Source: Rhodophyticola sp. CCM32
Lineage (GTDB): Bacteria > Pseudomonadota > Alphaproteobacteria > Rhodobacterales > Rhodobacteraceae
Assembly (NCBI RefSeq): GCF_004751985.1
Contig: NZ_CP038492.1
Span: 1,364,001 to 1,428,000, forward strand
Reading direction: 5' to 3'
Length of the DNA stretch: 64,000 nucleotides
Shown here in pieces: positions 1 to 64,000 of this stretch. Under the pieces are notes generated by a model. The model did no database searches, was not told the origin of the DNA, and worked only from the letters and a program-made list of their open reading frames with translations. How positions within the stretch are numbered: the first letter of the stretch is position 1; every line of letters begins with the position of its first letter. The translations under genes were made by a program, and so were the position numbers.

Positions 1-1461
1 GATTTCAAACTGGTTCCGGTTGCCGGTGAAGAAGCTGTTTTCGCGGTGATGCGCGACGATGGTACGGCCTATCTTATTCACGGCAATAAGTTCGACCAGT
101 ATGACGGGTCTGGCGCAAACGACAATGTCATCGATATCGAAGACATCTCCAATAATGTCGGCAACAACGACATTTACCAGGTCATCGACAGCTCCGGCGG
201 GGCGTTCTGGATTGGTTCGGGTGCCGAGGATAGCGACTTTTCCGATATCACCTTCTATCGCGAGGATGGCTCGGCGCTGAATGTCCGTTCTTTCTATCTG
301 GAACAGGATGCTGACAAGGCCAATGGTGATGCAAATGACAACATCATCGACCTTGTGGATGTTGCGGCGGATCTGGATGATTCCACAAACGCCTATACCT
401 ATGACGCCGTGCCGACCGATGATGATCTGGGTGGCGCCGGCGATCCAGGTGACATCACCGAATTCTCCGAGATCGAGAATATCGAAACCGGCTCGGGCGA
501 TGACAAGGTCGATGCCTCGCAGGATACGGCCGGTCTTGGGATCAGCACAGGCGAGGGCGACGATACCGTCATCGGCGGTTCGGGCGATGATGAGATCACC
601 GGCGGCGCGGGCGCTGATAATCTGAGCGGTGGCGGTGATCGCGATACCTTCCTTGGTGGCGATGATGGCGACAGTGTTGTCGGTGGTGAGACCGGCGATG
701 ATTTCGACACGCTGGATCTGACCGGGGCGGGCCCGCTGCGGGTGAATTTCGACGATGCGGTCGACCCGGATGGCACACCGGGCGAATCCGGCACCGTTAC
801 CTTCTATGACGGCAACGGGTTTGAACCGTCGAATGTCATCGGTGAGATGACCTTCGAAGAGATCGAGAATGTCATCCCCTGTTTCACCCCGGGAACGCGG
901 ATCGCGACACCGAAGGGTGAAGTGGCTGTTGAGGCCCTGCAGGAAGGTGACAAGATCATCACCCGCGATAACGGCATTCAGGAAATCCGCTGGATCGGCA
1001 GCCGCACCCTGCAACGTGCTGAACTGCGCCGCGCGCCCTATCTGCGCCCGGTTCTGATCCAGGCGGGAAGCCTGGGCGAAGGCCTGCCCGAGAGGGATAT
1101 GATGGTTTCGCCGCAGCACCGGATGCTGGTGGCGGGTGATCGCACGCAGCTTTACTTTGAAGAAAGCGAAGTTCTGGTTGCCGCGAAACATCTGGTCAAC
1201 CATGGCTCGGTCCAGTGGCTGGACCCGCTGCGCGCCACCTATATCCACTTCATGTTCGATCAGCATGAGGTTGTTCTGGCCGATGGGGCCTGGACTGAAA
1301 GCTTCCAGCCCGGGGATCAGACCCTTGGCGCCATGGGAAGCGGGACGCGCAATGAAATTCTTGAACTCTTCCCTGAGTTGAAGACGGTGGGTGGCCGCGA
1401 CAACTATGTCGCTGCCCGCCGCAGCCTGAAAAGCCATGAGGCCAAGCTGATCATGCGCTGA
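1..1461 (+). CDS. Hint-domain RTX-like secreted protein (5' partial)
   Basis: The reading frame is open from base 1, so the true start lies before the window; about 486 codons are visible. The N-terminal half is acidic and Asp/Gly-rich with degenerate glycine-aspartate repeats of the RTX calcium-binding type (GGSGDDEITGGAGADNLSGG, about base 570-690). From the Cys codon at 880-882 (CFTPGTRIATPKGEVAVEAL) a Hint_2 (hedgehog/intein-like) domain runs to about base 1300, with the internal HRML motif. Proteins of this build are common in Rhodobacteraceae and are usually taken to be exported by type I secretion, with the Hint module possibly self-cleaving. The secretion route and any processing are inference; no transporter genes are in view. 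It ends about 200 bp before a convergent terminator hairpin. Confidence 0.85.
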   Translation, partial: DFKLVPVAGEEAVFAVMRDDGTAYLIHGNKFDQYDGSGANDNVIDIEDISNNVGNNDIYQVIDSSGGAFWIGSGAEDSDFSDITFYREDGSALNVRSFYLEQDADKANGDANDNIIDLVDVAADLDDSTNAYTYDAVPTDDDLGGAGDPGDITEFSEIENIETGSGDDKVDASQDTAGLGISTGEGDDTVIGGSGDDEITGGAGADNLSGGGDRDTFLGGDDGDSVVGGETGDDFDTLDLTGAGPLRVNFDDAVDPDGTPGESGTVTFYDGNGFEPSNVIGEMTFEEIENVIPCFTPGTRIATPKGEVAVEALQEGDKIITRDNGIQEIRWIGSRTLQRAELRRAPYLRPVLIQAGSLGEGLPERDMMVSPQHRMLVAGDRTQLYFEESEVLVAAKHLVNHGSVQWLDPLRATYIHFMFDQHEVVLADGAWTESFQPGDQTLGAMGSGTRNEILELFPELKTVGGRDNYVAARRSLKSHEAKLIMR

Positions 1462-1656
1462 GGCCGTCTGCGCCGGACAAAACAAGGCTCATCCCCCTCG
1501 CATCGCGCGTAAGATATCGCGACCGGGAGCGGGGATGGGCAGGATCGCAATGACCCGTATGTTCCATCTTTCGGGGGGGTCGGCGCGGGGGTCTTCAAGA
1601 GATATGCAGCAAGGGATCATGGCTTGTAAGGGGGCTTGCTGGTTTTGACCCGACCG

Positions 1657-1687
1657 AAAGGACGGCCTGTATTACAGGCCGTCCTTT
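1657..1687. terminator. Bidirectional terminator hairpin overlapping a stop codon
   Basis: A perfect-looking stem (AAAGGACGGCCTGT and its complement around a very small loop) is flanked by A and T runs on the two sides, so it can end transcription from both the Hint gene and the convergent nucleotidyltransferase gene. The last codons and stop codon of the minus-strand gene lie inside the stem. Confidence 0.8.
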
Positions 1688-2346
1688 TGCGTTGCGCGCC
1701 AGGCAGCCCAGTCTTCGGGTGTATCCAGATCGGTCAGGGCGCGATTGTCTTTCAGAGGGATCAGATGGGTGCGGTTTGTGTACGCATTCAGCACGGCCCG
1801 GGCGCCGGTGTCACCGACAAGTTTGCGCAGATCGGGAAACAGGTCTTCTGGAAACAGCACCGGGTGACCGGGGGTGCCGTCCCGCGATGCGGCGCGCAGA
1901 ATGGATGTGGGGGATTGTGCGTGCAGCGCCAGCATCAGATGCAGATCATGGGCGGTGATCTCTGGCATATCGGCCAGTGTGATCAGGGCGGCTGACCCGG
2001 TCATATCGGCCAGCCCGGCAACAATCGAAGCGGCCATGCCTGAGCCTTCCGGGGCCTCGATGATCTGACACGGGATATCGGTCAGGGCGGCGCGGCGGGC
2101 GGTTTGATCCGGCCCAAGGATGACCCGCGTCACTCCGGCGCTGGTGCAGCGTTTTGCCATTCGGGTCAGCAACGGGGTGTCGTCAATGCGTTCCAGCAAT
2201 TTGTCAGTACCGCGCATACGGGTTGCCCGACCGGCGGCGAGGAGCAGGATGACAGGGTCAGAAGACGAGATAAGAGGCCTCCGGCGGGCGTATTTCGGAC
2301 AAGAAGAAGGGGGCCGCCCGGTATTACCCTCGCATACGGGCGCCAT
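1672..2346 (-). CDS. MobA-like / molybdenum cofactor nucleotidyltransferase family protein
   Basis: This is a GT-A-fold nucleotidyltransferase of the MobA/MocA type. The glycine-rich nucleotide-binding signature is visible (LLLAAGRATRMRGTDKLLE), followed by a metal-site-like LADMPEI segment and a TPGHPVLFP segment. Members transfer CMP or GMP to molybdopterin, or act on other sugar-like acceptors; the exact substrate cannot be told. The start is unclear: the conserved core begins at VILLLAAG, but no start codon lies just before it in frame, and the next ATG (2346) is inside the end of the upstream oxidoreductase gene. The stretch between contains a dispersed 33-bp repeat, so the true start may be displaced or non-standard. 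It follows the DAO-GcvT gene in the same direction. Confidence 0.75.
   Translation of the reverse strand: MAPVCEGNTGRPPSSCPKYARRRPLISSSDPVILLLAAGRATRMRGTDKLLERIDDTPLLTRMAKRCTSAGVTRVILGPDQTARRAALTDIPCQIIEAPEGSGMAASIVAGLADMTGSAALITLADMPEITAHDLHLMLALHAQSPTSILRAASRDGTPGHPVLFPEDLFPDLRKLVGDTGARAVLNAYTNRTHLIPLKDNRALTDLDTPEDWAAWRATQKDGL
2277..2309 (+). repeat. Dispersed 33-bp intergenic element, copy 1
   Basis: The sequence GCCTCCGGCGGGCGTATTT, one variable base, then GGACAAGAAGAAG recurs at 6801-6833 in the same orientation with one mismatch. In both places it starts about 10-15 bases after the stop codon of a minus-strand gene, so on the RNA it reads CTTCTTCTTGTCC, then a GC-rich segment able to fold. 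I recall very similar elements downstream of many Rhodobacteraceae genes; this was not checked. Confidence 0.7.
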
Positions 2347-4738
2347 CGGCGTCAAAAAGCGGTGTGGTGATCAGGCGGGCTGGGCGCATATCCCCCAGGA
2401 TTTCGATCTCGACGGGCAAGCCATCGGTGATGCGATCACTGGGCAGGAAGCCAAGCGCGACGGATTTCTGCGCGTGATGGGAATAGCCGCCGGAGGTGCA
2501 GAAGCCCTGCACCTTGCCGTCAAGCCAGATCGGTTCATAGGCGTTCACATCCGCATCTGTGGCGTCGACCTCGAAAGCGCAGAGCTTGCGGGCGGGGCCG
2601 GTGGCGCGGTCTGCCTCGGCGGCGGCGCGGCCGATGAACGCGGTGTTTTTGCGGAAACTGATGAACCGGTCCAGCCTGGTTTCGGCGGCGGTGTAGTCCG
2701 GGGAAAACTCGCTGAGCCAGGCCCCGAAGAATTTATCAAGCCGAAGCGACATCATCGCCCGCATGCCAAAGGGTTTCAGCCCGAAATCCTGCCCTGCCTT
2801 CCAGAGGCTGTGCCAAAGCTGGCATTGTTCCATCGCATCCACATAGATCTCATACCCCAGATCACCGGTATAGCTGACCCGTTGCACAAGGGCGGTGGAC
2901 AGGCCGATTGTCAGCGGTTTGACATCCATGAAGCGGAAGGTTTCGGCGCTGACATCCTCAGCCGTTACGCTTTGCAGAAGCGCCCGCGCATTGGGTCCGG
3001 CAATCTGAAACCCGGTTCGGGTATCAGAGATGTTTGTGACATGAACATCCCCCTCCAACAGGCTGTCAAACCAGCGTAAATGGTAATCCTGTGCCCCATA
3101 GCTGGCAGTCAGCTGGAACCGGGTTTCGGTCAGGCAGGAGATGGTGAAATCACCGATCAACCGGCCATTCGGATTCAGCATCGGGCTGAGTGACAGGCGA
3201 CCGGGGGCGGGGATGCGCCCGGCCATGACCCGGTCGAGCCAGACGCGGGCATCGGCCCCGGTGATCAGGTATTTGCCGAAATTCTGCACCTCATTGATGC
3301 CGACCGCATGGCGCACGGCTTTGACCTCACGGGCGGTGGCCGCAAACGCGTTGGAGCGGCGGAAGGAAGGTGTTTCATAACGCGGTTCCGCGCCTTCCGC
3401 GAAGTAATTTGCCACTTCCAGCCCGTATTGCTGGCCCCAGACCGCGCCCATCTGATCGAAAATACCGTGGACCGGTGTGGTGCGGAAGGGCCGCGCGGCG
3501 GGCAGTTCCTCATTGGGATAGGCGACGGAGAACCGGTTCCGGTAGTTTTCGACGACTTTCGGCAGGGTGTAGCCCGGCGTGATCCAGCGGCCGAAACGGG
3601 CCACATCCATGGCGAACACATCGCGGTCGGGCGCGCCTTCGACCATCCATTGCGCCAGGGTGAGGCCGACACCGCCGCCCTGGGAAAACCCCGCCATCAC
3701 CCCGCAGGCCGACCAGTAATTGCGCAACCCGGGCACCGGGCCGACCAGAGGGTTCCCATCGGGCGCGAAGGTGAAAGGCCCGTGGATCACCGATTTCACG
3801 CCCGCGGTTTCCAGGATCGGAAAGCGCTTATAGGCAAAGGCGATACTGTCTTCGATCTTGTCGAAATCATCGGGCAGAAGCTCATGGCCGAAATCCCAGC
3901 GGGTGCCGCCCACGGCCCAGGGTTTGCAGGGCTGTTCATAGAAGCCGATGCACAGGCCACGGCCTTCCTGACGCAGATAGCTTTCCCCGGCCGGGTCCAT
4001 CACATGGGGATGCTCGGCGTCGCGTTCATAGATCTCGGCAATCTCGTCGGTGACGATATACTGATGTTCCATCGGATGCAGCGGCAGGTAGATGCCCGCC
4101 ATCGCGCCGACCTCACGGGCCCAGAGACCGGCGGCATTGACCACATGTTGGGCGTGGATCGTTCCCTTGTCGGTCACCACATCCCAGGTGCCATCGGCGC
4201 GCGGATTGGTCTCGCGCACCATGCAGTGGGTGACGATGTCGGCGCCGCCCATACGGGCGGCTTTGGCATAGGCATGGGTGGTGCCCGACGGGTCAAGATG
4301 GCCATCCAGCGGGTCATAGAGGCCCCCCAGAATCCCGTCGGTATTGGTGATGGGCGCAACCTGTCTGATCTCCTCGGGGCCGAGGATTTCGGTCTCCAGC
4401 CCCATGAACCGGTGTTTGGCGCGTTCGGCCTTCAGCATATCGAAACGCTCTTGCGTGTCGGCGAGCGTCACGCCGCCCACATGGTGGAGACCGCAGGACA
4501 GGCCGGTCAGTTCCTCCAACTCCCGGTAGAGGCGGATCGTATAGCCCTGAAGCGCGGCCATATTGGTGTCGCCATTCAGCGTATGAAACCCGCCCGCCGC
4601 GTGCCAGGTGGAGCCGGAGGTCAGGTCCGAGCGTTCCAGCAGCATCACATCGGACCAGCCAAGCTTGGTCAGATGATAAAGAACCGAGGCACCGATAACG
4701 CCGCCGCCGATGACACAGACCCGGGTGGTGGTTTTCAT
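2324..4738 (-). CDS. FAD-dependent oxidoreductase with GcvT domain (dimethylglycine/sarcosine dehydrogenase-like)
   Basis: 804 residues. The N-terminus has a DAO-type Rossmann FAD fold (RVCVIGGGVIGASVLYHL at residues 5-22, then GSTWHAAGG, where such enzymes attach or bind FAD). The middle holds the linking FAO_M-type region, and the C-terminal half is an aminomethyltransferase (GcvT) pair of domains (for example GVKSVIHGPFTFAPDGNP before it; YTGDLGYEIYVD and FGMRAMMSLRLDK within). Such fusions oxidatively demethylate N-methylated glycines and pass the C1 unit to tetrahydrofolate. The exact substrate is not determinable. The start at 4738 is chosen because AGGAAGAGG precedes that ATG; an upstream in-frame extension lacks homology. 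A double-hairpin repeat lies about 100 bp upstream. Confidence 0.9.
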   Translation of the reverse strand: MKTTTRVCVIGGGVIGASVLYHLTKLGWSDVMLLERSDLTSGSTWHAAGGFHTLNGDTNMAALQGYTIRLYRELEELTGLSCGLHHVGGVTLADTQERFDMLKAERAKHRFMGLETEILGPEEIRQVAPITNTDGILGGLYDPLDGHLDPSGTTHAYAKAARMGGADIVTHCMVRETNPRADGTWDVVTDKGTIHAQHVVNAAGLWAREVGAMAGIYLPLHPMEHQYIVTDEIAEIYERDAEHPHVMDPAGESYLRQEGRGLCIGFYEQPCKPWAVGGTRWDFGHELLPDDFDKIEDSIAFAYKRFPILETAGVKSVIHGPFTFAPDGNPLVGPVPGLRNYWSACGVMAGFSQGGGVGLTLAQWMVEGAPDRDVFAMDVARFGRWITPGYTLPKVVENYRNRFSVAYPNEELPAARPFRTTPVHGIFDQMGAVWGQQYGLEVANYFAEGAEPRYETPSFRRSNAFAATAREVKAVRHAVGINEVQNFGKYLITGADARVWLDRVMAGRIPAPGRLSLSPMLNPNGRLIGDFTISCLTETRFQLTASYGAQDYHLRWFDSLLEGDVHVTNISDTRTGFQIAGPNARALLQSVTAEDVSAETFRFMDVKPLTIGLSTALVQRVSYTGDLGYEIYVDAMEQCQLWHSLWKAGQDFGLKPFGMRAMMSLRLDKFFGAWLSEFSPDYTAAETRLDRFISFRKNTAFIGRAAAEADRATGPARKLCAFEVDATDADVNAYEPIWLDGKVQGFCTSGGYSHHAQKSVALGFLPSDRITDGLPVEIEILGDMRPARLITTPLFDADGARMRG

Positions 4739-4842
4739 AAATATCGCCTCTTCCTGACCTGCAGACATCTGAGGGAGAGAGGGACAGAGCGGCAAGCCGG
4801 AAAGCGACATTCGGTGTCGCGGAGGGGGTTTCAAGCGGTGTT

Positions 4843-4882
4843 GGAAAACTCCAGTTTTCCAAAGGGAATTCTCGAGAATTCC
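4843..4882. repeat. Double-palindrome repeat, copy 1
   Basis: There are two adjacent palindromes, GGAAAACTCCAGTTTTCC and GGAATTCTCGAGAATTCC, separated by four bases. The same pair recurs at 5379-5418 and, with changed centres, at 11374-11415. This copy sits in the divergent space between the DAO-GcvT gene and a small exported protein gene. Confidence 0.85.
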
Positions 4883-4930
4883 GGGGTATGGCGTCAGGGC
4901 AAAAGTTGAAATGCGCCATTTCGGGGGTGT

Positions 4931-4944
4931 TTGATCTGGATCAA
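4931..4944. promoter_or_regulatory. FNR/FnrL-type binding site
   Basis: TTGATCTGGATCAA is a perfect match to the FNR consensus TTGAT-N4-ATCAA. It lies 73 bases before the ATG of the small cysteine-rich exported protein, a plausible activator position, and 193 bases from the divergent oxidoreductase start. Regulation by oxygen is inferred from the site alone. Confidence 0.7.
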
Positions 4945-5016
4945 GGTGGCGGTGCCAGGGGGTGTTAACCTTGGTTACGACTTTGTTAACCAGCAGAGAC
5001 CTTGGAGGAGAGGTAA

Positions 5017-5274
5017 ATGTCTGTATCCAGGATTGTTAAAACGGCTCTTCTGATCAGTGTTTTCGCGGCATCGCAGGGATTGGCCCAGACCAGCGCCATC
5101 CCTACGCCGCCCGCGTCATCATTCTGGAGCATCGTTGATGCATTGCGTGAGCCTGCAACACCGGTTCAGAGCAGATGTTGCCGGGTCTGCCGCGCCGGGC
5201 GCGCTTGTGGGAACAGTTGCATAAGCCGGAGCTATAGCTGCCATCAACCGCCGGGATGTGCCTGCAACGGTTAA
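5017..5274 (+). CDS. Small cysteine-rich exported protein
   Basis: 85 residues with a clear signal peptide (MSVSRIVKTALLISVFAASQGLAQ, cleavage likely after LAQ). The mature C-terminus is dense in cysteine: CCRVCRAGRACGNSC, then C-x5-C... CAC near the end, about eight cysteines in 35 residues, suggesting disulfides or metal binding in the periplasm. I recall similar short Rhodobacteraceae proteins with a CGNSCIS core but know no function. The start is supported by TTGGAGGAGAGG just before the ATG. An FNR-type box upstream suggests expression under low oxygen. Confidence 0.8.
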   Translation: MSVSRIVKTALLISVFAASQGLAQTSAIPTPPASSFWSIVDALREPATPVQSRCCRVCRAGRACGNSCISRSYSCHQPPGCACNG

Positions 5275-5378
5275 GCCTTTTCCGCTAGATGATAGAATGG
5301 GGGCGGAGATTTTCCGATATAAGGGCGGCACGCCGGTAAGCGGCATTCAGGGTCTCGGAAGAATTTCCAGGGGGCGCT

Positions 5379-5418
5379 GGAAAACTCCAGTTTTCCACCC
5401 GGAATTCTCGAGAATTCC
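5379..5418. repeat. Double-palindrome repeat, copy 2
   Basis: Identical palindromes to copy 1 (GGAAAACTCCAGTTTTCC and GGAATTCTCGAGAATTCC), separated by ACCC. It lies between two convergent genes, 13 bases beyond the stop of the CNNM-family gene, where it could act as a terminator or mRNA-end stabiliser. Confidence 0.85.
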
Positions 5419-5430
5419 GGGCACGGGATG

Positions 5431-6729
5431 TCAGAGCTTGCGGATTTTCAGTTGTGTCAGGCGGTTCTGATTGCGGGAGGCGACCTCAAACCGGAAGCCA
5501 TGGAAGCTGAAACACTGGCCTTCCACTGGGATGGATTGCGCCTCGTGGATCACCAGACCGGCCACCGTATTGGCCTCTTCATCGGGCAGGGACCAGTCCG
5601 TGGCCCGGTTCAGGTCGCGGATCGTCATGCCACCATCGACCAGATAATTGCCATCGCTGCCGGGGGTCAGGTTGATGCCTTCCTCGATATCGAACTCATC
5701 GGTGATCTCGCCCACGATCTCTTCCAGAATATCTTCCAGCGTGATCAGGCCCTGAAGCGCGCCATATTCATCCACCACCAGGGCAAAATGCGTATGGCGG
5801 CGCAGAAACTGGCGCATCTGGTCGTCCAGGGTGGTGGTTTCCGGCACGAAATAGGGTTTCTTGGCCACTTCCGCGATGTCGAATTGCCCCAGGCCGGGGG
5901 CATCATCACCGCGCATCAGCTGATCCATCGCGCGCAGCAGATCCTTGGCGTGGATCATGCCGATGATGTTTTCCTGATCCTCGCGATAGACGGGCAGGCG
6001 GGTATGGGCCGATTGCAGGGCCTGGCTGAGGATTTCCTCAGGATCCGCATCGGCGTCGATCATCTCGATGGCAGAGCGGTGGAGCATGATCTCCTCCACC
6101 GTGCGGTCGCCCAGATCAAGTGCCCCAAGCAGGCGGTCGCGATGTTCCTTTTCAACCGCACCTTCGGAATGACCAAGGGTGATGGCGCCTGCGATCTCTT
6201 CACGGGCGCTGAGGACTTTGCTGTCAGGGTCGATCTGCACACCAAACAGGCGCAGCACGAAACGGACCAGAAGCTGCACCATGCGGACCAGAGGCGAGAA
6301 CAGCAGGATGACGATACGGATAACGGGAGAGACCCAGGCGGCCGCGCTTTCGGCATTGGTGATCGCATAGGTTTTCGGCAGCACTTCGGCGAAGACCAGC
6401 ACCAGAAGGGTCATCACCAGCGTCGCCAGGGCCACGCCGCCTTCGCCAAACGCGCGGGTGAACAGCGCCGTGGCCAGAGAGGCGGCAAGGATGTTCATCA
6501 GATTATTGCCAAGCAGAACCGAGCCGATCAGCCGCTCGCTGTCTTCGGTCAGGTGCAGCGCCCGTTCCGCGCCTTTGCTGCCCCGGTCGGCCTGTGCCCG
6601 CAGCTTGCCGCGCGACGCGGCGGTCAGCGCGGTTTCAGAGCCCGAGAAGAAGGCGGACAGCACCAGAAGGCCGAGAATGGCGGCAGCGGTGATCCAGAAA
6701 GCGGTGTCCATAAAAGGGGTCTCGTCCAT
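5431..6729 (-). CDS. CNNM/CorC-HlyC family transporter (hemolysin-like, CBS domains)
   Basis: About 432 residues. The N-terminal DUF21/CNNM membrane domain has hydrophobic segments beginning WITAAAILGLLVLSAFFSGSETALTAA and further ones (LGNNLMNILAASLATALF, GGVALATLVMTLLVLVFAEVLPKTYAI). It is followed by a CBS pair (from about HRSAIEMIDADADPEEIL) and a C-terminal CorC_HlyC domain (GLITLEDILEEIVGEITDEFD). The family is linked to magnesium/cobalt export or cation homeostasis in the inner membrane. Two starts are possible: ATG at 6729 or 6711; neither has a strong ribosome-binding site. The gene is downstream of xerD on the same strand, separated by a dispersed 33-bp repeat. Confidence 0.9.
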   Translation of the reverse strand: MDETPFMDTAFWITAAAILGLLVLSAFFSGSETALTAASRGKLRAQADRGSKGAERALHLTEDSERLIGSVLLGNNLMNILAASLATALFTRAFGEGGVALATLVMTLLVLVFAEVLPKTYAITNAESAAAWVSPVIRIVILLFSPLVRMVQLLVRFVLRLFGVQIDPDSKVLSAREEIAGAITLGHSEGAVEKEHRDRLLGALDLGDRTVEEIMLHRSAIEMIDADADPEEILSQALQSAHTRLPVYREDQENIIGMIHAKDLLRAMDQLMRGDDAPGLGQFDIAEVAKKPYFVPETTTLDDQMRQFLRRHTHFALVVDEYGALQGLITLEDILEEIVGEITDEFDIEEGINLTPGSDGNYLVDGGMTIRDLNRATDWSLPDEEANTVAGLVIHEAQSIPVEGQCFSFHGFRFEVASRNQNRLTQLKIRKL

Positions 6730-6800
6730 ATGCTGGGTTATGGGGTGCGGACCGGTGTTCTTCAAGGGCCGGCTTTGGTGCGGGGCGCCAAGTGTTGCAT

Positions 6801-6833
6801 GCCTCCGGCGGGCGTATTTGGGACAAGAAGAAG
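6801..6833 (+). repeat. Dispersed 33-bp intergenic element, copy 2
   Basis: Same element as at 2277-2309 with one mismatch, placed directly after the xerD stop codon on the minus strand, as copy 1 follows the DAO-GcvT gene. Confidence 0.7.
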
Positions 6834-6848
6834 AGGGGGTGGGACGGC

Positions 6849-7805
6849 TCAGGCCTTGTCGGATTTCGCCAGCGGATGATGGTTGAGCACCAGGGATTTC
6901 AGGCGTTCGTCCAGAACATGGGTGTAAATCTCGGTGGTCGAGATATCCGCATGGCCCAGAAGCGTCTGGATCGAGCGCAGATCGGCGCCGCCGGCCAGCA
7001 GATGGGTGGCAAAGGCATGGCGCAATATATGGGGGGTCACCTTATCCGGGGCAATATGCGCCGCCACTGCGATCTCTTTGACCAGAAGGAAGAACCGCAT
7101 CCGTGTCAGATGGCCCGATTTGCCACGGGAGGGGAACAGATAGCGCGAGGCCTGGGTGCCGGTCTCGGTGGTCTTGTGTTCTTCCTCCGCATCGCGGTGG
7201 TCAAGCCAGACGTTAAGCGCATCGCGGGCCGGGGGTGACAGGGGCACCATGCGTTCCTTGCCGCCCTTGCCCCTGACCAGCATCACCTGCGGGTTTCCGC
7301 GTGCGGCCGCCACGGGCAGGGAGACAAGTTCGCTGACCCGCATGCCGGTGGCATAGAGAAGCTGCATCAGACAGGCGTTGCGCAGCCGGATGCCCCGGGT
7401 CTTGCCCCGGCTGCCTGCGGCGTCCAGCAGGCGGTCAACCTCTTCCACGCTCAGGGTTTTGGGCAGGCGTTTCTCGCGCCCCGGGCCTTTGATCAGTTGC
7501 GCGGGATTGTCCGGGCGCAACCCGTCCTCATAGGCAAAGCGATAAAGCTGTCTGATCGAGGACAGACGCCGGGCACGGGTGGCGCGCGCCATGCCATTGG
7601 CATCCAGCGCCATCAGATAGGCGTCGATATCGGCGCGGGCGGCCTGGGCGAAACTGCTGTTTCGTGTGTCCAGAAACGCGCTGAAATCCATCAGGTCGTG
7701 GGAATAGGCCAACTGGGTATTCTGTGCGGCGTTCAGCTCTGCCGCCTGCGCCTCGATAAAGGCACGAAGCCAGTGTGAATCCGGCGGGGGAGCATTGGCG
7801 GTCAT
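6849..7805 (-). CDS. xerD: Site-specific tyrosine recombinase XerD
   Basis: 318 residues, the normal length. The N-terminal SAM-like core-binding domain is followed by the catalytic domain with the tyrosine-recombinase residues visible: Arg in ATGMRVSEL, the H-x-x-R box in HILRHAFATHLL, His in LGHADIST, and the nucleophile Tyr in EIYTHV. XerD with XerC resolves chromosome dimers at dif. The start is taken at the ATG overlapping the upstream stop (TGAGATG) with GGAG ten bases before it, indicating translational coupling with the preceding gene. The neighbouring aroK on the opposite strand is a common arrangement in this family. Confidence 0.93.
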   Translation of the reverse strand: MTANAPPPDSHWLRAFIEAQAAELNAAQNTQLAYSHDLMDFSAFLDTRNSSFAQAARADIDAYLMALDANGMARATRARRLSSIRQLYRFAYEDGLRPDNPAQLIKGPGREKRLPKTLSVEEVDRLLDAAGSRGKTRGIRLRNACLMQLLYATGMRVSELVSLPVAAARGNPQVMLVRGKGGKERMVPLSPPARDALNVWLDHRDAEEEHKTTETGTQASRYLFPSRGKSGHLTRMRFFLLVKEIAVAAHIAPDKVTPHILRHAFATHLLAGGADLRSIQTLLGHADISTTEIYTHVLDERLKSLVLNHHPLAKSDKA

Positions 7806-7806
7806 C

Positions 7807-9336
7807 TCAGCCACGCTCCAGTATCATGATCTGAAGGGCGGCGCGCCGGGCGGTATCTTCCAGCCCCAAAGCGCGGAACAGGCGCAGGGCATCGGCCATG
7901 TCATCCATGTCTCCGCCGCCATTGCCTAAGGTTCGTGCGGCGCGGAGCAGGGCCTCCCCCGTGCGCCCCAGGTTGAGAAGCCGGGTGAAGCGTTCGGGCG
8001 GCGTGGTGTCGGCAAAAGCCGTGGCGACAGCAACAGCGGCGGTGGCGGACCCGGCGGGGGCGGCGCCCGGATCTTCGCCGCGGGCAATGGCAAATAGGCG
8101 CTGCTCAGGCCCGTCCTGGGCCACGGCGGCCTGGGCCACGGCCTCGTAGAGCGGGGAAAGCAGACCCACCCGGCGGGCCAGTATGGCGGCCTCACCCGTC
8201 AGGGGCATGCGCAGCAGGCGGTCGGCGTAAAGCGTGGCGAAAGGCACTTCCAGCCCGGCCTGCCGCATTGCGGCCCAAACATCGGGCAGGCGGCGGGTGA
8301 TTGCGGCGGGATCGCCCGCAAGAAGGGCCGCATCAAAGGCCTGCAGGGCCGCGACCCGGTCCCAGACGCCGCCCGAGGCGGCGGGGACGCGGGCAGTGTA
8401 GATGGCCAGCCATTCCTCGGGCGCGATTGCGCCTGCGCGCATCAGGCGTTCAGCCGCGTCAAGCTGCGCCCGCCAGCCTGCCAGATTTGACAGATCCGCA
8501 TGGGCAAAGGCCAGGGGGAGTGCTGTGGAGGGCGGGCGTTCGCCAAGCGAGATCAGCATCTGGTAGTGCAGCGGCGTCATCTCAGCGGGGAGCGGCGGAA
8601 GCGGGTCCCCCTCAAACAGTTCCGGGTCAAGGAAACGCGCGATCAGGTCGGCCTCATCCGGGGTGATATAGCCAAGCGCCTCTCCGGTGCCGAGGGAAAG
8701 TGCGGCGGCGGGCCAGTCCCCGCTGCGCGCGAGGCAGAAAATCCGCGCCGGGAAGGTGGGGGCGATATCAGGGCTGGCGCGCATGGCGGCACAGGCCCGG
8801 TCCGCCTGTCCGGTCAGCAGGCTGACATCGAACCAGCGCCGAAAGATGCGCGGATCGGCGGGACCGGCCCGTTCCATCAGCGCCCGCGCCGGGGCCAGCG
8901 CGCCGCGGGCCAGCAGCAGATCAAGCCGGGCGATGAACAGCGCCGCATCAGTGCCCGCGTCGCGGGGCGGATCCAGTTCGGCCAGGGCAAGTTGCTGCGT
9001 GAAGCCCAGCATTGCGGGCAACCCCTCGGCCGGTTGCGACAGCATCAGGCGGGCCAGTGTCTCGGGCGGGCTGTCGGCCCAGAGATCCGGCGGCAGGCCC
9101 GTGGTGCTGAAAGGCAGAATGCCGACCGCGTCCAGACGCACCTGCCCCAGGGGCATCACGGTGATGGTCTGCGGTGCGGCCGTGGTGGCGATATTGGCAT
9201 GGGGCCGGGTGATGGTATCAGACAGCCAGCCGGGGGCGGAGAGCGGCGCATCGCTGTCGAAGCTCTGGGCCGGCACCGGGGTGGTCACCAGGGCCAGAGG
9301 ACAGAACAGGGCGCAGAAAAGGGCTTTAATCCGCAT
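7807..9336 (-). CDS. Conserved exported protein of unknown function
   Basis: 509 residues with a signal peptide (MRIKALFCALFCPLALVTTPVPAQS). The rest is Ala/Leu-rich and looks alpha-helical and repeat-like (many LLARGALAPARALMERAG-type helices), resembling a tetratricopeptide-like solenoid, but no catalytic motif is visible. It sits between a one-helix membrane protein and xerD, and the overlapping starts and stops suggest one operon. I know this as a hypothetical gene seen next to aroK/xerD in Rhodobacteraceae. A periplasmic scaffold role is only a guess. Confidence 0.75.
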   Translation of the reverse strand: MRIKALFCALFCPLALVTTPVPAQSFDSDAPLSAPGWLSDTITRPHANIATTAAPQTITVMPLGQVRLDAVGILPFSTTGLPPDLWADSPPETLARLMLSQPAEGLPAMLGFTQQLALAELDPPRDAGTDAALFIARLDLLLARGALAPARALMERAGPADPRIFRRWFDVSLLTGQADRACAAMRASPDIAPTFPARIFCLARSGDWPAAALSLGTGEALGYITPDEADLIARFLDPELFEGDPLPPLPAEMTPLHYQMLISLGERPPSTALPLAFAHADLSNLAGWRAQLDAAERLMRAGAIAPEEWLAIYTARVPAASGGVWDRVAALQAFDAALLAGDPAAITRRLPDVWAAMRQAGLEVPFATLYADRLLRMPLTGEAAILARRVGLLSPLYEAVAQAAVAQDGPEQRLFAIARGEDPGAAPAGSATAAVAVATAFADTTPPERFTRLLNLGRTGEALLRAARTLGNGGGDMDDMADALRLFRALGLEDTARRAALQIMILERG

Positions 9337-9460
9337 CAAGCACCACCGGCTGTGTCACCTGGCGCGTGACCGGGACCATCAGACCGGAATAGGAATAACC
9401 CACAAGTGCCAGGACCGACAACAAAATCAAAACAACCAAAAGCTTGATCAACCGCCCCAT
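9326..9460 (-). CDS. Small single-pass membrane protein
   Basis: 44 residues: MGRLIKLLVVLILLSVLALV forms one transmembrane helix, followed by a short tail (PVTRQVTQPVVLDAD). The ATG at 9460 has GAAGG upstream. Its 3' end overlaps the start of the next exported protein by 11 bases, implying coupling. No function is known. Confidence 0.65.
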   Translation of the reverse strand: MGRLIKLLVVLILLSVLALVGYSYSGLMVPVTRQVTQPVVLDAD

Positions 9461-9565
9461 TATGCCCTTCGATCTGCCTGTTTGTGCGACGTTTGCCGCC
9501 GCTTCGCCTTTACTATAAGCCATTGAAGGCGGAATTACGCCAGCCTCGGGGGACATTTTTTAGTG

Positions 9566-10132
9566 ATGGGCGAAACCATGCCAAAGAACCGGCTGCGACT
9601 GACCAGAACACTGGTGCTGGTGGGTATGATGGGGGCGGGCAAAACCGCGATCGGGCGGGCGCTGGCGGCACGATTGCGGGTTGAGATGTGCGATTCAGAC
9701 GCGGAGATCGTTGACAGTGCGCGGATGTCGATTGCCGAGATATTCGAGCGCGACGGAGAGGCGTTTTTTCGCGACCGGGAGCGCGAGGTGATCGCCCGGC
9801 TGCTGGAGGGCGCGCCCTGCATTCTGTCGACCGGTGGCGGTGCCTGGCTGTCGCCCGAGAACCGGCAGATGATTTCAGCCCGGGCGGCGGTTTTGTGGCT
9901 GGAGGCGGATCTGAATCTGTTATGGGCCCGTGTCCGGCGCAAGACGACCCGGCCCCTGCTGCATACCGAAAACCCGCGCGACACGCTGGCAGACCTGCTT
10001 GAGCAGCGCACGCCGTCTTATGCGATGGCTGAATTGAAACTGACGGTGAACCCGGGGTGGAGCATTGCCAAGACCACCGATGCGGTGATGGCCCGGCTGA
10101 TCGCGGCGGATGTGGTGGAGATCGCAGAATGA
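9566..10132 (+). CDS. aroK: Shikimate kinase AroK
   Basis: 188 residues. It phosphorylates shikimate with ATP in the aromatic amino acid pathway. The Walker A loop (VGMMGAGKTAIGRAL), the shikimate-binding Asp region (CDSDAEIVD), the GGG motif (STGGGAWLSP) and the lid arginine segment (KTTRPLL) are all present. The start could be GTG 9563, ATG 9566 or ATG 9578; the ATG at 9566 is used. It overlaps aroB by four bases (ATGA), so the two are translated together. Confidence 0.93.
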   Translation: MGETMPKNRLRLTRTLVLVGMMGAGKTAIGRALAARLRVEMCDSDAEIVDSARMSIAEIFERDGEAFFRDREREVIARLLEGAPCILSTGGGAWLSPENRQMISARAAVLWLEADLNLLWARVRRKTTRPLLHTENPRDTLADLLEQRTPSYAMAELKLTVNPGWSIAKTTDAVMARLIAADVVEIAE

Positions 10133-11237
10133 CGATGGAAACGGTGCATGTGCCGCTTGATGACCGGGCTTATGATGTGCGGATCGGGCCGGGGCTTCTG
10201 GCGCGGGCGGGGGGTGAGATTGCCCCGCTTCTGAGCCGCCCCCGTGTCTGGGTGATCAGCGAAGACACCGTGGCCGGTCTGCATCTGGCGGCGCTGCGGG
10301 CTGGGTTATCTGCCGATAATGTGGTGATGGAGGCCTTGATCCTGCCCCCCGGTGAGGCGAGTAAAAACTGGGCCTCCCTGATGCAGGTGGTGGAGTGGCT
10401 GCTGGACCAGAAGGTTGAGAGGGGGATATCGTCATCGCCTTCGGCGGTGGCGTGATCGGCGATCTGGTGGGGTTCGCCGCTGCGATCCTGCGGCGCGGGG
10501 TGCGGTTTGTGCAGGTGCCGACCAGCCTGCTGGCGCAGGTCGACAGCTCGGTCGGGGGCAAGACCGGGATCAACACGGGTCATGGCAAGAATCTGGTCGG
10601 GGCGTTTCATCAGCCCGCTTTGGTGCTGGCCGATATCGCGGTTCTGGGAACGCTGACAGAGCGGGATTTTCTGGCAGGGTATGGCGAGGTTGCAAAATAC
10701 GGGCTGCTTGGGGATGCGGATTTCTTTGCCTGGCTGGAAGAGAACGGCCCGGCGCTGGCGGCGGGCGATATGGGCCTGCAACAGGCTGCGGTGCGCCATT
10801 CGGTTCAGATGAAGGCCGATATCGTGCGGCGCGATGAAACTGAGCAGGGGGACCGTGCGCTATTGAATCTGGGCCATACATTCGGTCACGCGCTGGAGGC
10901 GGCGACGGGGTATTCAGACCGTTTGCTGCATGGCGAAGGCGTGGCGATCGGCGCGGCCCTGGCCTTTGAGGTCTCGGCCCGGATGGGGCTGTGCGCGCAG
11001 GAAGAGCCGGGCCGGGTCAGGGCGCATTTGTCCGAGATGAAGATGAAGCGGGATCTGGCTGATATTTATGGAAAATTACCGGATGCCGATGCGCTTCTGG
11101 CGCTGATGGGGCAGGATAAGAAAGTGGTGGATGGGCAGTTGCGCTTCATTCTGGCGCGCGGCATCGGGGAGGCGTTTGTGACCGCGGATGTGCCGCAGGG
11201 TTTGGTGCGCGATGTGCTGGTAGACGCGCTGAATTAG
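10129..11237 (+). pseudogene. aroB: 3-dehydroquinate synthase AroB, frameshifted in this sequence
   Basis: The first part runs from ATG 10129 (MTMETVHVPLDDRAYDVRIG) to about base 10425 and stops out of frame at 10455; the second part continues in another frame from the same point (DIVIAFGGGVIGDLVGFAAA) to 11237. Adding one G to the G5 run at 10421-10425 restores a full-length enzyme of about 369 residues with the NAD-binding GGGVIGD motif, the DSSVGGKTGIN segment and the metal-binding His region (NLGHTFGHALE). AroB makes 3-dehydroquinate, the first ring of the shikimate pathway, so loss would mean aromatic auxotrophy. A homopolymer sequencing error is more likely than a real mutation. Confidence 0.88.
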
Positions 11238-11241
11238 AGTG

Positions 11242-11340
11242 AAATCGTTTCAGTCTTTACCATCCTCATCGAAATTCGCGTTCGAGATCAGCAGCTTGCT
11301 GATCGAGAGGCAGAGAATTTTGATTCAGATTAAACGATTT
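11242..11340. repeat. Nested palindromic intergenic repeat, copy 1 (about 100 bp)
   Basis: The ends are AAATCGTTT and AAACGATTT, with internal mirrored segments (GAATTTTGATT and AATTCGCG-type) and a central GATCAGCAGCTTGCTGATC hairpin, so the whole element folds as a long stem. Its reverse complement matches 50220-50319 over the whole length, including a 26-base identical stretch. It follows the aroB stop directly. Confidence 0.85.
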
Positions 11341-11350
11341 CTACTTTAAA

Positions 11351-11415
11351 CGTTTTCCTGCAGGAAAACGGCAGGGAAAACTGGAGTTTTCCCGTTCGGA
11401 ATTCTGCAGAATTCC
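11351..11415. repeat. Triple-palindrome repeat, copy 3 of the double-palindrome family
   Basis: Three perfect palindromes in a row: CGTTTTCCTGCAGGAAAACG, then GGGAAAACTGGAGTTTTCCC and GGAATTCTGCAGAATTCC. The last two match copies 1 and 2 apart from changed centre bases, which keep the palindrome. It lies between convergent aroB and gpt, ten bases beyond the gpt stop. Confidence 0.85.
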
Positions 11416-11424
11416 GGTGACCGG

Positions 11425-11931
11425 TCAGTCGGTGCCGCGATAGGGTTCCACATATTGCAGGGCCATATCCCATGGAAAGAAAATCCATGTGTCCTGGCTG
11501 ACCCCGGTGATGAAAGTATCCACCATCGGTTCGCCTTTCGGCTTGGCATAAACCGTGGCGAAATGGGCCTTGGGATACATCGCGCGGACCACTTCCAGTG
11601 TTTTGCCCGAATCCACCAGATCGTCGATCACCAGAATACCTTCACCATCGCCCATCAGTTCCGGGTCGGGCCGGTTCAGCACCTGCGCGTCCCCTTGAGT
11701 CTGATGGTCATAACTCTTGATCGAAATCGTGGCGACCTGACGGATATCCAGTTCCCGCGCGACGATCATGGCTGGCGCCATGCCGCCCCGTGTGATGGCC
11801 ACAATCGCGCGCCACGCGCCGTCTTTGCCCGGGCCGCGTTTGTCCAGCCGCCAGGCCAGGGCGCGGCTGTCCCGGTGAATCTGATCCCAGGAGATGTGGA
11901 AGCCTTTCTCATGGGGCAGGGGTGTCACCAT
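11425..11931 (-). CDS. gpt: Xanthine(-guanine) phosphoribosyltransferase
   Basis: 168 residues, a type I phosphoribosyltransferase of the Gpt family. It converts xanthine and/or guanine plus PRPP to the nucleotide for purine salvage. The PRPP-binding motif [17 protein letters not shown] is clear, with the flexible-loop region SIKSYDHQ and the base-binding [10 protein letters not shown] near the C-terminus. It lies two bases downstream of fabI in the same direction, so they are probably co-transcribed. Confidence 0.9.
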
Positions 11932-11932
11932 C

Positions 11933-12745
11933 TTACGGGCCCTTCTTTTCCAAAGACATGTCCGGGGCCTCGGGGTTTTTCATCCCGATCACATGATAGC
12001 CCGCATCCACATGATGCACCTCTCCGGTGACCGCGCTGGACAGGTCGGACAGGAAATAAAGCGCGGATTTTCCCACCTCCTCCTGGCTGACCGTGCGGCG
12101 CAGCGGCGAATTGTTTTCATTCCATTTCAGAATATAGCGGAAATCGCCGATGCCGGAGGCCGCAAGCGTCTTGATCGTGCCCGCAGAGATTGCGTTGACG
12201 CGAATCCCATCCCGGCCCAGATCCTCGGCCAGATACATCACCGAGGCCTCCAGCGCCGCCTTGGCCACGCCCATGACATTGTAATGGGGCATCACCTTTT
12301 CCGACCCGTAATAGGTCAGCGTCAGCAATGAGCCGCCATTCGGCATCATCTTTTCGGCCCGCTGGCAAATCGCCGTGAAGGAATAGACCGAGATATTCAT
12401 GGTCATGTCGAAATTGCCCGGCGAGGTGTCAACATATCGCCCGCGCAATTCATTTTTGTCTGAAAACCCAATGGCATGCACCACAAAATCCAGGCTGCCC
12501 CAGGCCTCTTTCAGCGCGGCAAACAGGGCATCCATACTGGCCGCGTCCCCCACATCGCAGGGCAGAACGATGTCACTGCCAAGCTCTGCCGCCAGCGGTG
12601 TGACCCGTTTCAGCAATTGTTCACCCTGATAGGAAAAGGCCAGTTCCGCGCCTTCGGCGGCCAGCGCCCTGGCGACCCCCCAGGCAATGGATTTGTCATT
12701 CGCAAGCCCCATGATCAGCCCGCGTTTCCCGCGCATCAACCCCAT
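11933..12745 (-). CDS. fabI: Enoyl-[acyl-carrier-protein] reductase (NADH) FabI
   Basis: 270 residues, the usual length. It reduces trans-2-enoyl-ACP in fatty acid elongation. The FabI form of the NAD-binding loop ([16 protein letters not shown]), the FSYQGE region, and the active-site Tyr-x6-Lys ([15 protein letters not shown]) are visible, as are [12 protein letters not shown] and the C-terminal GYHVIGM. Followed by gpt after one base; upstream is a 150-bp divergent space shared with pdxH. Confidence 0.95.
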
Positions 12746-12898
12746 TTCTGCCCCCGTCCGATCTGGTTTGTCTGACTATCTCATGGGTTTAGGCCATTGA
12801 TCGGGACGCTTCAAGGGAACCCGGACGCTTGCCTTGTCGCCACCCGCTCCCGGCGCTAGGTTGCAGCCCGGCAGGCGCGGCAGGGAAGGCCACAGAAG

Positions 12899-13504
12899 AT
12901 GAGCGACAGAACCGGTGTTTTCGCAGGCGAGGACCCGTTTGCCCTGACGCGCGACTGGTTGGCCGAGGCCGAGGTCAGCGAGGTCAATGACCCGAACGCG
13001 ATTGCCCTGGCAACGGTGGATGCGGATGGGTTGCCCAATGTGCGCATGGTGCTGCTGAAGGAGATCGAGGCGGACGCATTTGTCTTTTACACCAATTATG
13101 GCAGTGCCAAGGGGCGCGAGCTGGACGCCTCGGGCAAGGCCGGGTTTGTGATGCACTGGAAATCCCTGCGCCGGCAGGTGCGGGTTCGCGGCCTGGTGAC
13201 GCGGGAGGAGGGGGCTGCGGCGGATGACTATTACCGTTCCCGCTCGCTCAAAAGCCGGCTGGGGGCCTGGGCGTCGGACCAGTCACAACCGCTTGCCAGC
13301 CGCGCGGTGCTGATGGCGGAGGTTGCCAGGGCCACGGCACAACAGGGCCCGTCTCCGGCACGCCCGCCGTTCTGGGGCGGGTTCCGTCTGCGCCCTGTGG
13401 AGATCGAGTTCTGGGCTGACGGTGCGTTCCGTTTACATGACCGATTCCGTTGGAGTCGGCCTGACGTTTCGTCAAACTGGCGCATCACCCGTTTGAGCCC
13501 ATAA
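12899..13504 (+). CDS. pdxH: Pyridoxamine 5'-phosphate oxidase PdxH
   Basis: 201 residues. This FMN enzyme oxidises pyridoxine or pyridoxamine phosphate to pyridoxal phosphate. The FMN-binding core ([24 protein letters not shown]), the RQVRVRG segment and the C-terminal dimerisation motif ([14 protein letters not shown], then LHDRFRWSR) are all present in order. Divergent from fabI. Confidence 0.95.
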
Positions 13505-13667
13505 TTGCCTATCGGACCTAAGTCGTTAATATTAGTTAATAATATATCATTTTCACGCTGCATGAAATATTATATCATTGTTTTAAATGTATAAATTCTT
13601 CTTGCACGTTCTGTCACAAACGTACAAGCCTGATTTAGGGACAGTTTAAATTTAAGGCCCAAAGAAC
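13505..13667 (+). promoter_or_regulatory. AT-rich leader of the cold-shock gene
   Basis: This 163-bp stretch is strikingly AT-rich compared with its surroundings (for example ATTAGTTAATAATATATC and a TATATCATTGTTTTAAATG segment). AT-rich promoters and long leaders are typical of cold-shock genes. No specific element could be defined by eye. Confidence 0.45.
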
Positions 13668-14204
13668 ATGGGAAACATCCAGATGTCGGATGACATTGAA
13701 GAATTAGCGACGCCGGTCCTGGGCCGGGTCAAGTGGTTTGATGTGGCCAAGGGATTCGGCTTTATTGTTGCCGATCATGGCGGCCCGGATATTTTGTTGC
13801 ACGCGAATGTTTTGCGGAATTTCGGGCAGGGGTCGGTTGCCGACAATGCCCGGATCACCGTGGTGGTGCAGCAGACCGACCGGGGTGCGCAGGCCCAACA
13901 GGTTCTGGAGATTATTCCGCCCGAAACCGACCCCGATGATATCGACCTGGGGACGATCGCGGAGCTTGATTCCGATGCGCCTTATCTGGCCGCCCGCGTC
14001 AAATGGTTCGACAAGGCAAAAGGGTTTGGATTTGTAAATATCTTCGGGCATCCTGAGGACGTGTTTGTGCATGTAGAGGTGTTGCGCCGGTTCGGTCTGG
14101 CCGATCTGCAGCCGGGCGAGGCCGTGTCGGTTCGTGTGGCTGCCGGGCCGCGGGGCAAGATGGCCGCCGAAGTGCGCAGTTGGGATTACGTCCAAGAGGA
14201 ATGA
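13668..14204 (+). CDS. Cold-shock protein with two CSD domains
   Basis: 178 residues holding two cold-shock nucleic-acid-binding domains: the first at about residues 19-85 ([18 protein letters not shown]), the second at about 107-172 ([18 protein letters not shown]). Each keeps the RNP1-type K-G-F-G-F and a degenerate RNP2 ([16 protein letters not shown]). Double-CSD proteins are usual in alphaproteobacteria and act as RNA chaperones. A second in-frame ATG at 13683 is an alternative start. One base separates its stop from the next gene. Confidence 0.9.
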
Positions 14205-14205
14205 C

Positions 14206-14676
14206 ATGCGAATCGTTGCGGCGCTGCTGGCGTTTGTGTTTTCCGCCGGTGTGCTGTTGGCGGATTGCCGCCCCGATCAGGTGGAGTTGCGGGGGGCGTT
14301 CGGCAAGGCGCGTTTTCTTGTCGAACTGGCCGATACACCCCGTGAACGGGCCGTTGGGCTGATGCATCGCGAAAGCATGGCCGCGACTGCCGGTATGATC
14401 TTCATCTACGAACAGCCGCAAGCGGTCAGTTTCTGGATGGAGAATACGCTGATCCCCCTCGACATGATCTTCATTGATCAAAGCGGCACCGTGGCCCGCA
14501 TTCACGAAAACGCAATCCCGCTGGACCGGACGCCTATCCCAGGCGGGGCGGATATACTGGCGGTGCTTGAGATCAATGGCGGGCTTGCCGCGCAGATCGG
14601 TCTGGCTGCGGGCGATGTCCTGCGCCATCCGGGCCTGCCACAGGACCTGGCGGTCTGGCCCTGTGCTGCGGATTGA
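14206..14676 (+). CDS. DUF192 family exported protein
   Basis: 156 residues with a signal peptide ([19 protein letters not shown]). The body is a DUF192 domain: [20 protein letters not shown], then [20 protein letters not shown] and the DMIFIDQSG strand. The fold is known but the function is not. It follows the cold-shock gene after one base, so it is probably in the same transcript. Confidence 0.85.
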
Positions 14677-14723
14677 AACAAGCCCTTTCCAAGCCGCGCC
14701 TGCCGCGATAGAGGGACAGCGTT

Positions 14724-14800
14724 CGGGGCGTAGCGCAGCCTGGTAGCGCGTCTGTTTTGGGTACAGAAGGTCGTGAGTTCGAATCTCGCCGCCCCGACCA
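14724..14800 (+). tRNA. tRNA-Pro (anticodon TGG)
   Basis: A full cloverleaf: acceptor CGGGGCG pairs with CGCCCCG, followed by the discriminator A and an encoded CCA. The anticodon stem TCTGT/ACAGA encloses the loop TTTGGGT, giving anticodon TGG at 14758-14760. The T-arm contains GTTCGAATC. Length 77 nt. Confidence 0.96.
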
Positions 14801-15279
14801 TTTCATATCATCCACAAGATTTTGCGTCTCTTCTGCCGCAGCCCGCTATCTGTGGTGAAAATATGGCGAAGCTTCACCCTTTCTGTCAGCTTTGGCGGAT
14901 AACCGCCTATGCTGTCTGGGCTTTTTCCACATAGGGGATGTCGCGTCAGACGGGCCTGAATCAGGTGTTGCCACGGCCGAATGGGTTTGGCGGCAATTGC
15001 AAGCCAAAAAATGATCACAAAACTGTAAAAAATGCGTTGACCCGACCGGGCTTCATACGTCAGGTTGTGTGGGCCGGTTCGATCAGCACAATATATAGTG
15101 TGGGCGGACCGGTGGGGAACAGACCAGCTTTTCATGATGCGCATGCGGTGTACGGGCATGCCAGCGGGCCCATTCGGGGCACGATCAGATGGTGTTGGCC
15201 GTTCAGAAGATAAGATGGTTCGAGCCGGGATCACACCGGCAAGGCCGCAGGGGACAACAGGTTAGTTACAGAGGCAGCC
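14801..15279. other. Non-coding space between tRNA-Pro and nrdJ
   Basis: 479 bp without a convincing gene. It contains a NrdR box (15086-15101) and presumably the nrdJ promoter and a leader of about 170 bases. I looked for a cobalamin riboswitch because the downstream enzyme needs B12, but could not recognise a B12 box. Confidence 0.5.
15086..15101. promoter_or_regulatory. NrdR box upstream of nrdJ
   Basis: GCACAATATATAGTGT matches the NrdR consensus acaCwAtATaTwGtgt at 15 of 16 positions. NrdR represses ribonucleotide reductase genes, usually from two boxes about 31 bases apart; only this one is clear here. Confidence 0.75.
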
Positions 15280-18200
15280 ATGAAAATTGAACGCAGATTC
15301 ACCACCGAAGGCGCGGACACCTATGCCGGGCTCGACTTCACAATTACCTCGTCTGAGATTCGCAATCCTGACGGCACAATCGTTTTCAAGCTTGACGCGG
15401 TCGAAGTGCCTGCCGGCTGGAGCCAGGTTGCCTCTGATGTGATTGCGCAGAAATATTTCCGCAAGGCGGGCGTGCCGGCGGCTTTGCGACCGGTGAAGGA
15501 AAAAGGTGTTCCCGTGTTCCTGCAGCGCCACGTGGCCGACGAAAAGGCGCTGGAGGCCCTGCCGGAGGACCAACGCTATGGCGGGGAGACATCTGCCAAG
15601 CAGGTCTTCCGGCGTCTCGCAGGGGCCTGGGCCTATTGGGGCTGGAAAGGCGGCTATTTTTCGGGGGAGAAAGCCGCCCGCGCCTATTTTGACGAAATGC
15701 AACTGATGCTGGCGCGCCAGATGGCGGCGCCGAATTCTCCGCAATGGTTCAACACCGGGTTGCACTGGGCCTATGGCATCGACGGCCCGGCGCAGGGCCA
15801 CCATTATGTGGATTACAAGACCGGCAAACTGACGAAATCATCCTCGTCTTACGAGCATCCGCAACCCCATGCCTGTTTCATTCAGGGGGTGAAGGATGAT
15901 CTGGTGAATGATGGCGGGATCATGGACCTTTGGGTGCGTGAGGCTCGGCTGTTCAAATACGGCTCGGGCACGGGCACCAATTTCTCGCATCTGCGTGGCG
16001 AGGGGGAAAACCTGTCGGGCGGTGGAAAATCCAGCGGGCTGATGGGCTTTCTGAAAATCGGCGACCGGGCGGCGGGCGCGATCAAATCAGGCGGCACAAC
16101 CCGGCGCGCGGCCAAGATGGTGATCGTCGATGCGGACCATCCGGATATCGAAGAGTTCATCAACTGGAAGGTGATCGAAGAGCAGAAAGTCGCCTCGATC
16201 GTTGCCGGATCGAAGATGCATGAGAAGATGCTGAACGGTATTTTCGAGGCGATCCGCACCTGGGACGGTGCGCTTGAGGATGCGGTTGACCCGAGCGCCA
16301 ACAAAAGTTTGAAAACTGCAATTCGGGATGCCAAAACAGTGGCAATTCCCGAAACATACATCAAGCGCGTGTTGGATTATGCAAAGCAGGGCCATACATC
16401 AATCGAGTTTCCGACCTATGATACGGACTGGGATTCCGAGGCTTACAGTTCTGTCTCCGGCCAGAATTCCAACAATTCCATCCGCGTCACTGATGCGTTT
16501 CTTGCGGCGGTTGAAAATGATGAGAACTGGGACCTGATCAACCGGATCAACGGCACGGTGTCGAAAACCGTCAAGGCCCGGGACCTGTGGGAAAAGGTCG
16601 GCCATGCGGCCTGGGCCTGTGCCGATCCGGGCATCCAGTTTCATGACACGGTGAACGCCTGGCATACCTGCCCAGGCGATGGCGCGATCCGCGGGTCCAA
16701 CCCGTGTTCGGAATATATGTTCCTTGACGATACGGCCTGCAACCTGGCCTCGATGAACCTGCTGACCTTCTATCATGAGGGCACATTCGACGCCGAGGGG
16801 TATATCCACGCCACACGGCTCTGGACCCTGACGCTGGAAATCAGCGTGATGATGGCGCAATTCCCCTCGAAAGAGATTGCGCAACTGTCCTATGATTTTC
16901 GGACGCTTGGCCTGGGCTATGCCAATATCGGCGGGCTGCTGATGAATATGGGCCTTGGCTATGACAGCCCCGAGGGCCGCGCGCTGTGCGGGGCCCTGAC
17001 CGCGATCATGACCGGTGTGGCCTATGCGACCTCGGCCGAGATCGCCTCGGAACTGGGGTCGTTCGCGGGTTATGAGCGCAATCGCGAACATATGCTGCGG
17101 GTGATGCGCAACCACCGGACGGCGGCTTATGGCCGGACCGAGGGCTATGAGGATCTGGCCGTCAAACCGGTGCCGCTGGATCAGGTGCATTGCCCGGACC
17201 CGTCGCTGGTGGCGCTTGCCAAACAGGCCTGGGATGAAGCGCTGGAATTGGGTGAGAAACACGGCTATCGCAACGCGCAGTCAACGGTGCTTGCGCCCAC
17301 CGGCACAATCGGTCTGGTGATGGATTGCGACACCACAGGGGTCGAGCCTGATTTCGCGCTGGTGAAATTCAAGAAACTGGCGGGTGGCGGTTATTTCAAG
17401 ATCATCAACCAGTCGGTTCCCGCCGCGCTGGAGGGTCTTGGCTACAGTTCCAGCCAGATCGAGGAGATCGTGTCTTACGCGGTTGGTCACGGAACCATTG
17501 GCAATGCGCCCGGCATCAACCACACCGCGCTGATCGGCCATGGCTTCGGCCCGGCAGAGATCGAGAAGATCGAGGCAGCCTTGCCCTCGGCTTTCGACAT
17601 CCGCTTTGTGTTCAACCAATGGACCCTGGGGGAGGAATTCTGCACCCAGACCCTGGGCATCCCGGCGGCGCAACTGAATGACCCGACCTTTGACATGCTG
17701 CGGCATCTGGGCTTCTCGAAAGCCGATATTGATGCCGCGAATGACCATGTCTGCGGGACAATGACCTTGGAGGGCGCGCCGTTCCTGAAGGACGCGCATC
17801 TTAGCATTTTTGACTGCGCAAACCCGTGCGGTAAAAAAGGCAAGCGGTTCCTGTCTGTCGACAGCCATATCTATATGATGGCAGCGGCGCAGAGCTTTAT
17901 TTCAGGCGCGATCTCCAAGACGATCAACATGCCGAATGACGCAACCATCGAGGATTGCCAGAAAGCCTATGAGCTGTCCTGGTCGCTCGGGGTGAAGGCG
18001 AATGCGTTGTATCGCGACGGCTCGAAACTGTCGCAACCTCTGGCCGCCGCGCTGGTCGAGGATGACGAGGACGCCGCCGAGGTTCTGGAAAGCGGCAACA
18101 CGATGGAGAAGGCGCAGGTTCTGGCCGAGAAGATCATCGAGAAAGTGGTGATCAAAGAGGTCATCCGCGCCCATCGTGAAAAGCTGCCCGAACGCCGGAA

Positions 18201-18987
18201 AGGCTATACCCAGAAGGCGATTGTGGGTGGTCACAAGGTCTATCTGCGGACCGGTGAATATGGCGATGGCCAGTTGGGCGAGATTTTCATCGACATGCAT
18301 AAGGAAGGCGCCGGCTTCCGGGCGATGATGAACAATTTCGCCATCGCGGTCTCTGTCGGCCTGCAATATGGCGTGCCGCTGGAGGAATTCGTCGATGCCT
18401 TCACCTTCACCAAATTCGAACCCTCGGGCATGGTGCAGGGCAATGACTCGATCAAGAATGCCACCTCGATCCTCGATTACATCTTCCGCGAACTGGCGGT
18501 CAGCTATCTGGACCGCACCGATCTGGCCCATGTGAAACCCGAAGGCGAAAGCTTCGACAGTGTCGGCCGGGGGGTCGAGGAAGGCGTGTCGAATGTGACC
18601 GAGGTCAGCGAAACTGCCGCGTCGAAATCCCTGGAAGTGCTGAAACAGATCAGCTCCACCGGCTATCTGCGCAAACGGGTGCCGCAGGAATTGGTGGTGT
18701 TGCAGGGCGGGGCCGATACACAAGGCGCAGCGGTTGCCGAGGCGCAGCAGGATGCGGTGACGGCGTTGCAGACCCTGGTGCCTGAAACGGCATCATCCTC
18801 CACCATTGCGGCCATGGCAAACACCACTGTTGTGGCCACGGGCGAGGTGGGGATGGACGCGCGCACCAAGGCAAAGATGCAGGGCTATGAGGGCGAAGCC
18901 TGCGGTGAATGCGGGAATTACACGCTGGTCCGCAACGGGACCTGCATGAAATGCAACACCTGTGGGGCGACCTCGGGCTGTAGCTGA
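15280..18987 (+). CDS. nrdJ: Vitamin B12-dependent (class II) ribonucleotide reductase
   Basis: 1235 residues, the long NrdJ form. It reduces ribonucleotides to deoxyribonucleotides using adenosylcobalamin, so it works with or without oxygen. Visible hallmarks are the N-terminal [24 protein letters not shown] with the redox Cys, the [15 protein letters not shown] segment, the active-site NPCSEYMF, and [19 protein letters not shown]. The C-terminal tail carries paired cysteines ([18 protein letters not shown], then CGATSGC) used to re-reduce the active site or bind zinc. No intein interrupts it. A GGTTAGTTACAGAGGCAGCC leader precedes the ATG; a NrdR box lies about 180 bases upstream. Confidence 0.96.
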
Positions 18988-19172
18988 TGACGGAGATTGA
19001 GGGGGTGGGGCAGAGACAGCCTCCGTGCCACCCCTGCTATACGGTTGACCAGAAAGGACAGGCCGAGGATAGGACATGAAAAAGGACTGATGTTGGGGCA
19101 TTCACAACATAATTAACACTTATGCTGTGAGATGAGACCTCTACGACAGTTGACCAGCAAGGAGTATTCCAC

Positions 19173-19529
19173 ATGCCACAGCTCGCTGATGGAACATATG
19201 TAGTGTCCTTCGAAAGCAGCCTTGGCGCTTTCGGGGGTGGAACGGTGATGATTAAGGGCTACCGCATTTCGGGTGGTGATATTGGTTACCTCTACGAAGG
19301 GCAGCTGGAAGAATCCGGGGATGATTTGGTTGGCCATGTAAAAGTGACGCAGCATGACAAGACCATGGAGTCGGTCTTCGGCGACATTGAACAGTTCGAC
19401 ATCGACCTGAAAGGCCGGGTGATTGATGATCGCGGCATTTTCAAAGGGGCCGTTGCCGGATTTCCGATGTTTCAGCTGACCGTTCGGCTGGACCTTCACG
19501 AGAAGGTGGGCGGTGCTGCGGTGATATAA
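19173..19529 (+). CDS. GrlR-family regulatory protein
   Basis: 118 residues. The pattern GTYVVSFESSLGAFGGGTVMI, RISGGDIGYLYEGQLEE and a second strand-rich half resembles the GrlR beta-barrel family, first known as a repressor partner in enterobacterial type III secretion. Homologues in alphaproteobacteria are usually orphans without such secretion genes, as here, so the name only gives a fold. AAGGAG stands before the ATG. It is followed by a strong terminator. Confidence 0.6.
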   Translation: MPQLADGTYVVSFESSLGAFGGGTVMIKGYRISGGDIGYLYEGQLEESGDDLVGHVKVTQHDKTMESVFGDIEQFDIDLKGRVIDDRGIFKGAVAGFPMFQLTVRLDLHEKVGGAAVI

Positions 19530-19659
19530 GATCGGGGCTTTCCTCCGTGCCCGGAGGTGATGCCCTGTAACACGGGGTGGGTGCGCTCGCCCCTTGCGCG
19601 GTTCAGGCCGCAGGCAGAAACCGGGCGGTATATAAAGAGTGAGCCTGAACAGCGAAACT

Positions 19660-19687
19660 GGGGGAGCTATTGCTCCCCCTTTTTCTT
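19660..19687 (+). terminator. Rho-independent terminator
   Basis: The stem GGGGGAGC/GCTCCCCC with a short ATT-type loop is followed by TTTTTC. It lies between the GrlR gene and convergent znuA and most likely ends the former. Confidence 0.8.
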
Positions 19688-19735
19688 TGTGCAGACGCGT
19701 GAGGGGAGATGCCGGGGCAGTTCCCCCGAAACACC

Positions 19736-20881
19736 CTATTCCAGGCAGGATGTCAGGTGATCTGTGAGGTTCCGCAACAGTTGCGGATAGAGATCGGGAC
19801 CAGGCTCAAGATCGGCACCAAGCGGGTCAAGAACGCCAATTTCGGCATGGGTGCCCTGAAAGACCGTTTCAATCAGACCCGGGTTGAACTGTGGTTCAGA
19901 GAAGGCGCAGGTCACGTCAAGTTCGGTCACCTTGTCGCGGATTTCGGCAATCCGTGCCGGGCTTGGGTCCGAGGCATCGCCAAATGAAATAGAGCCGGTG
20001 GCCGATAAATCGAACCTGTGCTCGAAATACTGATAGGCATCGTGAAAGACGATGAAGCTGGTTCCGCGGAACCCGTCGAGATCATGGTCTATATCGTGGA
20101 TCAGATCGCTGAGATCGGATTTGGCGGCGGCTGCATTCGCGGCATAGATATCTGCATGTTCCGGGTCCAGCTCGGCGAGATGTGTGGCAATCACATCAAG
20201 CCAGATCCGGGCGTTTTGCGGGTCAAGCCAGGCATGGGGATCAAGGCCGTCATGTTCGTGGTCATGGCCCGCATGTTCCGCGTGATCTGCATGGTCCTCA
20301 TGACCAGCGTGTTCCGCATGTGCGTCATGCTCTTCGTGGTCGTCATGATCCTCATGGTCTTCGTGATCGGCGTGTTCGTCATGGTGCGCATGGTCGTCAT
20401 GGTCTTCGTGATCGGCGTGTTCCGAATGCGCGTCATGCTCTTCATGCCCTTCGTCTTCATGGGCGTGATCCTCGTGTGCATCCTCGTCGTGATGGTCTTC
20501 ATCCCCGTGGTCATGCGCCTCAAAGGTCGCTCCCTCGCGGAATGCCAGCCTTGTCGTGCCTTCTGTCTCAATAAGTTCGATCGCTTCGGCATTCTCGGTC
20601 AGGGCGTTGATGGGGCCTGTTAAAAAGGGCGTCAGGCTTTCGCTGACCCAGAAAACGATATCAGCGTTCTGAAGCGCCTGTGCGTCGGACGGGCGAAGAG
20701 AATACCCATGCGGGGAGGCGCCGGGCTGAAGGATCAGATCCGGGGTGCCGACCCCCTCCATGACCGTTGCAACCAGAGAATGAACGGGCGGGATATCTAC
20801 TGCGACGGAAGGCACTTCAGCCGCCGCAGCCGCCGTCAGGGCGAGCGTGGATACCGTTCCGTAGACAAGTAATTTTCGCAT
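19736..20881 (-). CDS. znuA: High-affinity zinc ABC transporter substrate-binding protein ZnuA
   Basis: 381 residues with a signal peptide (MRKLLVYGTVSTLALTAAAAA). Periplasmic zinc receptor. Zinc-ligand segments are visible: PVHSLVA, PHGYSLRPSD, the DPHAWLDPQNA motif and FHDAYQYFEHRF. A very long charged loop at about residues 121-211 contains 31 histidines with Asp/Glu, much longer than in typical ZnuA, and may store or sense zinc. Two Zur-like boxes precede the gene. The permease and ATPase genes that should partner it are not nearby. Confidence 0.93.
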   Translation of the reverse strand: MRKLLVYGTVSTLALTAAAAAEVPSVAVDIPPVHSLVATVMEGVGTPDLILQPGASPHGYSLRPSDAQALQNADIVFWVSESLTPFLTGPINALTENAEAIELIETEGTTRLAFREGATFEAHDHGDEDHHDEDAHEDHAHEDEGHEEHDAHSEHADHEDHDDHAHHDEHADHEDHEDHDDHEEHDAHAEHAGHEDHADHAEHAGHDHEHDGLDPHAWLDPQNARIWLDVIATHLAELDPEHADIYAANAAAAKSDLSDLIHDIDHDLDGFRGTSFIVFHDAYQYFEHRFDLSATGSISFGDASDPSPARIAEIRDKVTELDVTCAFSEPQFNPGLIETVFQGTHAEIGVLDPLGADLEPGPDLYPQLLRNLTDHLTSCLE

Positions 20882-20901
20882 GGTGTTCTCCGCATTCGTA
20901 T

Positions 20902-20942
20902 GTGATGTTATAATCTCATATATGTAATGTTATTCCATTACA
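20902..20942. promoter_or_regulatory. Two Zur-like operators between znuA and zur
   Basis: TGTAATGTTATTCCATTACA (20923-20942) is a 20-bp palindrome with TGTAATG/CATTACA arms. A second, weaker site, GTGATGTTATAATCTCAT, lies at 20902-20919. Both share the ATGTTAT core of alphaproteobacterial Zur boxes and sit in the divergent promoter. Confidence 0.75.
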
Positions 20943-20972
20943 ATATACGACCAGAGAAGGAGCACTCTTGTG

Positions 20973-21455
20973 ATGACGGTCGGGTTCGAAACACATGATC
21001 ACAAGGCTTGTATCGACGATATGACTGCCGTCGCAGAGGCCTATTGTACTAGAAATAAACTGAAATTCACACCAACCCGGCGCCGGGTGCTTGAAATCCT
21101 GTTGGAGGAACACAAAGCAATCGGCGCGTACGATATCCTTGATCATCTAGTCAGAGAGGGGCGTGGTTCACAACCTCCTATTGCCTATCGGGCGTTGGAT
21201 TTTCTGGTGAAACATGGCTTTGTCCATAAGATTGAGCGGTTAAACGCCTATATCGCCTGCGCGCACCCCCACGAGAACCATTCTCCGGCTTTCATGATCT
21301 GCCGCGTGTGCGATTCGGTGGCCGAAGCCTGCTCTGTTCCGTCCAAGGGAATATTGGGGCAAGCCGCGCGGGATGTGGGGTTTCGGATCGAACGCACAGT
21401 GGTCGAGGCGGAAGGTGTCTGCCCCAAATGTGCTGACGTCGCAGGCGTTGCCTGA
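20973..21455 (+). CDS. zur: Fur-family zinc uptake regulator Zur
   Basis: 160 residues. The winged-helix N-terminal domain (KFTPTRRRVLEILLEEHKAI, PPIAYRALDFLVKHG) is followed by a metal-binding dimerisation domain with a CxxC pair (CRVCDSV), an HPHENHSP segment and a C-terminal CPKC, which builds the structural zinc site. It represses zinc-uptake genes when zinc is sufficient. AGAAGGAG precedes the start; a GTG three bases earlier is also possible. Placement next to znuA and Zur boxes identifies it as Zur rather than Fur. In related genomes znuC and znuB often follow; here they do not. Confidence 0.9.
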   Translation: MTVGFETHDHKACIDDMTAVAEAYCTRNKLKFTPTRRRVLEILLEEHKAIGAYDILDHLVREGRGSQPPIAYRALDFLVKHGFVHKIERLNAYIACAHPHENHSPAFMICRVCDSVAEACSVPSKGILGQAARDVGFRIERTVVEAEGVCPKCADVAGVA

Positions 21456-21515
21456 CCTCGGTCAAGATTGCACTCACTGTATGTGGTCTTCCGGCTCCCC
21501 CACCTGCTCCGCCTC

Positions 21516-21812
21516 TCAAACCCGCTGTGCGGCGGGGTGATCATACCCCCAGGTTTTGCGGGCATCCTTTGCGATCTGTCGCTGTTCCACCCGGGTGAGA
21601 ACCTGTTTTGCCCGGGCCGTATCCCCGCCACAGCTTTTCAAAGCCTGACGCCAGGCGCGCAGGGTTGAGCGTGGAGACCAGGGCAGTGTGGCCTCGGCGA
21701 CCCATAGGCGCAGCTCGGCAGGAAGACGGTCATAAGCCGCCATAGAGTCAGTGACCCGACCCCGTCTTCTGAAAGATGTTCTGCCAAGATTGGATTTGGG
21801 TTTGGCTGTCAT
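21516..21812 (-). CDS. DUF6525-like small protein
   Basis: 98 residues, basic and tryptophan-containing: RTSFRRRGRVTDSMAAYDRL, then LRLWVAEATLPWSPRSTLRAW. This pattern matches the short DUF6525 family of Rhodobacterales as I remember it. No function is known. It lies directly after the DUF1826 gene (no gap), so it is the third gene of a Zur-controlled operon. Confidence 0.65.
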   Translation of the reverse strand: MTAKPKSNLGRTSFRRRGRVTDSMAAYDRLPAELRLWVAEATLPWSPRSTLRAWRQALKSCGGDTARAKQVLTRVEQRQIAKDARKTWGYDHPAAQRV

Positions 21813-22436
21813 TCATTCTGTCTCCGGCATGTCGATCACCAGAAGCAGGCGGGTCTCGCCGGTGCCATCAATCGGGGGAGACCGATGCACCACACCGGAA
21901 TGGTCCGGCCCGGGCCAGAGCATGCCACGGAACAGACCCACAGCTCTGACAGGCATCGCCTCAACAGGGTCCGGGTCTGCCCCCGGCCGGACCAGGCCAT
22001 ATTCCGTGCCCCGTCCGCGATAGGTGCACAGCAATCGCGCGGGCACATTGTCCAGATGGAATTTCCTGCAGGCATTCCCGGTCACAACATCCAGACGAAG
22101 CCGGACCTGATCGGTCTGCATCACCCGGGCAAAAGACGTGGCAAGCATCGCTACATCATTTGCCAGCATGCGCTGCCCCTGACCGTCTGGCAGCCCCTGT
22201 GCCTGACAGGTGGCGCGGACAGTATCCGCAACAGTTTCAGGGGCGATTTGCAGACGCAGCCGGGGAAGTCTGGCGGGGCTGACCGTGTCGATCCAGGTCT
22301 GGAACAGGGGGTTTTCACCGCGCCGCCAGATCGCAGCGGCGCAACCCGGAGACCGGATTTCCTCCAGAATGTCAGGCGTCTGCCCGTCCAGAATCCCGCG
22401 GGCGATACGCAGTGATGTGGCACTTTGTGCGCTCAT
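21813..22436 (-). CDS. DUF1826 domain-containing protein
   Basis: 207 residues. The family signature is the [21 protein letters not shown] segment, which looks like an iron- or metal-enzyme-like core (His and Asp close together), and later GVVHRSPP. The gene overlaps the COG0523 GTPase by four bases (ATGA), and DUF1826 genes are known to travel with that GTPase, so it is probably a client or partner in low-zinc metal handling. The biochemical role is unknown. Confidence 0.8.
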
Positions 22437-23653
22437 GCTGCCTCGGGCGCGCGCCGCCAGTTCGGAAACGGGTCGGGCAGGTCTGTATTGGCATTGGGGT
22501 CAAACTCTGTCTCGCTGCCCACAAGGGCCGCGTCCAGCGCCGATGTGATCGCCGTTTTGTCCATGCCGGCACCGATGAACACCAGTTCCTGCCGACGGTC
22601 GCCAAAGGGCTCCTGCCAGTGCTGCTTGAGATAGGCCACAGCCTGCGGGTGATCCGGCCAGCGGTCTGTCGGTACGGTGGCCCACCACATGCCCAGGGGT
22701 TTGATACTGCTTAAAGCCCCGGCCAAAGAAAACTCGGCCAGCCAGTCGGGCCGTGTCGCCACCCAGAAATGCCCCTTGGCGCGGATGACGCCGGGCAGGG
22801 GGGCATTGAGAACGTCATGAACCTTCTGCGGGTGAAAGGGCCGCCGCGCCCGATACACAAAAGAAGACACCCCGTATTCTTCGGTCTCAGGGATATGATC
22901 TGCAAACCCGTACAGTTCTTTCGCCCAAAGCGGGTGATCATGGGCGGTGTCAAAGTCAAACAGGCCGGTATCGAAAATCCGGTTCTGCGCGACTTTGCCA
23001 AAATCCGTTTCGATGATCTGCGCATCGGGGTTGAGAGAGGTGATGATCGTCCGGGCCGCCTCCCGGGTATCGGGCCCTGCATCGCTGATCTTGTTCAGCA
23101 CCACCACATCGGAAAACTCGATCTGATCCACAAGAAGATCCACCAATGTGCGGTTGTCTTCATCGCCCAGGCTTTCGCCCCTGTCCTTGAGGAAATCATG
23201 ACTGGAATAGTCATTCAGCAGATTGACCGTATCGACCACGGTGACCATCGTGTCGAGCCGCGCGATATCGCACAGGCTGTCGCCGGCCTCGTCGCGAAAT
23301 TCGAAGGTTGCCGCGACGGGCAGGGGTTCGGATATCCCGGTGGATTCGATCAGCAGATAATCGAACCGGTTTTCATCCGCCAGCCGCCGCACCTCCTGCA
23401 AAAGATCGTCGCGCAGGGTGCAGCAGATACAGCCATTGGTCATCTCGACCAGTTTTTCCTCTGTATGGCTGAGATCGGCACCGCCATCGCGCACCAGATC
23501 CGCGTCGATATTGACCTCGGACATGTCATTGACGATGACCGCAACCTTGCGGCCCTGCCGGTTGTTCAGCACATCGTTCAGAAGTGTGGTTTTCCCTGCG
23601 CCGAGAAAACCAGAGAGGACGGTGACGGGCAATCGCGTGTCTTTCGCGGGCAT
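22433..23653 (-). CDS. COG0523/CobW-family GTPase, zinc metallochaperone-like
   Basis: 406 residues. The P-loop ([19 protein letters not shown]), the metal-binding CxCC motif ([13 protein letters not shown]), the Walker B-like ESTGISEP and the NKISD guanine motif define a COG0523 G3E GTPase. The C-terminal CobW_C domain starts at about residue 265. A Zur-like box lies 14 bases before the start, so this is most likely a ZigA/YeiR-type chaperone delivering zinc under zinc starvation rather than cobalt-chelatase CobW. It heads an operon with DUF1826 and DUF6525 genes. Confidence 0.88.
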
Positions 23654-23666
23654 AGCTTCCCTCCAT

Positions 23667-23684
23667 GATATGTAATATCATTAC
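23667..23684. promoter_or_regulatory. Zur-like operator of the GTPase operon
   Basis: GATATGTAATATCATTAC aligns with the znuA/zur box (13 of 18 positions with GTAATGTTATTCCATTAC) and contains two overlapping palindromes. It is 14 bases upstream of the GTPase start, so binding should block transcription. Confidence 0.65.
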
Positions 23685-23861
23685 ACTATAGAGAGAGGGG
23701 TGATACCTCTGCAAGCGCGAACTGACCCTTATGGGTTGAAGAGAAGGGGTTTTCTGAACCCGTGCCTGGTGTTCCGTCGCTATTTCCCCATCCATGGCGG
23801 GGTTTCTGCATCGGCCTGATTTATAAAAATGAATTCAGATTCAGTGTGTTACAAGAAGGTT

Positions 23862-25133
23862 TCAGGGTCCGGTCCGGGCCAGATGCGCAGCCCCGACGCT
23901 GGCCTCGCCGGAGGCACCGGCAAGAATCGGCCGGGCCAGATGCCGGTGCCGCAGCTTTGACCACACGGCATTTGCAGCCCCGCCACCGCAGGTGAAAACC
24001 CGTTGCGGATACGGCGCGCCAAGGCTGGAAAGCCTGTCATAGGCCTGCCGTTCAATGCGGGCCATCCCATCAAGCATACCGTAAAGAAACGCCTCGGGCC
24101 GGGTCGGGCGGGGTGTCAATCGGGGGGCAAGCATCGGGTCATTGACCGGAAACCGCTCCCCGGGTTTCAAAAGCGGATAATAGGCAAGCGGGCAGGGGGT
24201 GGAGATGTCGATCCTGCTGCTCAGCATCTCCAGCTCTGCCGGGGAGAAGTAATGCGCCAGAACCGCGCCCCCGGTGTTGGAGGCCCCGCCTGCCAGCCAT
24301 CGACCATGCAGACGGTGGCTGTAAACCCCCGATGCAGCATCGTCGACCCGCGTATCCGACAGCAGCTTGATCGCAAGGGTGGACCCCAGAGATGTCACCG
24401 CGTCGCCGGTTTCCGACGCGCCGCCGGCGATGAAGGCCGCGATACTGTCGGTTGTGCCCGCATGGACCCTGAGACCGGGGCGAAACCCCAGTGTCGTTGC
24501 CAGGGCGGGCGCGATCAGACCCACCACATCGCCGGGCCGGTGAATATCGGGCAGGGTGGCGACCCGCACACCGGCTGCGGCAAACCAGTCGGGCCAGCTT
24601 TGGCTTTCCGGGTCAAAACCGAGTTTCAGGGCGTTATTGTCATCTGATCCGACAGGGGTGCCGCACAGGCAGGCCGCCACGTAATCGGCCTGATGCAGCA
24701 GGTGCCGCCCGTGACCGGCCGCATCCAGTGCCTGAAGGCGCAGCATCCGCGCCAATGCGGAATTGGCCCCCAAGGTGATCGACCCGGGATCGGCATATTC
24801 CGCGATCCGGCGGGCCTCGGCCTCGAACCCGGCGGAATTATACATCAGGGCATCGGTCACCGGTGTCAGGGCGTCATCCACCAGAACCATCGTGCCCGAG
24901 GTGCCGTCGCAGGCCAGATCGGTGATCTCGTCCGGGTTGCGCCCAATCCGGCGCAGGGCCGCGATTTGCGCCGTCAGGCAGTGATGGACCGCCTGCCACC
25001 AGAGGCGCGCGTCCATCCTGTTGCCCGGTTGCGGCGGATGTGCCCCCCTTGCGGTGCTGATGACAGCGCCATCGGCATCAATCACCGCCATGCGCACCCC
25101 GGATGTGCCGATATCAATCCCGAGGCTCAGCAT
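23862..25133 (-). CDS. FGGY-family carbohydrate kinase
   Basis: 423 residues with the two actin-fold domains of sugar kinases. The N-terminal phosphate loop is SLGIDIGTSGVRMAVIDADG; ACDGTSGTMVLVD, the domain-two GTTDSIAAFIAGG and TSLGSTLAIKLL, and the late GGGAANAVWSKL follow. The short form with DGTSGTMV resembles D-ribulose/xylulose-type kinases, but the sugar cannot be set from sequence alone. The start at 25133 leaves two bases after the aldolase stop. It is the last gene of a four-gene operon with lactonase, HAD hydrolase and aldolase. Confidence 0.85.
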   Translation of the reverse strand: MLSLGIDIGTSGVRMAVIDADGAVISTARGAHPPQPGNRMDARLWWQAVHHCLTAQIAALRRIGRNPDEITDLACDGTSGTMVLVDDALTPVTDALMYNSAGFEAEARRIAEYADPGSITLGANSALARMLRLQALDAAGHGRHLLHQADYVAACLCGTPVGSDDNNALKLGFDPESQSWPDWFAAAGVRVATLPDIHRPGDVVGLIAPALATTLGFRPGLRVHAGTTDSIAAFIAGGASETGDAVTSLGSTLAIKLLSDTRVDDAASGVYSHRLHGRWLAGGASNTGGAVLAHYFSPAELEMLSSRIDISTPCPLAYYPLLKPGERFPVNDPMLAPRLTPRPTRPEAFLYGMLDGMARIERQAYDRLSSLGAPYPQRVFTCGGGAANAVWSKLRHRHLARPILAGASGEASVGAAHLARTGP

Positions 25134-25135
25134 GA

Positions 25136-26113
25136 TCAGCGCGCCGCCAGTGCTTGCCGGTATTTCTCTGCATCCCAGTTCAGCAGGCTTTGTTCGGCCT
25201 CCGGTCCGATCGGGTCCGGCTCCCAATCCGGGGGGAGGCGGGTCAGCAGATCACTTAGACATTGCACCATGGCGCGTTGGGCCGGGGTGGCTTCGTGTTT
25301 TACCGCGATACCCTGACCCGGCACCATCAGCGCCGGGCTGGTCGCAACCGGGGATTGTGGCAAGGCCGGACCCAGAAACACCACATGATCGGGGTAATAA
25401 GACCCGGCCAGGGACAGAGAGGTCAGGCGCGGATCCATGGCCAGCCGTGCCGCTGCCGGGTGCCAGTCATAGCCTTCGGGTGCGGCGGTTTCCGGTGCGG
25501 GCGCGGGGGCTGCCAATGGCGGCATGGACAGCCGGGTCTCAACTTCCTCCATCAATGCGGCGACCCCGGCGACATCGGCCCCGGCCACGATCAGCCCATG
25601 ATTTGCCAACAGGATGATCTGCGTCTCAGGCGTGATCTGCGCGATGATTTCCCGGGTCAGGGGCAGGCCCGGCTTGCGGTAGGGCACTGAGGCAAAAGGC
25701 AACCCGTCCAGTTTTTGCCTTGCGGCGGCCAGACCTGTGGGGCCGACCATATGGGTCAGGGTGGCAATCGAATGGGTGTGGACGACCACGGCCCAGTCAA
25801 GGATCGCGTGAAAGGTTGTTTCGATCGAGGGGCGCAGCCTGATCGCCGGGTCTATGACCGTGTCCTTGCAACTGCCATCGCCCGCGCCTGTTGCCTCGGC
25901 CCGGGCGGCGGCCAGATCAACCTCGACAAAGATCGGTTTGACTTCCGCATCGGCCAGTTCGGTGCCCGAGGCCTTGATCCACATCGTGTCGCCGGATTTG
26001 GCCGACGTGTTGCCACCGGGCCCCTGCACGCGCAGCGGGTTCTGACCGCAGCGGGCCGAGAGGTTCAGGAATTCAGCGCTTGGAGGATGAGTCATCGGAT
26101 CAGGCCACTTCAT
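25136..26113 (-). CDS. Class II aldolase/adducin family protein
   Basis: 325 residues. The N-terminal two thirds is a zinc-dependent class II aldolase domain: GPGGNTSAKSGDTMWIKASGTEL, VVHTHSIATLTH (two metal His) and LLANHGLIVAG (third His). It then has a roughly 110-residue C-terminal extension of unclear role. It would cleave or epimerise a phosphorylated sugar made by the adjacent kinase. A second ATG at 26095 is an alternative start; no strong ribosome-binding site favours either. Confidence 0.85.
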   Translation of the reverse strand: MKWPDPMTHPPSAEFLNLSARCGQNPLRVQGPGGNTSAKSGDTMWIKASGTELADAEVKPIFVEVDLAAARAEATGAGDGSCKDTVIDPAIRLRPSIETTFHAILDWAVVVHTHSIATLTHMVGPTGLAAARQKLDGLPFASVPYRKPGLPLTREIIAQITPETQIILLANHGLIVAGADVAGVAALMEEVETRLSMPPLAAPAPAPETAAPEGYDWHPAAARLAMDPRLTSLSLAGSYYPDHVVFLGPALPQSPVATSPALMVPGQGIAVKHEATPAQRAMVQCLSDLLTRLPPDWEPDPIGPEAEQSLLNWDAEKYRQALAAR

Positions 26114-26116
26114 ACA

Positions 26117-26932
26117 TCATGTAATCGGGGAGGGGGAATTGGCCGCGCGCGCCAGATCTGCCGGTGTCGCGCCTCCGGCAAAGGCCTTGCGGTACAGCCC
26201 GCCCTGAATGAAGACAGACCGCCAGCCGGCTTTGGCCGCCCCGGTGATGTCATGTTCCAGACTGTCCCCGATCATCAAAATCCGCCTCGGCGGCAGGTCA
26301 AGCTGTCGGCGCAATGCTTCGAAAACCGGCAGATGCGGCTTGCCGTAATAGATCACCTTACCCCCCTGATCAGCATATTCCCGCGCCAGGGCACCGGGGG
26401 AAAGCTGCATCATCCCATCGGCGCGGGGGGAGGAGATATCGGGGTTGGTGCAATAGACCGGCAGGCCCTGCGTCAGCGCCTGCTGCATCCGCGCGCGCGC
26501 CTCCGCCCCGTCGCTGCCTTCGGGCAGACCCATCAGCAGCACCGCCTCCGCCAGTTCGGGATCATCGGCAAACCTCACCTCCAGACCCGCGCCCCAGATC
26601 CGGGCATCGCCAGGGTTTGCCACGATCGGCAGAAAGGCGCGATGGGGCACATGCCCGGCGGCCACGTCCAGCCAGAATGCCTCGCCCGAGGTCATCACCG
26701 TTTCAAACACCCCGTCGCCAAACCCGAAAGCGGCCAGTCGGCTGGCATTGGCCTCCGCCCGTTTGCCGGAATTGGACAACACTGCCAGGCGGCAGCCGTT
26801 ATGCCGCAAAGCTGCCACCACATCAGGGGCCGCGCCATAGGCCGTCTGCCCGTTATGCAACACACCCCATTGATCGAAGACCAGCGCATCAAATTGATCC
26901 GCCACCAAGGACAGGCTTGCGATGGCCTGCAT
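26117..26932 (-). CDS. HAD-superfamily hydrolase (TIGR01459-like, class IIA)
   Basis: 271 residues. Motif I reads DALVFDQWGVLHNG, with the nucleophile Asp but Trp where most HAD phosphatases have the second Asp, a pattern I recall for this subfamily. Motif II is AVLSNSGKR, and motifs III/IV are YYGKPHLPVFE and MIGDSLEHDITGA. It probably removes phosphate from a sugar phosphate or nucleotide. The start at 26932 matches the usual N-terminus (MQAIASLSLVADQFDAL) and lies four bases after the previous stop. Confidence 0.8.
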   Translation of the reverse strand: MQAIASLSLVADQFDALVFDQWGVLHNGQTAYGAAPDVVAALRHNGCRLAVLSNSGKRAEANASRLAAFGFGDGVFETVMTSGEAFWLDVAAGHVPHRAFLPIVANPGDARIWGAGLEVRFADDPELAEAVLLMGLPEGSDGAEARARMQQALTQGLPVYCTNPDISSPRADGMMQLSPGALAREYADQGGKVIYYGKPHLPVFEALRRQLDLPPRRILMIGDSLEHDITGAAKAGWRSVFIQGGLYRKAFAGGATPADLARAANSPSPIT

Positions 26933-26936
26933 CGGA

Positions 26937-27869
26937 TCAGCCCGGCACATCAGGGCGGGGCGGTTTCAGGGTTTTGAGATAGGCGTCAACCTCTGCCGGT
27001 TTCATCGCCGGGGCGGCTTTGGCGGCTGTGCCCTCCGGCATATCGCCGAAATAGAACTGGAAGCCGGGGATGAATTGACGGCGCTTGCGCAGCTCCATCC
27101 CCTCGAACGGATAGACGTCATGATCCCCGCAGGCCTTGTCATGGCAGGCCAGAATGTAATCGGCGCGTTTGTCGATCTCCTCGACGGATTTCCAGCCTTC
27201 GACCGAGTTCACAAACCGCGCGGGCACCCAATAGCGCCACATCTCTGCGGGGTTGGGTTCCAGATTGCGGGCCTGAAAAATCGCATCGCCGCAGACCACG
27301 ATATCACCTGCCGTGGTGGCGACGGTCACCGCCATATGGCCCACGGAATGGCCGGGCGTGTGGAACATGGTGATGCCGGGCAGAACCTCGCACTCATCCT
27401 CCACCGCCTCGAACACGCAGCCGGTATAGGCGGCCTCGATCCCCAGAATGCCGCATTCATAGGTGCGGTAATACAAAGGCAGCGGGTTATAGGCCATTTC
27501 GATCTCGGCCTTGGGGGCGATATAACGTGCGTTGGGGAATTCTTTCATGTTCTGCACATGGTCCCAGTGCAGATGGGTGAAGACAATGGCATCAATCTCG
27601 GACGGGTCGACGCCCAGCTTTTCCTTGAGGTGATGATGCACCTCGGTACAGCCGCGCTTGTCGCATTTATGATGGTATTCCGTGGCCCGTTCTTCGTCGC
27701 AAAGCCCTGTATCAATGAGGATTTTATGTTCCCCGGTATCCACATAATAGCAGTAGCAGGGGTTCCAGATCTTCTTGCCTGCCGGGCCTTTCCAGAAAAT
27801 ATAGGTGCCCAGATCAGCCTCCAGCCATCCGGTGTTTATGGGGTGGATTCTGGTCTCTGCGATGCCCAT
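26937..27869 (-). CDS. Metallo-beta-lactamase-fold hydrolase (N-acyl-homoserine lactonase-like)
   Basis: 310 residues. The metal motif THLHWDHVQN (HxHxDH) is followed by HTPGHSVGHMAV and CGDAIFQ, as in the AHL-lactonase group of the family. AAGGAGGG just before the ATG at 27869 fixes the start. It is the first gene of the kinase/aldolase operon, so it could equally open a sugar lactone. The AHL name rests on family resemblance only. Two matching GntR-like sites lie in the promoter. Confidence 0.82.
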   Translation of the reverse strand: MGIAETRIHPINTGWLEADLGTYIFWKGPAGKKIWNPCYCYYVDTGEHKILIDTGLCDEERATEYHHKCDKRGCTEVHHHLKEKLGVDPSEIDAIVFTHLHWDHVQNMKEFPNARYIAPKAEIEMAYNPLPLYYRTYECGILGIEAAYTGCVFEAVEDECEVLPGITMFHTPGHSVGHMAVTVATTAGDIVVCGDAIFQARNLEPNPAEMWRYWVPARFVNSVEGWKSVEEIDKRADYILACHDKACGDHDVYPFEGMELRKRRQFIPGFQFYFGDMPEGTAAKAAPAMKPAEVDAYLKTLKPPRPDVPG

Positions 27870-27900
27870 AAGGCCCTCCTTCTGCAATGTCTGGCCCATA

Positions 27901-27928
27901 TGTATACAAAGAGAAGATATTGTCTACA
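27901..27928. promoter_or_regulatory. Paired GntR-type operators before the lactonase operon
   Basis: TGTATACAA and TTGTCTACA form an inverted pair with one mismatch, 10 bases apart, and each is a near-palindrome. Similar nonamers (TTGGATACA, TTGTATGCA) occur on the other side of the adjacent GntR gene, so this regulator is the likely binder. Confidence 0.55.
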
Positions 27929-27956
27929 TGAAAATCCACGGGATTTGCAAAAGCCG

Positions 27957-28610
27957 TCAGCTCAGGGCCAGAACCCGCATAAAGCTGGCCTCCATATGCT
28001 TGCGCATACCTTCAAAAGCCAGATCTGAATCTTCCGAGAATATTTTTTGCAGCAAGTCATCATGGCTTTGGGACGAGGCGGTCAGATCTGCCTTTGTCGC
28101 GAATTTCTTGGCGCGGAACGGGCCGGTGCGACGGCGAAAATCAGATGCAAGCTGTTGGATATACGGGTTGCCCGTCGCCTCATAGATTGCAAAGTGAAAT
28201 GCCTCATTCGCGCGCAGATATTCCGGCAGGTCGCCTGCGGCGGCCGCCACCCGGCAAGCTTCCTGCGCGGCTTCCATCTGGGTGCGGGCCAGAAGGGTCA
28301 GGCGTTGGGCGGCAAGCCTTGCGCATAAGGCTTCAATCTCGTGCATCGCTTCGAACATCTGGGCCAGTTCGGTCTTGCTGTATTGCGCCACACGGGTGCC
28401 GCGCGCATTGCCTTCTTCCAGCACGCCCTGGGCGCACAGACGGCCCAGGGCCTCGCGCACCGGAGTTCTTGACGCGCCGAACCGTTCTGCCAGACGGGTT
28501 TCATCCAACCGTTCCCCGGGGGCGATCTGCCCGGCAGAAATATCGTCAAGCAGCGCGCGTTCGATCCTCTGCGCGGTGCTGATCCGCGATTTCGGGGCTT
28601 TGCTGTCCAA
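27957..28610 (-). CDS. GntR-family regulator (FCD type)
   Basis: 217 residues. N-terminal winged helix (RIERALLDDISAGQIAPGERL, LAERFGASRTPVREALGRL) and an all-helical C-terminal FCD ligand domain with metal-site histidines (AFHFAIYEATGNPYIQ, SQSHDDLL). Such proteins sense small organic acids or sugar acids. It lies between the minus-strand lactonase-kinase operon and the plus-strand Tm-1-like/aldolase pair and probably controls both. Confidence 0.9.
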   Translation of the reverse strand: MDSKAPKSRISTAQRIERALLDDISAGQIAPGERLDETRLAERFGASRTPVREALGRLCAQGVLEEGNARGTRVAQYSKTELAQMFEAMHEIEALCARLAAQRLTLLARTQMEAAQEACRVAAAAGDLPEYLRANEAFHFAIYEATGNPYIQQLASDFRRRTGPFRAKKFATKADLTASSQSHDDLLQKIFSEDSDLAFEGMRKHMEASFMRVLALS

Positions 28611-28636
28611 CGGGCTACTCCTGATTTATTCTGGTT

Positions 28637-28710
28637 TTGGATACAGGATCAGCGCCTGAAAGTCCAACCGGAACCGGTGTTTTGCATTTTATATATTGAT
28701 TTTGTATGCA
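28637..28710. promoter_or_regulatory. GntR-type half sites between the regulator and the Tm-1-like gene
   Basis: TTGGATACA (28637-28645) and TTGTATGCA (28702-28710) resemble the paired sites at 27901-27928; together they suggest TTGTATACA as the recognition word. They lie in the divergent promoter space. Confidence 0.45.
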
Positions 28711-28814
28711 GAGATGTGTTTCTCAACCGGCAGGGAGCCAGAACCGCATATCATGCCAAAGACCAGCCCAGAATTTTGCGCAGCACCGCATCCGCTGTCA
28801 GAGGACAGATGCAT

Positions 28815-29984
28815 ATGAGCTGTAAGGTCACCCTGCTTTCGACGCTTGAAACCAAGGCAGATGAGATCGCGTTTCTGCGGGAGGCTTTGGCGCGGTTGGG
28901 GGTGACCTGTGTGCTGGTCGATCTGTCCCTTGATACAAAGGGGCAATTGTTGGACGGGGCCCGGAAAATCGCCACGATGGAGCAGGTTGTGACCCGGGCA
29001 CAATCGCAGACAGAGGCACAGCTGGCGGCAGGCGCACAGGCGGTGATCGGTCTGGGCGGCGGGACCGGCAGCGAGATCATCCTGCGGGTGATGCGGGCCC
29101 TGCCGATCACCTTTCCCAAGCTTCTGGTCACCACGCTGCCTTTCGATCCGCGCATCGCGGTGGCGGATAATTCGGTCATTCTGCTGCCGACGCTGGCCGA
29201 TATCTGCGGTCTGAACACCACCTTGCGGCAGGTTCTTGATACCGCGGCGGCGATGATTGCGGGGGTTTGTTCGGCGCCCCCGTCCTCAATGGAACTGAAC
29301 ACCGACCCCTCGATCGGGATCACCGCCCTTGGGGCGACAGACGGGGCCGTGGACCGGCTGGTTCAGGGGTTGCGTGCCCGGGGGCGGGAGGCAACCGTGT
29401 TTCACGCCAACGGCTATGGCGGCGCGGCCTTTGCGCGGTTTGCCGAACAGGGCGCGTTTCACACAATTGTTGATCTGACCCCGCATGAGCTGACACGGAT
29501 GCGGGTCGCGGGTGCCCATACCGCCATGCCCACGCGGTTCACTGCCGCGGCACAGAAAGGCCTGCCGCAGATCGTGCTGCCGGGGGCGTTGAATTTCATT
29601 GGGCTGGGGGCGATTGATCTGGTGCCGGAGCGGTTTCTGAACCGGCCCCATTATCAGCATTCGGGGTATTTCACCCATGTCAAACTGACCGAAGACGAGA
29701 TGACCGGGGTCGCCACCGCGCTTGTGGGCCATCTGAATGCCGCGCCGGATCTGGCGCATCTTGTTGTGCCCATGGGCGGGTTTTCCCATCAGGATGCCCC
29801 CGGCGGCGCGATCGAGGATGAGGATTTGCGCGCGGTGTTCCTGCGCGCGGCCCGGGCCGCCGCCGATCCGGCGCTGAACATCACCGTGATGGAGGCGCAT
29901 ATCGCGGCCCCTGCCGTCACCGATCTTATTCTGGAGCTGCTGTCCCGGCCTCCATATGCCCGCAAGGAGACCCAACATGCCTGA
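28815..29984 (+). CDS. Tm-1-like ATP-binding domain protein (UPF0261)
   Basis: 389 residues. The N-terminus (VTLLSTLETKADEIAFLREAL, VLVDLSLDTKG) and the GLGGGTGSEIILRVMRALP motif match the UPF0261/Tm-1-like family, related to the tomato Tm-1 resistance protein and bacterial proteins found in sugar-acid catabolic loci. Their reaction is poorly known. GAGG ten bases before the ATG supports this start (ATG 28809 is the alternative). The next aldolase gene overlaps its end by eight bases. Confidence 0.8.
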   Translation: MSCKVTLLSTLETKADEIAFLREALARLGVTCVLVDLSLDTKGQLLDGARKIATMEQVVTRAQSQTEAQLAAGAQAVIGLGGGTGSEIILRVMRALPITFPKLLVTTLPFDPRIAVADNSVILLPTLADICGLNTTLRQVLDTAAAMIAGVCSAPPSSMELNTDPSIGITALGATDGAVDRLVQGLRARGREATVFHANGYGGAAFARFAEQGAFHTIVDLTPHELTRMRVAGAHTAMPTRFTAAAQKGLPQIVLPGALNFIGLGAIDLVPERFLNRPHYQHSGYFTHVKLTEDEMTGVATALVGHLNAAPDLAHLVVPMGGFSHQDAPGGAIEDEDLRAVFLRAARAAADPALNITVMEAHIAAPAVTDLILELLSRPPYARKETQHA

Positions 29985-30636
29985 CCCATGCGATGTCGAG
30001 GCGAAAAAGGATGCGCTGATCCGATCGGCCAAACGCTGTTTCGATCTGCGGTTGCAGACCAATGCCGGCGGCAACCTGTCGGTGCGCCTGTCCTCGGCCG
30101 ATGCGATTGTGATCAAGCCTTCGGGTGTGGGTTTTGCCGAATGCACGCGGGATAATCTGCAAATCGTGCATCTGGATGGCAGGCTGGAACCTTCGGCCTT
30201 CAAACCCTCGAAAGACCTTGATTTCCATCTGGACCTCTATCGAATCCGCCCCGATATCAATGCCATCGTCCATTGTCACAGCCCCTGGGCGACGGGTTAT
30301 GCCAGTGCGGGTGTCGAAATTCCCTGTCTGACCGTTCAGACCATCGAGAAGATCGGGCGGATGCCCCTGATCCCGCTGTCGGACAATGGCGGACCGCAGA
30401 CCGAGGTTGAAATCAGCCCGGTATTTCAGGATCCTTCCGTGCGGGCGGCGGTTCTGGCCAATCACGGCACCATCGGCGTGGGCAAAACGCTGACCGCAGC
30501 GCAATATCTGGCCGAGATTATCGAGGAAACCGCCCATATCGCCTTTGTTCGTGACACGCTTGTCCGGGTTCACGGGGTGTCAGACACGGCTTTGCCGGTG
30601 TTTGGTACGGCTGCTGATGCGAGGAAAATGTCATAA
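29977..30636 (+). CDS. Class II aldolase (fuculose-phosphate aldolase-like)
   Basis: 219 residues, the usual length for small class II aldolases. Visible: TNAGGNLSVRLSSADAIVIKPSGVGF (substrate phosphate loop), the metal His pair VHCHSPWATG, and VLANHGTIGVG. AAGGAG seven bases before ATG 29977 fixes the start. It overlaps the Tm-1-like gene, so the two are made together. It is a second aldolase in the same GntR-centred locus, distinct in size from the one at 25136. Confidence 0.88.
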   Translation: MPDPCDVEAKKDALIRSAKRCFDLRLQTNAGGNLSVRLSSADAIVIKPSGVGFAECTRDNLQIVHLDGRLEPSAFKPSKDLDFHLDLYRIRPDINAIVHCHSPWATGYASAGVEIPCLTVQTIEKIGRMPLIPLSDNGGPQTEVEISPVFQDPSVRAAVLANHGTIGVGKTLTAAQYLAEIIEETAHIAFVRDTLVRVHGVSDTALPVFGTAADARKMS

Positions 30637-30653
30637 GCTCTGCGCGCCGGGGC

Positions 30654-31643
30654 TTACGCCCGCGCCCGGGCTTCTGCCGGGGTCATGCCGGTCCAGTCAT
30701 TGAAGGCCCGGTAAAAGGAATTCGGGTCGCGATAGGCCAGAAGATAGGAGATTTCCTCAACCCGCAGCCCCTCCTGTCGCAGATAATGCAGGGCCAGGTT
30801 CTTGCGGGTGTCGTCAAGAATATTCTGAAACGATTGCCCTTCTGATTTCAGCCGGCGCTGCAAGGTCCGTTTGCTGACATGCAGATGCTGGCAGACCGCA
30901 TCGGCGGTGGGCTGGCCACCGGGCAGCATTTCCAGCAATGCGTGGCGCACGCGGGTGCTGACCGGTTGCCGGGTGCTGCGGCTTTCCATCTGGCGGGTCA
31001 GATCACTTTCGAACCGGGCCCAAAGCGCCTCATTGGCCGAGATCAGCGGGCGTTCCGCATCTTCCACGGAGAGCACGATTTTTGTCATCGGCCCGATCTC
31101 GATCTCTTGCCCGAGATAGGTTTCAAGGCTGCTATGGTCACCAAGCGATTGCGGCATGCAAAGTTGCAGGGGCACAACCGGATGGGCGGTGAAATTGCGG
31201 CAGCATTCGATGAAATAGACCAGTTCGAACGCCGCGAAACTGCCGGGCAGGGGCATATCCGCAACCCGTGATGCAAAGCTGAGCTCCACCCCCAGGTCAC
31301 TGCGCCTTACCTCAAGCCTGACCGGCGCCACCAGCGGTTTGAACAGCGCCAGCCGGCTGAGCCCGATCTCGATATTCGGGCTACAGGAAAACGCGAAAAT
31401 CGCCGGAACAAACGGGCCGCGTGCCAGGGCTTTGCCCAGCATGATCGGGGTGTCGGGGGTTGGCGCTTCTGCATAAAGCGCCTCGATCAGCGCAATATAC
31501 TGCTCTGCCGTCACGCCGCGCCCCTCGTTTTCGATCAGATCCGTGGGCAGACCGGCCCGGCGCAGCACCCTTGCGGGGGTGAGCGTCAGGATATTGCAGC
31601 TATGTTGCAGGGAATGCGCAACGGGGTAGCGGGTGATCTGCAT
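30654..31643 (-). CDS. AraC-family transcriptional regulator
   Basis: 329 residues. The N-terminal effector domain is of the arabinose_bd type (TRYPVAHSLQHSCNILTLTP start) and the C-terminal double helix-turn-helix is clear (ADAVCQHLHVSKRTLQRRLKSEG, EEISYLLAYRDPNSFYRAFNDWTGMTP). AAGGA before ATG 31643 favours this start over ATG 31667. It is divergent from the molybdenum hydroxylase operon and so is its likely regulator. Confidence 0.88.
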   Translation of the reverse strand: MQITRYPVAHSLQHSCNILTLTPARVLRRAGLPTDLIENEGRGVTAEQYIALIEALYAEAPTPDTPIMLGKALARGPFVPAIFAFSCSPNIEIGLSRLALFKPLVAPVRLEVRRSDLGVELSFASRVADMPLPGSFAAFELVYFIECCRNFTAHPVVPLQLCMPQSLGDHSSLETYLGQEIEIGPMTKIVLSVEDAERPLISANEALWARFESDLTRQMESRSTRQPVSTRVRHALLEMLPGGQPTADAVCQHLHVSKRTLQRRLKSEGQSFQNILDDTRKNLALHYLRQEGLRVEEISYLLAYRDPNSFYRAFNDWTGMTPAEARARA

Positions 31644-31785
31644 GTCGGTCCTTTTCGGGCGGGTCATTGCCTGAGCTTTGCCAGCGTATCGGGGCCGGTC
31701 CAGCCATAAGCGGCCCTCTGGCGCGTATTGTTACCGTTTTGGCGTGATCTGCAAGTATACGCGCCCGGCGCGGTTTGTCATGATC

Positions 31786-31818
<33 letters not shown>

Positions 31819-31841
31819 AGTCCCGGACCGGAGGCGCGCCA

Positions 31842-32303
31842 GTGCAACTGACAGCGAATGGAACCGTCCATGAGGTGGATGTCGAAGACGACATGCCGCT
31901 TTTGTGGGTCTTACGTGACGAACTGGGCATCACCGGCCCGAAATATGGCTGCGGCATTGCCCAATGCGGCGCCTGTACGGTGCATCTGGACGGGCAGGCG
32001 GTGCGATCCTGCCAGTTGCGCGCGGCGGATGTGGCTGGCGCCCGGGTGACAACCATCGAAGGGCTGGGCACACCGGATGCGCTGCATGCGGTGCAGGCCG
32101 CCTGGGTGGACCATCAGGTGGCCCAATGCGGGTATTGCCAGTCGGGGCAGATCATGCAGGCGGCCTCGTTTCTGGAATTCAACACCTCCCCCACGGATGA
32201 GGAGATTGACCGCGCGATGAGCGGCAATCTCTGCCGCTGCGGCACCTATATCCGCATCCGCGAAGCGGTCAAAACCGCCGCCGCCGCATTGAGGGAGGGG
32301 TGA
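31842..32303 (+). CDS. iorA: Isoquinoline 1-oxidoreductase-type 2Fe-2S subunit
   Basis: 153 residues. It carries two [2Fe-2S] clusters: the plant-ferredoxin type ([17 protein letters not shown], then SCQLRA) and the helical type ([27 protein letters not shown]). It transfers electrons within a molybdenum hydroxylase. The GTG at 31842 is taken as the start because CGGAGG lies eight bases before it; the frame upstream is a repeat. The large subunit follows four bases after its stop. Confidence 0.88.
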
Positions 32304-32306
32304 GCC

Positions 32307-34550
32307 ATGAGCCGGATCGGAACACTCGCCCGCCGGACATTTCTGGTGGGTTCTGTTGCCATCGCGGGCGGTGTCGCCTTTGGCATCTATCGCTATCGCA
32401 CACCCTATGCGAACCCGCTGCTGGAAAACCTGCCTGAAGGTGAGGCCGCGATCACGCCTTATGTGCGGATCGACGCAGAAGGTGTGACCCTGATCACCCC
32501 GCGCGCGGATAAGGGGCAGGGGGTCTATTCGGTACAGGCCGCTTTGATCGCCGAGGAACTGGATATCGAACTGGACCAGATCGGCGTTGACCCCGGCCCG
32601 CCATCGCCAGCCTATTGGAACACCGCGCTTTCCGAAGAGGCGGCGGCCTTTGTCGCCCCCGGGGGTGGGCTGATGAATGCGGCGGCGCATGGCGCGTTTG
32701 ATGCGATGATCAAGTTTCTGGGCATGCAGGTGACCGGCGGGTCAACCACGGTGCCGGACGGGTTTGTGAAACTGCGCCGGGCGGGTGCCTCGGCGCGGGA
32801 GACATTGAAACTGGCAGCCGCGAACCGGACCGGGATTGCCCCGGTTGATCTACGCACGGAGGCCGGGGCGGTGCTGCTGCCCGATGGCACGCGGATCAGC
32901 TATAGCGCTCTGGCGCCCGATGCGGCCGGGCTGGACCCGGTGCAGGATGTGCCCCTGCGCGACCCGTCCGAATGGCGGTTGATCGGCCAGCCGATGCAAC
33001 GCCTTGATATCCTGCCGAAATCCACCGGCACGCTGATCTATGGCATTGATTGCGCGGTTGCGGGGATGCTGCATGCCACTGTCCTTCTGAACCCGGCGCA
33101 GACCGGCCCGATCAACGGCTTTGATGCCAGCGCGGCCGAGGCGATGCGCGGTGTCCGTGCCGTGGTGCCGGTCACCGGCGGGGTGGGGATTGTGGCGGAC
33201 AATACATGGCGCGCGTTTCAGGCGGCCGGGGCGGTTCAGGCCGATTGGGGCCCGGCCCCGTTCCCCGCGACCATGGCCGCCCATTGGGACAGTCTGGCTG
33301 CGGCGTTCACCAAGGAATTTCAGGACAGCCGCAACCGCGATGACGGCGATGTGGAGGCGGCGCTTGCCGCAGGGCAGGTGATCGAGGCGGAATACCGCGC
33401 GCCCTATCTGGCCCATGCCCCGCTGGAGCCGATCAGCGCCATCGTGCAGGTCAATGCAGACAGTGTCGAGGTCTGGACCGGCACCCAGATCCCGCGCTTC
33501 ATTCAGACCAATATCAGCGCGCTGACCGGGATCGACGCTGAAAATATCCATGTTCATGTGCTCTATATGGGCGGCAGTTTCGGCCATCGGCTGGAAGATG
33601 AGGTTGTGAAACAGGCGACCGAGATTGCGATGCAGATGCCGGGCATTCCGATCAAGCTGACCTATTCCCGCGAAGAGGATATGACCCATGATTTCACCCG
33701 CCAGATCGCCATGGCCCGGATGCGCGGGACAGTGCGGGACGGGCAGGTGGAAAGCTATGATCTGGGCATTGCCATGCCCTCTGTCATCGGCTCGCAAATG
33801 GCCCGGCAGGGATTGTCCCCGCCGGGACCCGACAGCCAGATCGTGGCCGGGGCCTGGGACCAGGCCTTCGCGATCCCCAATCACCGGGTCACCGGATACC
33901 GGGCGCCGGACCTGGCCCCGCTCAGCTCCTGGCGGTCGGTCGGGGCCTCTTCCAACGGGTTTTTCTACAATACCGGGCTGGATGAACTGATCCACGCCGC
34001 AGGCGCCGACCCGATGGAGGAACGCCTGCGCCTGTGCAATGACGATCTGGCCCGCGCCACGCTGGAGGCCGTGCGCGACATGTCCGGCTGGACCGGTGCG
34101 GATATGGGCGAAAACCGGGGCAGGGGCGTGGCGTTGACCCAATCCTTCGGGGTGCAGTGCGCCGAGGTGGTCGAGGTCACCAATACCGACCGGGGCATCC
34201 GCATCGACACGGTTTATGTCGCCGCCGAGGTCGGCACCGTGGTGGACCCGATCAATTTCGAAAACCTGGTGCAGGGCGGTGTGGTCTGGGCGCTTGGCCA
34301 TGCGATGAATTGCGAGATCACCTATCGTGATGGCATCGCGGAGCAGGATAATTACCACGCCTATGAAGGCATGCGTCTCTATCAATGCCCAAGGATCATC
34401 GTGCAGGGCCTTGAAAACGGCGACCCTGTGCGCGGCATCGGGGAACCGCCGGTGCCGCCCGCCGCCGCCGCCCTGTCCGGCGCGATTTTCGCGGCCACCG
34501 GGCAGAGGTTGCGCGAAATGCCGTTCAACAGATTCATTGATTTCGTCTGA
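32307..34550 (+). CDS. iorB: Xanthine dehydrogenase-family molybdopterin-binding subunit (isoquinoline 1-oxidoreductase beta-type)
   Basis: 747 residues. A Tat-like N-terminus (RRTFLVGSVAIAGGVAFG) points to export of the folded enzyme. The body is an aldehyde/xanthine oxidase molybdenum-binding fold with internal family segments (GTQIPRFIQTNIS, YMGGSFGHRLEDE, APLSSWRSVGASSNGFF and the C-terminal GIGEPPVPPAAAALSGAIFA containing the catalytic Glu). Members hydroxylate N-heterocycles or oxidise aldehydes and hand electrons to cytochromes, here probably the cytochrome encoded next. The actual substrate is unknown. Confidence 0.88.
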   Translation: MSRIGTLARRTFLVGSVAIAGGVAFGIYRYRTPYANPLLENLPEGEAAITPYVRIDAEGVTLITPRADKGQGVYSVQAALIAEELDIELDQIGVDPGPPSPAYWNTALSEEAAAFVAPGGGLMNAAAHGAFDAMIKFLGMQVTGGSTTVPDGFVKLRRAGASARETLKLAAANRTGIAPVDLRTEAGAVLLPDGTRISYSALAPDAAGLDPVQDVPLRDPSEWRLIGQPMQRLDILPKSTGTLIYGIDCAVAGMLHATVLLNPAQTGPINGFDASAAEAMRGVRAVVPVTGGVGIVADNTWRAFQAAGAVQADWGPAPFPATMAAHWDSLAAAFTKEFQDSRNRDDGDVEAALAAGQVIEAEYRAPYLAHAPLEPISAIVQVNADSVEVWTGTQIPRFIQTNISALTGIDAENIHVHVLYMGGSFGHRLEDEVVKQATEIAMQMPGIPIKLTYSREEDMTHDFTRQIAMARMRGTVRDGQVESYDLGIAMPSVIGSQMARQGLSPPGPDSQIVAGAWDQAFAIPNHRVTGYRAPDLAPLSSWRSVGASSNGFFYNTGLDELIHAAGADPMEERLRLCNDDLARATLEAVRDMSGWTGADMGENRGRGVALTQSFGVQCAEVVEVTNTDRGIRIDTVYVAAEVGTVVDPINFENLVQGGVVWALGHAMNCEITYRDGIAEQDNYHAYEGMRLYQCPRIIVQGLENGDPVRGIGEPPVPPAAAALSGAIFAATGQRLREMPFNRFIDFV

Positions 34551-34561
34551 GGGGGCCGGGG

Positions 34562-35185
34562 ATGTCACTGCGCGTATCCATCATCATGGCCGGTCTTGCG
34601 GCATTGACCCTCGGGTTTGCCGGTGCCCGGGGCGAAACCGTTGATCTGACCCCGCCTGCCGAGGGCAGCGTCAGCCCGGCGGAGGGGCTGGACGCCTGGG
34701 CGCGGATTTATGAGGTCACCTCTCATCCGCGCTGTTCAAACTGTCATGTGGGGGCGGATAACACGCCCATGTGGTCCGGCCCCAGCTATAGCCGCACCCG
34801 TCCCCACGGGATGAATATCAATGCCGGTGAAAGCCGGATGGGGGTGGAATATATCCCCTGCAGCACCTGCCACGCCTATCGCGCGGAGGGCGGCAATGAC
34901 AGGCCCCATGCGGCGCCGCAAGTGGCGATGGATTGGCGCCTTGCCCCGGTGGAGGCGGCGTGGTTCGGGCGCAGCTCTGCCGAGATCTGCGCGCAGCTGC
35001 GCGACCCTGAGCGGAACGGCAACCGGGATGCTGCCGATCTGGCCGCGCATCTGGGGCATGATGTGATCCTGCATTGGGCCTGGACACCCGGCGGCGGGCG
35101 TGAACCGGCCCCCCACAATCTGCAGGACCATGTATATGACATCCTTGCCTGGGGTGTTGCGGGCTATCCCTGCCCGCAGGACTGA
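34562..35185 (+). CDS. Di-haem c-type cytochrome partner of the molybdenum hydroxylase
   Basis: 207 residues with a signal peptide (MSLRVSIIMAGLAALTLGFAGARG). Two haem-binding CxxCH motifs, CSNCH and CSTCH, are visible. It sits 11 bases after the molybdenum subunit and is most likely the periplasmic electron acceptor; homologues are often labelled as an isoquinoline 1-oxidoreductase subunit. Confidence 0.85.
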   Translation: MSLRVSIIMAGLAALTLGFAGARGETVDLTPPAEGSVSPAEGLDAWARIYEVTSHPRCSNCHVGADNTPMWSGPSYSRTRPHGMNINAGESRMGVEYIPCSTCHAYRAEGGNDRPHAAPQVAMDWRLAPVEAAWFGRSSAEICAQLRDPERNGNRDAADLAAHLGHDVILHWAWTPGGGREPAPHNLQDHVYDILAWGVAGYPCPQD

Positions 35186-35245
35186 TCGGGCCTGTCTGGC
35201 GCGAGGCTTTTCGCCGGGCGCATGAGAGGCTGGCAAAGAGTGTTG

Positions 35246-36040
35246 TCAGAGCTGTCGCAACCAGTCTTTCAACGGCAGGTTGGCAAAGGCGCCCAAACGC
35301 ATCGCCCTTGGGTTTGCCGTGGAAATCCGCCCGGTTTCAAGCGATGAAAACGCATCTCCGATCCGGGCCGTCATATGCGATACGGTGACAGCCGCGATGC
35401 CGCGCGTTTCCAGCGCTGGCAGGCGGGAAATGCCGATCCGGTTCTTTCCGCCGCCGGCATCATTGAACACGGCGATATGGGCCCGGGCCTTGAGCGCACG
35501 GGCCGGATCACCGCCGATCAGACCCCCATGGGACCCGGTGATCACAATGCCGCCTTCGTCTTCCGGGCCAACCAGAGAGGCCGAATCCAGCAAGCTCAGC
35601 TCCCGGCCCTGTGGCAGGGTCAGACTGCGCCGGGCCTCGGCCAATTCCGGCAGGTGCTGATCCGGGGTCGGGGCCGCCATCAGATAGGGGATCGCCTCGG
35701 CGACCTCCATGCCGACTGCCAGACCGCAGGCCGCCGCCCGGGCATTGACCGTGCTGATCCGGCCTGCATCCTGCATGCCCTGTGCTGATCCGATCTCGGC
35801 GCTCATGCAATCGACGGCCGCCGCCGCCATGCCCACGGTGTCAAGCTGCATGACGCCCGATACCCCGGCACGTTGGAAGCCTATGCCTGCATCGTTGAAG
35901 ACCACGGCGCGAAGCCCGCCGCGACTGGCCACCGCCGCCGGGTAGAGCCCGCCATGGGAGCCGGAAATGGCAATCTTTCCGGCATGGTCCGGGCGCAGAT
36001 CGGTGATCGAATCCAGAAGCAGGGGGGGATCGGTCGTCAT
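35246..36040 (-). CDS. Uncharacterised protein made of two copies of a GSHGG/VFNDAG domain
   Basis: 264 residues that consist of two related halves: residues about 22-107 (KIAISGSHGGLYPAAV, LRAVVFNDAGIGFQRAGV, AGRISTVNARA) and about 164-251 (GIVITGSHGGLIGG, HIAVFNDAGGGKNRIGI, TGRISTANPRA). Conserved GSHGG, VFNDAG, GISR and GRIST.N blocks in both copies suggest a pseudo-dimeric enzyme fold with Gly-rich loops. I do not recognise the family. It is divergent from an IclR regulator, separated by a perfect palindrome, and so likely belongs to that regulon. ATG 36040 is preferred to an upstream GTG at 36058. Confidence 0.7.
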   Translation of the reverse strand: MTTDPPLLLDSITDLRPDHAGKIAISGSHGGLYPAAVASRGGLRAVVFNDAGIGFQRAGVSGVMQLDTVGMAAAAVDCMSAEIGSAQGMQDAGRISTVNARAAACGLAVGMEVAEAIPYLMAAPTPDQHLPELAEARRSLTLPQGRELSLLDSASLVGPEDEGGIVITGSHGGLIGGDPARALKARAHIAVFNDAGGGKNRIGISRLPALETRGIAAVTVSHMTARIGDAFSSLETGRISTANPRAMRLGAFANLPLKDWLRQL

Positions 36041-36101
36041 GGTCTGAAAATAGATCACTTGACGGAATCACGCAATCAAGTTTCATTATATGCATAATAT
36101 C

Positions 36102-36118
36102 GTTCCGATAAACGGAAC
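36102..36118. promoter_or_regulatory. Probable IclR operator
   Basis: GTTCCGATAAACGGAAC is a perfect 6-bp-arm palindrome close to the IclR-type word, 14 bases before the IclR start codon and in the shared divergent promoter. Confidence 0.6.
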
Positions 36119-36131
36119 TTTGGGAGGGTAA

Positions 36132-36914
36132 ATGCCAAACGACATATCTGCCGTTGGGTCCATTGCACGGGCTGCGCAGGTTCTGGACGCGCTTGCGGGG
36201 TCACCCGATGGTGTGGCGCTGACAGATGTTGTCGACGCGACCTCCTTCACCAAGACCACCGCACATCGTGTTCTGGCTGCGTTGCAGGGTATTGAATATG
36301 TCACCCAGGACCCTGAAACCCGGGTCTACCGTCTGGGTACGAAACTGGCCGATCTGTCCCGCAAGGCGGGGCTTATCGATCTGGCGGCCATGTCGAAACG
36401 CGGCATGGCGCGGCTGGCCGAGGCGACCGGCGATACGGTGTTTCTGTCCGTGGCCGAGGGGCCGGTTGCGATCTGCGCAGCCCGGGCCGTGGGCAGTTAC
36501 CCGATCCGCACCCTGACACTGGATCGCGGCGACCGGCGCCCCCTGGGTGTGGGGGCGGGGGCCCTGGCGCTGTATTGCAGCATGCCGGCCAAGACCCGCG
36601 CTGCGGTCAACCGGATCAATCAAAGCTGGCACGCGGAATACGGGTTTGATGGCGATGCCCTTGAGGCGCGCAAACTGGAGTTTGACCAACGCGGCTATGC
36701 GCTGAATGCCGGCGATGTGGTCAGCGCGATGAGCGCGGTGGGCGTGCCGGTGATCACCCGTGGCGGGCGGCTGGTTGCAGCACTGGCCATAGGCGCGATC
36801 AAAGACCGGATGACGGCGGACCGGATGCAGGATCTTGTCCTGCCGGTGCTGCACGAGGAAACCGGGCGGCTTGCTGCGCGGCTCAGCGATTGGGAAGAGG
36901 AAAAAGACCGGTGA
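36132..36914 (+). CDS. IclR-family transcriptional regulator
   Basis: 260 residues. N-terminal winged helix (SIARAAQVLDALAGSPDGVAL, TKTTAHRVLAALQGIEYV) and a C-terminal GAF-like effector domain (LTLDRGDRRPLGVGAGALAL). It starts the gene run that encodes the thiamine-diphosphate enzymes and TRAP transporter; its stop overlaps the next start (GTGA), so it is in the same transcript and probably autoregulated via the adjacent palindrome. Confidence 0.9.
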   Translation: MPNDISAVGSIARAAQVLDALAGSPDGVALTDVVDATSFTKTTAHRVLAALQGIEYVTQDPETRVYRLGTKLADLSRKAGLIDLAAMSKRGMARLAEATGDTVFLSVAEGPVAICAARAVGSYPIRTLTLDRGDRRPLGVGAGALALYCSMPAKTRAAVNRINQSWHAEYGFDGDALEARKLEFDQRGYALNAGDVVSAMSAVGVPVITRGGRLVAALAIGAIKDRMTADRMQDLVLPVLHEETGRLAARLSDWEEEKDR

Positions 36915-37909
36915 CACGGACCAATTATGATACCGGGCGCGGGCTTGCCCTGCTGGCGATGATGGAGCGTATCCGCGCCTTTGAACGACAGGCCGAACTG
37001 GCCGCCACCCGTGACAAGCTGGTGCTGGGGGCGATACATCTGTCGATCGGGCAGGAGGCCTGTGCCGCCGGGATCATGCAGGCGCTGCGGCGCGATGATC
37101 TGCTGTTATCCACCCATCGCGGCCATGGGCATACCCTGGCCAAAGGCGCCGATCCGGCGGCGATGATGAAAGAGCTTCTGGGCCGCGAGGGCGGCTGTTG
37201 CGGTGGCAAGGGCGGGTCGATGCATATCGCCGATTTCGGGGTCGGGATGCTGGGGGCCAACGGGGTCGTTTCCGCCAATATCACCATCGGTGCCGGGGCC
37301 GCCCATGGGATCAAACTGCTGGGCGATGACCGGATCTGCGTCGATATTTTCGGCGATGGGGCAATCAATCGCGGGCCGTTTCTGGAAGGGCTGAACTGGG
37401 CCGCCGTCTTTGACCTGCCGGTGCTGTTTGTCTGCGAGGATAATGAATGGTCCGCCACCACGCGCACGGCGGATATGACCGGTGGCGACGGGGCCGCCGC
37501 CCGGGCCGAGGCGATCGGCCTGCCGGTTCAGCGGGTCGATGGCAATGATGTGGAGGCGGTTGCCGATATCGCCGGTGATCTGGTCGCGCGCATCCGTCGT
37601 GACCGCAGGCCCGCTTTCCTGCATGCGCGCACCTTCCGGCAGGAAGGCCATACCTATTTCGACCCGGCGGCCTATCGCTCGCAAGAGGCGACGCAGGCCC
37701 GGATCGCCGCAGATGACCCGATCGCCCGCCATCGCGAAACCCTGCAGGCGGCAGGTGTCGCAATGGCGGAGCTGGATCAGATAAAGGCAAAGGCGGAGGC
37801 CGAGATGCAGGCGGCTTTAAGCGTTGCCACGGCCGCGCCATTCCCCCCGGATGACAGCGTTTTTGACGAGGTTCAGGATATCGGTTCCCCCGCTGAGGAG
37901 GCCGTCTGA
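36911..37909 (+). CDS. Thiamine-diphosphate dehydrogenase E1 alpha subunit
   Basis: 332 residues, starting with GTG inside the IclR stop. It resembles acetoin/pyruvate dehydrogenase E1 alpha: HLSIGQEACAAGIMQAL, GGKGGSMHIADF, and the thiamine-diphosphate motif GDGAINRGPFLEGLNWAAVF...N. With the next gene it forms the alpha2-beta2 decarboxylase for a 2-oxo acid or acetoin-like diketone. No E2 acyltransferase or E3 gene is nearby. Confidence 0.87.
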   Translation: MTRTNYDTGRGLALLAMMERIRAFERQAELAATRDKLVLGAIHLSIGQEACAAGIMQALRRDDLLLSTHRGHGHTLAKGADPAAMMKELLGREGGCCGGKGGSMHIADFGVGMLGANGVVSANITIGAGAAHGIKLLGDDRICVDIFGDGAINRGPFLEGLNWAAVFDLPVLFVCEDNEWSATTRTADMTGGDGAAARAEAIGLPVQRVDGNDVEAVADIAGDLVARIRRDRRPAFLHARTFRQEGHTYFDPAAYRSQEATQARIAADDPIARHRETLQAAGVAMAELDQIKAKAEAEMQAALSVATAAPFPPDDSVFDEVQDIGSPAEEAV

Positions 37910-38871
37910 TGCCCGTCATGACCTATGCAGGCGCCGCCCTTCAGGCGCTGCGCGAGGCGATGATCGCCGACCCCCGTGTCTGGTGCGTGGGCGAGGATCT
38001 GGGGCGCGGCGGCGTCTTCGGGCAATATAAGGGCCTGCGCGAGGAATTCGGCGAAACCCGGATATCCGACGCGCCGATTTCCGAGGCCGGGATCATGGGG
38101 GCCGCCTTTGGCGCGGCGATGGTCGGCACCCGCCCGGTGGTCGAGATGCGGTTCGCCGATTTCGCGCTCTGCGCCACTGATGAGCTGATCAACCAGATCG
38201 CCAAGGCGCGCTTCATGTTCGGGGGGCAAAGCCGCGCGCCCATGGTGATCCGCAAACCGATGGGCATGTGGCGGTCTTCGGCGGCGCAGCATTCGCAATC
38301 GCTGGAAGCCTGGTATGCGCATATCCCCGGTCTGGTTGTCGCTGTCCCCGCCACGCCGCAGGACAATTATGCGATGATGCGCGCGGCCATCGCTGCGGAT
38401 GATCCGGTTGTCTATCTGGAGCACAAGGATATCTGGCTGAACGAAGCCGAGGTTGACCCTGAAGAGCCCTTTACCTGGGGCACCGCCCGGCGGCGTCATG
38501 CGGGGGGCGATCTGACCGTGGTCAGCTGGTCGAACACTGCCAATCTGGCCGCAGAGGCGGCGGACATACTGGCGGCAGAGGGGATCGCCGCCGATGTGCT
38601 GGATCTGCGCAGCCTCTGGCCCTGGGACAGGCAGGCCGTCTGCGAAAGCGCGGGGCGTAGCGGGCGCCTGCTGGTCGCCCATGAAAGCGTGGGCACGGCT
38701 GGGTTCGGGGCCGAGGTGGTGGCGACTGTGGTCGAAAATACCAGCCTGACGTGCCCGCCCCGGCGTTTGGCCTCGCCCCGGTCGCTTGTGCCTTATGCAC
38801 CCAATCTTGAAGACCAGTTGCGGGTGACCGCCGACATGATTGCCGATACAGCCCGGGAGATGTGCAGATGA
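37909..38871 (+). CDS. Thiamine-diphosphate dehydrogenase E1 beta subunit
   Basis: 320 residues with the transketolase pyrimidine-binding and C-terminal domains typical of E1 beta: CVGEDLGRGGVFGQYKGL, DAPISEAGIMGAAFGAAMVG, EMRFADFALCATDELINQ and the late DVLDLRSLWPWD. The start shares one base with the alpha stop. Its own stop overlaps the next start (ATGA). Confidence 0.88.
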   Translation: MPVMTYAGAALQALREAMIADPRVWCVGEDLGRGGVFGQYKGLREEFGETRISDAPISEAGIMGAAFGAAMVGTRPVVEMRFADFALCATDELINQIAKARFMFGGQSRAPMVIRKPMGMWRSSAAQHSQSLEAWYAHIPGLVVAVPATPQDNYAMMRAAIAADDPVVYLEHKDIWLNEAEVDPEEPFTWGTARRRHAGGDLTVVSWSNTANLAAEAADILAAEGIAADVLDLRSLWPWDRQAVCESAGRSGRLLVAHESVGTAGFGAEVVATVVENTSLTCPPRRLASPRSLVPYAPNLEDQLRVTADMIADTAREMCR

Positions 38872-40598
38872 GTGCCAATGAAATGACCGGTGGCGAGGCT
38901 TTGGTGCGGATGCTTCTGGCCCATGGGGCCGGGCCGATGTTCGGTATGGGCGGGTTCCAGCTTTTGCCGTTTTACGACGCGGCGCGGCGGCTGGGGCTGA
39001 ACCATAACCTGATCAATGATGAACGCTGCGCGGTTTTCGCGGCGGATGCCTATGCCAAGGTCTCGGGCCGGGTCGGGCTGGTGGATGCGACGCTTGGGCC
39101 CGGCGCCACAAATCTGGTGACCGGCCTGGTCGAGGCGCTGAATGCGGGCTCCCCCCTGGTGGCGATTGTCGGCGATGCGCAGCGCGATCATGCGGGCAAG
39201 AACATGACCCAGGAAACCGATCAGGTTTCGATCCTGCGGCCCTGCGTCAAGGAACTGATCCGGGTCGAGGCTGTGCATCGCATCCCCGAGGCGGTACGCC
39301 GCGCCTTCGCGGTGGCAACCTCGGGCCGTCCGGGGCCGGTGATTGTGGATGTGCCGGAAGATATCTGCCACGGGCTGCACGGGTTCGACGACAGCGATTT
39401 TGAGGTTGATCCCGCCCATGAGGCCGCACCGGCCCTGCGCTGCCGCCCGGATACCGGTGCCCTTGAAAAGGCCGTGGCCCTGCTGGCACAGGCGCAGCGC
39501 CCGCTGATGCTGTGCGGTGGCGGGGTGCATATCAGCGGGGCGACAAAAGCCGTGACCGCGCTGGCCGAAACCTGTGGCATTCCGGTGGCCCATACGATGA
39601 CCGGCAAGGGGGCCGTGGCCTGCACATCCGATCTGAATGCGGGCCTGTTCGGACGCTATGACCGGATTGCCAATGATCTGATCGACAAGGCCGATTGCCT
39701 GCTGGTGGTGGGCTGCAAACTGGGTGAGATCGCCACCAAGCGCTACACCGTTCCCGCCCCGGGCAAGACGGTGATCCATCTTGAGATTGTCGCCGAGGAA
39801 ATGGGCCGCACCTATCAGCCGACTGTCCGGCTGTGGGGGGATGCAAAAGCCGGGCTGGAGGATTTGCTGGCCGCCCTGTCCCCCGGCGCTGCCGAGCGGA
39901 AGGCCGGGCGGGCCAGCTGGCTGGCCGGGGTGCCCGAGAAGATGGCCGCATGGCGCAGGGATGTTGCCGACAGGCTCCAGTCCGACGAGACACCGGTCCA
40001 TATGGCCCGGCTGGTCACCGAGCTGAACACGCATCTGCCCGAGGATGGCTATCTGATCGCAGACGGGGGGTTTGCCGCGCATTGGGGCGGGCTTCTGTTC
40101 GACAGCAAACGCGCCGGGCGGCCTTTCGTGCCGGACCGGGGGTTTGCCTCCATCGGCTATGGCCTGCCGGGCGCCATGGGCGCACAACTGGCCGCCCCCG
40201 ATGCGGTGGTTGTGGGCCTGACCGGCGATGGCGGGTTCAACATGGTTCTGGGAGAGCTTGAAACCGCCCGGCGCATGGGGCTGGGCCTGACCGTGATTGT
40301 CGTGAACAACGCGGCGTCAGGCTATGTGAAGGCGTTGCAGCACCTGATGTATGGGGAGGGGAATTACCAGTCCTCGGATCTGGCCGAGACGAATTATGCC
40401 GCCCTTGCCGAGGCGATGGGCTGTCACGGTATCCGTGTGGAACGCCCCGGGGATCTGGACGGCGCGCTTCAGGCGGGTTTCGCCGAACGCAGCCGGCCAA
40501 GCGTGATTGACGTGATGGTCACGCGCGATCCGGGCCGGATGCTGCCTGCGGTGGATAACCGCACGGTGCAGGTCAAAAAGGGGGACCGCGTGGCATGA
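38868..40598 (+). CDS. Acetolactate synthase-like thiamine-diphosphate enzyme
   Basis: 576 residues with the three domains of the pyruvate oxidase/acetolactate synthase family: N-terminal pyrimidine binding (GPMFGMGGFQLLPFYDAA, with the INDERCAVFAADAYAKVSG catalytic Glu), central domain (LMLCGGGVHISGA) and C-terminal diphosphate motif (GDGGFNMVLGELETARRMGL...NN). The chemistry is a 2-oxo-acid decarboxylation or carboligation. It is translationally coupled to its neighbours on both sides, so it works in the same pathway as the E1 pair; the substrate is not known. Confidence 0.87.
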   Translation: MSANEMTGGEALVRMLLAHGAGPMFGMGGFQLLPFYDAARRLGLNHNLINDERCAVFAADAYAKVSGRVGLVDATLGPGATNLVTGLVEALNAGSPLVAIVGDAQRDHAGKNMTQETDQVSILRPCVKELIRVEAVHRIPEAVRRAFAVATSGRPGPVIVDVPEDICHGLHGFDDSDFEVDPAHEAAPALRCRPDTGALEKAVALLAQAQRPLMLCGGGVHISGATKAVTALAETCGIPVAHTMTGKGAVACTSDLNAGLFGRYDRIANDLIDKADCLLVVGCKLGEIATKRYTVPAPGKTVIHLEIVAEEMGRTYQPTVRLWGDAKAGLEDLLAALSPGAAERKAGRASWLAGVPEKMAAWRRDVADRLQSDETPVHMARLVTELNTHLPEDGYLIADGGFAAHWGGLLFDSKRAGRPFVPDRGFASIGYGLPGAMGAQLAAPDAVVVGLTGDGGFNMVLGELETARRMGLGLTVIVVNNAASGYVKALQHLMYGEGNYQSSDLAETNYAALAEAMGCHGIRVERPGDLDGALQAGFAERSRPSVIDVMVTRDPGRMLPAVDNRTVQVKKGDRVA

Positions 40599-41335
40599 GA
40601 GATCCTGTCGCCATCGTGACCGGAGGGGCCGGTACTCTGGGCCGGGCCATCGGTGATGCCTTGGCCGCAGACGGGATGCGTGTGATCCTGGCCGATATGG
40701 TCCCTGTTGCGGATGCGGGGGCCGGGCAGGCGGGGGTCGCCTGCGATATCACCGATGCGGAGGACCGGGCCCGGCTGATCGCCGGGGCGGGCAGCGATCT
40801 GCGCGTGCTGGTCAATTGCGCGGGCACCGGGCAGGTTGTGCCGTTGCCTGAGATTTCGGCCGCACTTTGGGACAAGGTCATCGCCCTGAACCTGAGTGCT
40901 GCATTCCATCTTTGCCAACTGGCCGCAGGGGGACTGGGCGAAGGCGGCGCGATCATCAACATCTCCTCGGTTTCGGGGCTGCGGGCCGGTTACGGGCGTG
41001 TGGCCTATGGTGTTTCAAAGGCCGGGCTGATCCAGTTGACCAGACAGATCGCTGTCGAACTTGGACCGCGCGGGATCACCTGCAACACGGTGGCCCCCGG
41101 CCCGGTTGAAGGGCCGCTGACGCGTGGCATTCACCCGCAAAGTCAGGTTGAGGATTACCTGAACACAATCCCGCAGGGACGTTATGCCATACCAGAGGAA
41201 ATCGCATCTGCGGTGGCCTTTCTGGCAGGCCCCGGCGCCCGGCATATCACAGGCCAGTGCCTTGCGGTCGATGGCGGGTTTCTTGCGGCAGGGGTTGGGG
41301 TGCGCGATGCGCAGCAGGCCCCGCCAACGCAATGA
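40595..41335 (+). CDS. Short-chain dehydrogenase/reductase
   Basis: 246 residues. Rossmann loop TGGAGTLGRAIGDAL, NCAGTG, catalytic Ser in ISSVSGL and YGVSKAGL (Tyr-x3-Lys). Overlaps the preceding gene by four bases. It probably oxidises a hydroxy substrate feeding the thiamine-diphosphate enzymes. Confidence 0.9.
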   Translation: MRDPVAIVTGGAGTLGRAIGDALAADGMRVILADMVPVADAGAGQAGVACDITDAEDRARLIAGAGSDLRVLVNCAGTGQVVPLPEISAALWDKVIALNLSAAFHLCQLAAGGLGEGGAIINISSVSGLRAGYGRVAYGVSKAGLIQLTRQIAVELGPRGITCNTVAPGPVEGPLTRGIHPQSQVEDYLNTIPQGRYAIPEEIASAVAFLAGPGARHITGQCLAVDGGFLAAGVGVRDAQQAPPTQ

Positions 41336-41450
41336 AAGACGATAGGGGGAGAAACCAAAACCACAATCAAGGAGAACCAGAAGATATTCGACGCAAAGAT
41401 CACAGCTTTCACAGCTGAGATCAGACATTATCCAGGGAGGTAAACTGATA

Positions 41451-42479
41451 ATGACGATGAAACCAATAGCCGCTGCGGCGGTGTTCTGTCTGGCCGCAGG
41501 TGCGGTCGACGCCAGAGATGTCGAGATGCAATCCATCTATCCCGGAAGCCTGCCGCTTCTGGGCGATAGCGGGCAATCCATGGGCGAACGGGTTTCCGTT
41601 CTGACCGGCGGCTCGCTCAACATCGTTTTCCGCAACCCCGGCGAGATTGTCGCCGGTAACGAAATCTGGGATGCGATTTCCACCGGGGCGATTGAAGCCG
41701 CCTGGTATTCCCCCGGTTTCGCCGAAAGCGTCGTGCCCTCGGCATCGCTTTTCACCGCCTTCCCGTTTGGCCCGGATGTGCGTGAATACACCGCCTGGTG
41801 GTATCAGGGTGGTGGCGGCGATCTGTGGAACGAGATCACGGCGCCTTTCAATGTACATTCCGAACTTTGCGCGATTCTGGCACCCGAAGCGTCAGGCTGG
41901 TTCCGTGAAGAGATCAACAGTGTCGAAGACCTGGACGGTCTGCGCATGCGGGTCTTTGGCCTTGGCGCCTCGGTGTTCAGTGAACTGGGGGTGCAGGCCC
42001 AATCCCTGCCACCGGCCGATACGATGACCGCCCTCAATCTTGGCACGATCGACGCCGCCGAGTTGAGCTTTCCGGCCATCGACAACGCGCTTGGCATGTA
42101 TGAGCATGCGGATCATTACTACTTCCCCGGCTGGCATCAGCAGACATCTCTGATTGTCTTCATGATGAACACCAACAGCTGGGAGGCGCTGAGCGATCAG
42201 GAACGCGCATCGGTTCAGGAAGTCTGCGCGGCCAATGTGGCCCTGACCATGGCCCAGGGGGAGGCGATCCAGCTTGATCCGCTGTCCACCATGGTTGATG
42301 AACATGGTGTGACCGTTCATCGCTGGTCTGATGAGATGATGGCCGCGTTCGAGGGGGCATGGGAAACGGTTGTGGCGCAGAAAGTCGCGGAAAACGCCGA
42401 ATTCGCCCGTGTCTGGAACCATATTCAGGCTTTCCGGGATGGGTATACCACCTGGTCCGAGCTTGGCTATGTTGACTGA
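41451..42479 (+). CDS. TRAP transporter substrate-binding protein (DctP type)
   Basis: 342 residues with a signal peptide (MKPIAAAAVFCLAAGAVDA). DctP fold: ALFTAFPFGPDVREYTAWW and EINSVEDLDGLRMRVFGLGASVFSELG hold the conserved region with Arg for carboxylate binding; the SFPAIDNALGMYEH helix follows. This suggests a C4- or aromatic-type organic acid ligand. A GGGAGG site precedes the ATG. A strong hairpin separates it from the permease genes. Confidence 0.9.
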   Translation: MTMKPIAAAAVFCLAAGAVDARDVEMQSIYPGSLPLLGDSGQSMGERVSVLTGGSLNIVFRNPGEIVAGNEIWDAISTGAIEAAWYSPGFAESVVPSASLFTAFPFGPDVREYTAWWYQGGGGDLWNEITAPFNVHSELCAILAPEASGWFREEINSVEDLDGLRMRVFGLGASVFSELGVQAQSLPPADTMTALNLGTIDAAELSFPAIDNALGMYEHADHYYFPGWHQQTSLIVFMMNTNSWEALSDQERASVQEVCAANVALTMAQGEAIQLDPLSTMVDEHGVTVHRWSDEMMAAFEGAWETVVAQKVAENAEFARVWNHIQAFRDGYTTWSELGYVD

Positions 42480-42496
42480 CGATATCTAACCGGTTG

Positions 42497-42525
42497 GTCC
42501 CGGCGCCAGATAGCGGCGCCGGGAC
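42497..42525 (+). promoter_or_regulatory. Intergenic hairpin between TRAP binding protein and permeases
   Basis: GTCCCGGCGCC and GGCGCCGGGAC form an 11-bp perfect stem with a seven-base loop, without a T-run. In transporter operons such stems often protect the upstream mRNA so that the binding protein is made in excess. Confidence 0.7.
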
Positions 42526-42551
42526 GTCCTCTTTCAAGATCGGAATTGCCG

Positions 42552-43088
42552 ATGCAAACGCTGCTGCGTTTCGCCCATATCCTTGCGCTGCCCTGCCATG
42601 TCTTTGCACGGCTTTGCGGGATTATGCTGTTACTCCTGACGGTTGTCATCATGTATGACGTGATTGGCCGACGGTTCTTCAACACCGGGTCGTTCACCGT
42701 GTCTGACCTCGAATGGCATCTGCACGGGGCGATTGCGATCCTCGCCTTTGGCTATGCCTATATCCGCGACGCCCATGTGCGGATCGACATTTTCGCGCAG
42801 AAGATGAGCCGCCGGGTCAAGCTGGAACTGGAATTCTGGGCGATCCTGTTCTTTCTGGTGCCTTTCATGCTGCTTTTGTTGTGGTTCGGCTGGGATTTCG
42901 CCTGGCGCGCCTTTGTCCGGGGCGAAGGGCCGCCGGGCGGTATGGGCCTGCCCAATCGCTGGATCATCAAATCGGCGATCCCTCTGGCGGCGGTGCTGAC
43001 CATGATGGGGGGGCTTTCGGTTGCATTGCGTATTCGCGTGGCGGTGGCGCGGCCTGATCTGGTCGACAGCCCGTTCGAGTATAGCTGA
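42552..43088 (+). CDS. TRAP transporter small permease (DctQ)
   Basis: 178 residues with four predicted membrane helices (for example LARLCGIMLLLLTVVIMYDVIGR, LHGAIAILAFGYAYI, FWAILFFLVPFMLLLLWFG, AIPLAAVLTMMGGLSVAL). The conserved VIGRRFF and HVRIDIF segments are typical of DctQ. Its stop overlaps the large permease start by one base. Confidence 0.9.
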   Translation: MQTLLRFAHILALPCHVFARLCGIMLLLLTVVIMYDVIGRRFFNTGSFTVSDLEWHLHGAIAILAFGYAYIRDAHVRIDIFAQKMSRRVKLELEFWAILFFLVPFMLLLLWFGWDFAWRAFVRGEGPPGGMGLPNRWIIKSAIPLAAVLTMMGGLSVALRIRVAVARPDLVDSPFEYS

Positions 43089-44452
43089 TGGAATTTCTGA
43101 TCGAGTTTCTTCCGGGCTTCATGTTTCTTGCGCTGATTGCCGGGTTGTTTTCCACCCTCCCCGTGGGTGTCGTGCTGATGGGGGTGACACTGATCTTCGG
43201 GATACTGGCGCTGATGCTGGGCGAGATGCGCTTTGCACAGCTGACCCTTATGCCCAACCGCATTTTTGGCGGTATCATCGAAAACCCGGTTCTGGTGGCC
43301 GCGCCGATGTTCATCTTCATGGGCCTGATCATGGAGCGGACACGGGTGGCCGAGGATCTGCTGATCTCGCTGCAGAAAGTGCTGCGCGTGGTGCCCGGTG
43401 GGCTGGCCCTGGCCGTGACCCTGATGGGTACGATATTGGCGGCGGCAACGGGGATCATCGGGGCCTCGGTCGTGATGCTGACGGTGCTGGCCCTGCCCAC
43501 CATGCTCAATCGCGGCTACAGCCCGGCCCTTGCGGCGGGCACCGTGGCCAGTGCCGGAACCCTGGGTATCCTGATCCCGCCCTCTGTCATGCTGGTTTTC
43601 ATGGGCGATCTGCTGACGCTGAACCTGGCCAAACTGTTTGTAGCGGCCTTCATGCCGGGGATGGTGCTGGCGGGGATTTACGTTGTCTATATCGTGCTGC
43701 GCGCGGCGTTTGATCCGGCCAGCGCGCCCAAGGCACCACCGGTGCCGCCGGAGGAACGCAAAGGGCTGGCGCGGGAGTTCATCGTGTCGCTGGCCTTGCC
43801 GTTTCTGATTATCGTTGCGGTGCTGGGGTCGATCCTGGGCGGGTTTGCCACCCCGACCGAGGCGGCGGGCGTGGGGGCTTTTGCGGCGTTGTTTCTGGGC
43901 TTTCTGCGCGGGCGGCTTGACTGGACAACCCTTTCGGGCGCGATGGATGGCTCTGTGCGCACCATTGCGATGCTGTTCTTCATCTTCGTGGGCGCCACCG
44001 CTTTCGCCTATGTGTTTCGCCATGTGGGCGGGGAACATTTCATCATCGACACCGCGCGAAGTCTTGCTCTGGGGGATTGGGGCCTGCTGGCGATGATGAT
44101 GATCATGATCTTTATCATGGGGTTCTTCTTTGACTGGATCGAGATCACCCTGATCGTGTTGCCGGTTTTTGCGCCGATTGTGCAGTTGATGGATCTGGGG
44201 GACCATGTGGCGCAGGGCGATCTGATCTACTGGTTCGCGGTGCTGGTGGCGGTGAACCTGCAAACCTCTTTCCTGACACCGCCTTTCGGATTTGCGCTTT
44301 TCTATCTCAAGGGGGCTGCGGGCGGCGCTGTCAGCATGGCGCAGGTCTATCGCGGGATCATCCCGTTTGTCCTGTTGCAGGTCGCAATTCTGGGCCTGCT
44401 GATCTGGCAGCCCTGGATCGTGCTTTCCCTTCCTGAGGCGGTGTTGAGATGA
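43088..44452 (+). CDS. TRAP transporter large permease (DctM)
   Basis: 454 residues, about 12 membrane helices. DctM features include the N-terminal FLPGFMFLALIAGLFSTLPVG, MGLIMERTRVAEDLL, AAATGIIGASVVMLTVLALP and the IPPSVMLVFMGDLL loop. The C-terminal half repeats the pattern (EAAGVGAFAALFLG, TPPFGFALFYLKGA). It completes the importer with the DctP and DctQ genes. Confidence 0.93.
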   Translation: MEFLIEFLPGFMFLALIAGLFSTLPVGVVLMGVTLIFGILALMLGEMRFAQLTLMPNRIFGGIIENPVLVAAPMFIFMGLIMERTRVAEDLLISLQKVLRVVPGGLALAVTLMGTILAAATGIIGASVVMLTVLALPTMLNRGYSPALAAGTVASAGTLGILIPPSVMLVFMGDLLTLNLAKLFVAAFMPGMVLAGIYVVYIVLRAAFDPASAPKAPPVPPEERKGLAREFIVSLALPFLIIVAVLGSILGGFATPTEAAGVGAFAALFLGFLRGRLDWTTLSGAMDGSVRTIAMLFFIFVGATAFAYVFRHVGGEHFIIDTARSLALGDWGLLAMMMIMIFIMGFFFDWIEITLIVLPVFAPIVQLMDLGDHVAQGDLIYWFAVLVAVNLQTSFLTPPFGFALFYLKGAAGGAVSMAQVYRGIIPFVLLQVAILGLLIWQPWIVLSLPEAVLR

Positions 44453-45228
44453 CCCGCAGATTTGACAATAAGCGCGTGCTGGTCGCCGGTGGCGGGTCGA
44501 TCGGGCCGGGGGTTGGCAATGGCAAGGCGGCCTCGATCCTGTTTGCACGCGAAGGGGCCCATGTGCTGGTGGTGGACCGGGATGAGGATGCCGCCGCCGA
44601 AACCGTGGCCCTGATCACGGGCGAGGGTGGCAGCGCAGAGGCGTTTGCCGGGGATATGACCGACCCTGCCGGTGCCCGGGCTGCGGTTGATCAGATCGCC
44701 GAAGGCGGCGGGCTTGATGTTCTGCATTACAATATCGGCACCAGCCTGCGGGGTGGGGTGGTCGAAACCACGCCCGAGGATTGGGCCCGCGTTTTCGAGA
44801 TCAACCTTGGCGCGGCCTATCACCTGTCCCGCGCCTGTCTGCCTGTGATGGAGGCGGCGGGGAAGGGCGCGCTTGTCTTCATTTCCTCGCTCGCCGGGCT
44901 GCGTGCGGGCCCCTATTCCTATATTTCCTATGAAGCCTCGAAAGCGGCTTTGCAGCGCATGTCGCAAAGCATCGCGCGGGAATACGCACCGAAGGGCATT
45001 CGCGCCAATGCGATTCTGCCGGGGCTGATCGAAACGCCCCATGTGCAGGCATTTGTCGCCCCGGATGCCGACCCGGAAGACCTGGCCCGGACCCGGGCCG
45101 CCATGGTTCCCATGGGCCGTCAGGGCACCCCCTGGGATGTGGCCCATGCGGCGCTGTTTCTGGCCTCCGATGACGCGGCTTTCATCACCGGCGTCCTTCT
45201 GCCCGTGGATGGTGGCTCATCCCTTTGA
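44449..45228 (+). CDS. Short-chain dehydrogenase/reductase (second in the operon)
   Basis: 259 residues. NAD loop AGGGSIGPGVGNGKAASILFA (a variant with an insertion), SSLAGLRAGPYSYISYEASKAAL with Ser, Tyr-x3-Lys. It overlaps the DctM stop by four bases and closes the IclR-controlled operon. Confidence 0.88.
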   Translation: MTRRFDNKRVLVAGGGSIGPGVGNGKAASILFAREGAHVLVVDRDEDAAAETVALITGEGGSAEAFAGDMTDPAGARAAVDQIAEGGGLDVLHYNIGTSLRGGVVETTPEDWARVFEINLGAAYHLSRACLPVMEAAGKGALVFISSLAGLRAGPYSYISYEASKAALQRMSQSIAREYAPKGIRANAILPGLIETPHVQAFVAPDADPEDLARTRAAMVPMGRQGTPWDVAHAALFLASDDAAFITGVLLPVDGGSSL

Positions 45229-45289
45229 CGCGCGCAGGCACAGGTGCTGATGCGGCGAGGGGGGAGGCATATCGGGGCCGGAGGATCAG

Positions 45290-46303
45290 TCAGATGTCGA
45301 ATTTCACGCCCTGGGCCAGGGGCAGATCGGCGGAATAATTGATCGTGTTGGTCTGGCGCCGCATATAGGCGCGCCATGCGTCAGAGCCGCTTTCGCGCCC
45401 GCCGCCGGTTTCCTTTTCGCCCCCGAAGGCGCCGCCGATCTCGGCCCCTGACGGGCCGATATTCACATTGGCGATGCCGCAATCAGACCCGGTGGCCGAC
45501 AGGAAGGTTTCCGCCTCGCGCATATCCATGGTGAAAATGCAGGAGGACAGGCCCTGGGGCACGGCGTTATGCAGCGCCACGGCCTCATCGAAATTGTCAT
45601 AGCCCATGACATAGAGGATCGGCGCGAAGGTTTCGGTACACACGATCTCGGTCTGGTCCGGCATCTCGACAATCGCCGGGGCGGCATAGGCCCCGCCGGG
45701 TGTGCCATCGGTGACCGGCGCCCCGCCATGGATTTTGCCACCCTCGGTCCGGGCCGTTTCAAGGGCGCTCTGCATTGCCTCAAGCGCGCCCTGATCAACC
45801 AGCGGGCCGACCAGCGTGCCCTCGTCGCGCGGGTCCCCGACGGGCAGGCTGGCATAGGCTTTGGCCAGCTTGGCCACCAGATCATCCTTGATGGAAGTAT
45901 GCACGATCAGACGGCGCAGCGAGGTACAGCGCTGCCCGGCGGTGCCAACGGCGGAAAAGACCGTGGCGCGCACCGCCATATCCATATCGGCCGAGGGGGC
46001 CACGATCATCGCGTTATTGCCCCCCAGTTCAAGGATCGGACGCCCGAACCGCGCCGCAACCTTGGGCCCGACGATGGAGCCCATGCGGGTATCCGCGCCA
46101 ACCCATCGCTCGACGGTGGCGGCGCGACACTCCCATTCGTCATTGCAAGTCACGGAGTAGACTATCCGAACAGAAGAACTTTCAGCTGCGTAGATAGCCA
46201 TGCCCGAGATCACGTGAGAAGGCCCGCTCTGATTAATCGAACAGGCTTCATGGCCTGCGACATCAATCCGTCGCCACATAATACTTCGCGTCATTGCATC
46301 CAT
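45290..46303 (-). pseudogene. Chimeric gene: start of a glycolipid-binding-family protein fused to the C-terminal part of an ALDH7-type aldehyde dehydrogenase
   Basis: Codons from about base 46104 down to 45290 encode the C-terminal part of an aminoadipate-semialdehyde-type dehydrogenase: [20 protein letters not shown], catalytic Cys in [13 protein letters not shown], and [20 protein letters not shown] at the end. About 240 N-terminal residues, including most of the NAD-binding domain, are missing. The first about 66 codons instead read [25 protein letters not shown] and [17 protein letters not shown], which resemble the putative glycolipid-binding (PF06475) family. The two fragments join in frame at WVG/ADTRMG. 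This marks the recombination point between the core chromosome and the accessory region. An active dehydrogenase is very unlikely. Confidence 0.75.
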
Positions 46304-46368
46304 CCATCGCCAGCGCGTTGCGTCTCATATATCAGACATTCATGTGGCCTGCAGCATCTGTCAAAAAA

Positions 46369-46466
46369 GGGCTCTCTCGTTGAATTCGCTGCACTTTGTG
46401 CGAACGGCTGCTTAGCCAAGAAATTGCTTAAAGGGGGATTTAGCACTCAGCCGCACTCGACCCCAT
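46369..46466 (+). repeat. 98-bp inverted repeat, left copy
   Basis: Matches the reverse complement of 63805-63902 at 97 of 98 positions; homology stops sharply on both sides. No transposase gene is attached to either copy. Confidence 0.93.
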
Positions 46467-46500
46467 CCTGGCCAATGACGACTGAACGGGACAAGGGGTG

Positions 46501-46534
46501 AATTCGCTGCGACCGCACGAACGACCGCTTTATG
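46501..46534 (-). repeat. Mosaic repeat related to the inverted-repeat core
   Basis: Its reverse complement (AAAGCGGTCGTTCGTGCGG and so on) matches a word family AAGCRGYCRTTCGYGC...GCAGCG also found in the 98-bp repeats and at 47917-47950 and 48053-48086. It overlaps the end of the exporter gene. Confidence 0.55.
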
Positions 46535-47732
46535 CATTCGCACGTTGCGCGGCCCTTTGCCTGAGCCACGATGCCCAGATGGCGAAACCGAGGCCCAAGC
46601 CGGATGCTGCCAGCATCAATATAAGCAGCGTTTGCGCGCCATTGGTTTCGGTCACGGCTGCGCCTGTCGCCGCAGTCAAAATGGCACCTCCGGCAACGAT
46701 CAAAGCGCCACTTAGCCCTGCGGCACTGCCCGCAAGTTCCGGTCGCACGGACATCGCGCCAGCATTGCTGCCGGGCATTGTGATCCCATTTCCGAGGCCC
46801 ACGAATATCGTGCTCGCAAAGAAGATTTCTGGCGATGTGATGCTCAAAGCCAAGACGAGCAGACCTCCAACAAGCCCGATACAGGCTATGAGCCGGCCCG
46901 CAATCATCATGGTTGTCGGCTCAAATCCTCTGCCAAAACGCCCGGCAATGAAGCCGCCCAACATGAACCCGACCGTTATTGTTCCTATGTAGAATCCAAG
47001 CTCCGCCGTCGAAATTTCAAATACGGTTTGAGCCACAAGCGGAGCGCCCGTCAGGAAGATGTAGAACGCACCAACAGAGAAAGTGCCGCAGAGTGCGTAA
47101 GCCCAGAACAGCGGTTCGCGCAAAAGAGATGTCGCGCCAAGCACTGGCGTGCCGAGATCACTGTCCCGATCCCGCTTGGTTTCGCCCAAATCCAGCCAAC
47201 ACAAAATAAGTAGGCCAAATCCTGAAGCGGCATAGAATGCGAAGATGGATCGCCATCCCAGAAATGTGTCCAGCACACCTCCTAACATCGGACCAACCAT
47301 CGGGGCAATTGCCATGGTCATTCCAATGTAACCGATCAAACTAACAGCCTCTCGTTCTGATCTCGTGTCCCGGACGATGGCAAGAGACAGGGCGTATCCG
47401 CCGATTATCCCGCCCTGAAGCATCCGAGAAAACAAAAAAACCTCAACGCTTTGAGCAAGAGCGCAGCCCACCGACGCAAATGCAAAGACCAGCAACGCTC
47501 CCAAAAGGACTGGCCGTCTGCCAATCCGATCTGACAGCGGGCCAATGATCAGTTGGATGATAGCAGTTATTGCAAGATACCCAGAGACCGCCCAACTCAC
47601 CGTTCCATAGTCTGTTTCGAAATCGACGGCGATATTCGCTAGAGAAGGCAAGAACATATTGAGAGACATAGGCGAGAACCCTGTCAGGAGGATCAGTGTG
47701 ATCAAATGCGGCGGTTTTTTGGGGCGATACAT
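46530..47732 (-). CDS. Bcr/CflA-type multidrug efflux MFS transporter
   Basis: 400 residues with 12 predicted membrane helices. DHA1-type motifs are present: LTGFSPMSLNMFLPSLANIA at the start, the loop motif A IGPLSDRIGRRPVLLGALLV and motif C MAIAPMVGPMLGGVL. Bcr/CflA members export antibiotics such as chloramphenicol-type or bicyclomycin-type drugs. It is preceded by a leader peptide and a terminator hairpin, so induction by a ribosome-targeting drug is plausible (see the attenuator entry). The base composition is lower in GC than the first 45 kb. Confidence 0.88.
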   Translation of the reverse strand: MYRPKKPPHLITLILLTGFSPMSLNMFLPSLANIAVDFETDYGTVSWAVSGYLAITAIIQLIIGPLSDRIGRRPVLLGALLVFAFASVGCALAQSVEVFLFSRMLQGGIIGGYALSLAIVRDTRSEREAVSLIGYIGMTMAIAPMVGPMLGGVLDTFLGWRSIFAFYAASGFGLLILCWLDLGETKRDRDSDLGTPVLGATSLLREPLFWAYALCGTFSVGAFYIFLTGAPLVAQTVFEISTAELGFYIGTITVGFMLGGFIAGRFGRGFEPTTMMIAGRLIACIGLVGGLLVLALSITSPEIFFASTIFVGLGNGITMPGSNAGAMSVRPELAGSAAGLSGALIVAGGAILTAATGAAVTETNGAQTLLILMLAASGLGLGFAIWASWLRQRAAQRANA

Positions 47733-47756
47733 GTTGAAGTTCTCAGCTCTAGAAAC

Positions 47757-47783
47757 AAAAAAGCCCCCGAAGATTTCGGAGGC
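47757..47783 (-). terminator. Intrinsic terminator in the exporter leader (attenuator)
   Basis: On the minus strand GCCTCCGAA-ATC-TTCGGGGGC forms a nine-pair stem followed directly by TTTTTT, 25 bases before the exporter ATG and 26 bases after the stop of a short leader ORF. It is placed between the leader peptide and the gene it precedes, so it must be bypassed for expression. Confidence 0.8.
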
Positions 47784-47808
47784 GCATGGAAACGGATATG
47801 GAAAACCC

Positions 47809-47859
47809 TTATCGGACCATGCACCTCTTGCTGACTACGACGACGAATTTATCGGACAT
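47809..47859 (-). CDS. Leader peptide of the exporter attenuator
   Basis: A 16-codon ORF, MSDKFVVVVSKRCMVR, with a strong ribosome-binding site (AAAGGAGAAAAACC before ATG). It ends 26 bases before the terminator hairpin and 77 before the exporter start. It is too short to be an ordinary gene; its position matches ribosome-stalling leaders of resistance genes such as cmlA or erm. Whether ribosome stalling on the VVVVSKR stretch frees the exporter is inference. Confidence 0.7.
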   Translation of the reverse strand: MSDKFVVVVSKRCMVR

Positions 47860-48496
47860 GGTTTTTCTCCTTTGACACCGAGCCTAGTCAGACTGTTCTT
47901 CTATGGCAATCTAAAAAGCCGCCATTCATGCGTCGCGCAGCATCTGTGCCTTTGGGCTCTTCAGTAGCTTTCGCCGCATAATTCCCCAACGGCCGCTTAT
48001 GATACGATACTGCCCTCTCCCGGATTCGACCCCAGGAAGGAGACGCAGCGTTAAAAAAGCGGCCATTCGCGCAATCGCAGCATTGCGGAGGTATGGGGCT
48101 CCCCTTCATCTTTCGCGGCGCGTTGCCCGAACGCTGGCTGCCGAAGCGCGAATGTCGGCGCATCGAACAAACACAGATAAGTATCAGAGGTATAGCCCGC
48201 AATGCCAACGGCGGGTTTTAAACTGCCCTCACCCTCTATCACGCTGCACCGGCATCGGGCGGCAGTGAGCCCAGAATGCCGAATGCTGCATCCGTTTCGA
48301 GTGACCGGTTTTTATTCCCAGAAGATTGCCGTGTGAATCCCAATAACACCGCCGTCCAGTCCTATTGGGATTAGGCGCTTTGAACAAAAGTATTCAAAAC
48401 CAGCAAGATGTCTCCTCGGAAAACCAATTTTTGTTCTCGTAGGAGCGTGAAGACAGCATGGGGACAGTTGTCCACCAACTCTGCATTTAGACTTAA
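47860..48496. other. Gene-free repeat-rich space between exporter and luxR
   Basis: About 640 bp without a supported gene. It holds the exporter promoter and two copies of the mosaic repeat (47917-47962 and 48053-48098, both reading AAGC[CG]GCCATTC and GCAGCAT). A 10-bp perfect inverted repeat AATCCCAATA/TATTGGGATT (48336-48372, 17-base spacer) lies 3' of luxR. No T-run marks it as a terminator. Confidence 0.6.
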
Positions 48497-49231
48497 TCAC
48501 TTTCGGATCGTGTGCAGAATTAACCTCCGCTGAATCGCGATTGCAACAGCTTGCGTCTTTGACGCTGCTCCGAGTTTCGCGGATGCGTTCTGGATATAGA
48601 AGTTTACGGTGCGTTCGCTGAGGCCGAGGATTTTGGCAGTTTCCCAGCAACTTTTACCTTCGCTCGACCAGATCAACACATCTTTTTCCCTTGGCGATAA
48701 GACGACATCTGCGTTTTTTGTCTCGGTTGTTCTGGTGATGGACGAGTGAACTAGAAAACCGAAATAGATGAGATCAGACAGCAGGTGCTTCTTGATCAAT
48801 CGCCATTCTCCGGCTGACTCCTGTGAACTGACCGAGAAGAGTGCTTGTCCCCCGTCAGGGGCACGTATCGGTATCGAAAGGCCCTTTGCGCTGACACCGA
48901 ACTCAGCGGCCTCGCCAAAGAACTTTCTTGCGTGCTTGTCACTGCTGGGAACGCTGCTCCAGTCGAAAGGCAATAAGCCGCGAAAACTGTTGGAGACGAC
49001 GGGATCACTGGCCTCATATCCCATAGCCACATAACGTTCTTCCCAAGCCTTGGAGTATGTTGTTATGAGCTCTACCGGCGGCGCAGCTAAGTTGTGGGCG
49101 TTGAGTTGCATGTAGGCAAGATCAGACAGCCCAAACTGCCGACCGAACTTTCGAAGGTAGTTCGGCTTGTCATCTGATCTCTCGAAATGGGCGACGTCTT
49201 CAACAAACGCCTCTGAAATATTTAACTTCAT
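48497..49231 (-). CDS. LuxR-family autoinducer-binding transcriptional regulator
   Basis: 244 residues from ATG 49231. The N-terminal autoinducer domain keeps the TraR-type contact residues at correct spacing: Trp and Tyr in AWEERYVAMGYEASDPV, the following Asp-Pro, and Trp 15 residues later (FDWSS). The C-terminal LuxR helix-turn-helix is LSPREKDVLIWSSEGKSCWETAKILGLSERTVNFYI. It is divergent from luxI, so the pair forms an acyl-homoserine-lactone circuit. Low GC compared with the first 45 kb indicates acquisition. Confidence 0.92.
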   Translation of the reverse strand: MKLNISEAFVEDVAHFERSDDKPNYLRKFGRQFGLSDLAYMQLNAHNLAAPPVELITTYSKAWEERYVAMGYEASDPVVSNSFRGLLPFDWSSVPSSDKHARKFFGEAAEFGVSAKGLSIPIRAPDGGQALFSVSSQESAGEWRLIKKHLLSDLIYFGFLVHSSITRTTETKNADVVLSPREKDVLIWSSEGKSCWETAKILGLSERTVNFYIQNASAKLGAASKTQAVAIAIQRRLILHTIRK

Positions 49232-49569
49232 GAATGTTAGTCTCACAGAACACAGTCATAAAATGTCGGATAACGGTACAACCTAAAAGAAACCAAGAGA
49301 GGGATAGCCAACTAATCTAAAACTGTCCTTCACTTTCGTTACCTTATATTTGCGTCAGATTTATGAGATCAAGTCACACGGCCAATGTCAGCCAGAACGC
49401 GCCGACAAGCCTTAGAAACGCGCGATCTCCCCTCGTTGCAAAGATCGCAGGCCGAACCGCAGCGAAGACACCGTAAGAAAGCACAATACGTCACTTTCGC
49501 AGTAGTGCCAGGATCTCGGCAAAGACTATTTTCGCTTTCACACCGAAGTCATAAGGGAGGGTGCCGGCG
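49232..49569. other. Divergent luxR-luxI promoter region
   Basis: 338 bp, AT-rich in the luxR-proximal part. It must contain both promoters. I could not find a convincing lux-box palindrome; the best dyad, CACT-N8-AGTG at 49492-49507, is too weak to call. Confidence 0.5.
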
Positions 49570-50175
49570 ATGATAGTGACCGCTCATGCCAATGAATTTG
49601 AGAAGAATCTTGATCTGTTTGACCAGATGTACCAGCTCCGTGCGCGCCAGTTCAAAGACCGCCGAGACTGGCGCGTCGATGTGATCGCCGGCCGAGAACG
49701 TGACAAGTTCGACGAGATGAATCCACTTTATGTTTGTGTGGTCGATCCAAGCCGCAAGCTCTTAGCTTCGCTTCGCCTTCTACCAACAATCGGACCTCAT
49801 ATGCTGTCGGAAGTATTCCCGGAAGTGATGGGGGACTCGGGCATCGTTAGAAACCCGCTAGTCATCGAAAGCTCACGCTTCTGCGTGGACACTGCTGCCT
49901 GCAAACAGTCGGGACCGGGAGGTGTTAATTTGGTGACACGAGAACTGCTTGGCGGGCTCTTTCAGACCGCCAGGGACGCAGGCATGACCCATGTCATCTC
50001 TGTTTATGATGTGTTCATGGAGCGTATCCTGCGGCGGTCCGGTTGTCCCTTCGAAAGGCTCGGGCCTGTTGTCGAATATGATGGGCTGAAAACGGTTGCA
50101 GGCATGTGCGAAGCGTCCGCCGAAATCATCAACGCGATATCTTGGAGGCCAGCTTCGCGAGCCGTTGCTGCCTGA
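49570..50175 (+). CDS. Acyl-homoserine-lactone synthase LuxI family
   Basis: 201 residues from ATG 49570 with GGGAGGG before it. Invariant LuxI residues are visible: YQLRARQFKDRRDW (Arg, Phe, Trp), FDEMNPLYVCVVD (acidic pair region), LLPTIGPHML and ESSRFCVD (Glu, Arg). It makes an N-acyl homoserine lactone from S-adenosylmethionine and an acyl-ACP or acyl-CoA. It lies divergently from luxR and upstream, in the same direction, of the racemase-ligase cluster. Confidence 0.93.
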   Translation: MIVTAHANEFEKNLDLFDQMYQLRARQFKDRRDWRVDVIAGRERDKFDEMNPLYVCVVDPSRKLLASLRLLPTIGPHMLSEVFPEVMGDSGIVRNPLVIESSRFCVDTAACKQSGPGGVNLVTRELLGGLFQTARDAGMTHVISVYDVFMERILRRSGCPFERLGPVVEYDGLKTVAGMCEASAEIINAISWRPASRAVAA

Positions 50176-50219
50176 CACTCTGCAGCAGGCTCTGTGGTGA
50201 GCTTCGCGAGCTAGAGCAG

Positions 50220-50319
50220 AAATCGTTTAATCTGAATCAAAATTCGCTGCCTCCGGGTCAGCAAGCTACTGATACCGAAAGTGAATTTTGATGAGCGATG
50301 GTGCAGAATAAAACGATTT
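50220..50319. repeat. Nested palindromic intergenic repeat, copy 2
   Basis: Same family as 11242-11340, in the opposite orientation, with AAATCGTTT/AAACGATTT ends and a central GTCAGCAAGCTACTGATA hairpin. It separates luxI from the racemase gene and could dampen read-through between them. Confidence 0.85.
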
Positions 50320-50341
50320 CGCTATAGAAGGGAGAATTTCT

Positions 50342-51085
50342 TTGAATACGCAACGCACTATTCGGCAAGCAGACGTCGTGGGAACAGTTGCAAATGAACA
50401 AGCGCCTCTAATTGGCCTGATTGGGGGTATGGGCTCACTCGCAACTATTGAGGCTTACACGAGGTTGATGCAGGCGCTGCCGGAAAAAGACCGGCACGTC
50501 ATCGTCGAAAACCTGCCGATGGAGAATGTTTTTGACCATCTGTCGGCAACAACCATCTTCAGTATTCGCGGGTCAATACAGCGGCTTAGCACTGCAGGCG
50601 TAAAGGTTGTCGGAATCCCTTGCAACACAGTGCACTGCTATTCCTCCGAGATTGAGCAAGAGTGTTCAAAGCAAGGCATTCGCTTTCTAAGTATTATCGA
50701 GCAAACAACTAGGGCGGTTGTTCGTCGACGCAGCCAAAAGGCGGCTATTTTAGCGACCCCTACTGGCGCGGAACTATACAAGACTGCCATTGAGGATGCC
50801 GGTGTGGGCGTAAGCTTGCCCTCCAAAGACGAACAGTCACAGATAAACGATGTGGTTCGGGCAATTTTGGAAGACCCAAGCCCAACGTCGCTCGCAATCG
50901 CAAGAACGACCCTGGAACGGATCGCGACATCACAACGCGAAAACGGTGCGGATACCGTAATCCTGGGCTGCACTGAGCTCCCATTGGCCTTTCGGCATGA
51001 CCAGCCAATGAGCTTCATTTCTACAATTGATGCCTTGGTCCAGGGCTTTGTCACGGAGATAGAAAATTGGAAAGTCTACGCGTAG
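50342..51085 (+). CDS. Aspartate/glutamate racemase family protein
   Basis: 247 residues. Pyridoxal-independent racemases of this family use two cysteines; both are present, in GIPCNTVHCY and ILGCTELPLA, with the GLIGGMGSLATIEAY N-terminal motif. The likely product is D-aspartate, D-glutamate or a related D-amino acid. The start is TTG at 50342, with AAGGGAG at the correct distance; no ATG near that point fits. The following ligase gene overlaps its 3' end by 19 bases, so the two are made together. Confidence 0.85.
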   Translation: MNTQRTIRQADVVGTVANEQAPLIGLIGGMGSLATIEAYTRLMQALPEKDRHVIVENLPMENVFDHLSATTIFSIRGSIQRLSTAGVKVVGIPCNTVHCYSSEIEQECSKQGIRFLSIIEQTTRAVVRRRSQKAAILATPTGAELYKTAIEDAGVGVSLPSKDEQSQINDVVRAILEDPSPTSLAIARTTLERIATSQRENGADTVILGCTELPLAFRHDQPMSFISTIDALVQGFVTEIENWKVYA

Positions 51086-52061
51086 GTCTGCTCTATGGTG
51101 GTTGGTCATATGAGGCCTACTTATGTGCTCACCCTTCAATTGAACGAACTCTGAATGCACTTGGCCACGACGTGATCAGCATTCAAACAGCGGATGCCAA
51201 TCTGGCAAGCCGTCTGATCGATGCGAAGCTCGATGTCGCTTTTCTGGCAAGCCACGGTTTCTTTCATGAAGACGGACGACTTCAGGGTCTCTGCGAGTGG
51301 GTTGGGTTGCCATATACTGGGCCGAACCACTTCTCGTCCTCAGTTTGCATGAACAAAGTTCTATTCAGGCCGATTGCTGATCGGTACTCTGATTGTCCGC
51401 TACCGTATCTGGTAGCTAGGAATGACGTGACCAAGCTAAGTTATCAAGACGCAAGAGCTTGTTTGGGTGCCAACGAAATGATCCTGAAGCCGGCTCTTTC
51501 TGGCGCGTCAGTTGGTATCAAAGCCATTAGGCATGAGGGTGATTTTGGCCCGTCTCTTGAAAAAACCGTAAGCCTGTATGGCGAGACGATCGTTGAACCC
51601 TTGCTCTCGGGATTTCGTGAACTTTCAGTAACGGTCCACGACTTCTCCGGCCGCGTCGAAGTTCTCGACGTGTGCGAACTTTTAACCGGGGGGAGTTGTT
51701 CGATTTCGATATGAAGAACGGCTACAATCCGATCCGCAAAGAGCTTGCTGCGGATCTGTCGGATCAACTGACAGACAAGCTCAAAGCGATGGCAGCCTCC
51801 ATCTACGAAGATATCGGCCTGGAAAGCATCGTTCGTATTGACGCGCTTCTGGACCAGGACGAGAATATTCATGTGCTTGAAGCCAACACCCTTCCCGGGC
51901 TTATGCCTCAATCTGTTGCCCCAGCGGCTGCCCAACGACATGGTATGGGGTACGATGCTCTTATTCAGAACATCCTGGAGGCAGGACTCCGCAAGAAACG
52001 ATTTGGTGTCGCGAAACAAACCGAAAATCAGCCGAGACTATCTGAGAGCGTTGCACTCTGA
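51067..52061 (+). pseudogene. D-alanine-D-alanine ligase-like ATP-grasp enzyme, frameshifted in this sequence
   Basis: Part one (51067 to about 51693) and part two (to 52061) lie in different frames and join in the G6 run at 51688-51693; one more G gives an enzyme of about 331 residues. Features: N-terminal RVGLLYGGWSYEAY and ASHGFFHEDGRLQGLCEWVGLPYTG, ATP-grasp ILKPALSGASVGIKAI, EPLLSGFRELSVTV, and the metal motif RIDALLD...VLEANTLPGL. It would join two amino acids using ATP. The start is TTG with GGAG upstream, within the racemase gene. As it is not next to cell-wall genes, it probably serves a dedicated pathway with the racemase rather than peptidoglycan. Confidence 0.85.
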
Positions 52062-52673
52062 ATGGAACAATCAACCGGCGTCCCCTATTATTCGCAGTGG
52101 CAGAATCCAGATTTGACCGAATCAATCATAGCCGGGGCTGATCCGTGTGACGATCCACTCTGGCCGCAGAGCGGTTTTGAGAATGCTGCCGATTATCGAT
52201 ATTGGTCTGTGCGGCTCTGTGGGATTGCCTGCCTGCGATCAATTCTTGGTTCACGAAATGCCAGTGTTCCAACCCAATATGAACTGTTGGTAGATGCACT
52301 TGCATGGGGCGTTTACAAGAAAAGGGAAGACGGGACCGTCCTTGGCATGATCTACCAGCCGTTCTGTGAATGGGTTAGAGCTAGATTTGGGCTCCAAGCG
52401 CTTTTCTTCGAGCACCAGCCGTTAACTGACGCTCTGGAAATCCGTGACACAAACCACTTCCTGATTATGTCGGTTAGCCCGGACATCCGTGAACCTCAGT
52501 TGTCCAACCCTCCCAAGGGGGGTCATTTGGTTCTGGTTACGTCGCATGGCAAGGAAGAACTAAGGTTTCACAACCCATCAGGTATCCCACCTGAACACTC
52601 AGACGTTCGACTCAGGCAAAACACTTTCGAAAAGTTCTACGCAGGCAGAGGTATCCTTATCAAAGATGACTAG
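52062..52673 (+). CDS. C39-like cysteine peptidase/transferase
   Basis: 203 residues, starting at the base after the ligase stop. A papain-like triad is visible: Cys in RLCGIACLRSIL, His in PKGGHLVLVTSHG and Asn in LRFHNPSG, as in peptidase C39-like and BtrH-type proteins. There is no signal peptide, so it acts in the cytoplasm. It could trim or transfer a peptide or amino acyl group on the product of the preceding enzymes; this is inference. Its 3' end overlaps the exporter gene by eight bases. Confidence 0.75.
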   Translation: MEQSTGVPYYSQWQNPDLTESIIAGADPCDDPLWPQSGFENAADYRYWSVRLCGIACLRSILGSRNASVPTQYELLVDALAWGVYKKREDGTVLGMIYQPFCEWVRARFGLQALFFEHQPLTDALEIRDTNHFLIMSVSPDIREPQLSNPPKGGHLVLVTSHGKEELRFHNPSGIPPEHSDVRLRQNTFEKFYAGRGILIKDD

Positions 52674-53571
52674 CACCTCTACGGTTTCCCTCTCTCTCTT
52701 GCTGGTTGTTCTTTGGGCAGCAAATTGGCCTGCAACTCAGCTTGCACTGGAAGACATGCCACCGATTACGTTCCGTTTGATTACCCTGCTTGGAGGAGCG
52801 CTCGCACTGTATGGGCTATGTGCAAGGTCAGGCGAACGCCTATCAGTGCCGCGAAATCAGTGGGTGAAACTTACGCTACTGGCGCTACTGAACGTCGGTA
52901 TCTTCAACGTCCTATCTGCGTATGCAATCGCGTTGCTTGAAGGCGGGAGAGCCGCAATCATCGCTTTTACAATGCCTGTCTGGGTTACGATTATCGAAGC
53001 CTTGCTGGGCACACGCATCACTGGCGGCCGTGTTTTATCAATCTTCACGGGCGTGATCGGCCTGTCGATCGTCGCATACTCGGTCGCCACTGATGCAAGC
53101 TACGAACCTGTCTCAGCGATCTTGATGAGCTTTGCCGCATTTTGTTGGGCAGTGGGTTCCGTGTGGCTTTCAAGATCTCCGTTGGAAGTTGGAGCAAAGC
53201 CCACGGCCATGTGGATGATGATCATCAGTGCGCTTGCCGTGGCTTTTCTGTTTCCCTTGCAAGTTGAGCCGGTGCTGAGTTTTCCCGTAACGCTGGCAGG
53301 TTGGTCAGGTCTGCTTTTTGCTACAGTGATCGGCATGGCTTTTTGTCAGTCACTTTGGTTTTCGTTGCTAGACCAGCTTGGGTCCATACGTGCTGCATAC
53401 ATTCTTCTCGCAATACCTCCGGTGGGTGTGTTCCTGAGTTGGTTCATCGCAAACGCGCAGGTCACGGTCATCGATGCTATTGGGTTATCTTTTCTTTTAA
53501 TTGCCGCCCTTATCAGCGCGATGTTCCGAGACCCAGAGCCACACACGGCAATTGATGCCAAAGCCACCTGA
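52666..53571 (+). CDS. EamA/DMT-family transporter
   Basis: 301 residues, ten predicted membrane helices in two EamA repeats: SLSLLLVVLWAANWPATQLAL in the first and AILMSFAAFCWAVGSVWLSR in the second. Such carriers export amino acids, small peptides or metabolites. It overlaps the C39-like gene and most likely exports the product of the cluster. Confidence 0.88.
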   Translation: MTSTSTVSLSLLLVVLWAANWPATQLALEDMPPITFRLITLLGGALALYGLCARSGERLSVPRNQWVKLTLLALLNVGIFNVLSAYAIALLEGGRAAIIAFTMPVWVTIIEALLGTRITGGRVLSIFTGVIGLSIVAYSVATDASYEPVSAILMSFAAFCWAVGSVWLSRSPLEVGAKPTAMWMMIISALAVAFLFPLQVEPVLSFPVTLAGWSGLLFATVIGMAFCQSLWFSLLDQLGSIRAAYILLAIPPVGVFLSWFIANAQVTVIDAIGLSFLLIAALISAMFRDPEPHTAIDAKAT

Positions 53572-53730
53572 GATTCAGGCATCTCAGCGCGCACTGTAAT
53601 AAAAAGCTGTCATTGGCGCAGCCGCAGCGAACTTTCACTTTGTCCGCATCCCGTGAATCTGCCGCTTCAAAATTTCTGCGCTATCCACGAATGGCCGAAG
53701 TCTCCGCTGCACCGCGCACAGGCCTTCATT

Positions 53731-53768
53731 GGCCCCATCGGAAGGTTTGTGCTTAGGATCCCGTTAAG
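53731..53768 (+). repeat. Tn3 left terminal inverted repeat
   Basis: 38 bp, ending in TTAAG as in the Tn3 family. Pairs with 57892-57929. Confidence 0.88.
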
Positions 53769-53788
53769 GCGGAACAATGTGGGAACTT

Positions 53789-54358
53789 TTATGTTTCCGC
53801 TGTTTCCTTGATCAATCTGTAAGCCGTTGATCTTGCTATGCCCAATTGTTTTGAGGCTTGTCCGGCGGTCATTCCAGCCTGCACTAGGTTTTGCAGAGCC
53901 AAGACTGTTTCTGGATTGAGGGGAGGCCTCCCCGGTTTTTTACCCTTCATTCTGGCGGCCTGGATGCCATCTTTGGTGCGCTCTGAGATGAGACGGCGTT
54001 CGAAGTGGGCAATGGCCCCGAAAACGTGGAAGATCAGCTCACCGGCTGCAGATGTGGTGTCGATCCGCTCTTCGAGGCTGATAAGCCCGATGTCCTGATC
54101 CTTTAGGTTTTCGACGGTTTCCAGCAGTTCCTTGAGTGAACGCCCGAGCCTGTCTAGCCGGATGATGGCCAGGCTATCGCCGGGGCGGGCGTGATCGATC
54201 AAAGCGGATAGGCCAGGGCGGTCAAATTGTTTACCAGACACAACATCTTCGAACACGCGGATGGCTCCGGCCTCTTTGAGGCGGGTGATTTGCCCGCTAA
54301 GGTCTTGATCAGTGGTCGAGACCCTTGCGTAGCCAAGAATATCACCTTGGCGTTTCAT
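53789..54358 (-). CDS. tnpR: Tn3 resolvase (serine recombinase)
   Basis: 189 residues. Catalytic Ser in GYARVSTTDQDL, with IIRLDRLGRSLKELLETV and the helix-turn-helix AGQASKQLGIARSTAYRLI. It resolves transposon cointegrates at the res site. Its start overlaps the VOC stop by four bases. Confidence 0.93.
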   Translation of the reverse strand: MKRQGDILGYARVSTTDQDLSGQITRLKEAGAIRVFEDVVSGKQFDRPGLSALIDHARPGDSLAIIRLDRLGRSLKELLETVENLKDQDIGLISLEERIDTTSAAGELIFHVFGAIAHFERRLISERTKDGIQAARMKGKKPGRPPLNPETVLALQNLVQAGMTAGQASKQLGIARSTAYRLIKETAET

Positions 54359-54765
54359 ATTGGCTGAGCCTTTGGTTCAATCAGGTCCCAAAGATTGCCA
54401 AATTTGTCGTTAAAGACAGCGACTGTCCCGTAGGGTTCTTGGCGTGGCTCTTCTTCAAAAATGACACCATTACTTTTGTAGTGCGCGTAATCGCGAGCAA
54501 AGTTATCGGTTTCCAGAAATAAGAAAACACGGCCTCCGGTCTGGTTGCCAATAGCGGCGCTCTGAACAGGAGTTGCGGCTTTCGCAAGCAGCAGATTGCT
54601 CCCTTTGCCTGGTGACACTATGACCCAACGTTTGTGATCTGAGAGTGGTGTGTCCTCGATCAGAGAAAACCCCATGACATCGACATACCAAGCAAGCGCC
54701 TCATCATAGTCAGGCACCACGAGCGCAATGGTGGCCAATGTTCTTTGGTGCGACGGCTTGTTCAT
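54355..54765 (-). CDS. VOC family (glyoxalase/bleomycin-resistance-like) protein
   Basis: 136 residues with the VOC fold: LATIALVVPDYDEALAWYVDVMGF, then GGRVFLFLETDNFARDYAHY and FNDKFGNLWDLIEP, including possible metal ligands (Glu near the end). It is co-oriented and coupled with the resolvase inside the transposon, so it is a passenger gene. Its substrate is unknown; resistance or detoxification would be a guess. Confidence 0.85.
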   Translation of the reverse strand: MNKPSHQRTLATIALVVPDYDEALAWYVDVMGFSLIEDTPLSDHKRWVIVSPGKGSNLLLAKAATPVQSAAIGNQTGGRVFLFLETDNFARDYAHYKSNGVIFEEEPRQEPYGTVAVFNDKFGNLWDLIEPKAQPI

Positions 54766-54868
54766 GTCTTTTAATTGTTCGTTTTAGAGGCAGGTTTCTG
54801 TCCTGCGTAAAAGTGGGCTTCATGCCTTGGAAACCTGTCTCATTATTCGTCCTTATATTAAGCATTGT

Positions 54869-54894
54869 CTCAAAATGATCAATCACATTTTGAG
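54869..54894. promoter_or_regulatory. Likely part of the Tn3 res/operator site
   Basis: CTCAAAATG and CATTTTGAG form a perfect 9-bp inverted repeat, 8 bases apart, directly before the transposase ribosome-binding site and in the divergent space between transposase and resolvase operon, the normal place for res. Confidence 0.6.
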
Positions 54895-54903
54895 GACACA
54901 CAA

Positions 54904-57858
54904 ATGGTACGACGATCCCTGCTGACCGCAAGAACCCGACAAGAATTGTTCGGCATTCCGGAAGACCCAAAGCAACTGACGCGTTTTTACACTCTGAGCC
55001 GGAACGATCATGGTTTGATCCGAACCCGGCGTCGGGATGAAAATCGCCTTGGGCTTGCGATACACATCGCGCTGTTGCGGCATCCGGGTCAGGGATGGCT
55101 TGATGGCTCGATCCTCCCGGAGTCATTCATCATGTGGCTGGCTGAACAGTTGGCCATGCCGGACATCGATCTGGTTGAATATACTCGCCGTCGCAAAACC
55201 AAGTCAGAGCACCACCAGATTGCCATGGGCCATCTTGGTTTACGCCCCTTTCAAGCAGCGCATTTGGAAACTGCCACGCTGCTTGCGCGCGAAGCCGCTT
55301 TTGCAACAGACCATGGTCAAGATATCATGACCGCCCTGTGCACGGGATTGCGCAAGCAGCGTTTGGTTTTACCGAGCACAGACACGTTGGAGCGCGTTGC
55401 CTTGAAAGGCAGGGCTGCGGCACGACGGCAGGCGGCAGCCGGTATTTTTGATGTCCTGAGTGCGGATCACCGGACTTCATTGCAAAATCTGTTGATCAAT
55501 GACCATGAGGTTGGTCAGTCCCGTTTGACTTGGCTTCGCGGCTATCTTCACTCCACGAACCCGGCCAGCATGCATGCTCTGCTGGCCCGCATTCGATATC
55601 TCAGGGAGTTGAACCTGCCCCCTGATCTGGGCCAAGACATCCACCCGGTGCGTCTGGGCAAGTTCGCGCGGGAAGGCGCAGTTGCCCCTCTTAGCCTGCT
55701 GAATGATTTTGGCGAACGTCGCCGCATCGCGACTGTCGCGGCACAGTTGCTCGACCTTCAGGTCATGTTGACAGATGCGGCCATTTCAATGTTTGAGCGC
55801 CTTACCGGTCAGTTGTTCACGCGCTCAAAAAACAAACAGGATCAGGTTTGGGCCATGGGAAAGGCGCGCGTTGGTCGCCTGATGCACTTGTTTGGCAACA
55901 CGATAGATACCATGGCGTTGGCCCATGAAGCTGGCACTGATCCATTTGAGGCTCTGGATGGAGAAATCGGCTGGCAGCGTCTGTTACAACACCGTGATGA
56001 AATCGCTGCCTTTGGCGAACTAGCCACAGGTGACCCATTGGAATTGGCAACCGAACGCTACGCCTACATGCGCAAGTTTGCTCCGGCCTTTCTCGATACA
56101 TTTACGTTCAGTGCGCCGGCAGCCGGGCGCGATTTGCAGGAGGCTGTCAATTTGCTGAGAGATCACAACAAATCCGGCAAACGCAAACTACCTGCTGATG
56201 CGCCGATGCCGTTCCCAGCCAAACATTGGCCAAAGTTGATTGTTGAAGGCGGGCAACCCAAGCGCCGAGTCTATGAAACTGCTGTGGTGGCCACTTTGCG
56301 TGATCGGTTGCGTGCTGGCGATGTTTGGGTGGAAGGTAGCCAGGATTATCGGCGCTTTGATAGTTACCTGATCTCTCGCGAAACGGCGGAGGCAGAACTG
56401 AGAAAACAAGGGCTGGAAACAGACGCCGATGCATGGCTTCAGGGTCGCCGCCATGTTCTGAACCATCGGCTTTCTGAGATTGAGCACAAACTGAAGCGCG
56501 GCCAGCTCGACGGCTTGCGTTTGGAAAAGGGGCGGCTGCGGATCACCCCGCATGAAGCCGACACGCCGCCGGAGGCCATCCGTTTGGAACGTGCGATGGA
56601 TGCCATCATGCCGCGCATCCGGATCACCGACCTGCTTTGGGAGGTCAATACACATACAGGATTCTTGGACGCCTTCACCGACTTGCGATCAGGCCGCAAT
56701 CACGAAGACCCTGCCGTGTTACTTGCCACCATTTTGGCCGGGGCGAGCAATCTTGGTCTGGAACGGATGGCCTATGCATCCAAGCATGTCAGCCATTCCC
56801 AACTGACCTGGGGAAGTATGTGGTATTTGCGGCCAGAAACCTACGCCGACGCTCTGGCCAGGATTGTAGATGCCCACCATGATCTACCGTTCGCAGGGCA
56901 TTGGGGTGAGGTTGGCAACACGTCCTCAGACGGGCAGTTCTTTGCCGCCAATCGCGGGAGCGGCCTGATCAATGCCAAGTACGGTCCTGACCCCGGGCTG
57001 AAAATCTATTCTTTCTTGTCTGGCCGCTACGGGTCGTTCCATTCTTCTGTGATTGGTGCGACGGCGGGTGAAGCGCCCTTTGTTTTGGACGGGCTGGTCG
57101 GCAACCCCATGCTGCTCAACCCACTCATACACTACACCGATACCGGGGGCGTCTCAGATCACGTCTTCGCACTGTTCCACTTGCTCGGCATGAAATTTGC
57201 ACCCCGTCTGCGCGACTTCCCAGATCGAAAACTGGCCTGCTTTGGATCGCCACGCCAATGGCCGTTCTTGGCACCGTTGATGGGCAGTCCTATCAAAGAT
57301 GATGTCATCGCTCAGCATTGGGATGATGCCATCCGGCTGGCGGGCAGCGCCAAAACCAAGGCGATCAAACCATCGGCCACATTGAGAAAACTTGGCGGAT
57401 ACCGACAGCAAAACCGGCTCTACCTGGCACTCGGCGAGATCGGCCGCATTGAGCGTACACTGTTCATGCTGGATTGGCTGGAGAATGCTGAACTGCGCAA
57501 AGAGTGCCAGGCAGGCCTTAACAAAGGCGAGGCACGGCATACGCTGGCAAAGGCCGTGTTCGCCCATTCCCAGGGCCGTATTTATGATCGTTCAGATGCT
57601 GCGCAACAGAAACGCGCCATGGCCCTCAATATGGTTATCGCGGCCATCATGTTCTGGAATACGCTCTACATGGACAAGGCATCCGCACACCTGGCACGTC
57701 AAGGGCAAATCCCCAATCCAAAACTGCTCTGCCACACATCACCGCTTGGCTGGGAACACATTATCCTGACCGGCGATTTCGACTGGCATTCTGGGGCCGC
57801 TGAGCGCAAAATAGCACGACCGTTACACCTCAATGCCACGAGAAAGTGGGTGGGATGA
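54904..57858 (+). CDS. tnpA: Tn3-family transposase
   Basis: 984 residues from ATG 54904 (GAGG eight bases before). N-terminal RRSLLTARTRQELFGIPEDP, long central DUF4158-like and DDE domains, with TSSDGQFFAANRGSGLINAKYG (first catalytic Asp region), DGLVGNPMLLNPLIHYTDTGG and the C-terminal RAMALNMVIAAIMFWNTLYM. Full length for the family and with no visible break, so likely functional. Confidence 0.94.
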   Translation: MVRRSLLTARTRQELFGIPEDPKQLTRFYTLSRNDHGLIRTRRRDENRLGLAIHIALLRHPGQGWLDGSILPESFIMWLAEQLAMPDIDLVEYTRRRKTKSEHHQIAMGHLGLRPFQAAHLETATLLAREAAFATDHGQDIMTALCTGLRKQRLVLPSTDTLERVALKGRAAARRQAAAGIFDVLSADHRTSLQNLLINDHEVGQSRLTWLRGYLHSTNPASMHALLARIRYLRELNLPPDLGQDIHPVRLGKFAREGAVAPLSLLNDFGERRRIATVAAQLLDLQVMLTDAAISMFERLTGQLFTRSKNKQDQVWAMGKARVGRLMHLFGNTIDTMALAHEAGTDPFEALDGEIGWQRLLQHRDEIAAFGELATGDPLELATERYAYMRKFAPAFLDTFTFSAPAAGRDLQEAVNLLRDHNKSGKRKLPADAPMPFPAKHWPKLIVEGGQPKRRVYETAVVATLRDRLRAGDVWVEGSQDYRRFDSYLISRETAEAELRKQGLETDADAWLQGRRHVLNHRLSEIEHKLKRGQLDGLRLEKGRLRITPHEADTPPEAIRLERAMDAIMPRIRITDLLWEVNTHTGFLDAFTDLRSGRNHEDPAVLLATILAGASNLGLERMAYASKHVSHSQLTWGSMWYLRPETYADALARIVDAHHDLPFAGHWGEVGNTSSDGQFFAANRGSGLINAKYGPDPGLKIYSFLSGRYGSFHSSVIGATAGEAPFVLDGLVGNPMLLNPLIHYTDTGGVSDHVFALFHLLGMKFAPRLRDFPDRKLACFGSPRQWPFLAPLMGSPIKDDVIAQHWDDAIRLAGSAKTKAIKPSATLRKLGGYRQQNRLYLALGEIGRIERTLFMLDWLENAELRKECQAGLNKGEARHTLAKAVFAHSQGRIYDRSDAAQQKRAMALNMVIAAIMFWNTLYMDKASAHLARQGQIPNPKLLCHTSPLGWEHIILTGDFDWHSGAAERKIARPLHLNATRKWVG

Positions 57859-57891
57859 CGCGATACAGTTAAAGTTCCCACATTGTTCCGT

Positions 57892-57929
57892 CTTAACGGG
57901 ATCCTACGCACAAACCTTCCGATGAGGCC
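57892..57929 (-). repeat. Tn3 right terminal inverted repeat
   Basis: 38 bp, matching 53731-53768 with three differences. Confidence 0.88.
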
Positions 57930-57951
57930 CGCACGACCGAATGATTGAGGC

Positions 57952-57974
57952 CCCCGTCAGCAGGCGGGGCTTTT
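57952..57974 (+). terminator. Weak intrinsic terminator
   Basis: CCCCG and CGGGG flank a short loop followed by CTTTTG. It lies just outside the transposon between two convergent genes. The stem is short. Confidence 0.45.
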
Positions 57975-58134
57975 GCGTTATGGTGTGATCCAGGTGGCAG
58001 CAGCTTCAGGGTGACCTATCGGTGGGCAACCTGAAGGCTCCCCGCCAACAGGCCTGGCGCTTCGCGCGGATGGGCATTTCATGCCTGAGTGTGTGGCGAC
58101 CCTATAAACAAGGCAGACATAGAATGTGCCTGCT

Positions 58135-59892
58135 CTATTTGCTCGCTGTAGAGCCAAGTTCAGAAGATAGGCTTTCAAAAAGCCGTTCGTATCTTGCTTT
58201 CGAAAAATCCATGAACCCTTCAAGATCGTCGGGAACGTCACCTAGGGAATGCAGGTCGCAGTAGTTAGCCCTGGTTTTTTTGTTATCGAAGTTCTCCTTT
58301 AGCCATGCTTTGGGGAGAGTGGCATTTTTCTCTTTGTTGAGCTGGCCTTCCAAAAGTTGGAGGTTTGCCACTGTGTTTGCCCAATCCTGCATTTCCTCCT
58401 GGTCGTCATCAGAAAAGCCAGCCTTTGTCAGCTTGCTTGATGTGAAGCGCGAGATTGGGAACACATGATCTACGTGGAACTGGTTATTTAGATCGACGTG
58501 AGGGAAGAGCATCGAAAGCAGCAGGAAAGTTCGCTTGTCCCCATAATTCATGTCGAGCAGTTCATACAGCTCATCATCGCTGAACGAAAGTTGTTTGCCT
58601 CGTTTGGACATGACGCTTGCAAGAGCATCGGATGGAAATGTGTTATCGGGCGCTTTCTTTAGCACGTCGCGCAAAGCGGTCAGCAAGGTGTCCAGACCGC
58701 TGCCCCAGATGCCAGATGGTTTCAGCAGTGAGCGGAACAACCAATCTCGTATGGCAGTGCGGTCTTTCTTATGCTTACCTTTGATCTCAAAATTCTCTGG
58801 GCTTTCGATTTTGTATAGGTAGTAAGCAATCGGAAGCAGAGAACTTTCAGCCCGGAGGTTGGCACCAGACAGCCCAAAGCTTGATGCTAGCTGAACAGTT
58901 CGAGTCAGGGCAGATCGGATTGCTGGCCAGTTGTCCTGCAAAAGGGCCATATTTTTCTTGGAAAAATTATCAACTTTGAAACCGACACTGGCGATGTCAG
59001 ACAGCATCAGGCCTGCCTTAAGAACAAAATCATGGCTGAAATTGAAGCCAGCGCCTATGTCATTGAGCGTATCCACGAGTGAGTGAATCTCTTCTCTTGC
59101 GTCTAACTCTGTCCACTGGGCAACGGCGATGGAAAGGAGCAAGTCGGAGTAGCTCAGAATCGTTCCACCAGAGTTGAGGCGGATGAAAATATTGAGAACA
59201 CGGTTCAGTTCTTGAGAGGCTTCCTCGTAGTAAGCCACATTGGGGTTTGACCGAATTACCTCAAAGAGCCGATTTAGCGTGGTTCGGGCTGTTTTCCTCT
59301 GTTCTTTATCAAAATCGTATTCTTCTTCGACGAGATCGGGGATAGCAGCCAGGCTGGCGAAATCTAAAATCTTGCCTACCTGAAACCAGCACTTTTCCTG
59401 ATCGCTTTCGGCGGCTTGAGATTCCAAAAATTTGAATTCGTAGAAGACCCCATTTTCAGTCTCGCTGCCATCATGCAGCAGGTTGATATACAAATACCTT
59501 ACCGGGTAAGCCTCTGGATTTTTCTTGTGTTTCCCCTTGAGCTTCAACCGCATCGACCCGCGCAGGCCAATATTTAGCGCTGTGAGACGTTGTTGTCCGT
59601 CAAGTACAGCGGTGACGCCGAGGCCCTTTGGAACCTCTACCTTTGGACTGTGTACCCCTTTGAATTCGTGGTAATTTCGAACGAAGTCATAGAACTGAAA
59701 TTCGGTGGCTGTGTCTGGACGAACTTTCCAGAACAGGAAAGCACCAAAAGGGTAGCCCTGCATCAAGCTATCGAAGAGCCGTTCGATTTGTTCAGGGCGC
59801 CAGACGAACTCGCGTTGAATGGCGGGAAGAACATAGTTGTTCTGCGCAATTTCATTGACTGCTTTTTCAATCGTCCCACCGGGGTGATACAT
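58135..59892 (-). CDS. DUF262/DUF1524 protein (GmrSD-like, probable anti-phage nuclease)
   Basis: 585 residues from ATG 59892. N-terminal DUF262 motifs: LPAIQREFVWRPEQIERLFDSL, AVLDGQQRLTAL (the DGQQR nucleotide motif) and IFIRLNSGGTILSYSDLLL. The C-terminal DUF1524 HNH-like nuclease motif is HVDHVFPISRF followed by NTVANLQLLEG. Similar proteins include type IV restriction enzyme GmrSD and SspE, which use NTP-sensing and cut phage DNA. It stands alone here, without modification genes. Assigned by domain order only. Confidence 0.85.
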   Translation of the reverse strand: MYHPGGTIEKAVNEIAQNNYVLPAIQREFVWRPEQIERLFDSLMQGYPFGAFLFWKVRPDTATEFQFYDFVRNYHEFKGVHSPKVEVPKGLGVTAVLDGQQRLTALNIGLRGSMRLKLKGKHKKNPEAYPVRYLYINLLHDGSETENGVFYEFKFLESQAAESDQEKCWFQVGKILDFASLAAIPDLVEEEYDFDKEQRKTARTTLNRLFEVIRSNPNVAYYEEASQELNRVLNIFIRLNSGGTILSYSDLLLSIAVAQWTELDAREEIHSLVDTLNDIGAGFNFSHDFVLKAGLMLSDIASVGFKVDNFSKKNMALLQDNWPAIRSALTRTVQLASSFGLSGANLRAESSLLPIAYYLYKIESPENFEIKGKHKKDRTAIRDWLFRSLLKPSGIWGSGLDTLLTALRDVLKKAPDNTFPSDALASVMSKRGKQLSFSDDELYELLDMNYGDKRTFLLLSMLFPHVDLNNQFHVDHVFPISRFTSSKLTKAGFSDDDQEEMQDWANTVANLQLLEGQLNKEKNATLPKAWLKENFDNKKTRANYCDLHSLGDVPDDLEGFMDFSKARYERLFESLSSELGSTASK

Positions 59893-60039
59893 GCCTAATA
59901 CCTTTGACCTGTGATTTGCCTGTTTTAGCAACTCTACAAAGCACACGGCAGAACGTCACCTTGAAACCATCCCATCAAAAGTGACCAATTCAGGCAACTT
60001 CAACTTCTTTCTTTGCTGCACTGTCGTTAGGTTCACGGC

Positions 60040-60699
60040 ATGGAAAAAGCCGACATCAATGCTCGCCGTGATCTCAAGAAACTAAGCGAATTTCTGACAT
60101 CGATCTCGGCCCGAATCCTTCAAGTTTCGAACCGTAAAGCCAGCGTGGCGATGGGCGCGGCGACCAACGCGGCAGTCGGATCGGCCTTTGTGGCATCCGT
60201 TACCGGCGTAGTCGGATCGCTCGGATCGGCGGGCACGGGCGCGGCCATCGCCGGGCTTTCAGGCGCGGCCAAAACTTCGGCGACCTTTGCTTGGATTGGC
60301 GGCCTTGTGGGCGGCGGAGTGGCAGCAGGAACTCTCGTTCTAGGAGCGGGGGCACTGGGCGCAGGCATCTATGGGTCTATTAAAGTCCGTCGTGCGATCC
60401 TTGGGTATTCGCGCCGCCACGAGGAAATAACCGAAGCGGAGTTGCGAATTCTGGAGGCGTGCAGCATTCTGACAACGGCAATTCGCGACACTCTGGCAGC
60501 AGGCGCTGAAATCGGCGGTCGTGAAGTCGTCCTCATGTCCCGTATAGGGATCAAACCGCTCTTGATGGAAGTCGATGCCGCTCTGCAAGCGGGATTGTTT
60601 CGCGATATAAACATCTACAACCGCGCACGTCTGAGGGGACATGTGAACAACTTGCGGTCTTATCTTAGGAGGCTCGATGCCCATGCAGACCCGTCGTAG
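60040..60699 (+). CDS. Glycine-zipper membrane protein of unknown function
   Basis: 219 residues. The middle (about 36-115) is almost entirely Gly/Ala/Val/Ser hydrophobic sequence (VGSAFVASVTGVVGSLGSAG, FAWIGGLVGGGVAAGTLVLG) and could form two or three helices or a pore; the flanks are charged and helical. A nuclease-like gene begins before its end (22-base overlap with an AGGAGG site), so the two are a coupled pair. I do not recognise the family. Confidence 0.7.
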   Translation: MEKADINARRDLKKLSEFLTSISARILQVSNRKASVAMGAATNAAVGSAFVASVTGVVGSLGSAGTGAAIAGLSGAAKTSATFAWIGGLVGGGVAAGTLVLGAGALGAGIYGSIKVRRAILGYSRRHEEITEAELRILEACSILTTAIRDTLAAGAEIGGREVVLMSRIGIKPLLMEVDAALQAGLFRDINIYNRARLRGHVNNLRSYLRRLDAHADPS

Positions 60700-61237
60700 T
60701 GCCGCCGTCGCTATCGCTGTCACGTTGCAACAACTTGCCGACGGAAAAATTTCGGGCTGGACTGTTGATCAGGAGTTAGTGCTCGCTGCCCTAAGACGAT
60801 CAGCGTCCGATCTAAGCGATGCGTCCAACAAGGAACTCGGTGCCTACTTGAGCGACCTCGATCCAGACCAGTTGCGCGGGGTCGCGTCGAACGTGAAGGG
60901 TATCTTCCATGAGATGCTGGTGGCACGGGCCGAAAATCTCGATGGCGATGAAGTGACAGCGGGGCTTTTCGAACAGGCCAATCATCCAGGCGCGGACATC
61001 GAGTTCTTTGTTGATGGAGACGTGATTGGCGAGGTGCAGCTAAAAGCCGTGCAAAGCCCGGCAGCAATAGTAGAGCATTTTGCTCGCTACCCGGACATCG
61101 ACGTCATGGTCACATCAGAGGTCTATGCAGCAACCGCCGAGGCGTTCGCAGGGCAGCTTGCAGACTCTGGGGTGAGTAACGCCGACATTAGAGCGCTTAC
61201 ACGAAACACGCTGGAGGATTTGGCGGGGAGAGCCTAA
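60677..61237 (+). CDS. Nuclease-like partner protein, probably truncated by a frameshift
   Basis: 186 residues as read. The section FHEMLVARAENLDG, HPGADIEFFVDGDVIGEVQLKAV has the order Glu...Asp...Glu-x-x-x-Lys seen in PD-(D/E)XK-type nucleases. At the G4 run 61225-61228 one additional G would let the frame continue (GESLSGFIENGVVKSALVGG, to a stop at 61413), adding about 60 residues with another glycine-rich hydrophobic part. AGGAGG stands close before the ATG. Function unknown; a membrane-linked defence or toxin pair is a guess. Confidence 0.65.
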   Translation: MPMQTRRSAAVAIAVTLQQLADGKISGWTVDQELVLAALRRSASDLSDASNKELGAYLSDLDPDQLRGVASNVKGIFHEMLVARAENLDGDEVTAGLFEQANHPGADIEFFVDGDVIGEVQLKAVQSPAAIVEHFARYPDIDVMVTSEVYAATAEAFAGQLADSGVSNADIRALTRNTLEDLAGRA

Positions 61238-61523
61238 GCGGGTTCATTGAGAACGGCGTGGTGAAATCGGCTCTCGTAGGCGGTGCGCTTCACGCACGTG
61301 CGGCACTGCGGGGCGAACCGCTCGACGCGCAGCAGGTCCGATCAGCGCTTGAACTTGTGGGTGTGGGTGTAGGAACGGCGATCACAATGGATGTGCTTCT
61401 GAACCTAGCTTAGCGGATGGCTTCTGTAAGGCACCCTAATCAACCCTTTGCTACAGCCAGGGTGGCACAAAGAACCGTTTGCGTCGGTGCGGTAGGTCCT
61501 TAGATTTATTTCCTTGGTTGGGG

Positions 61524-62096
61524 TTATGGCATGTTTGCCCATGATAACCGTAGATTTTTGCCCTCTCTTTTTGGTAGGTTGGCCCGCTTCACAAGACGTC
61601 CCGAAACTTCAAAATTGTCGTCTATCTTCACTATCAGCAATTTGCTGAAGTGCCTGTCGAGACGCACACTGGTCTTTTCTTTGCTGTTAGTCGGTGAGAT
61701 CGTTTTGATCTCAACAAAGTCATTTCCCAATCTGCCATCTGAACCTTGTGCATGGTTCTTATGAAGCTTGATTCCATACATAATCGCACCAAAAAGCTCA
61801 CCAATGTCGCCATAGACGTTGAGGTGCTGTCCTGTGTCGCAGAAATAGGCCTCTGCAAGCGTCAGCAGGTCCTGAAAATATGGAACCAATGTCGGATCGG
61901 CGTTTGGATATTTGAGGCGGAGTTCAGCCTCTCGCTCTAGTTCTGCCAGTCGGCTGTAATTGGTCTCCTCTGGGTCAATGATACTATCCCACGCAAGCCA
62001 TTCACCATCGATCCAAAATGCGTTGTCCGGGCCTAGTACATCCATTGTCACCTCAATCTCCTCTTTTGAAGCAGTACCCAAAGATGTTGGAAACAT
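61524..62096 (-). CDS. Restriction-endonuclease-like protein of unknown function
   Basis: 190 residues. The core GDIGELFGAIMYGIKLHKNHA and GRLGNDFVEIKTISP has the Asp-x-x-Glu-x-Lys pattern of a PD-(D/E)XK nuclease fold, and resembles a domain now named DUF6998 as I remember it. ATG 62096 with AAGG before it is preferred to upstream starts. It is divergent from the CoiA-like gene. Confidence 0.6.
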   Translation of the reverse strand: MFPTSLGTASKEEIEVTMDVLGPDNAFWIDGEWLAWDSIIDPEETNYSRLAELEREAELRLKYPNADPTLVPYFQDLLTLAEAYFCDTGQHLNVYGDIGELFGAIMYGIKLHKNHAQGSDGRLGNDFVEIKTISPTNSKEKTSVRLDRHFSKLLIVKIDDNFEVSGRLVKRANLPKREGKNLRLSWANMP

Positions 62097-62148
62097 TATG
62101 ACTTTCCTTACCCTTGGAAAAATCCAGTAGAACAACCACTTAAACTTA

Positions 62149-62841
62149 ATGCGTTTTGCACTTTTGAATGATCAACGAGTCGAGGCGACGCCTGGTGCCA
62201 AAGGCGTCTGTCCAGGCTGCAATGCTGAAATGCTAGCTCGATGTGGCACCAAGAAGGTCTGGCATTGGGCGCATAGAGGCCGCCGTCATTGTGATCACTG
62301 GTGGGAAAACGAAACCGAATGGCACCGTGACTGGAAGAACCGGTTTGTAACCGACTGGTAAGAGGTACCAGCTCGTGATGAAACGGGCGAGCTTCATATA
62401 GCGGATATCAAAACACCCTATGGGCTTGTGATCGAGTTCCAGCACTCTGCTATCAAGCCGGACGAAGTGGAAAAGCGCACTACTTTCTACGGCCAAGTGA
62501 TTTGGATTATCGATGGAACCCGCCGCCCGACTGATCTGATCCAATATGAACGGATGCTTTCAGAAAACTACCCGGAACGGTTCGACGGCGTAGACATCTA
62601 CACCGTTTATTGCCAGGAAACCCGGCTTCTCAAAGAATGGGGATCATTGGGCAAGATTGTCGGATTTGACTTTGGCGGTGATAATTTGTGCTTGCTTACA
62701 GCCGCACAAGGCAGAAGCCGCTATCTCTTCGATTTTCCAAAAGTGGAGTTCGCCAAGTTGATCAGTGAGGGCAAGCCGCTGCCAGTGGTCCAATTCGCTA
62801 AACCCGTTCGCCGTGGTTATCGGCGGCGCAGAAGCTTCTAG
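62149..62841 (+). pseudogene. CoiA-like protein, interrupted by a stop codon
   Basis: The frame is open through 231 codons except for a single TAA at 62359-62361, which replaces what reads best as CAA (Gln) in TDW-stop-EVPARDETGELHIAD. The N-terminal half has the CoiA zinc-finger pattern (CPGCNAEMLARCG, HWAHRGRRHCDHW); the second half has the nuclease-like HIADIKTPYGLVIEFQHSAI. CoiA-like proteins act in DNA uptake or processing, and similar ones occur in mobile regions. One nonsense change has inactivated it, or the stop is read through. Confidence 0.8.
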
Positions 62842-62863
62842 CAAACGAAAGGCCAAAAACGGT

Positions 62864-63033
62864 CGATACTGGTGAAAAACTCGACCATGCGCCAGCGCAG
62901 CCCACTTTGCGAGTATTCTGTCCTGCTGGTTCGTCGGACAGGGCCCTATCAGGGACAAAAAGGCTTGATAGTAGAACGTTTGTTCACTTTCTGAGGCCAA
63001 GCTTAAGATCAACGGAGTTTTTCACCAGTATCG
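62864..63033. mobile_element. 170-bp MITE-like element
   Basis: Perfect 19-bp terminal inverted repeats CGATACTGGTGAAAAACTC (62864-62882) and GAGTTTTTCACCAGTATCG (63015-63033) surround about 130 bp with no gene. This is the structure of a non-autonomous insertion element, probably trimmed from a larger IS. No target duplication was recognised. Confidence 0.75.
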
Positions 63034-63096
63034 GTGAGTTTTGGCACAACCTGTGTCCTTGGGGGCTTCCAGATCGACGTGCCGCTGGTCCGCACC

Positions 63097-63723
63097 CTAT
63101 CGTTCGGCGGTGACGCTCGCCATCTTAATGCCCGCGAAGATGAGGGCCGCTCCGGCCGTTCTGTTGATCAGACCGACGATCCAGGCGCGCAGGCCGCCAT
63201 TGGCAAGCTTGTCCCCCAGCTTTGCGTAGGCCGAGTAAATCACAAACTGCATTGCAGCCCCCGTCAGCCCCATGATGATCATCTGCGGCGCAATCGGCGC
63301 GGTGGTGTCGAGGAACTGCGGCAGGATCGCTGCAAAAAAGAGAAGCACCTTGGGATTGGCGAACTCCACGACAAAGCCTTGCGAGAAGAGAGCCTGCCGG
63401 GACCTCGTTTTACCCGTCCGCCCGACCGCGAACCCACCCGACCGGCTGAGCAAGGCGGTAAGGCCGAGATAGATAAGGTAGCCGACGCCAACCCACTTGA
63501 TGATTTGGAAGACAAGGTTGGACGCGAGGATGAGAGCGGCCAGCCCCGTCGCCGACATAACGAAGTAGATCGCCGTTGCGACCATCATCCCGAACATTTG
63601 GAAAACGGTCCTGCGCCAGCCGTTCGTCGCGCCTTGCGACGCCACGAGGATCGCGGACGGACCGGGCGACGCGATGACGACGGCCTGTGTCGCCGCGAAG
63701 ATCAAGAATGCCTGAAGTTCCAT
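63097..63723 (-). CDS. LysE/RhtB-family amino acid exporter
   Basis: 208 residues with about six membrane helices. LysE features: FAATQAVVIASPGPSAILVASQG (the family PGP motif), GVGYLIYLGLTALLSRSGG and the C-terminal repeat. AAGGGGAC before ATG 63723 fixes the start. It probably exports an amino acid or homoserine-lactone-like compound. It lies just inside the right 98-bp repeat. Confidence 0.88.
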   Translation of the reverse strand: MELQAFLIFAATQAVVIASPGPSAILVASQGATNGWRRTVFQMFGMMVATAIYFVMSATGLAALILASNLVFQIIKWVGVGYLIYLGLTALLSRSGGFAVGRTGKTRSRQALFSQGFVVEFANPKVLLFFAAILPQFLDTTAPIAPQMIIMGLTGAAMQFVIYSAYAKLGDKLANGGLRAWIVGLINRTAGAALIFAGIKMASVTAER

Positions 63724-63804
63724 CACATTGTCCCCTTGCTGGGTGAGAACAACAAAGGAGCCCCCCATCCCGGAAGTCAACGGATCAAAACAGTTCCGCC
63801 AAGT

Positions 63805-63902
63805 ATGGGGTCGAGTGCGGCTGAGTGCTAAATCCCCCTTTAAGCAATTTCTTGGCTAAGCAGCCGTTCGCACAAAGTGCAGCGGATTCAACGAGAGAGC
63901 CC
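63805..63902 (-). repeat. 98-bp inverted repeat, right copy
   Basis: Mirror of 46369-46466 with one mismatch. Beyond it, to the window end (about 100 bp), no gene is recognised. Confidence 0.93.
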
Positions 63903-64000
63903 ATTTTGCTGGATGCTGCGCTGACCATTAATGGCTGCTAATCGTCAGTTGTGTTCTTTATCATAGCTTGAAAGAAGAATTTTCGGGCAACTAGTGCTTG

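What the first reader, a model, noticed from the sequence alone, without database searches (positions are those of the whole stretch)
48497..53571. Quorum-sensing pair next to a D-amino-acid/dipeptide biosynthesis-like cluster
luxR and luxI are followed, on the same strand as luxI, by four tightly overlapping genes: a two-cysteine Asp/Glu racemase, a D-Ala-D-Ala-ligase-like ATP-grasp enzyme, a C39-like cysteine peptidase/transferase and an EamA exporter. Together they read as make a D-amino acid, ligate it, process it, export it, under acyl-homoserine-lactone control. I know no described pathway with this exact set. Genes, overlaps and motifs are seen; the product and quorum control are inference.
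Basis: partly seen in the sequence, partly recalled or inferred. Interest (0 to 1): 0.82.

Follow-up and report, generated by a model that had tools for sequence, protein, structure and literature searches.

The report
Broken dipeptide gene cluster beside luxI
A foreign stretch of DNA holds quorum-sensing genes next to genes that look able to make, process and export a small peptide with a mirror-image amino acid, but the key linking enzyme is split in two here, and the part that recurs in distant bacteria is a little-studied two-gene partnership that was found there without the quorum-sensing gene.

Summary
The genes are real: luxR, luxI, a two-Cys racemase, a Ddl-family ATP-grasp ligase, a C39-like cysteine enzyme and an EamA carrier, in low-GC DNA (0.515 against 0.614). 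Two things were missed. The ligase is two ORFs in different frames (51067-51714, 51672-52061), and a 117-bp hairpin repeat lies between luxI and the racemase. The four-gene set was found in no other locus searched. LuxI does not travel with it: 2 of 87 C39 loci have luxI within 10 kb, opposite strand; 0 of 9 in a phylum sample. What recurs is Ddl + C39: 7 of those 9, and 8 of 14 opened plasmid records (Agrobacterium, Rhizobium, Streptomyces, Nonomuraea). Streptomyces plasmids add a PLP enzyme and MurF, like a Van operon with a C39 enzyme where VanX would be. The window ligase has lost two of three D-Ala-D-Ala triad residues (positions recalled). Most likely: a D-amino-acid dipeptide cassette, C39 acting on the dipeptide, now probably broken. 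The two nearest LuxIs lie beside other amino-acid cassettes with carriers, so quorum control is plausible but unshown. The Ddl-C39 pair is the interesting part.

The parts
48497..49246 (-). luxR: autoinducer-binding LuxR-family regulator, 249 aa
   Evidence: PF03472 E 6.6e-26 and PF00196 E 1.9e-17
49561..50175 (+). luxI: acyl-homoserine-lactone synthase, 204 aa; closest found 62% (Ruegeria PR1b plasmid) and 59% (G939)
   Evidence: PF00765 E 2e-42; relatives
50212..50328 (.). 117-nt MITE-like hairpin repeat between luxI and the racemase
   Evidence: 96% copy at G000:C1:2752873-2752989, 84% copy at window 11235-11342; RNA fold of 50205-50341 z -2.74
50342..51085 (+). Asp/Glu-racemase-family amino acid racemase, TTG start, 247 aa, catalytic Cys94 and Cys210
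   Evidence: PF01177 E 1.7e-21; TIGR00035 above cut-off, CuyB below cut-off; 1jfl E 1e-19; positions
51067..51714 (+). N-terminal part of a Ddl-family ATP-grasp ligase, 215 aa
   Evidence: PF01820 E 9.3e-10; Dala_Dala_lig_C positions 39-104; alignment A5
51672..52061 (+). C-terminal part of the same ligase in another frame, 129 aa
   Evidence: Dala_Dala_lig_C positions 106-204, E 2.1e-19; alignment A6
51688..51693 (+). G6 run where the two ligase frames overlap
   Evidence: sequence
52062..52673 (+). C39-like papain-fold cysteine enzyme, 203 aa; Q12, C53, H155, N171 invariant; cytosolic location inferred by eye, no signal-peptide predictor run
   Evidence: alignment of 29 sequences; AlphaFold2 pLDDT 91.8; PDB matches
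52666..53571 (+). EamA/DMT-family carrier, 301 aa
   Evidence: PF00892 E 1.5e-29, two repeats
53731..57929 (.). Tn3-family transposon with 59-bp terminal inverted repeats, next to but not including the cluster
   Evidence: inverted repeat I2; resolvase, TnpA PF01526 E 8.1e-125
46364..63907 (.). 17.5-kb lower-GC segment bounded by 106-nt inverted repeats (97%) that contains the cluster
   Evidence: inverted repeat I1; GC

Best explanation
A horizontally acquired small-molecule cassette. The racemase supplies a D-amino acid (substrate unknown), the Ddl-family ATP-grasp enzyme joins it into a dipeptide other than D-Ala-D-Ala, the C39-like enzyme works on that dipeptide (hydrolysing the unwanted one or the product, or transferring its acyl part), and the EamA carrier moves amino acid or product across the membrane. 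The neighbouring luxR/luxI may switch it on. In this genome the ligase frame is broken and a repeat lies between luxI and the operon, so the pathway is probably no longer working unless the break is a sequence error. Shown: gene families, the split, the lower-GC segment, the recurrence of Ddl + C39, the conserved Cys/His/Asn set. Inferred: substrates, direction of transport, C39 location and reaction, quorum control.
For: Family matches. Ddl next to C39 in 7 of the 9 other C39-bearing genomes in a sample of 398 Pseudomonadota genomes; beside C39 or one gene away in 8 of 14 plasmid records opened by C39 hit, out of 53 matched; adjoining in G522 and in 1 of 80 kept genome-contig loci (L089). R. 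rhizogenes plasmid pC6.5b has C39, Ddl and an EamA carrier in one row. The genome has a separate chromosomal Ddl, so this is a spare paralogue. The window ligase has Ala and Asn where its own chromosomal Ddl and the rhizobial partners (L005, L006, L089) have Ser and Tyr; by recall those positions are Ser150 and Tyr216 of the E. coli DdlB Glu-Ser-Tyr triad. The five actinobacterial partners aligned are also changed (Gly; Arg or Asn). The two nearest LuxIs sit beside an aminotransferase + LysE carrier and beside an SbnA-like enzyme, two ATP-grasp enzymes and an MFS carrier.
Against: The ligase is split. No other locus or genome searched has the racemase or the full set. The Streptomyces sets point to peptidoglycan precursors rather than an exported product. 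The rhizobial Ddl partners keep the Ser and Tyr of D-Ala-D-Ala ligases, so the pair as such need not make an unusual dipeptide. EamA carriers move many substrates (recalled). In the window's own C39 branch the other 10 rows have no Ddl beside them.
Confidence: 0.42

Rival explanations
1. Cell-wall precursor remodelling of the Van type: racemase makes a D-amino acid, the ligase makes D-Ala-D-X, the C39 enzyme is a cysteine-type D,D-dipeptidase (analogue of VanX) that removes D-Ala-D-Ala, and MurF builds D-X into lipid II. The window set would be a stripped or self-protection form.
Against: No MurF or other wall gene in the window cassette; there is an EamA carrier instead. No VanX/VanY/VanRS-type match in the cluster. 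No activity data.
Confidence: 0.25
2. A decaying passenger cluster: a once working cassette that arrived with foreign DNA and is now a set of remnants without function.
For: Split ligase, repeat before the operon, Tn3 starting 159 bp downstream of EamA, chimeric ORF just outside the segment, no DNA match in the 100 other genomes searched.
Against: The other frames of the cluster are open; racemase and C39 keep their catalytic residues and both ligase halves keep conserved motifs, so any break is recent.
Confidence: 0.2
3. Use, not making: the C39 enzyme is a dipeptidase and the racemase feeds D-amino acids into central metabolism; the carrier imports or balances amino acids.
For: C39 relatives lie within 6 kb of DAO-type oxidases in 31 of 87 loci and of proline-racemase-family genes in 17 of 87, a hydroxyproline-type catabolic setting (the pathway name is recalled; of each list 14 loci were printed, Paraburkholderia, Trinickia and one Burkholderia record).
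Against: A dipeptide-forming ligase makes little sense in a salvage set; the loci counted are mostly related Paraburkholderia, so they are few independent events.
Confidence: 0.1

Closest known systems
Van-type D-Ala-D-Ser / D-Ala-D-Lac operons (VanC-VanXY-VanT, VanHAX, often with MurF)
   Same: A maker of a D-amino or D-hydroxy acid, a Ddl-family ligase and a peptidase in one operon; the Streptomyces relatives even carry MurF.
   Different: Peptidase candidate is a C39-like cysteine enzyme rather than an M15 metalloenzyme; no VanRS seen; the window has a carrier and LuxRI instead of MurF.
ATP-grasp dipeptide antibiotic clusters with their own exporter (bacilysin, dapdiamide; recalled)
   Same: ATP-grasp ligase plus amino-acid-modifying enzyme plus carrier in a short operon.
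   Different: Ligase is of the Ddl family; C39-like enzyme present; no SbnA-like gene here (one is in the G939 luxI locus).
Peptidase family C39 (ComA, PCAT1 peptidase domains)
   Different: Free-standing protein of about 200 aa, not a domain of an ABC transporter; PF13529 below cut-off; no PDB sequence match up to E 1.
Phytochelatin synthase and CtaG/AziU3-type papain-fold enzymes
   Different: No sequence relationship found; reaction unknown; functions of CtaG and AziU3 are recalled.

Membership tests
D-alanine-D-alanine ligase (Ddl) | Single intact ORF with N and C ATP-grasp domains | tested here: not met
   Two ORFs in different frames
D-alanine-D-alanine ligase (Ddl) | Glu-Ser-Tyr triad of D-Ala-D-Ala ligases (positions recalled from E. 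coli DdlB) | tested here: not met
   Glu16 kept, Ser replaced by Ala147, Tyr replaced by Asn (residue 16 of the C part) in alignments A5/A6; own chromosomal Ddl keeps all three
D-alanine-D-alanine ligase (Ddl) | Family score over a curated cut-off | tested here: inconclusive
   N part: PF01820 39.5 bits (cut-off 34.6), PF07478 23.8 (cut-off 24); C part: PF07478 70.3; no NCBIfam cut-off reached among the 25 families shown for each half
Van-type precursor remodelling operon | Ddl-type ligase with D,D-peptidase and D-amino/hydroxy-acid maker in one operon | tested here: inconclusive
   Ligase halves and racemase present; whether the C39 enzyme cleaves D,D-dipeptides is unknown
Van-type precursor remodelling operon | VanX/VanY-type M15 peptidase or VanRS in the operon | tested here: not met
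   None among the genes of the cluster in Pfam/NCBIfam scans
Peptidase C39 / PF13529 | Sequence score above Pfam cut-off | tested here: not met
   17.6 bits against 24
Peptidase C39 / papain-like fold | Papain-like fold with Cys-His-Asn and oxyanion Gln | tested here: met
Peptidase C39 | Cleaves peptides | not testable with these tools
   Needs assay
Asp/Glu racemase (two-Cys, PLP-independent) | Two catalytic cysteines in PCNT and GCTE motifs | tested here: met
   C94 and C210 align with 1jfl
Asp/Glu racemase | Acts on Asp or Glu | not testable with these tools
   TIGR00035 'amino acid racemase' 99.1 bits, above its cut-off of 93.1; CuyB 127.9 of 190; aspartate/glutamate racemase NF007569 47.1 of 417
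LuxI/LuxR quorum-sensing pair | Synthase and autoinducer-binding regulator side by side | tested here: met
LuxI/LuxR-controlled operon | lux box at the controlled promoter | tested here: inconclusive
   No palindrome above shuffled sequence in either gap; box consensus recalled, promoters of this group unknown
Tn3 passenger cluster | Cluster lies between the transposon's terminal repeats | tested here: not met
   59-bp repeats at 53731-53789 and 57871-57929 exclude it

The most novel reading that the evidence does not exclude
The C39-like family is a dedicated partner enzyme of Ddl-family ligases: a papain-fold, cytosolic D,D-dipeptidase or D-dipeptide acyltransferase that, with lineage-specific racemases (or PLP enzymes that may act as such), lets bacteria of at least two phyla make or edit D-amino-acid dipeptides, for wall precursors in Streptomyces and for an exported, quorum-linked compound in the window's lineage.
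Probability: 0.3. Interest if true: 0.75.

Novelty: new variant of a known kind. Interest (0 to 1): 0.5.

Why it matters
If the Ddl-C39 partnership is functional, it would be a second, cysteine-based way to edit D-amino-acid dipeptides beside VanX-type metallopeptidases, present on Agrobacterium, Rhizobium and Streptomyces plasmids, and it would give a testable activity to a family that record annotations call only 'C39 family peptidase'. For the window itself it warns that an attractive-looking quorum cluster may be broken.

Tried and rejected
Cluster carried by the adjacent Tn3: rejected, its terminal repeats exclude it. luxI and the four genes as one conserved operon: rejected, no other locus searched has the set. 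Lux box search: nothing above shuffles. Promoter scan: 4 found against 3.7 expected, uninformative. Phage carriage: no match in phages. Similar plasmid DNA: no megablast match. PDB sequence search with the C39 profile: no match at E up to 1, so only fold comparison informs. Racemase substrate from relatives: the matches listed for it are at most 34% identical, not informative; 'Asp/Glu' is only a family name. Other Ddl-like plasmid neighbourhoods, opened in search of a biosynthetic parallel, gave no clear one. Neighbours of the Azospirillum LuxI (57%, record without annotation, L151) could not be read reliably.

Literature: ten searches in the held open library; none listed a title or abstract start about Ddl + C39 or about LuxI with Ddl and a racemase. 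Only PMC8698665 was opened, by passages; the other listed papers, among them PMC11273654, were not opened. Subscription papers are mostly not held, so this is weak evidence of novelty.

Limits of counts: the 80 loci are the best 80 of 265 confirmed and are mostly Paraburkholderia, so counts on them are not independent events, and not all have 10-kb flanks (75 of 87 have 6 kb on both sides). The sample is the fairer one, but it scored at most 7 candidates per genome in the rows shown, counted only matches at E up to 1e-20, and its 7 Ddl pairs all come from one unnamed alphaproteobacterial family (f174). The C39 tree (29 rows) needs at least 5 changes of the Ddl label on well-supported branches, so the pairing was gained or lost repeatedly; it cannot say which, and 'no Ddl' is unsure for rows near a contig end (G237, L064). 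Most LuxI loci have only 1.5-kb flanks.
Full report
What is there. Between 48.5 and 53.6 kb lie luxR (-), luxI (+) and, on the luxI strand, a racemase, a Ddl-family ligase, a C39-like enzyme and an EamA carrier. Two details are not. The ligase is two ORFs: 51067-51714 carries the N domain and the first part of the C domain, 51672-52061 the rest (Pfam positions 39-104, then 106-204). The frames overlap around a G6 run at 51688-51693, one of 18 G runs of six or more in the window. Both halves keep conserved motifs of the family, so the split is recent or a sequence error; I cannot tell which without reads. Second, the 166-nt gap between luxI and the racemase holds a 117-nt repeat (50212-50328) with a 96% copy at G000:C1:2752873-2752989 and an 84% copy at 11235-11342. 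The stretch 50205-50341 folds into a long hairpin (z -2.74, 2 of 200 shuffles as stable); by eye the repeat ends just before the racemase's likely ribosome-binding site.

Setting. The cluster lies in lower-GC DNA: 0.515 against 0.614 for 1-45000, third-position GC 0.50-0.59 against 0.73 for one long gene outside it. A 17.5-kb segment is bounded by 106-nt inverted repeats at 46364-46469 and 63802-63907 (97%; a partial third copy lies at G000:C1:1432003-1432051). Just outside its left end is a chimeric ORF, 45290-46303, with a glycolipid-binding-type N part and an aldehyde dehydrogenase C part. A Tn3 unit with 59-bp terminal repeats starts 159 bp after EamA and does not include the cluster. By DNA, none of the 100 other genomes searched has the cluster.

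What recurs. In 398 Pseudomonadota genomes sampled, 10 including the own one have the C39 family at E up to 1e-20. I fetched the neighbourhoods of all 9 others, about 6 kb each side: Ddl is beside C39 in 7; none has LuxI, the window racemase or the window EamA by phmmer at 1e-6; one has a DAO-type oxidase; one has no other query gene. The 7 are all of one unnamed family, f174. In one of them (G1074) the C39 gene itself is in two frames. In the plasmid collection 53 records match; of the 14 that I opened by C39 hit, 8 have Ddl beside C39 or one gene away, 5 do not, and 1 has no annotation there and no Ddl by phmmer. In order-level and class-level samples the family is rare: 3 of 390 (one of them a weak partial match with two stops) and 2 of 385, own genome included. 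Of 87 C39 loci, most of them Paraburkholderia, 2 have LuxI within 10 kb, 3.7 and 6.5 kb away on the opposite strand (Trinickia).

Partners differ by lineage. Four Streptomyces records have Ddl, a PLP enzyme annotated as threonine/serine dehydratase or PLP-dependent, C39, MurF and a Mur ligase; Nonomuraea has Ddl, the PLP enzyme, C39 and an M55 D-aminopeptidase. The PLP enzyme of L008 scores best, below cut-off, with threo-3-hydroxyaspartate ammonia-lyase; whether it racemises or deaminates is not known. Three Agrobacterium records have a divergent GntR-type regulator, then C39-Ddl; R. rhizogenes pC6.5b has a PLP-aminotransferase-family gene, then C39-Ddl-EamA. G237, of the window's family, has C39 followed by a bifunctional PBP, with the contig end upstream. 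C39 lies within 6 kb of DAO in 31 of 87 loci and of proline-racemase-family genes in 17 of 87. D-amino-acid chemistry is the common thread.

Ligase specificity. Alignments of the halves show that the window ligase has Ala147 and, in the C part, Asn16 where the genome's own chromosomal Ddl and the rhizobial partners L005, L006 and L089 have Ser and Tyr. By recalled numbering these are Ser150 and Tyr216 of the E. coli DdlB triad. All five actinobacterial partners aligned are also changed there (Gly, and Arg or Asn). I therefore expect a product other than D-Ala-D-Ala for the window and actinobacterial ligases, while the rhizobial ones may still make D-Ala-D-Ala. The C39 enzyme would then pair with both kinds.

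LuxI. In 295 genomes of the family, own included, 225 have a LuxI match. I searched 33 loci outside the own genome (29 with 1.5-kb flanks, four plasmid loci with 8-kb flanks) plus a wider view of G939; none has the racemase, ligase, C39 or EamA of the window. Yet the two nearest LuxIs are suggestive: Ruegeria PR1b (62%) has luxI, aminotransferase, LysE carrier and luxR; G939 (59%) has luxR-luxI divergent from a GHMP kinase, an SbnA-like PLP enzyme, a glutathione-synthetase-like ATP-grasp enzyme, an MFS carrier and a second ATP-grasp enzyme. Against this, the Agrobacterium ones (55%) have glycosyl- and methyltransferases, and the Azospirillum one (57%) could not be read. So this LuxI branch seems to be shuffled beside small biosynthetic cassettes, which is the best available support for quorum control here; no regulatory site could be shown.

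Judgement. Most likely (0.42) a D-amino-acid dipeptide cassette of foreign origin, with the C39 enzyme acting on the dipeptide, now probably broken. Van-like wall remodelling is the main rival (0.25), then a dead remnant (0.20), then salvage (0.10). PMC8698665 (passages read) describes vanRSY next to racemase and Ddl-like genes in Allonocardiopsis and Murinocardiopsis and calls their role open; no C39 partner is mentioned in the passages shown.

Noticed in passing
L008, L096, L097, L114 (Streptomyces plasmids): Set Ddl - PLP enzyme - C39 with MurF and a Mur ligase beside it (their order and orientation vary), like a Van operon with a cysteine enzyme in place of VanX.
   Followed up: partly
L152:1582-8432 (G939): luxR-luxI of the same branch divergent from GHMP kinase, SbnA-like enzyme, GSH-synthetase-like ATP-grasp, MFS carrier and ATP-grasp_4: a possible diaminopropionate-type peptide cassette.
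   Followed up: partly
window 53731-57929: Complete-looking Tn3 transposon with 59-bp terminal repeats carrying a glyoxalase-family gene (54355-54765) between resolvase and transposase.
   Followed up: partly
window 46364-46469 and 63802-63907: 106-nt inverted repeats (97%) 17.3 kb apart bounding the lower-GC segment; a further partial copy at G000:C1:1432003-1432051.
   Followed up: partly
window 45290-46303: Chimeric ORF: glycolipid-binding-type N part joined to the C half of an aldehyde dehydrogenase; no orphan N half stood out in the list of ALDH matches of the genome.
   Followed up: partly
window 58135-61237: GmrSD-type (DUF262) gene with a strong match to PADLOC candidate HEC-05, and two small genes with a weak match to PDC-M09A and a fair one to PDC-M72B: possibly a defence patch on the same segment.
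   Followed up: partly
window 50212-50328, 11235-11342; G000:C1:2752873-2752989: Family of about 110-120-nt hairpin repeats in intergenic DNA.
   Followed up: partly
L153 (window coordinates about 64352-68008): ORFs that look like a second Tn3-type resolvase/transposase pair just past the window's right end (judged by eye).
   Followed up: no
L113:4850-8120 (Priestia plasmid): Ddl-like gene between a cysteine-desulfurase-family gene and a polyprenyl synthetase with a comX pheromone gene: another Ddl paralogue beside a signalling system.
   Followed up: no
L177 (G1074:C28): C39 gene of this genome is itself split over two frames next to an open Ddl frame.
   Followed up: no
L010-L063 (mostly Paraburkholderia, Trinickia): C39 relatives with a BetR-domain regulator nearby (63 of 87 C39 loci within 6 kb) and in part DAO or proline-racemase-family genes; function unknown.
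   Followed up: partly
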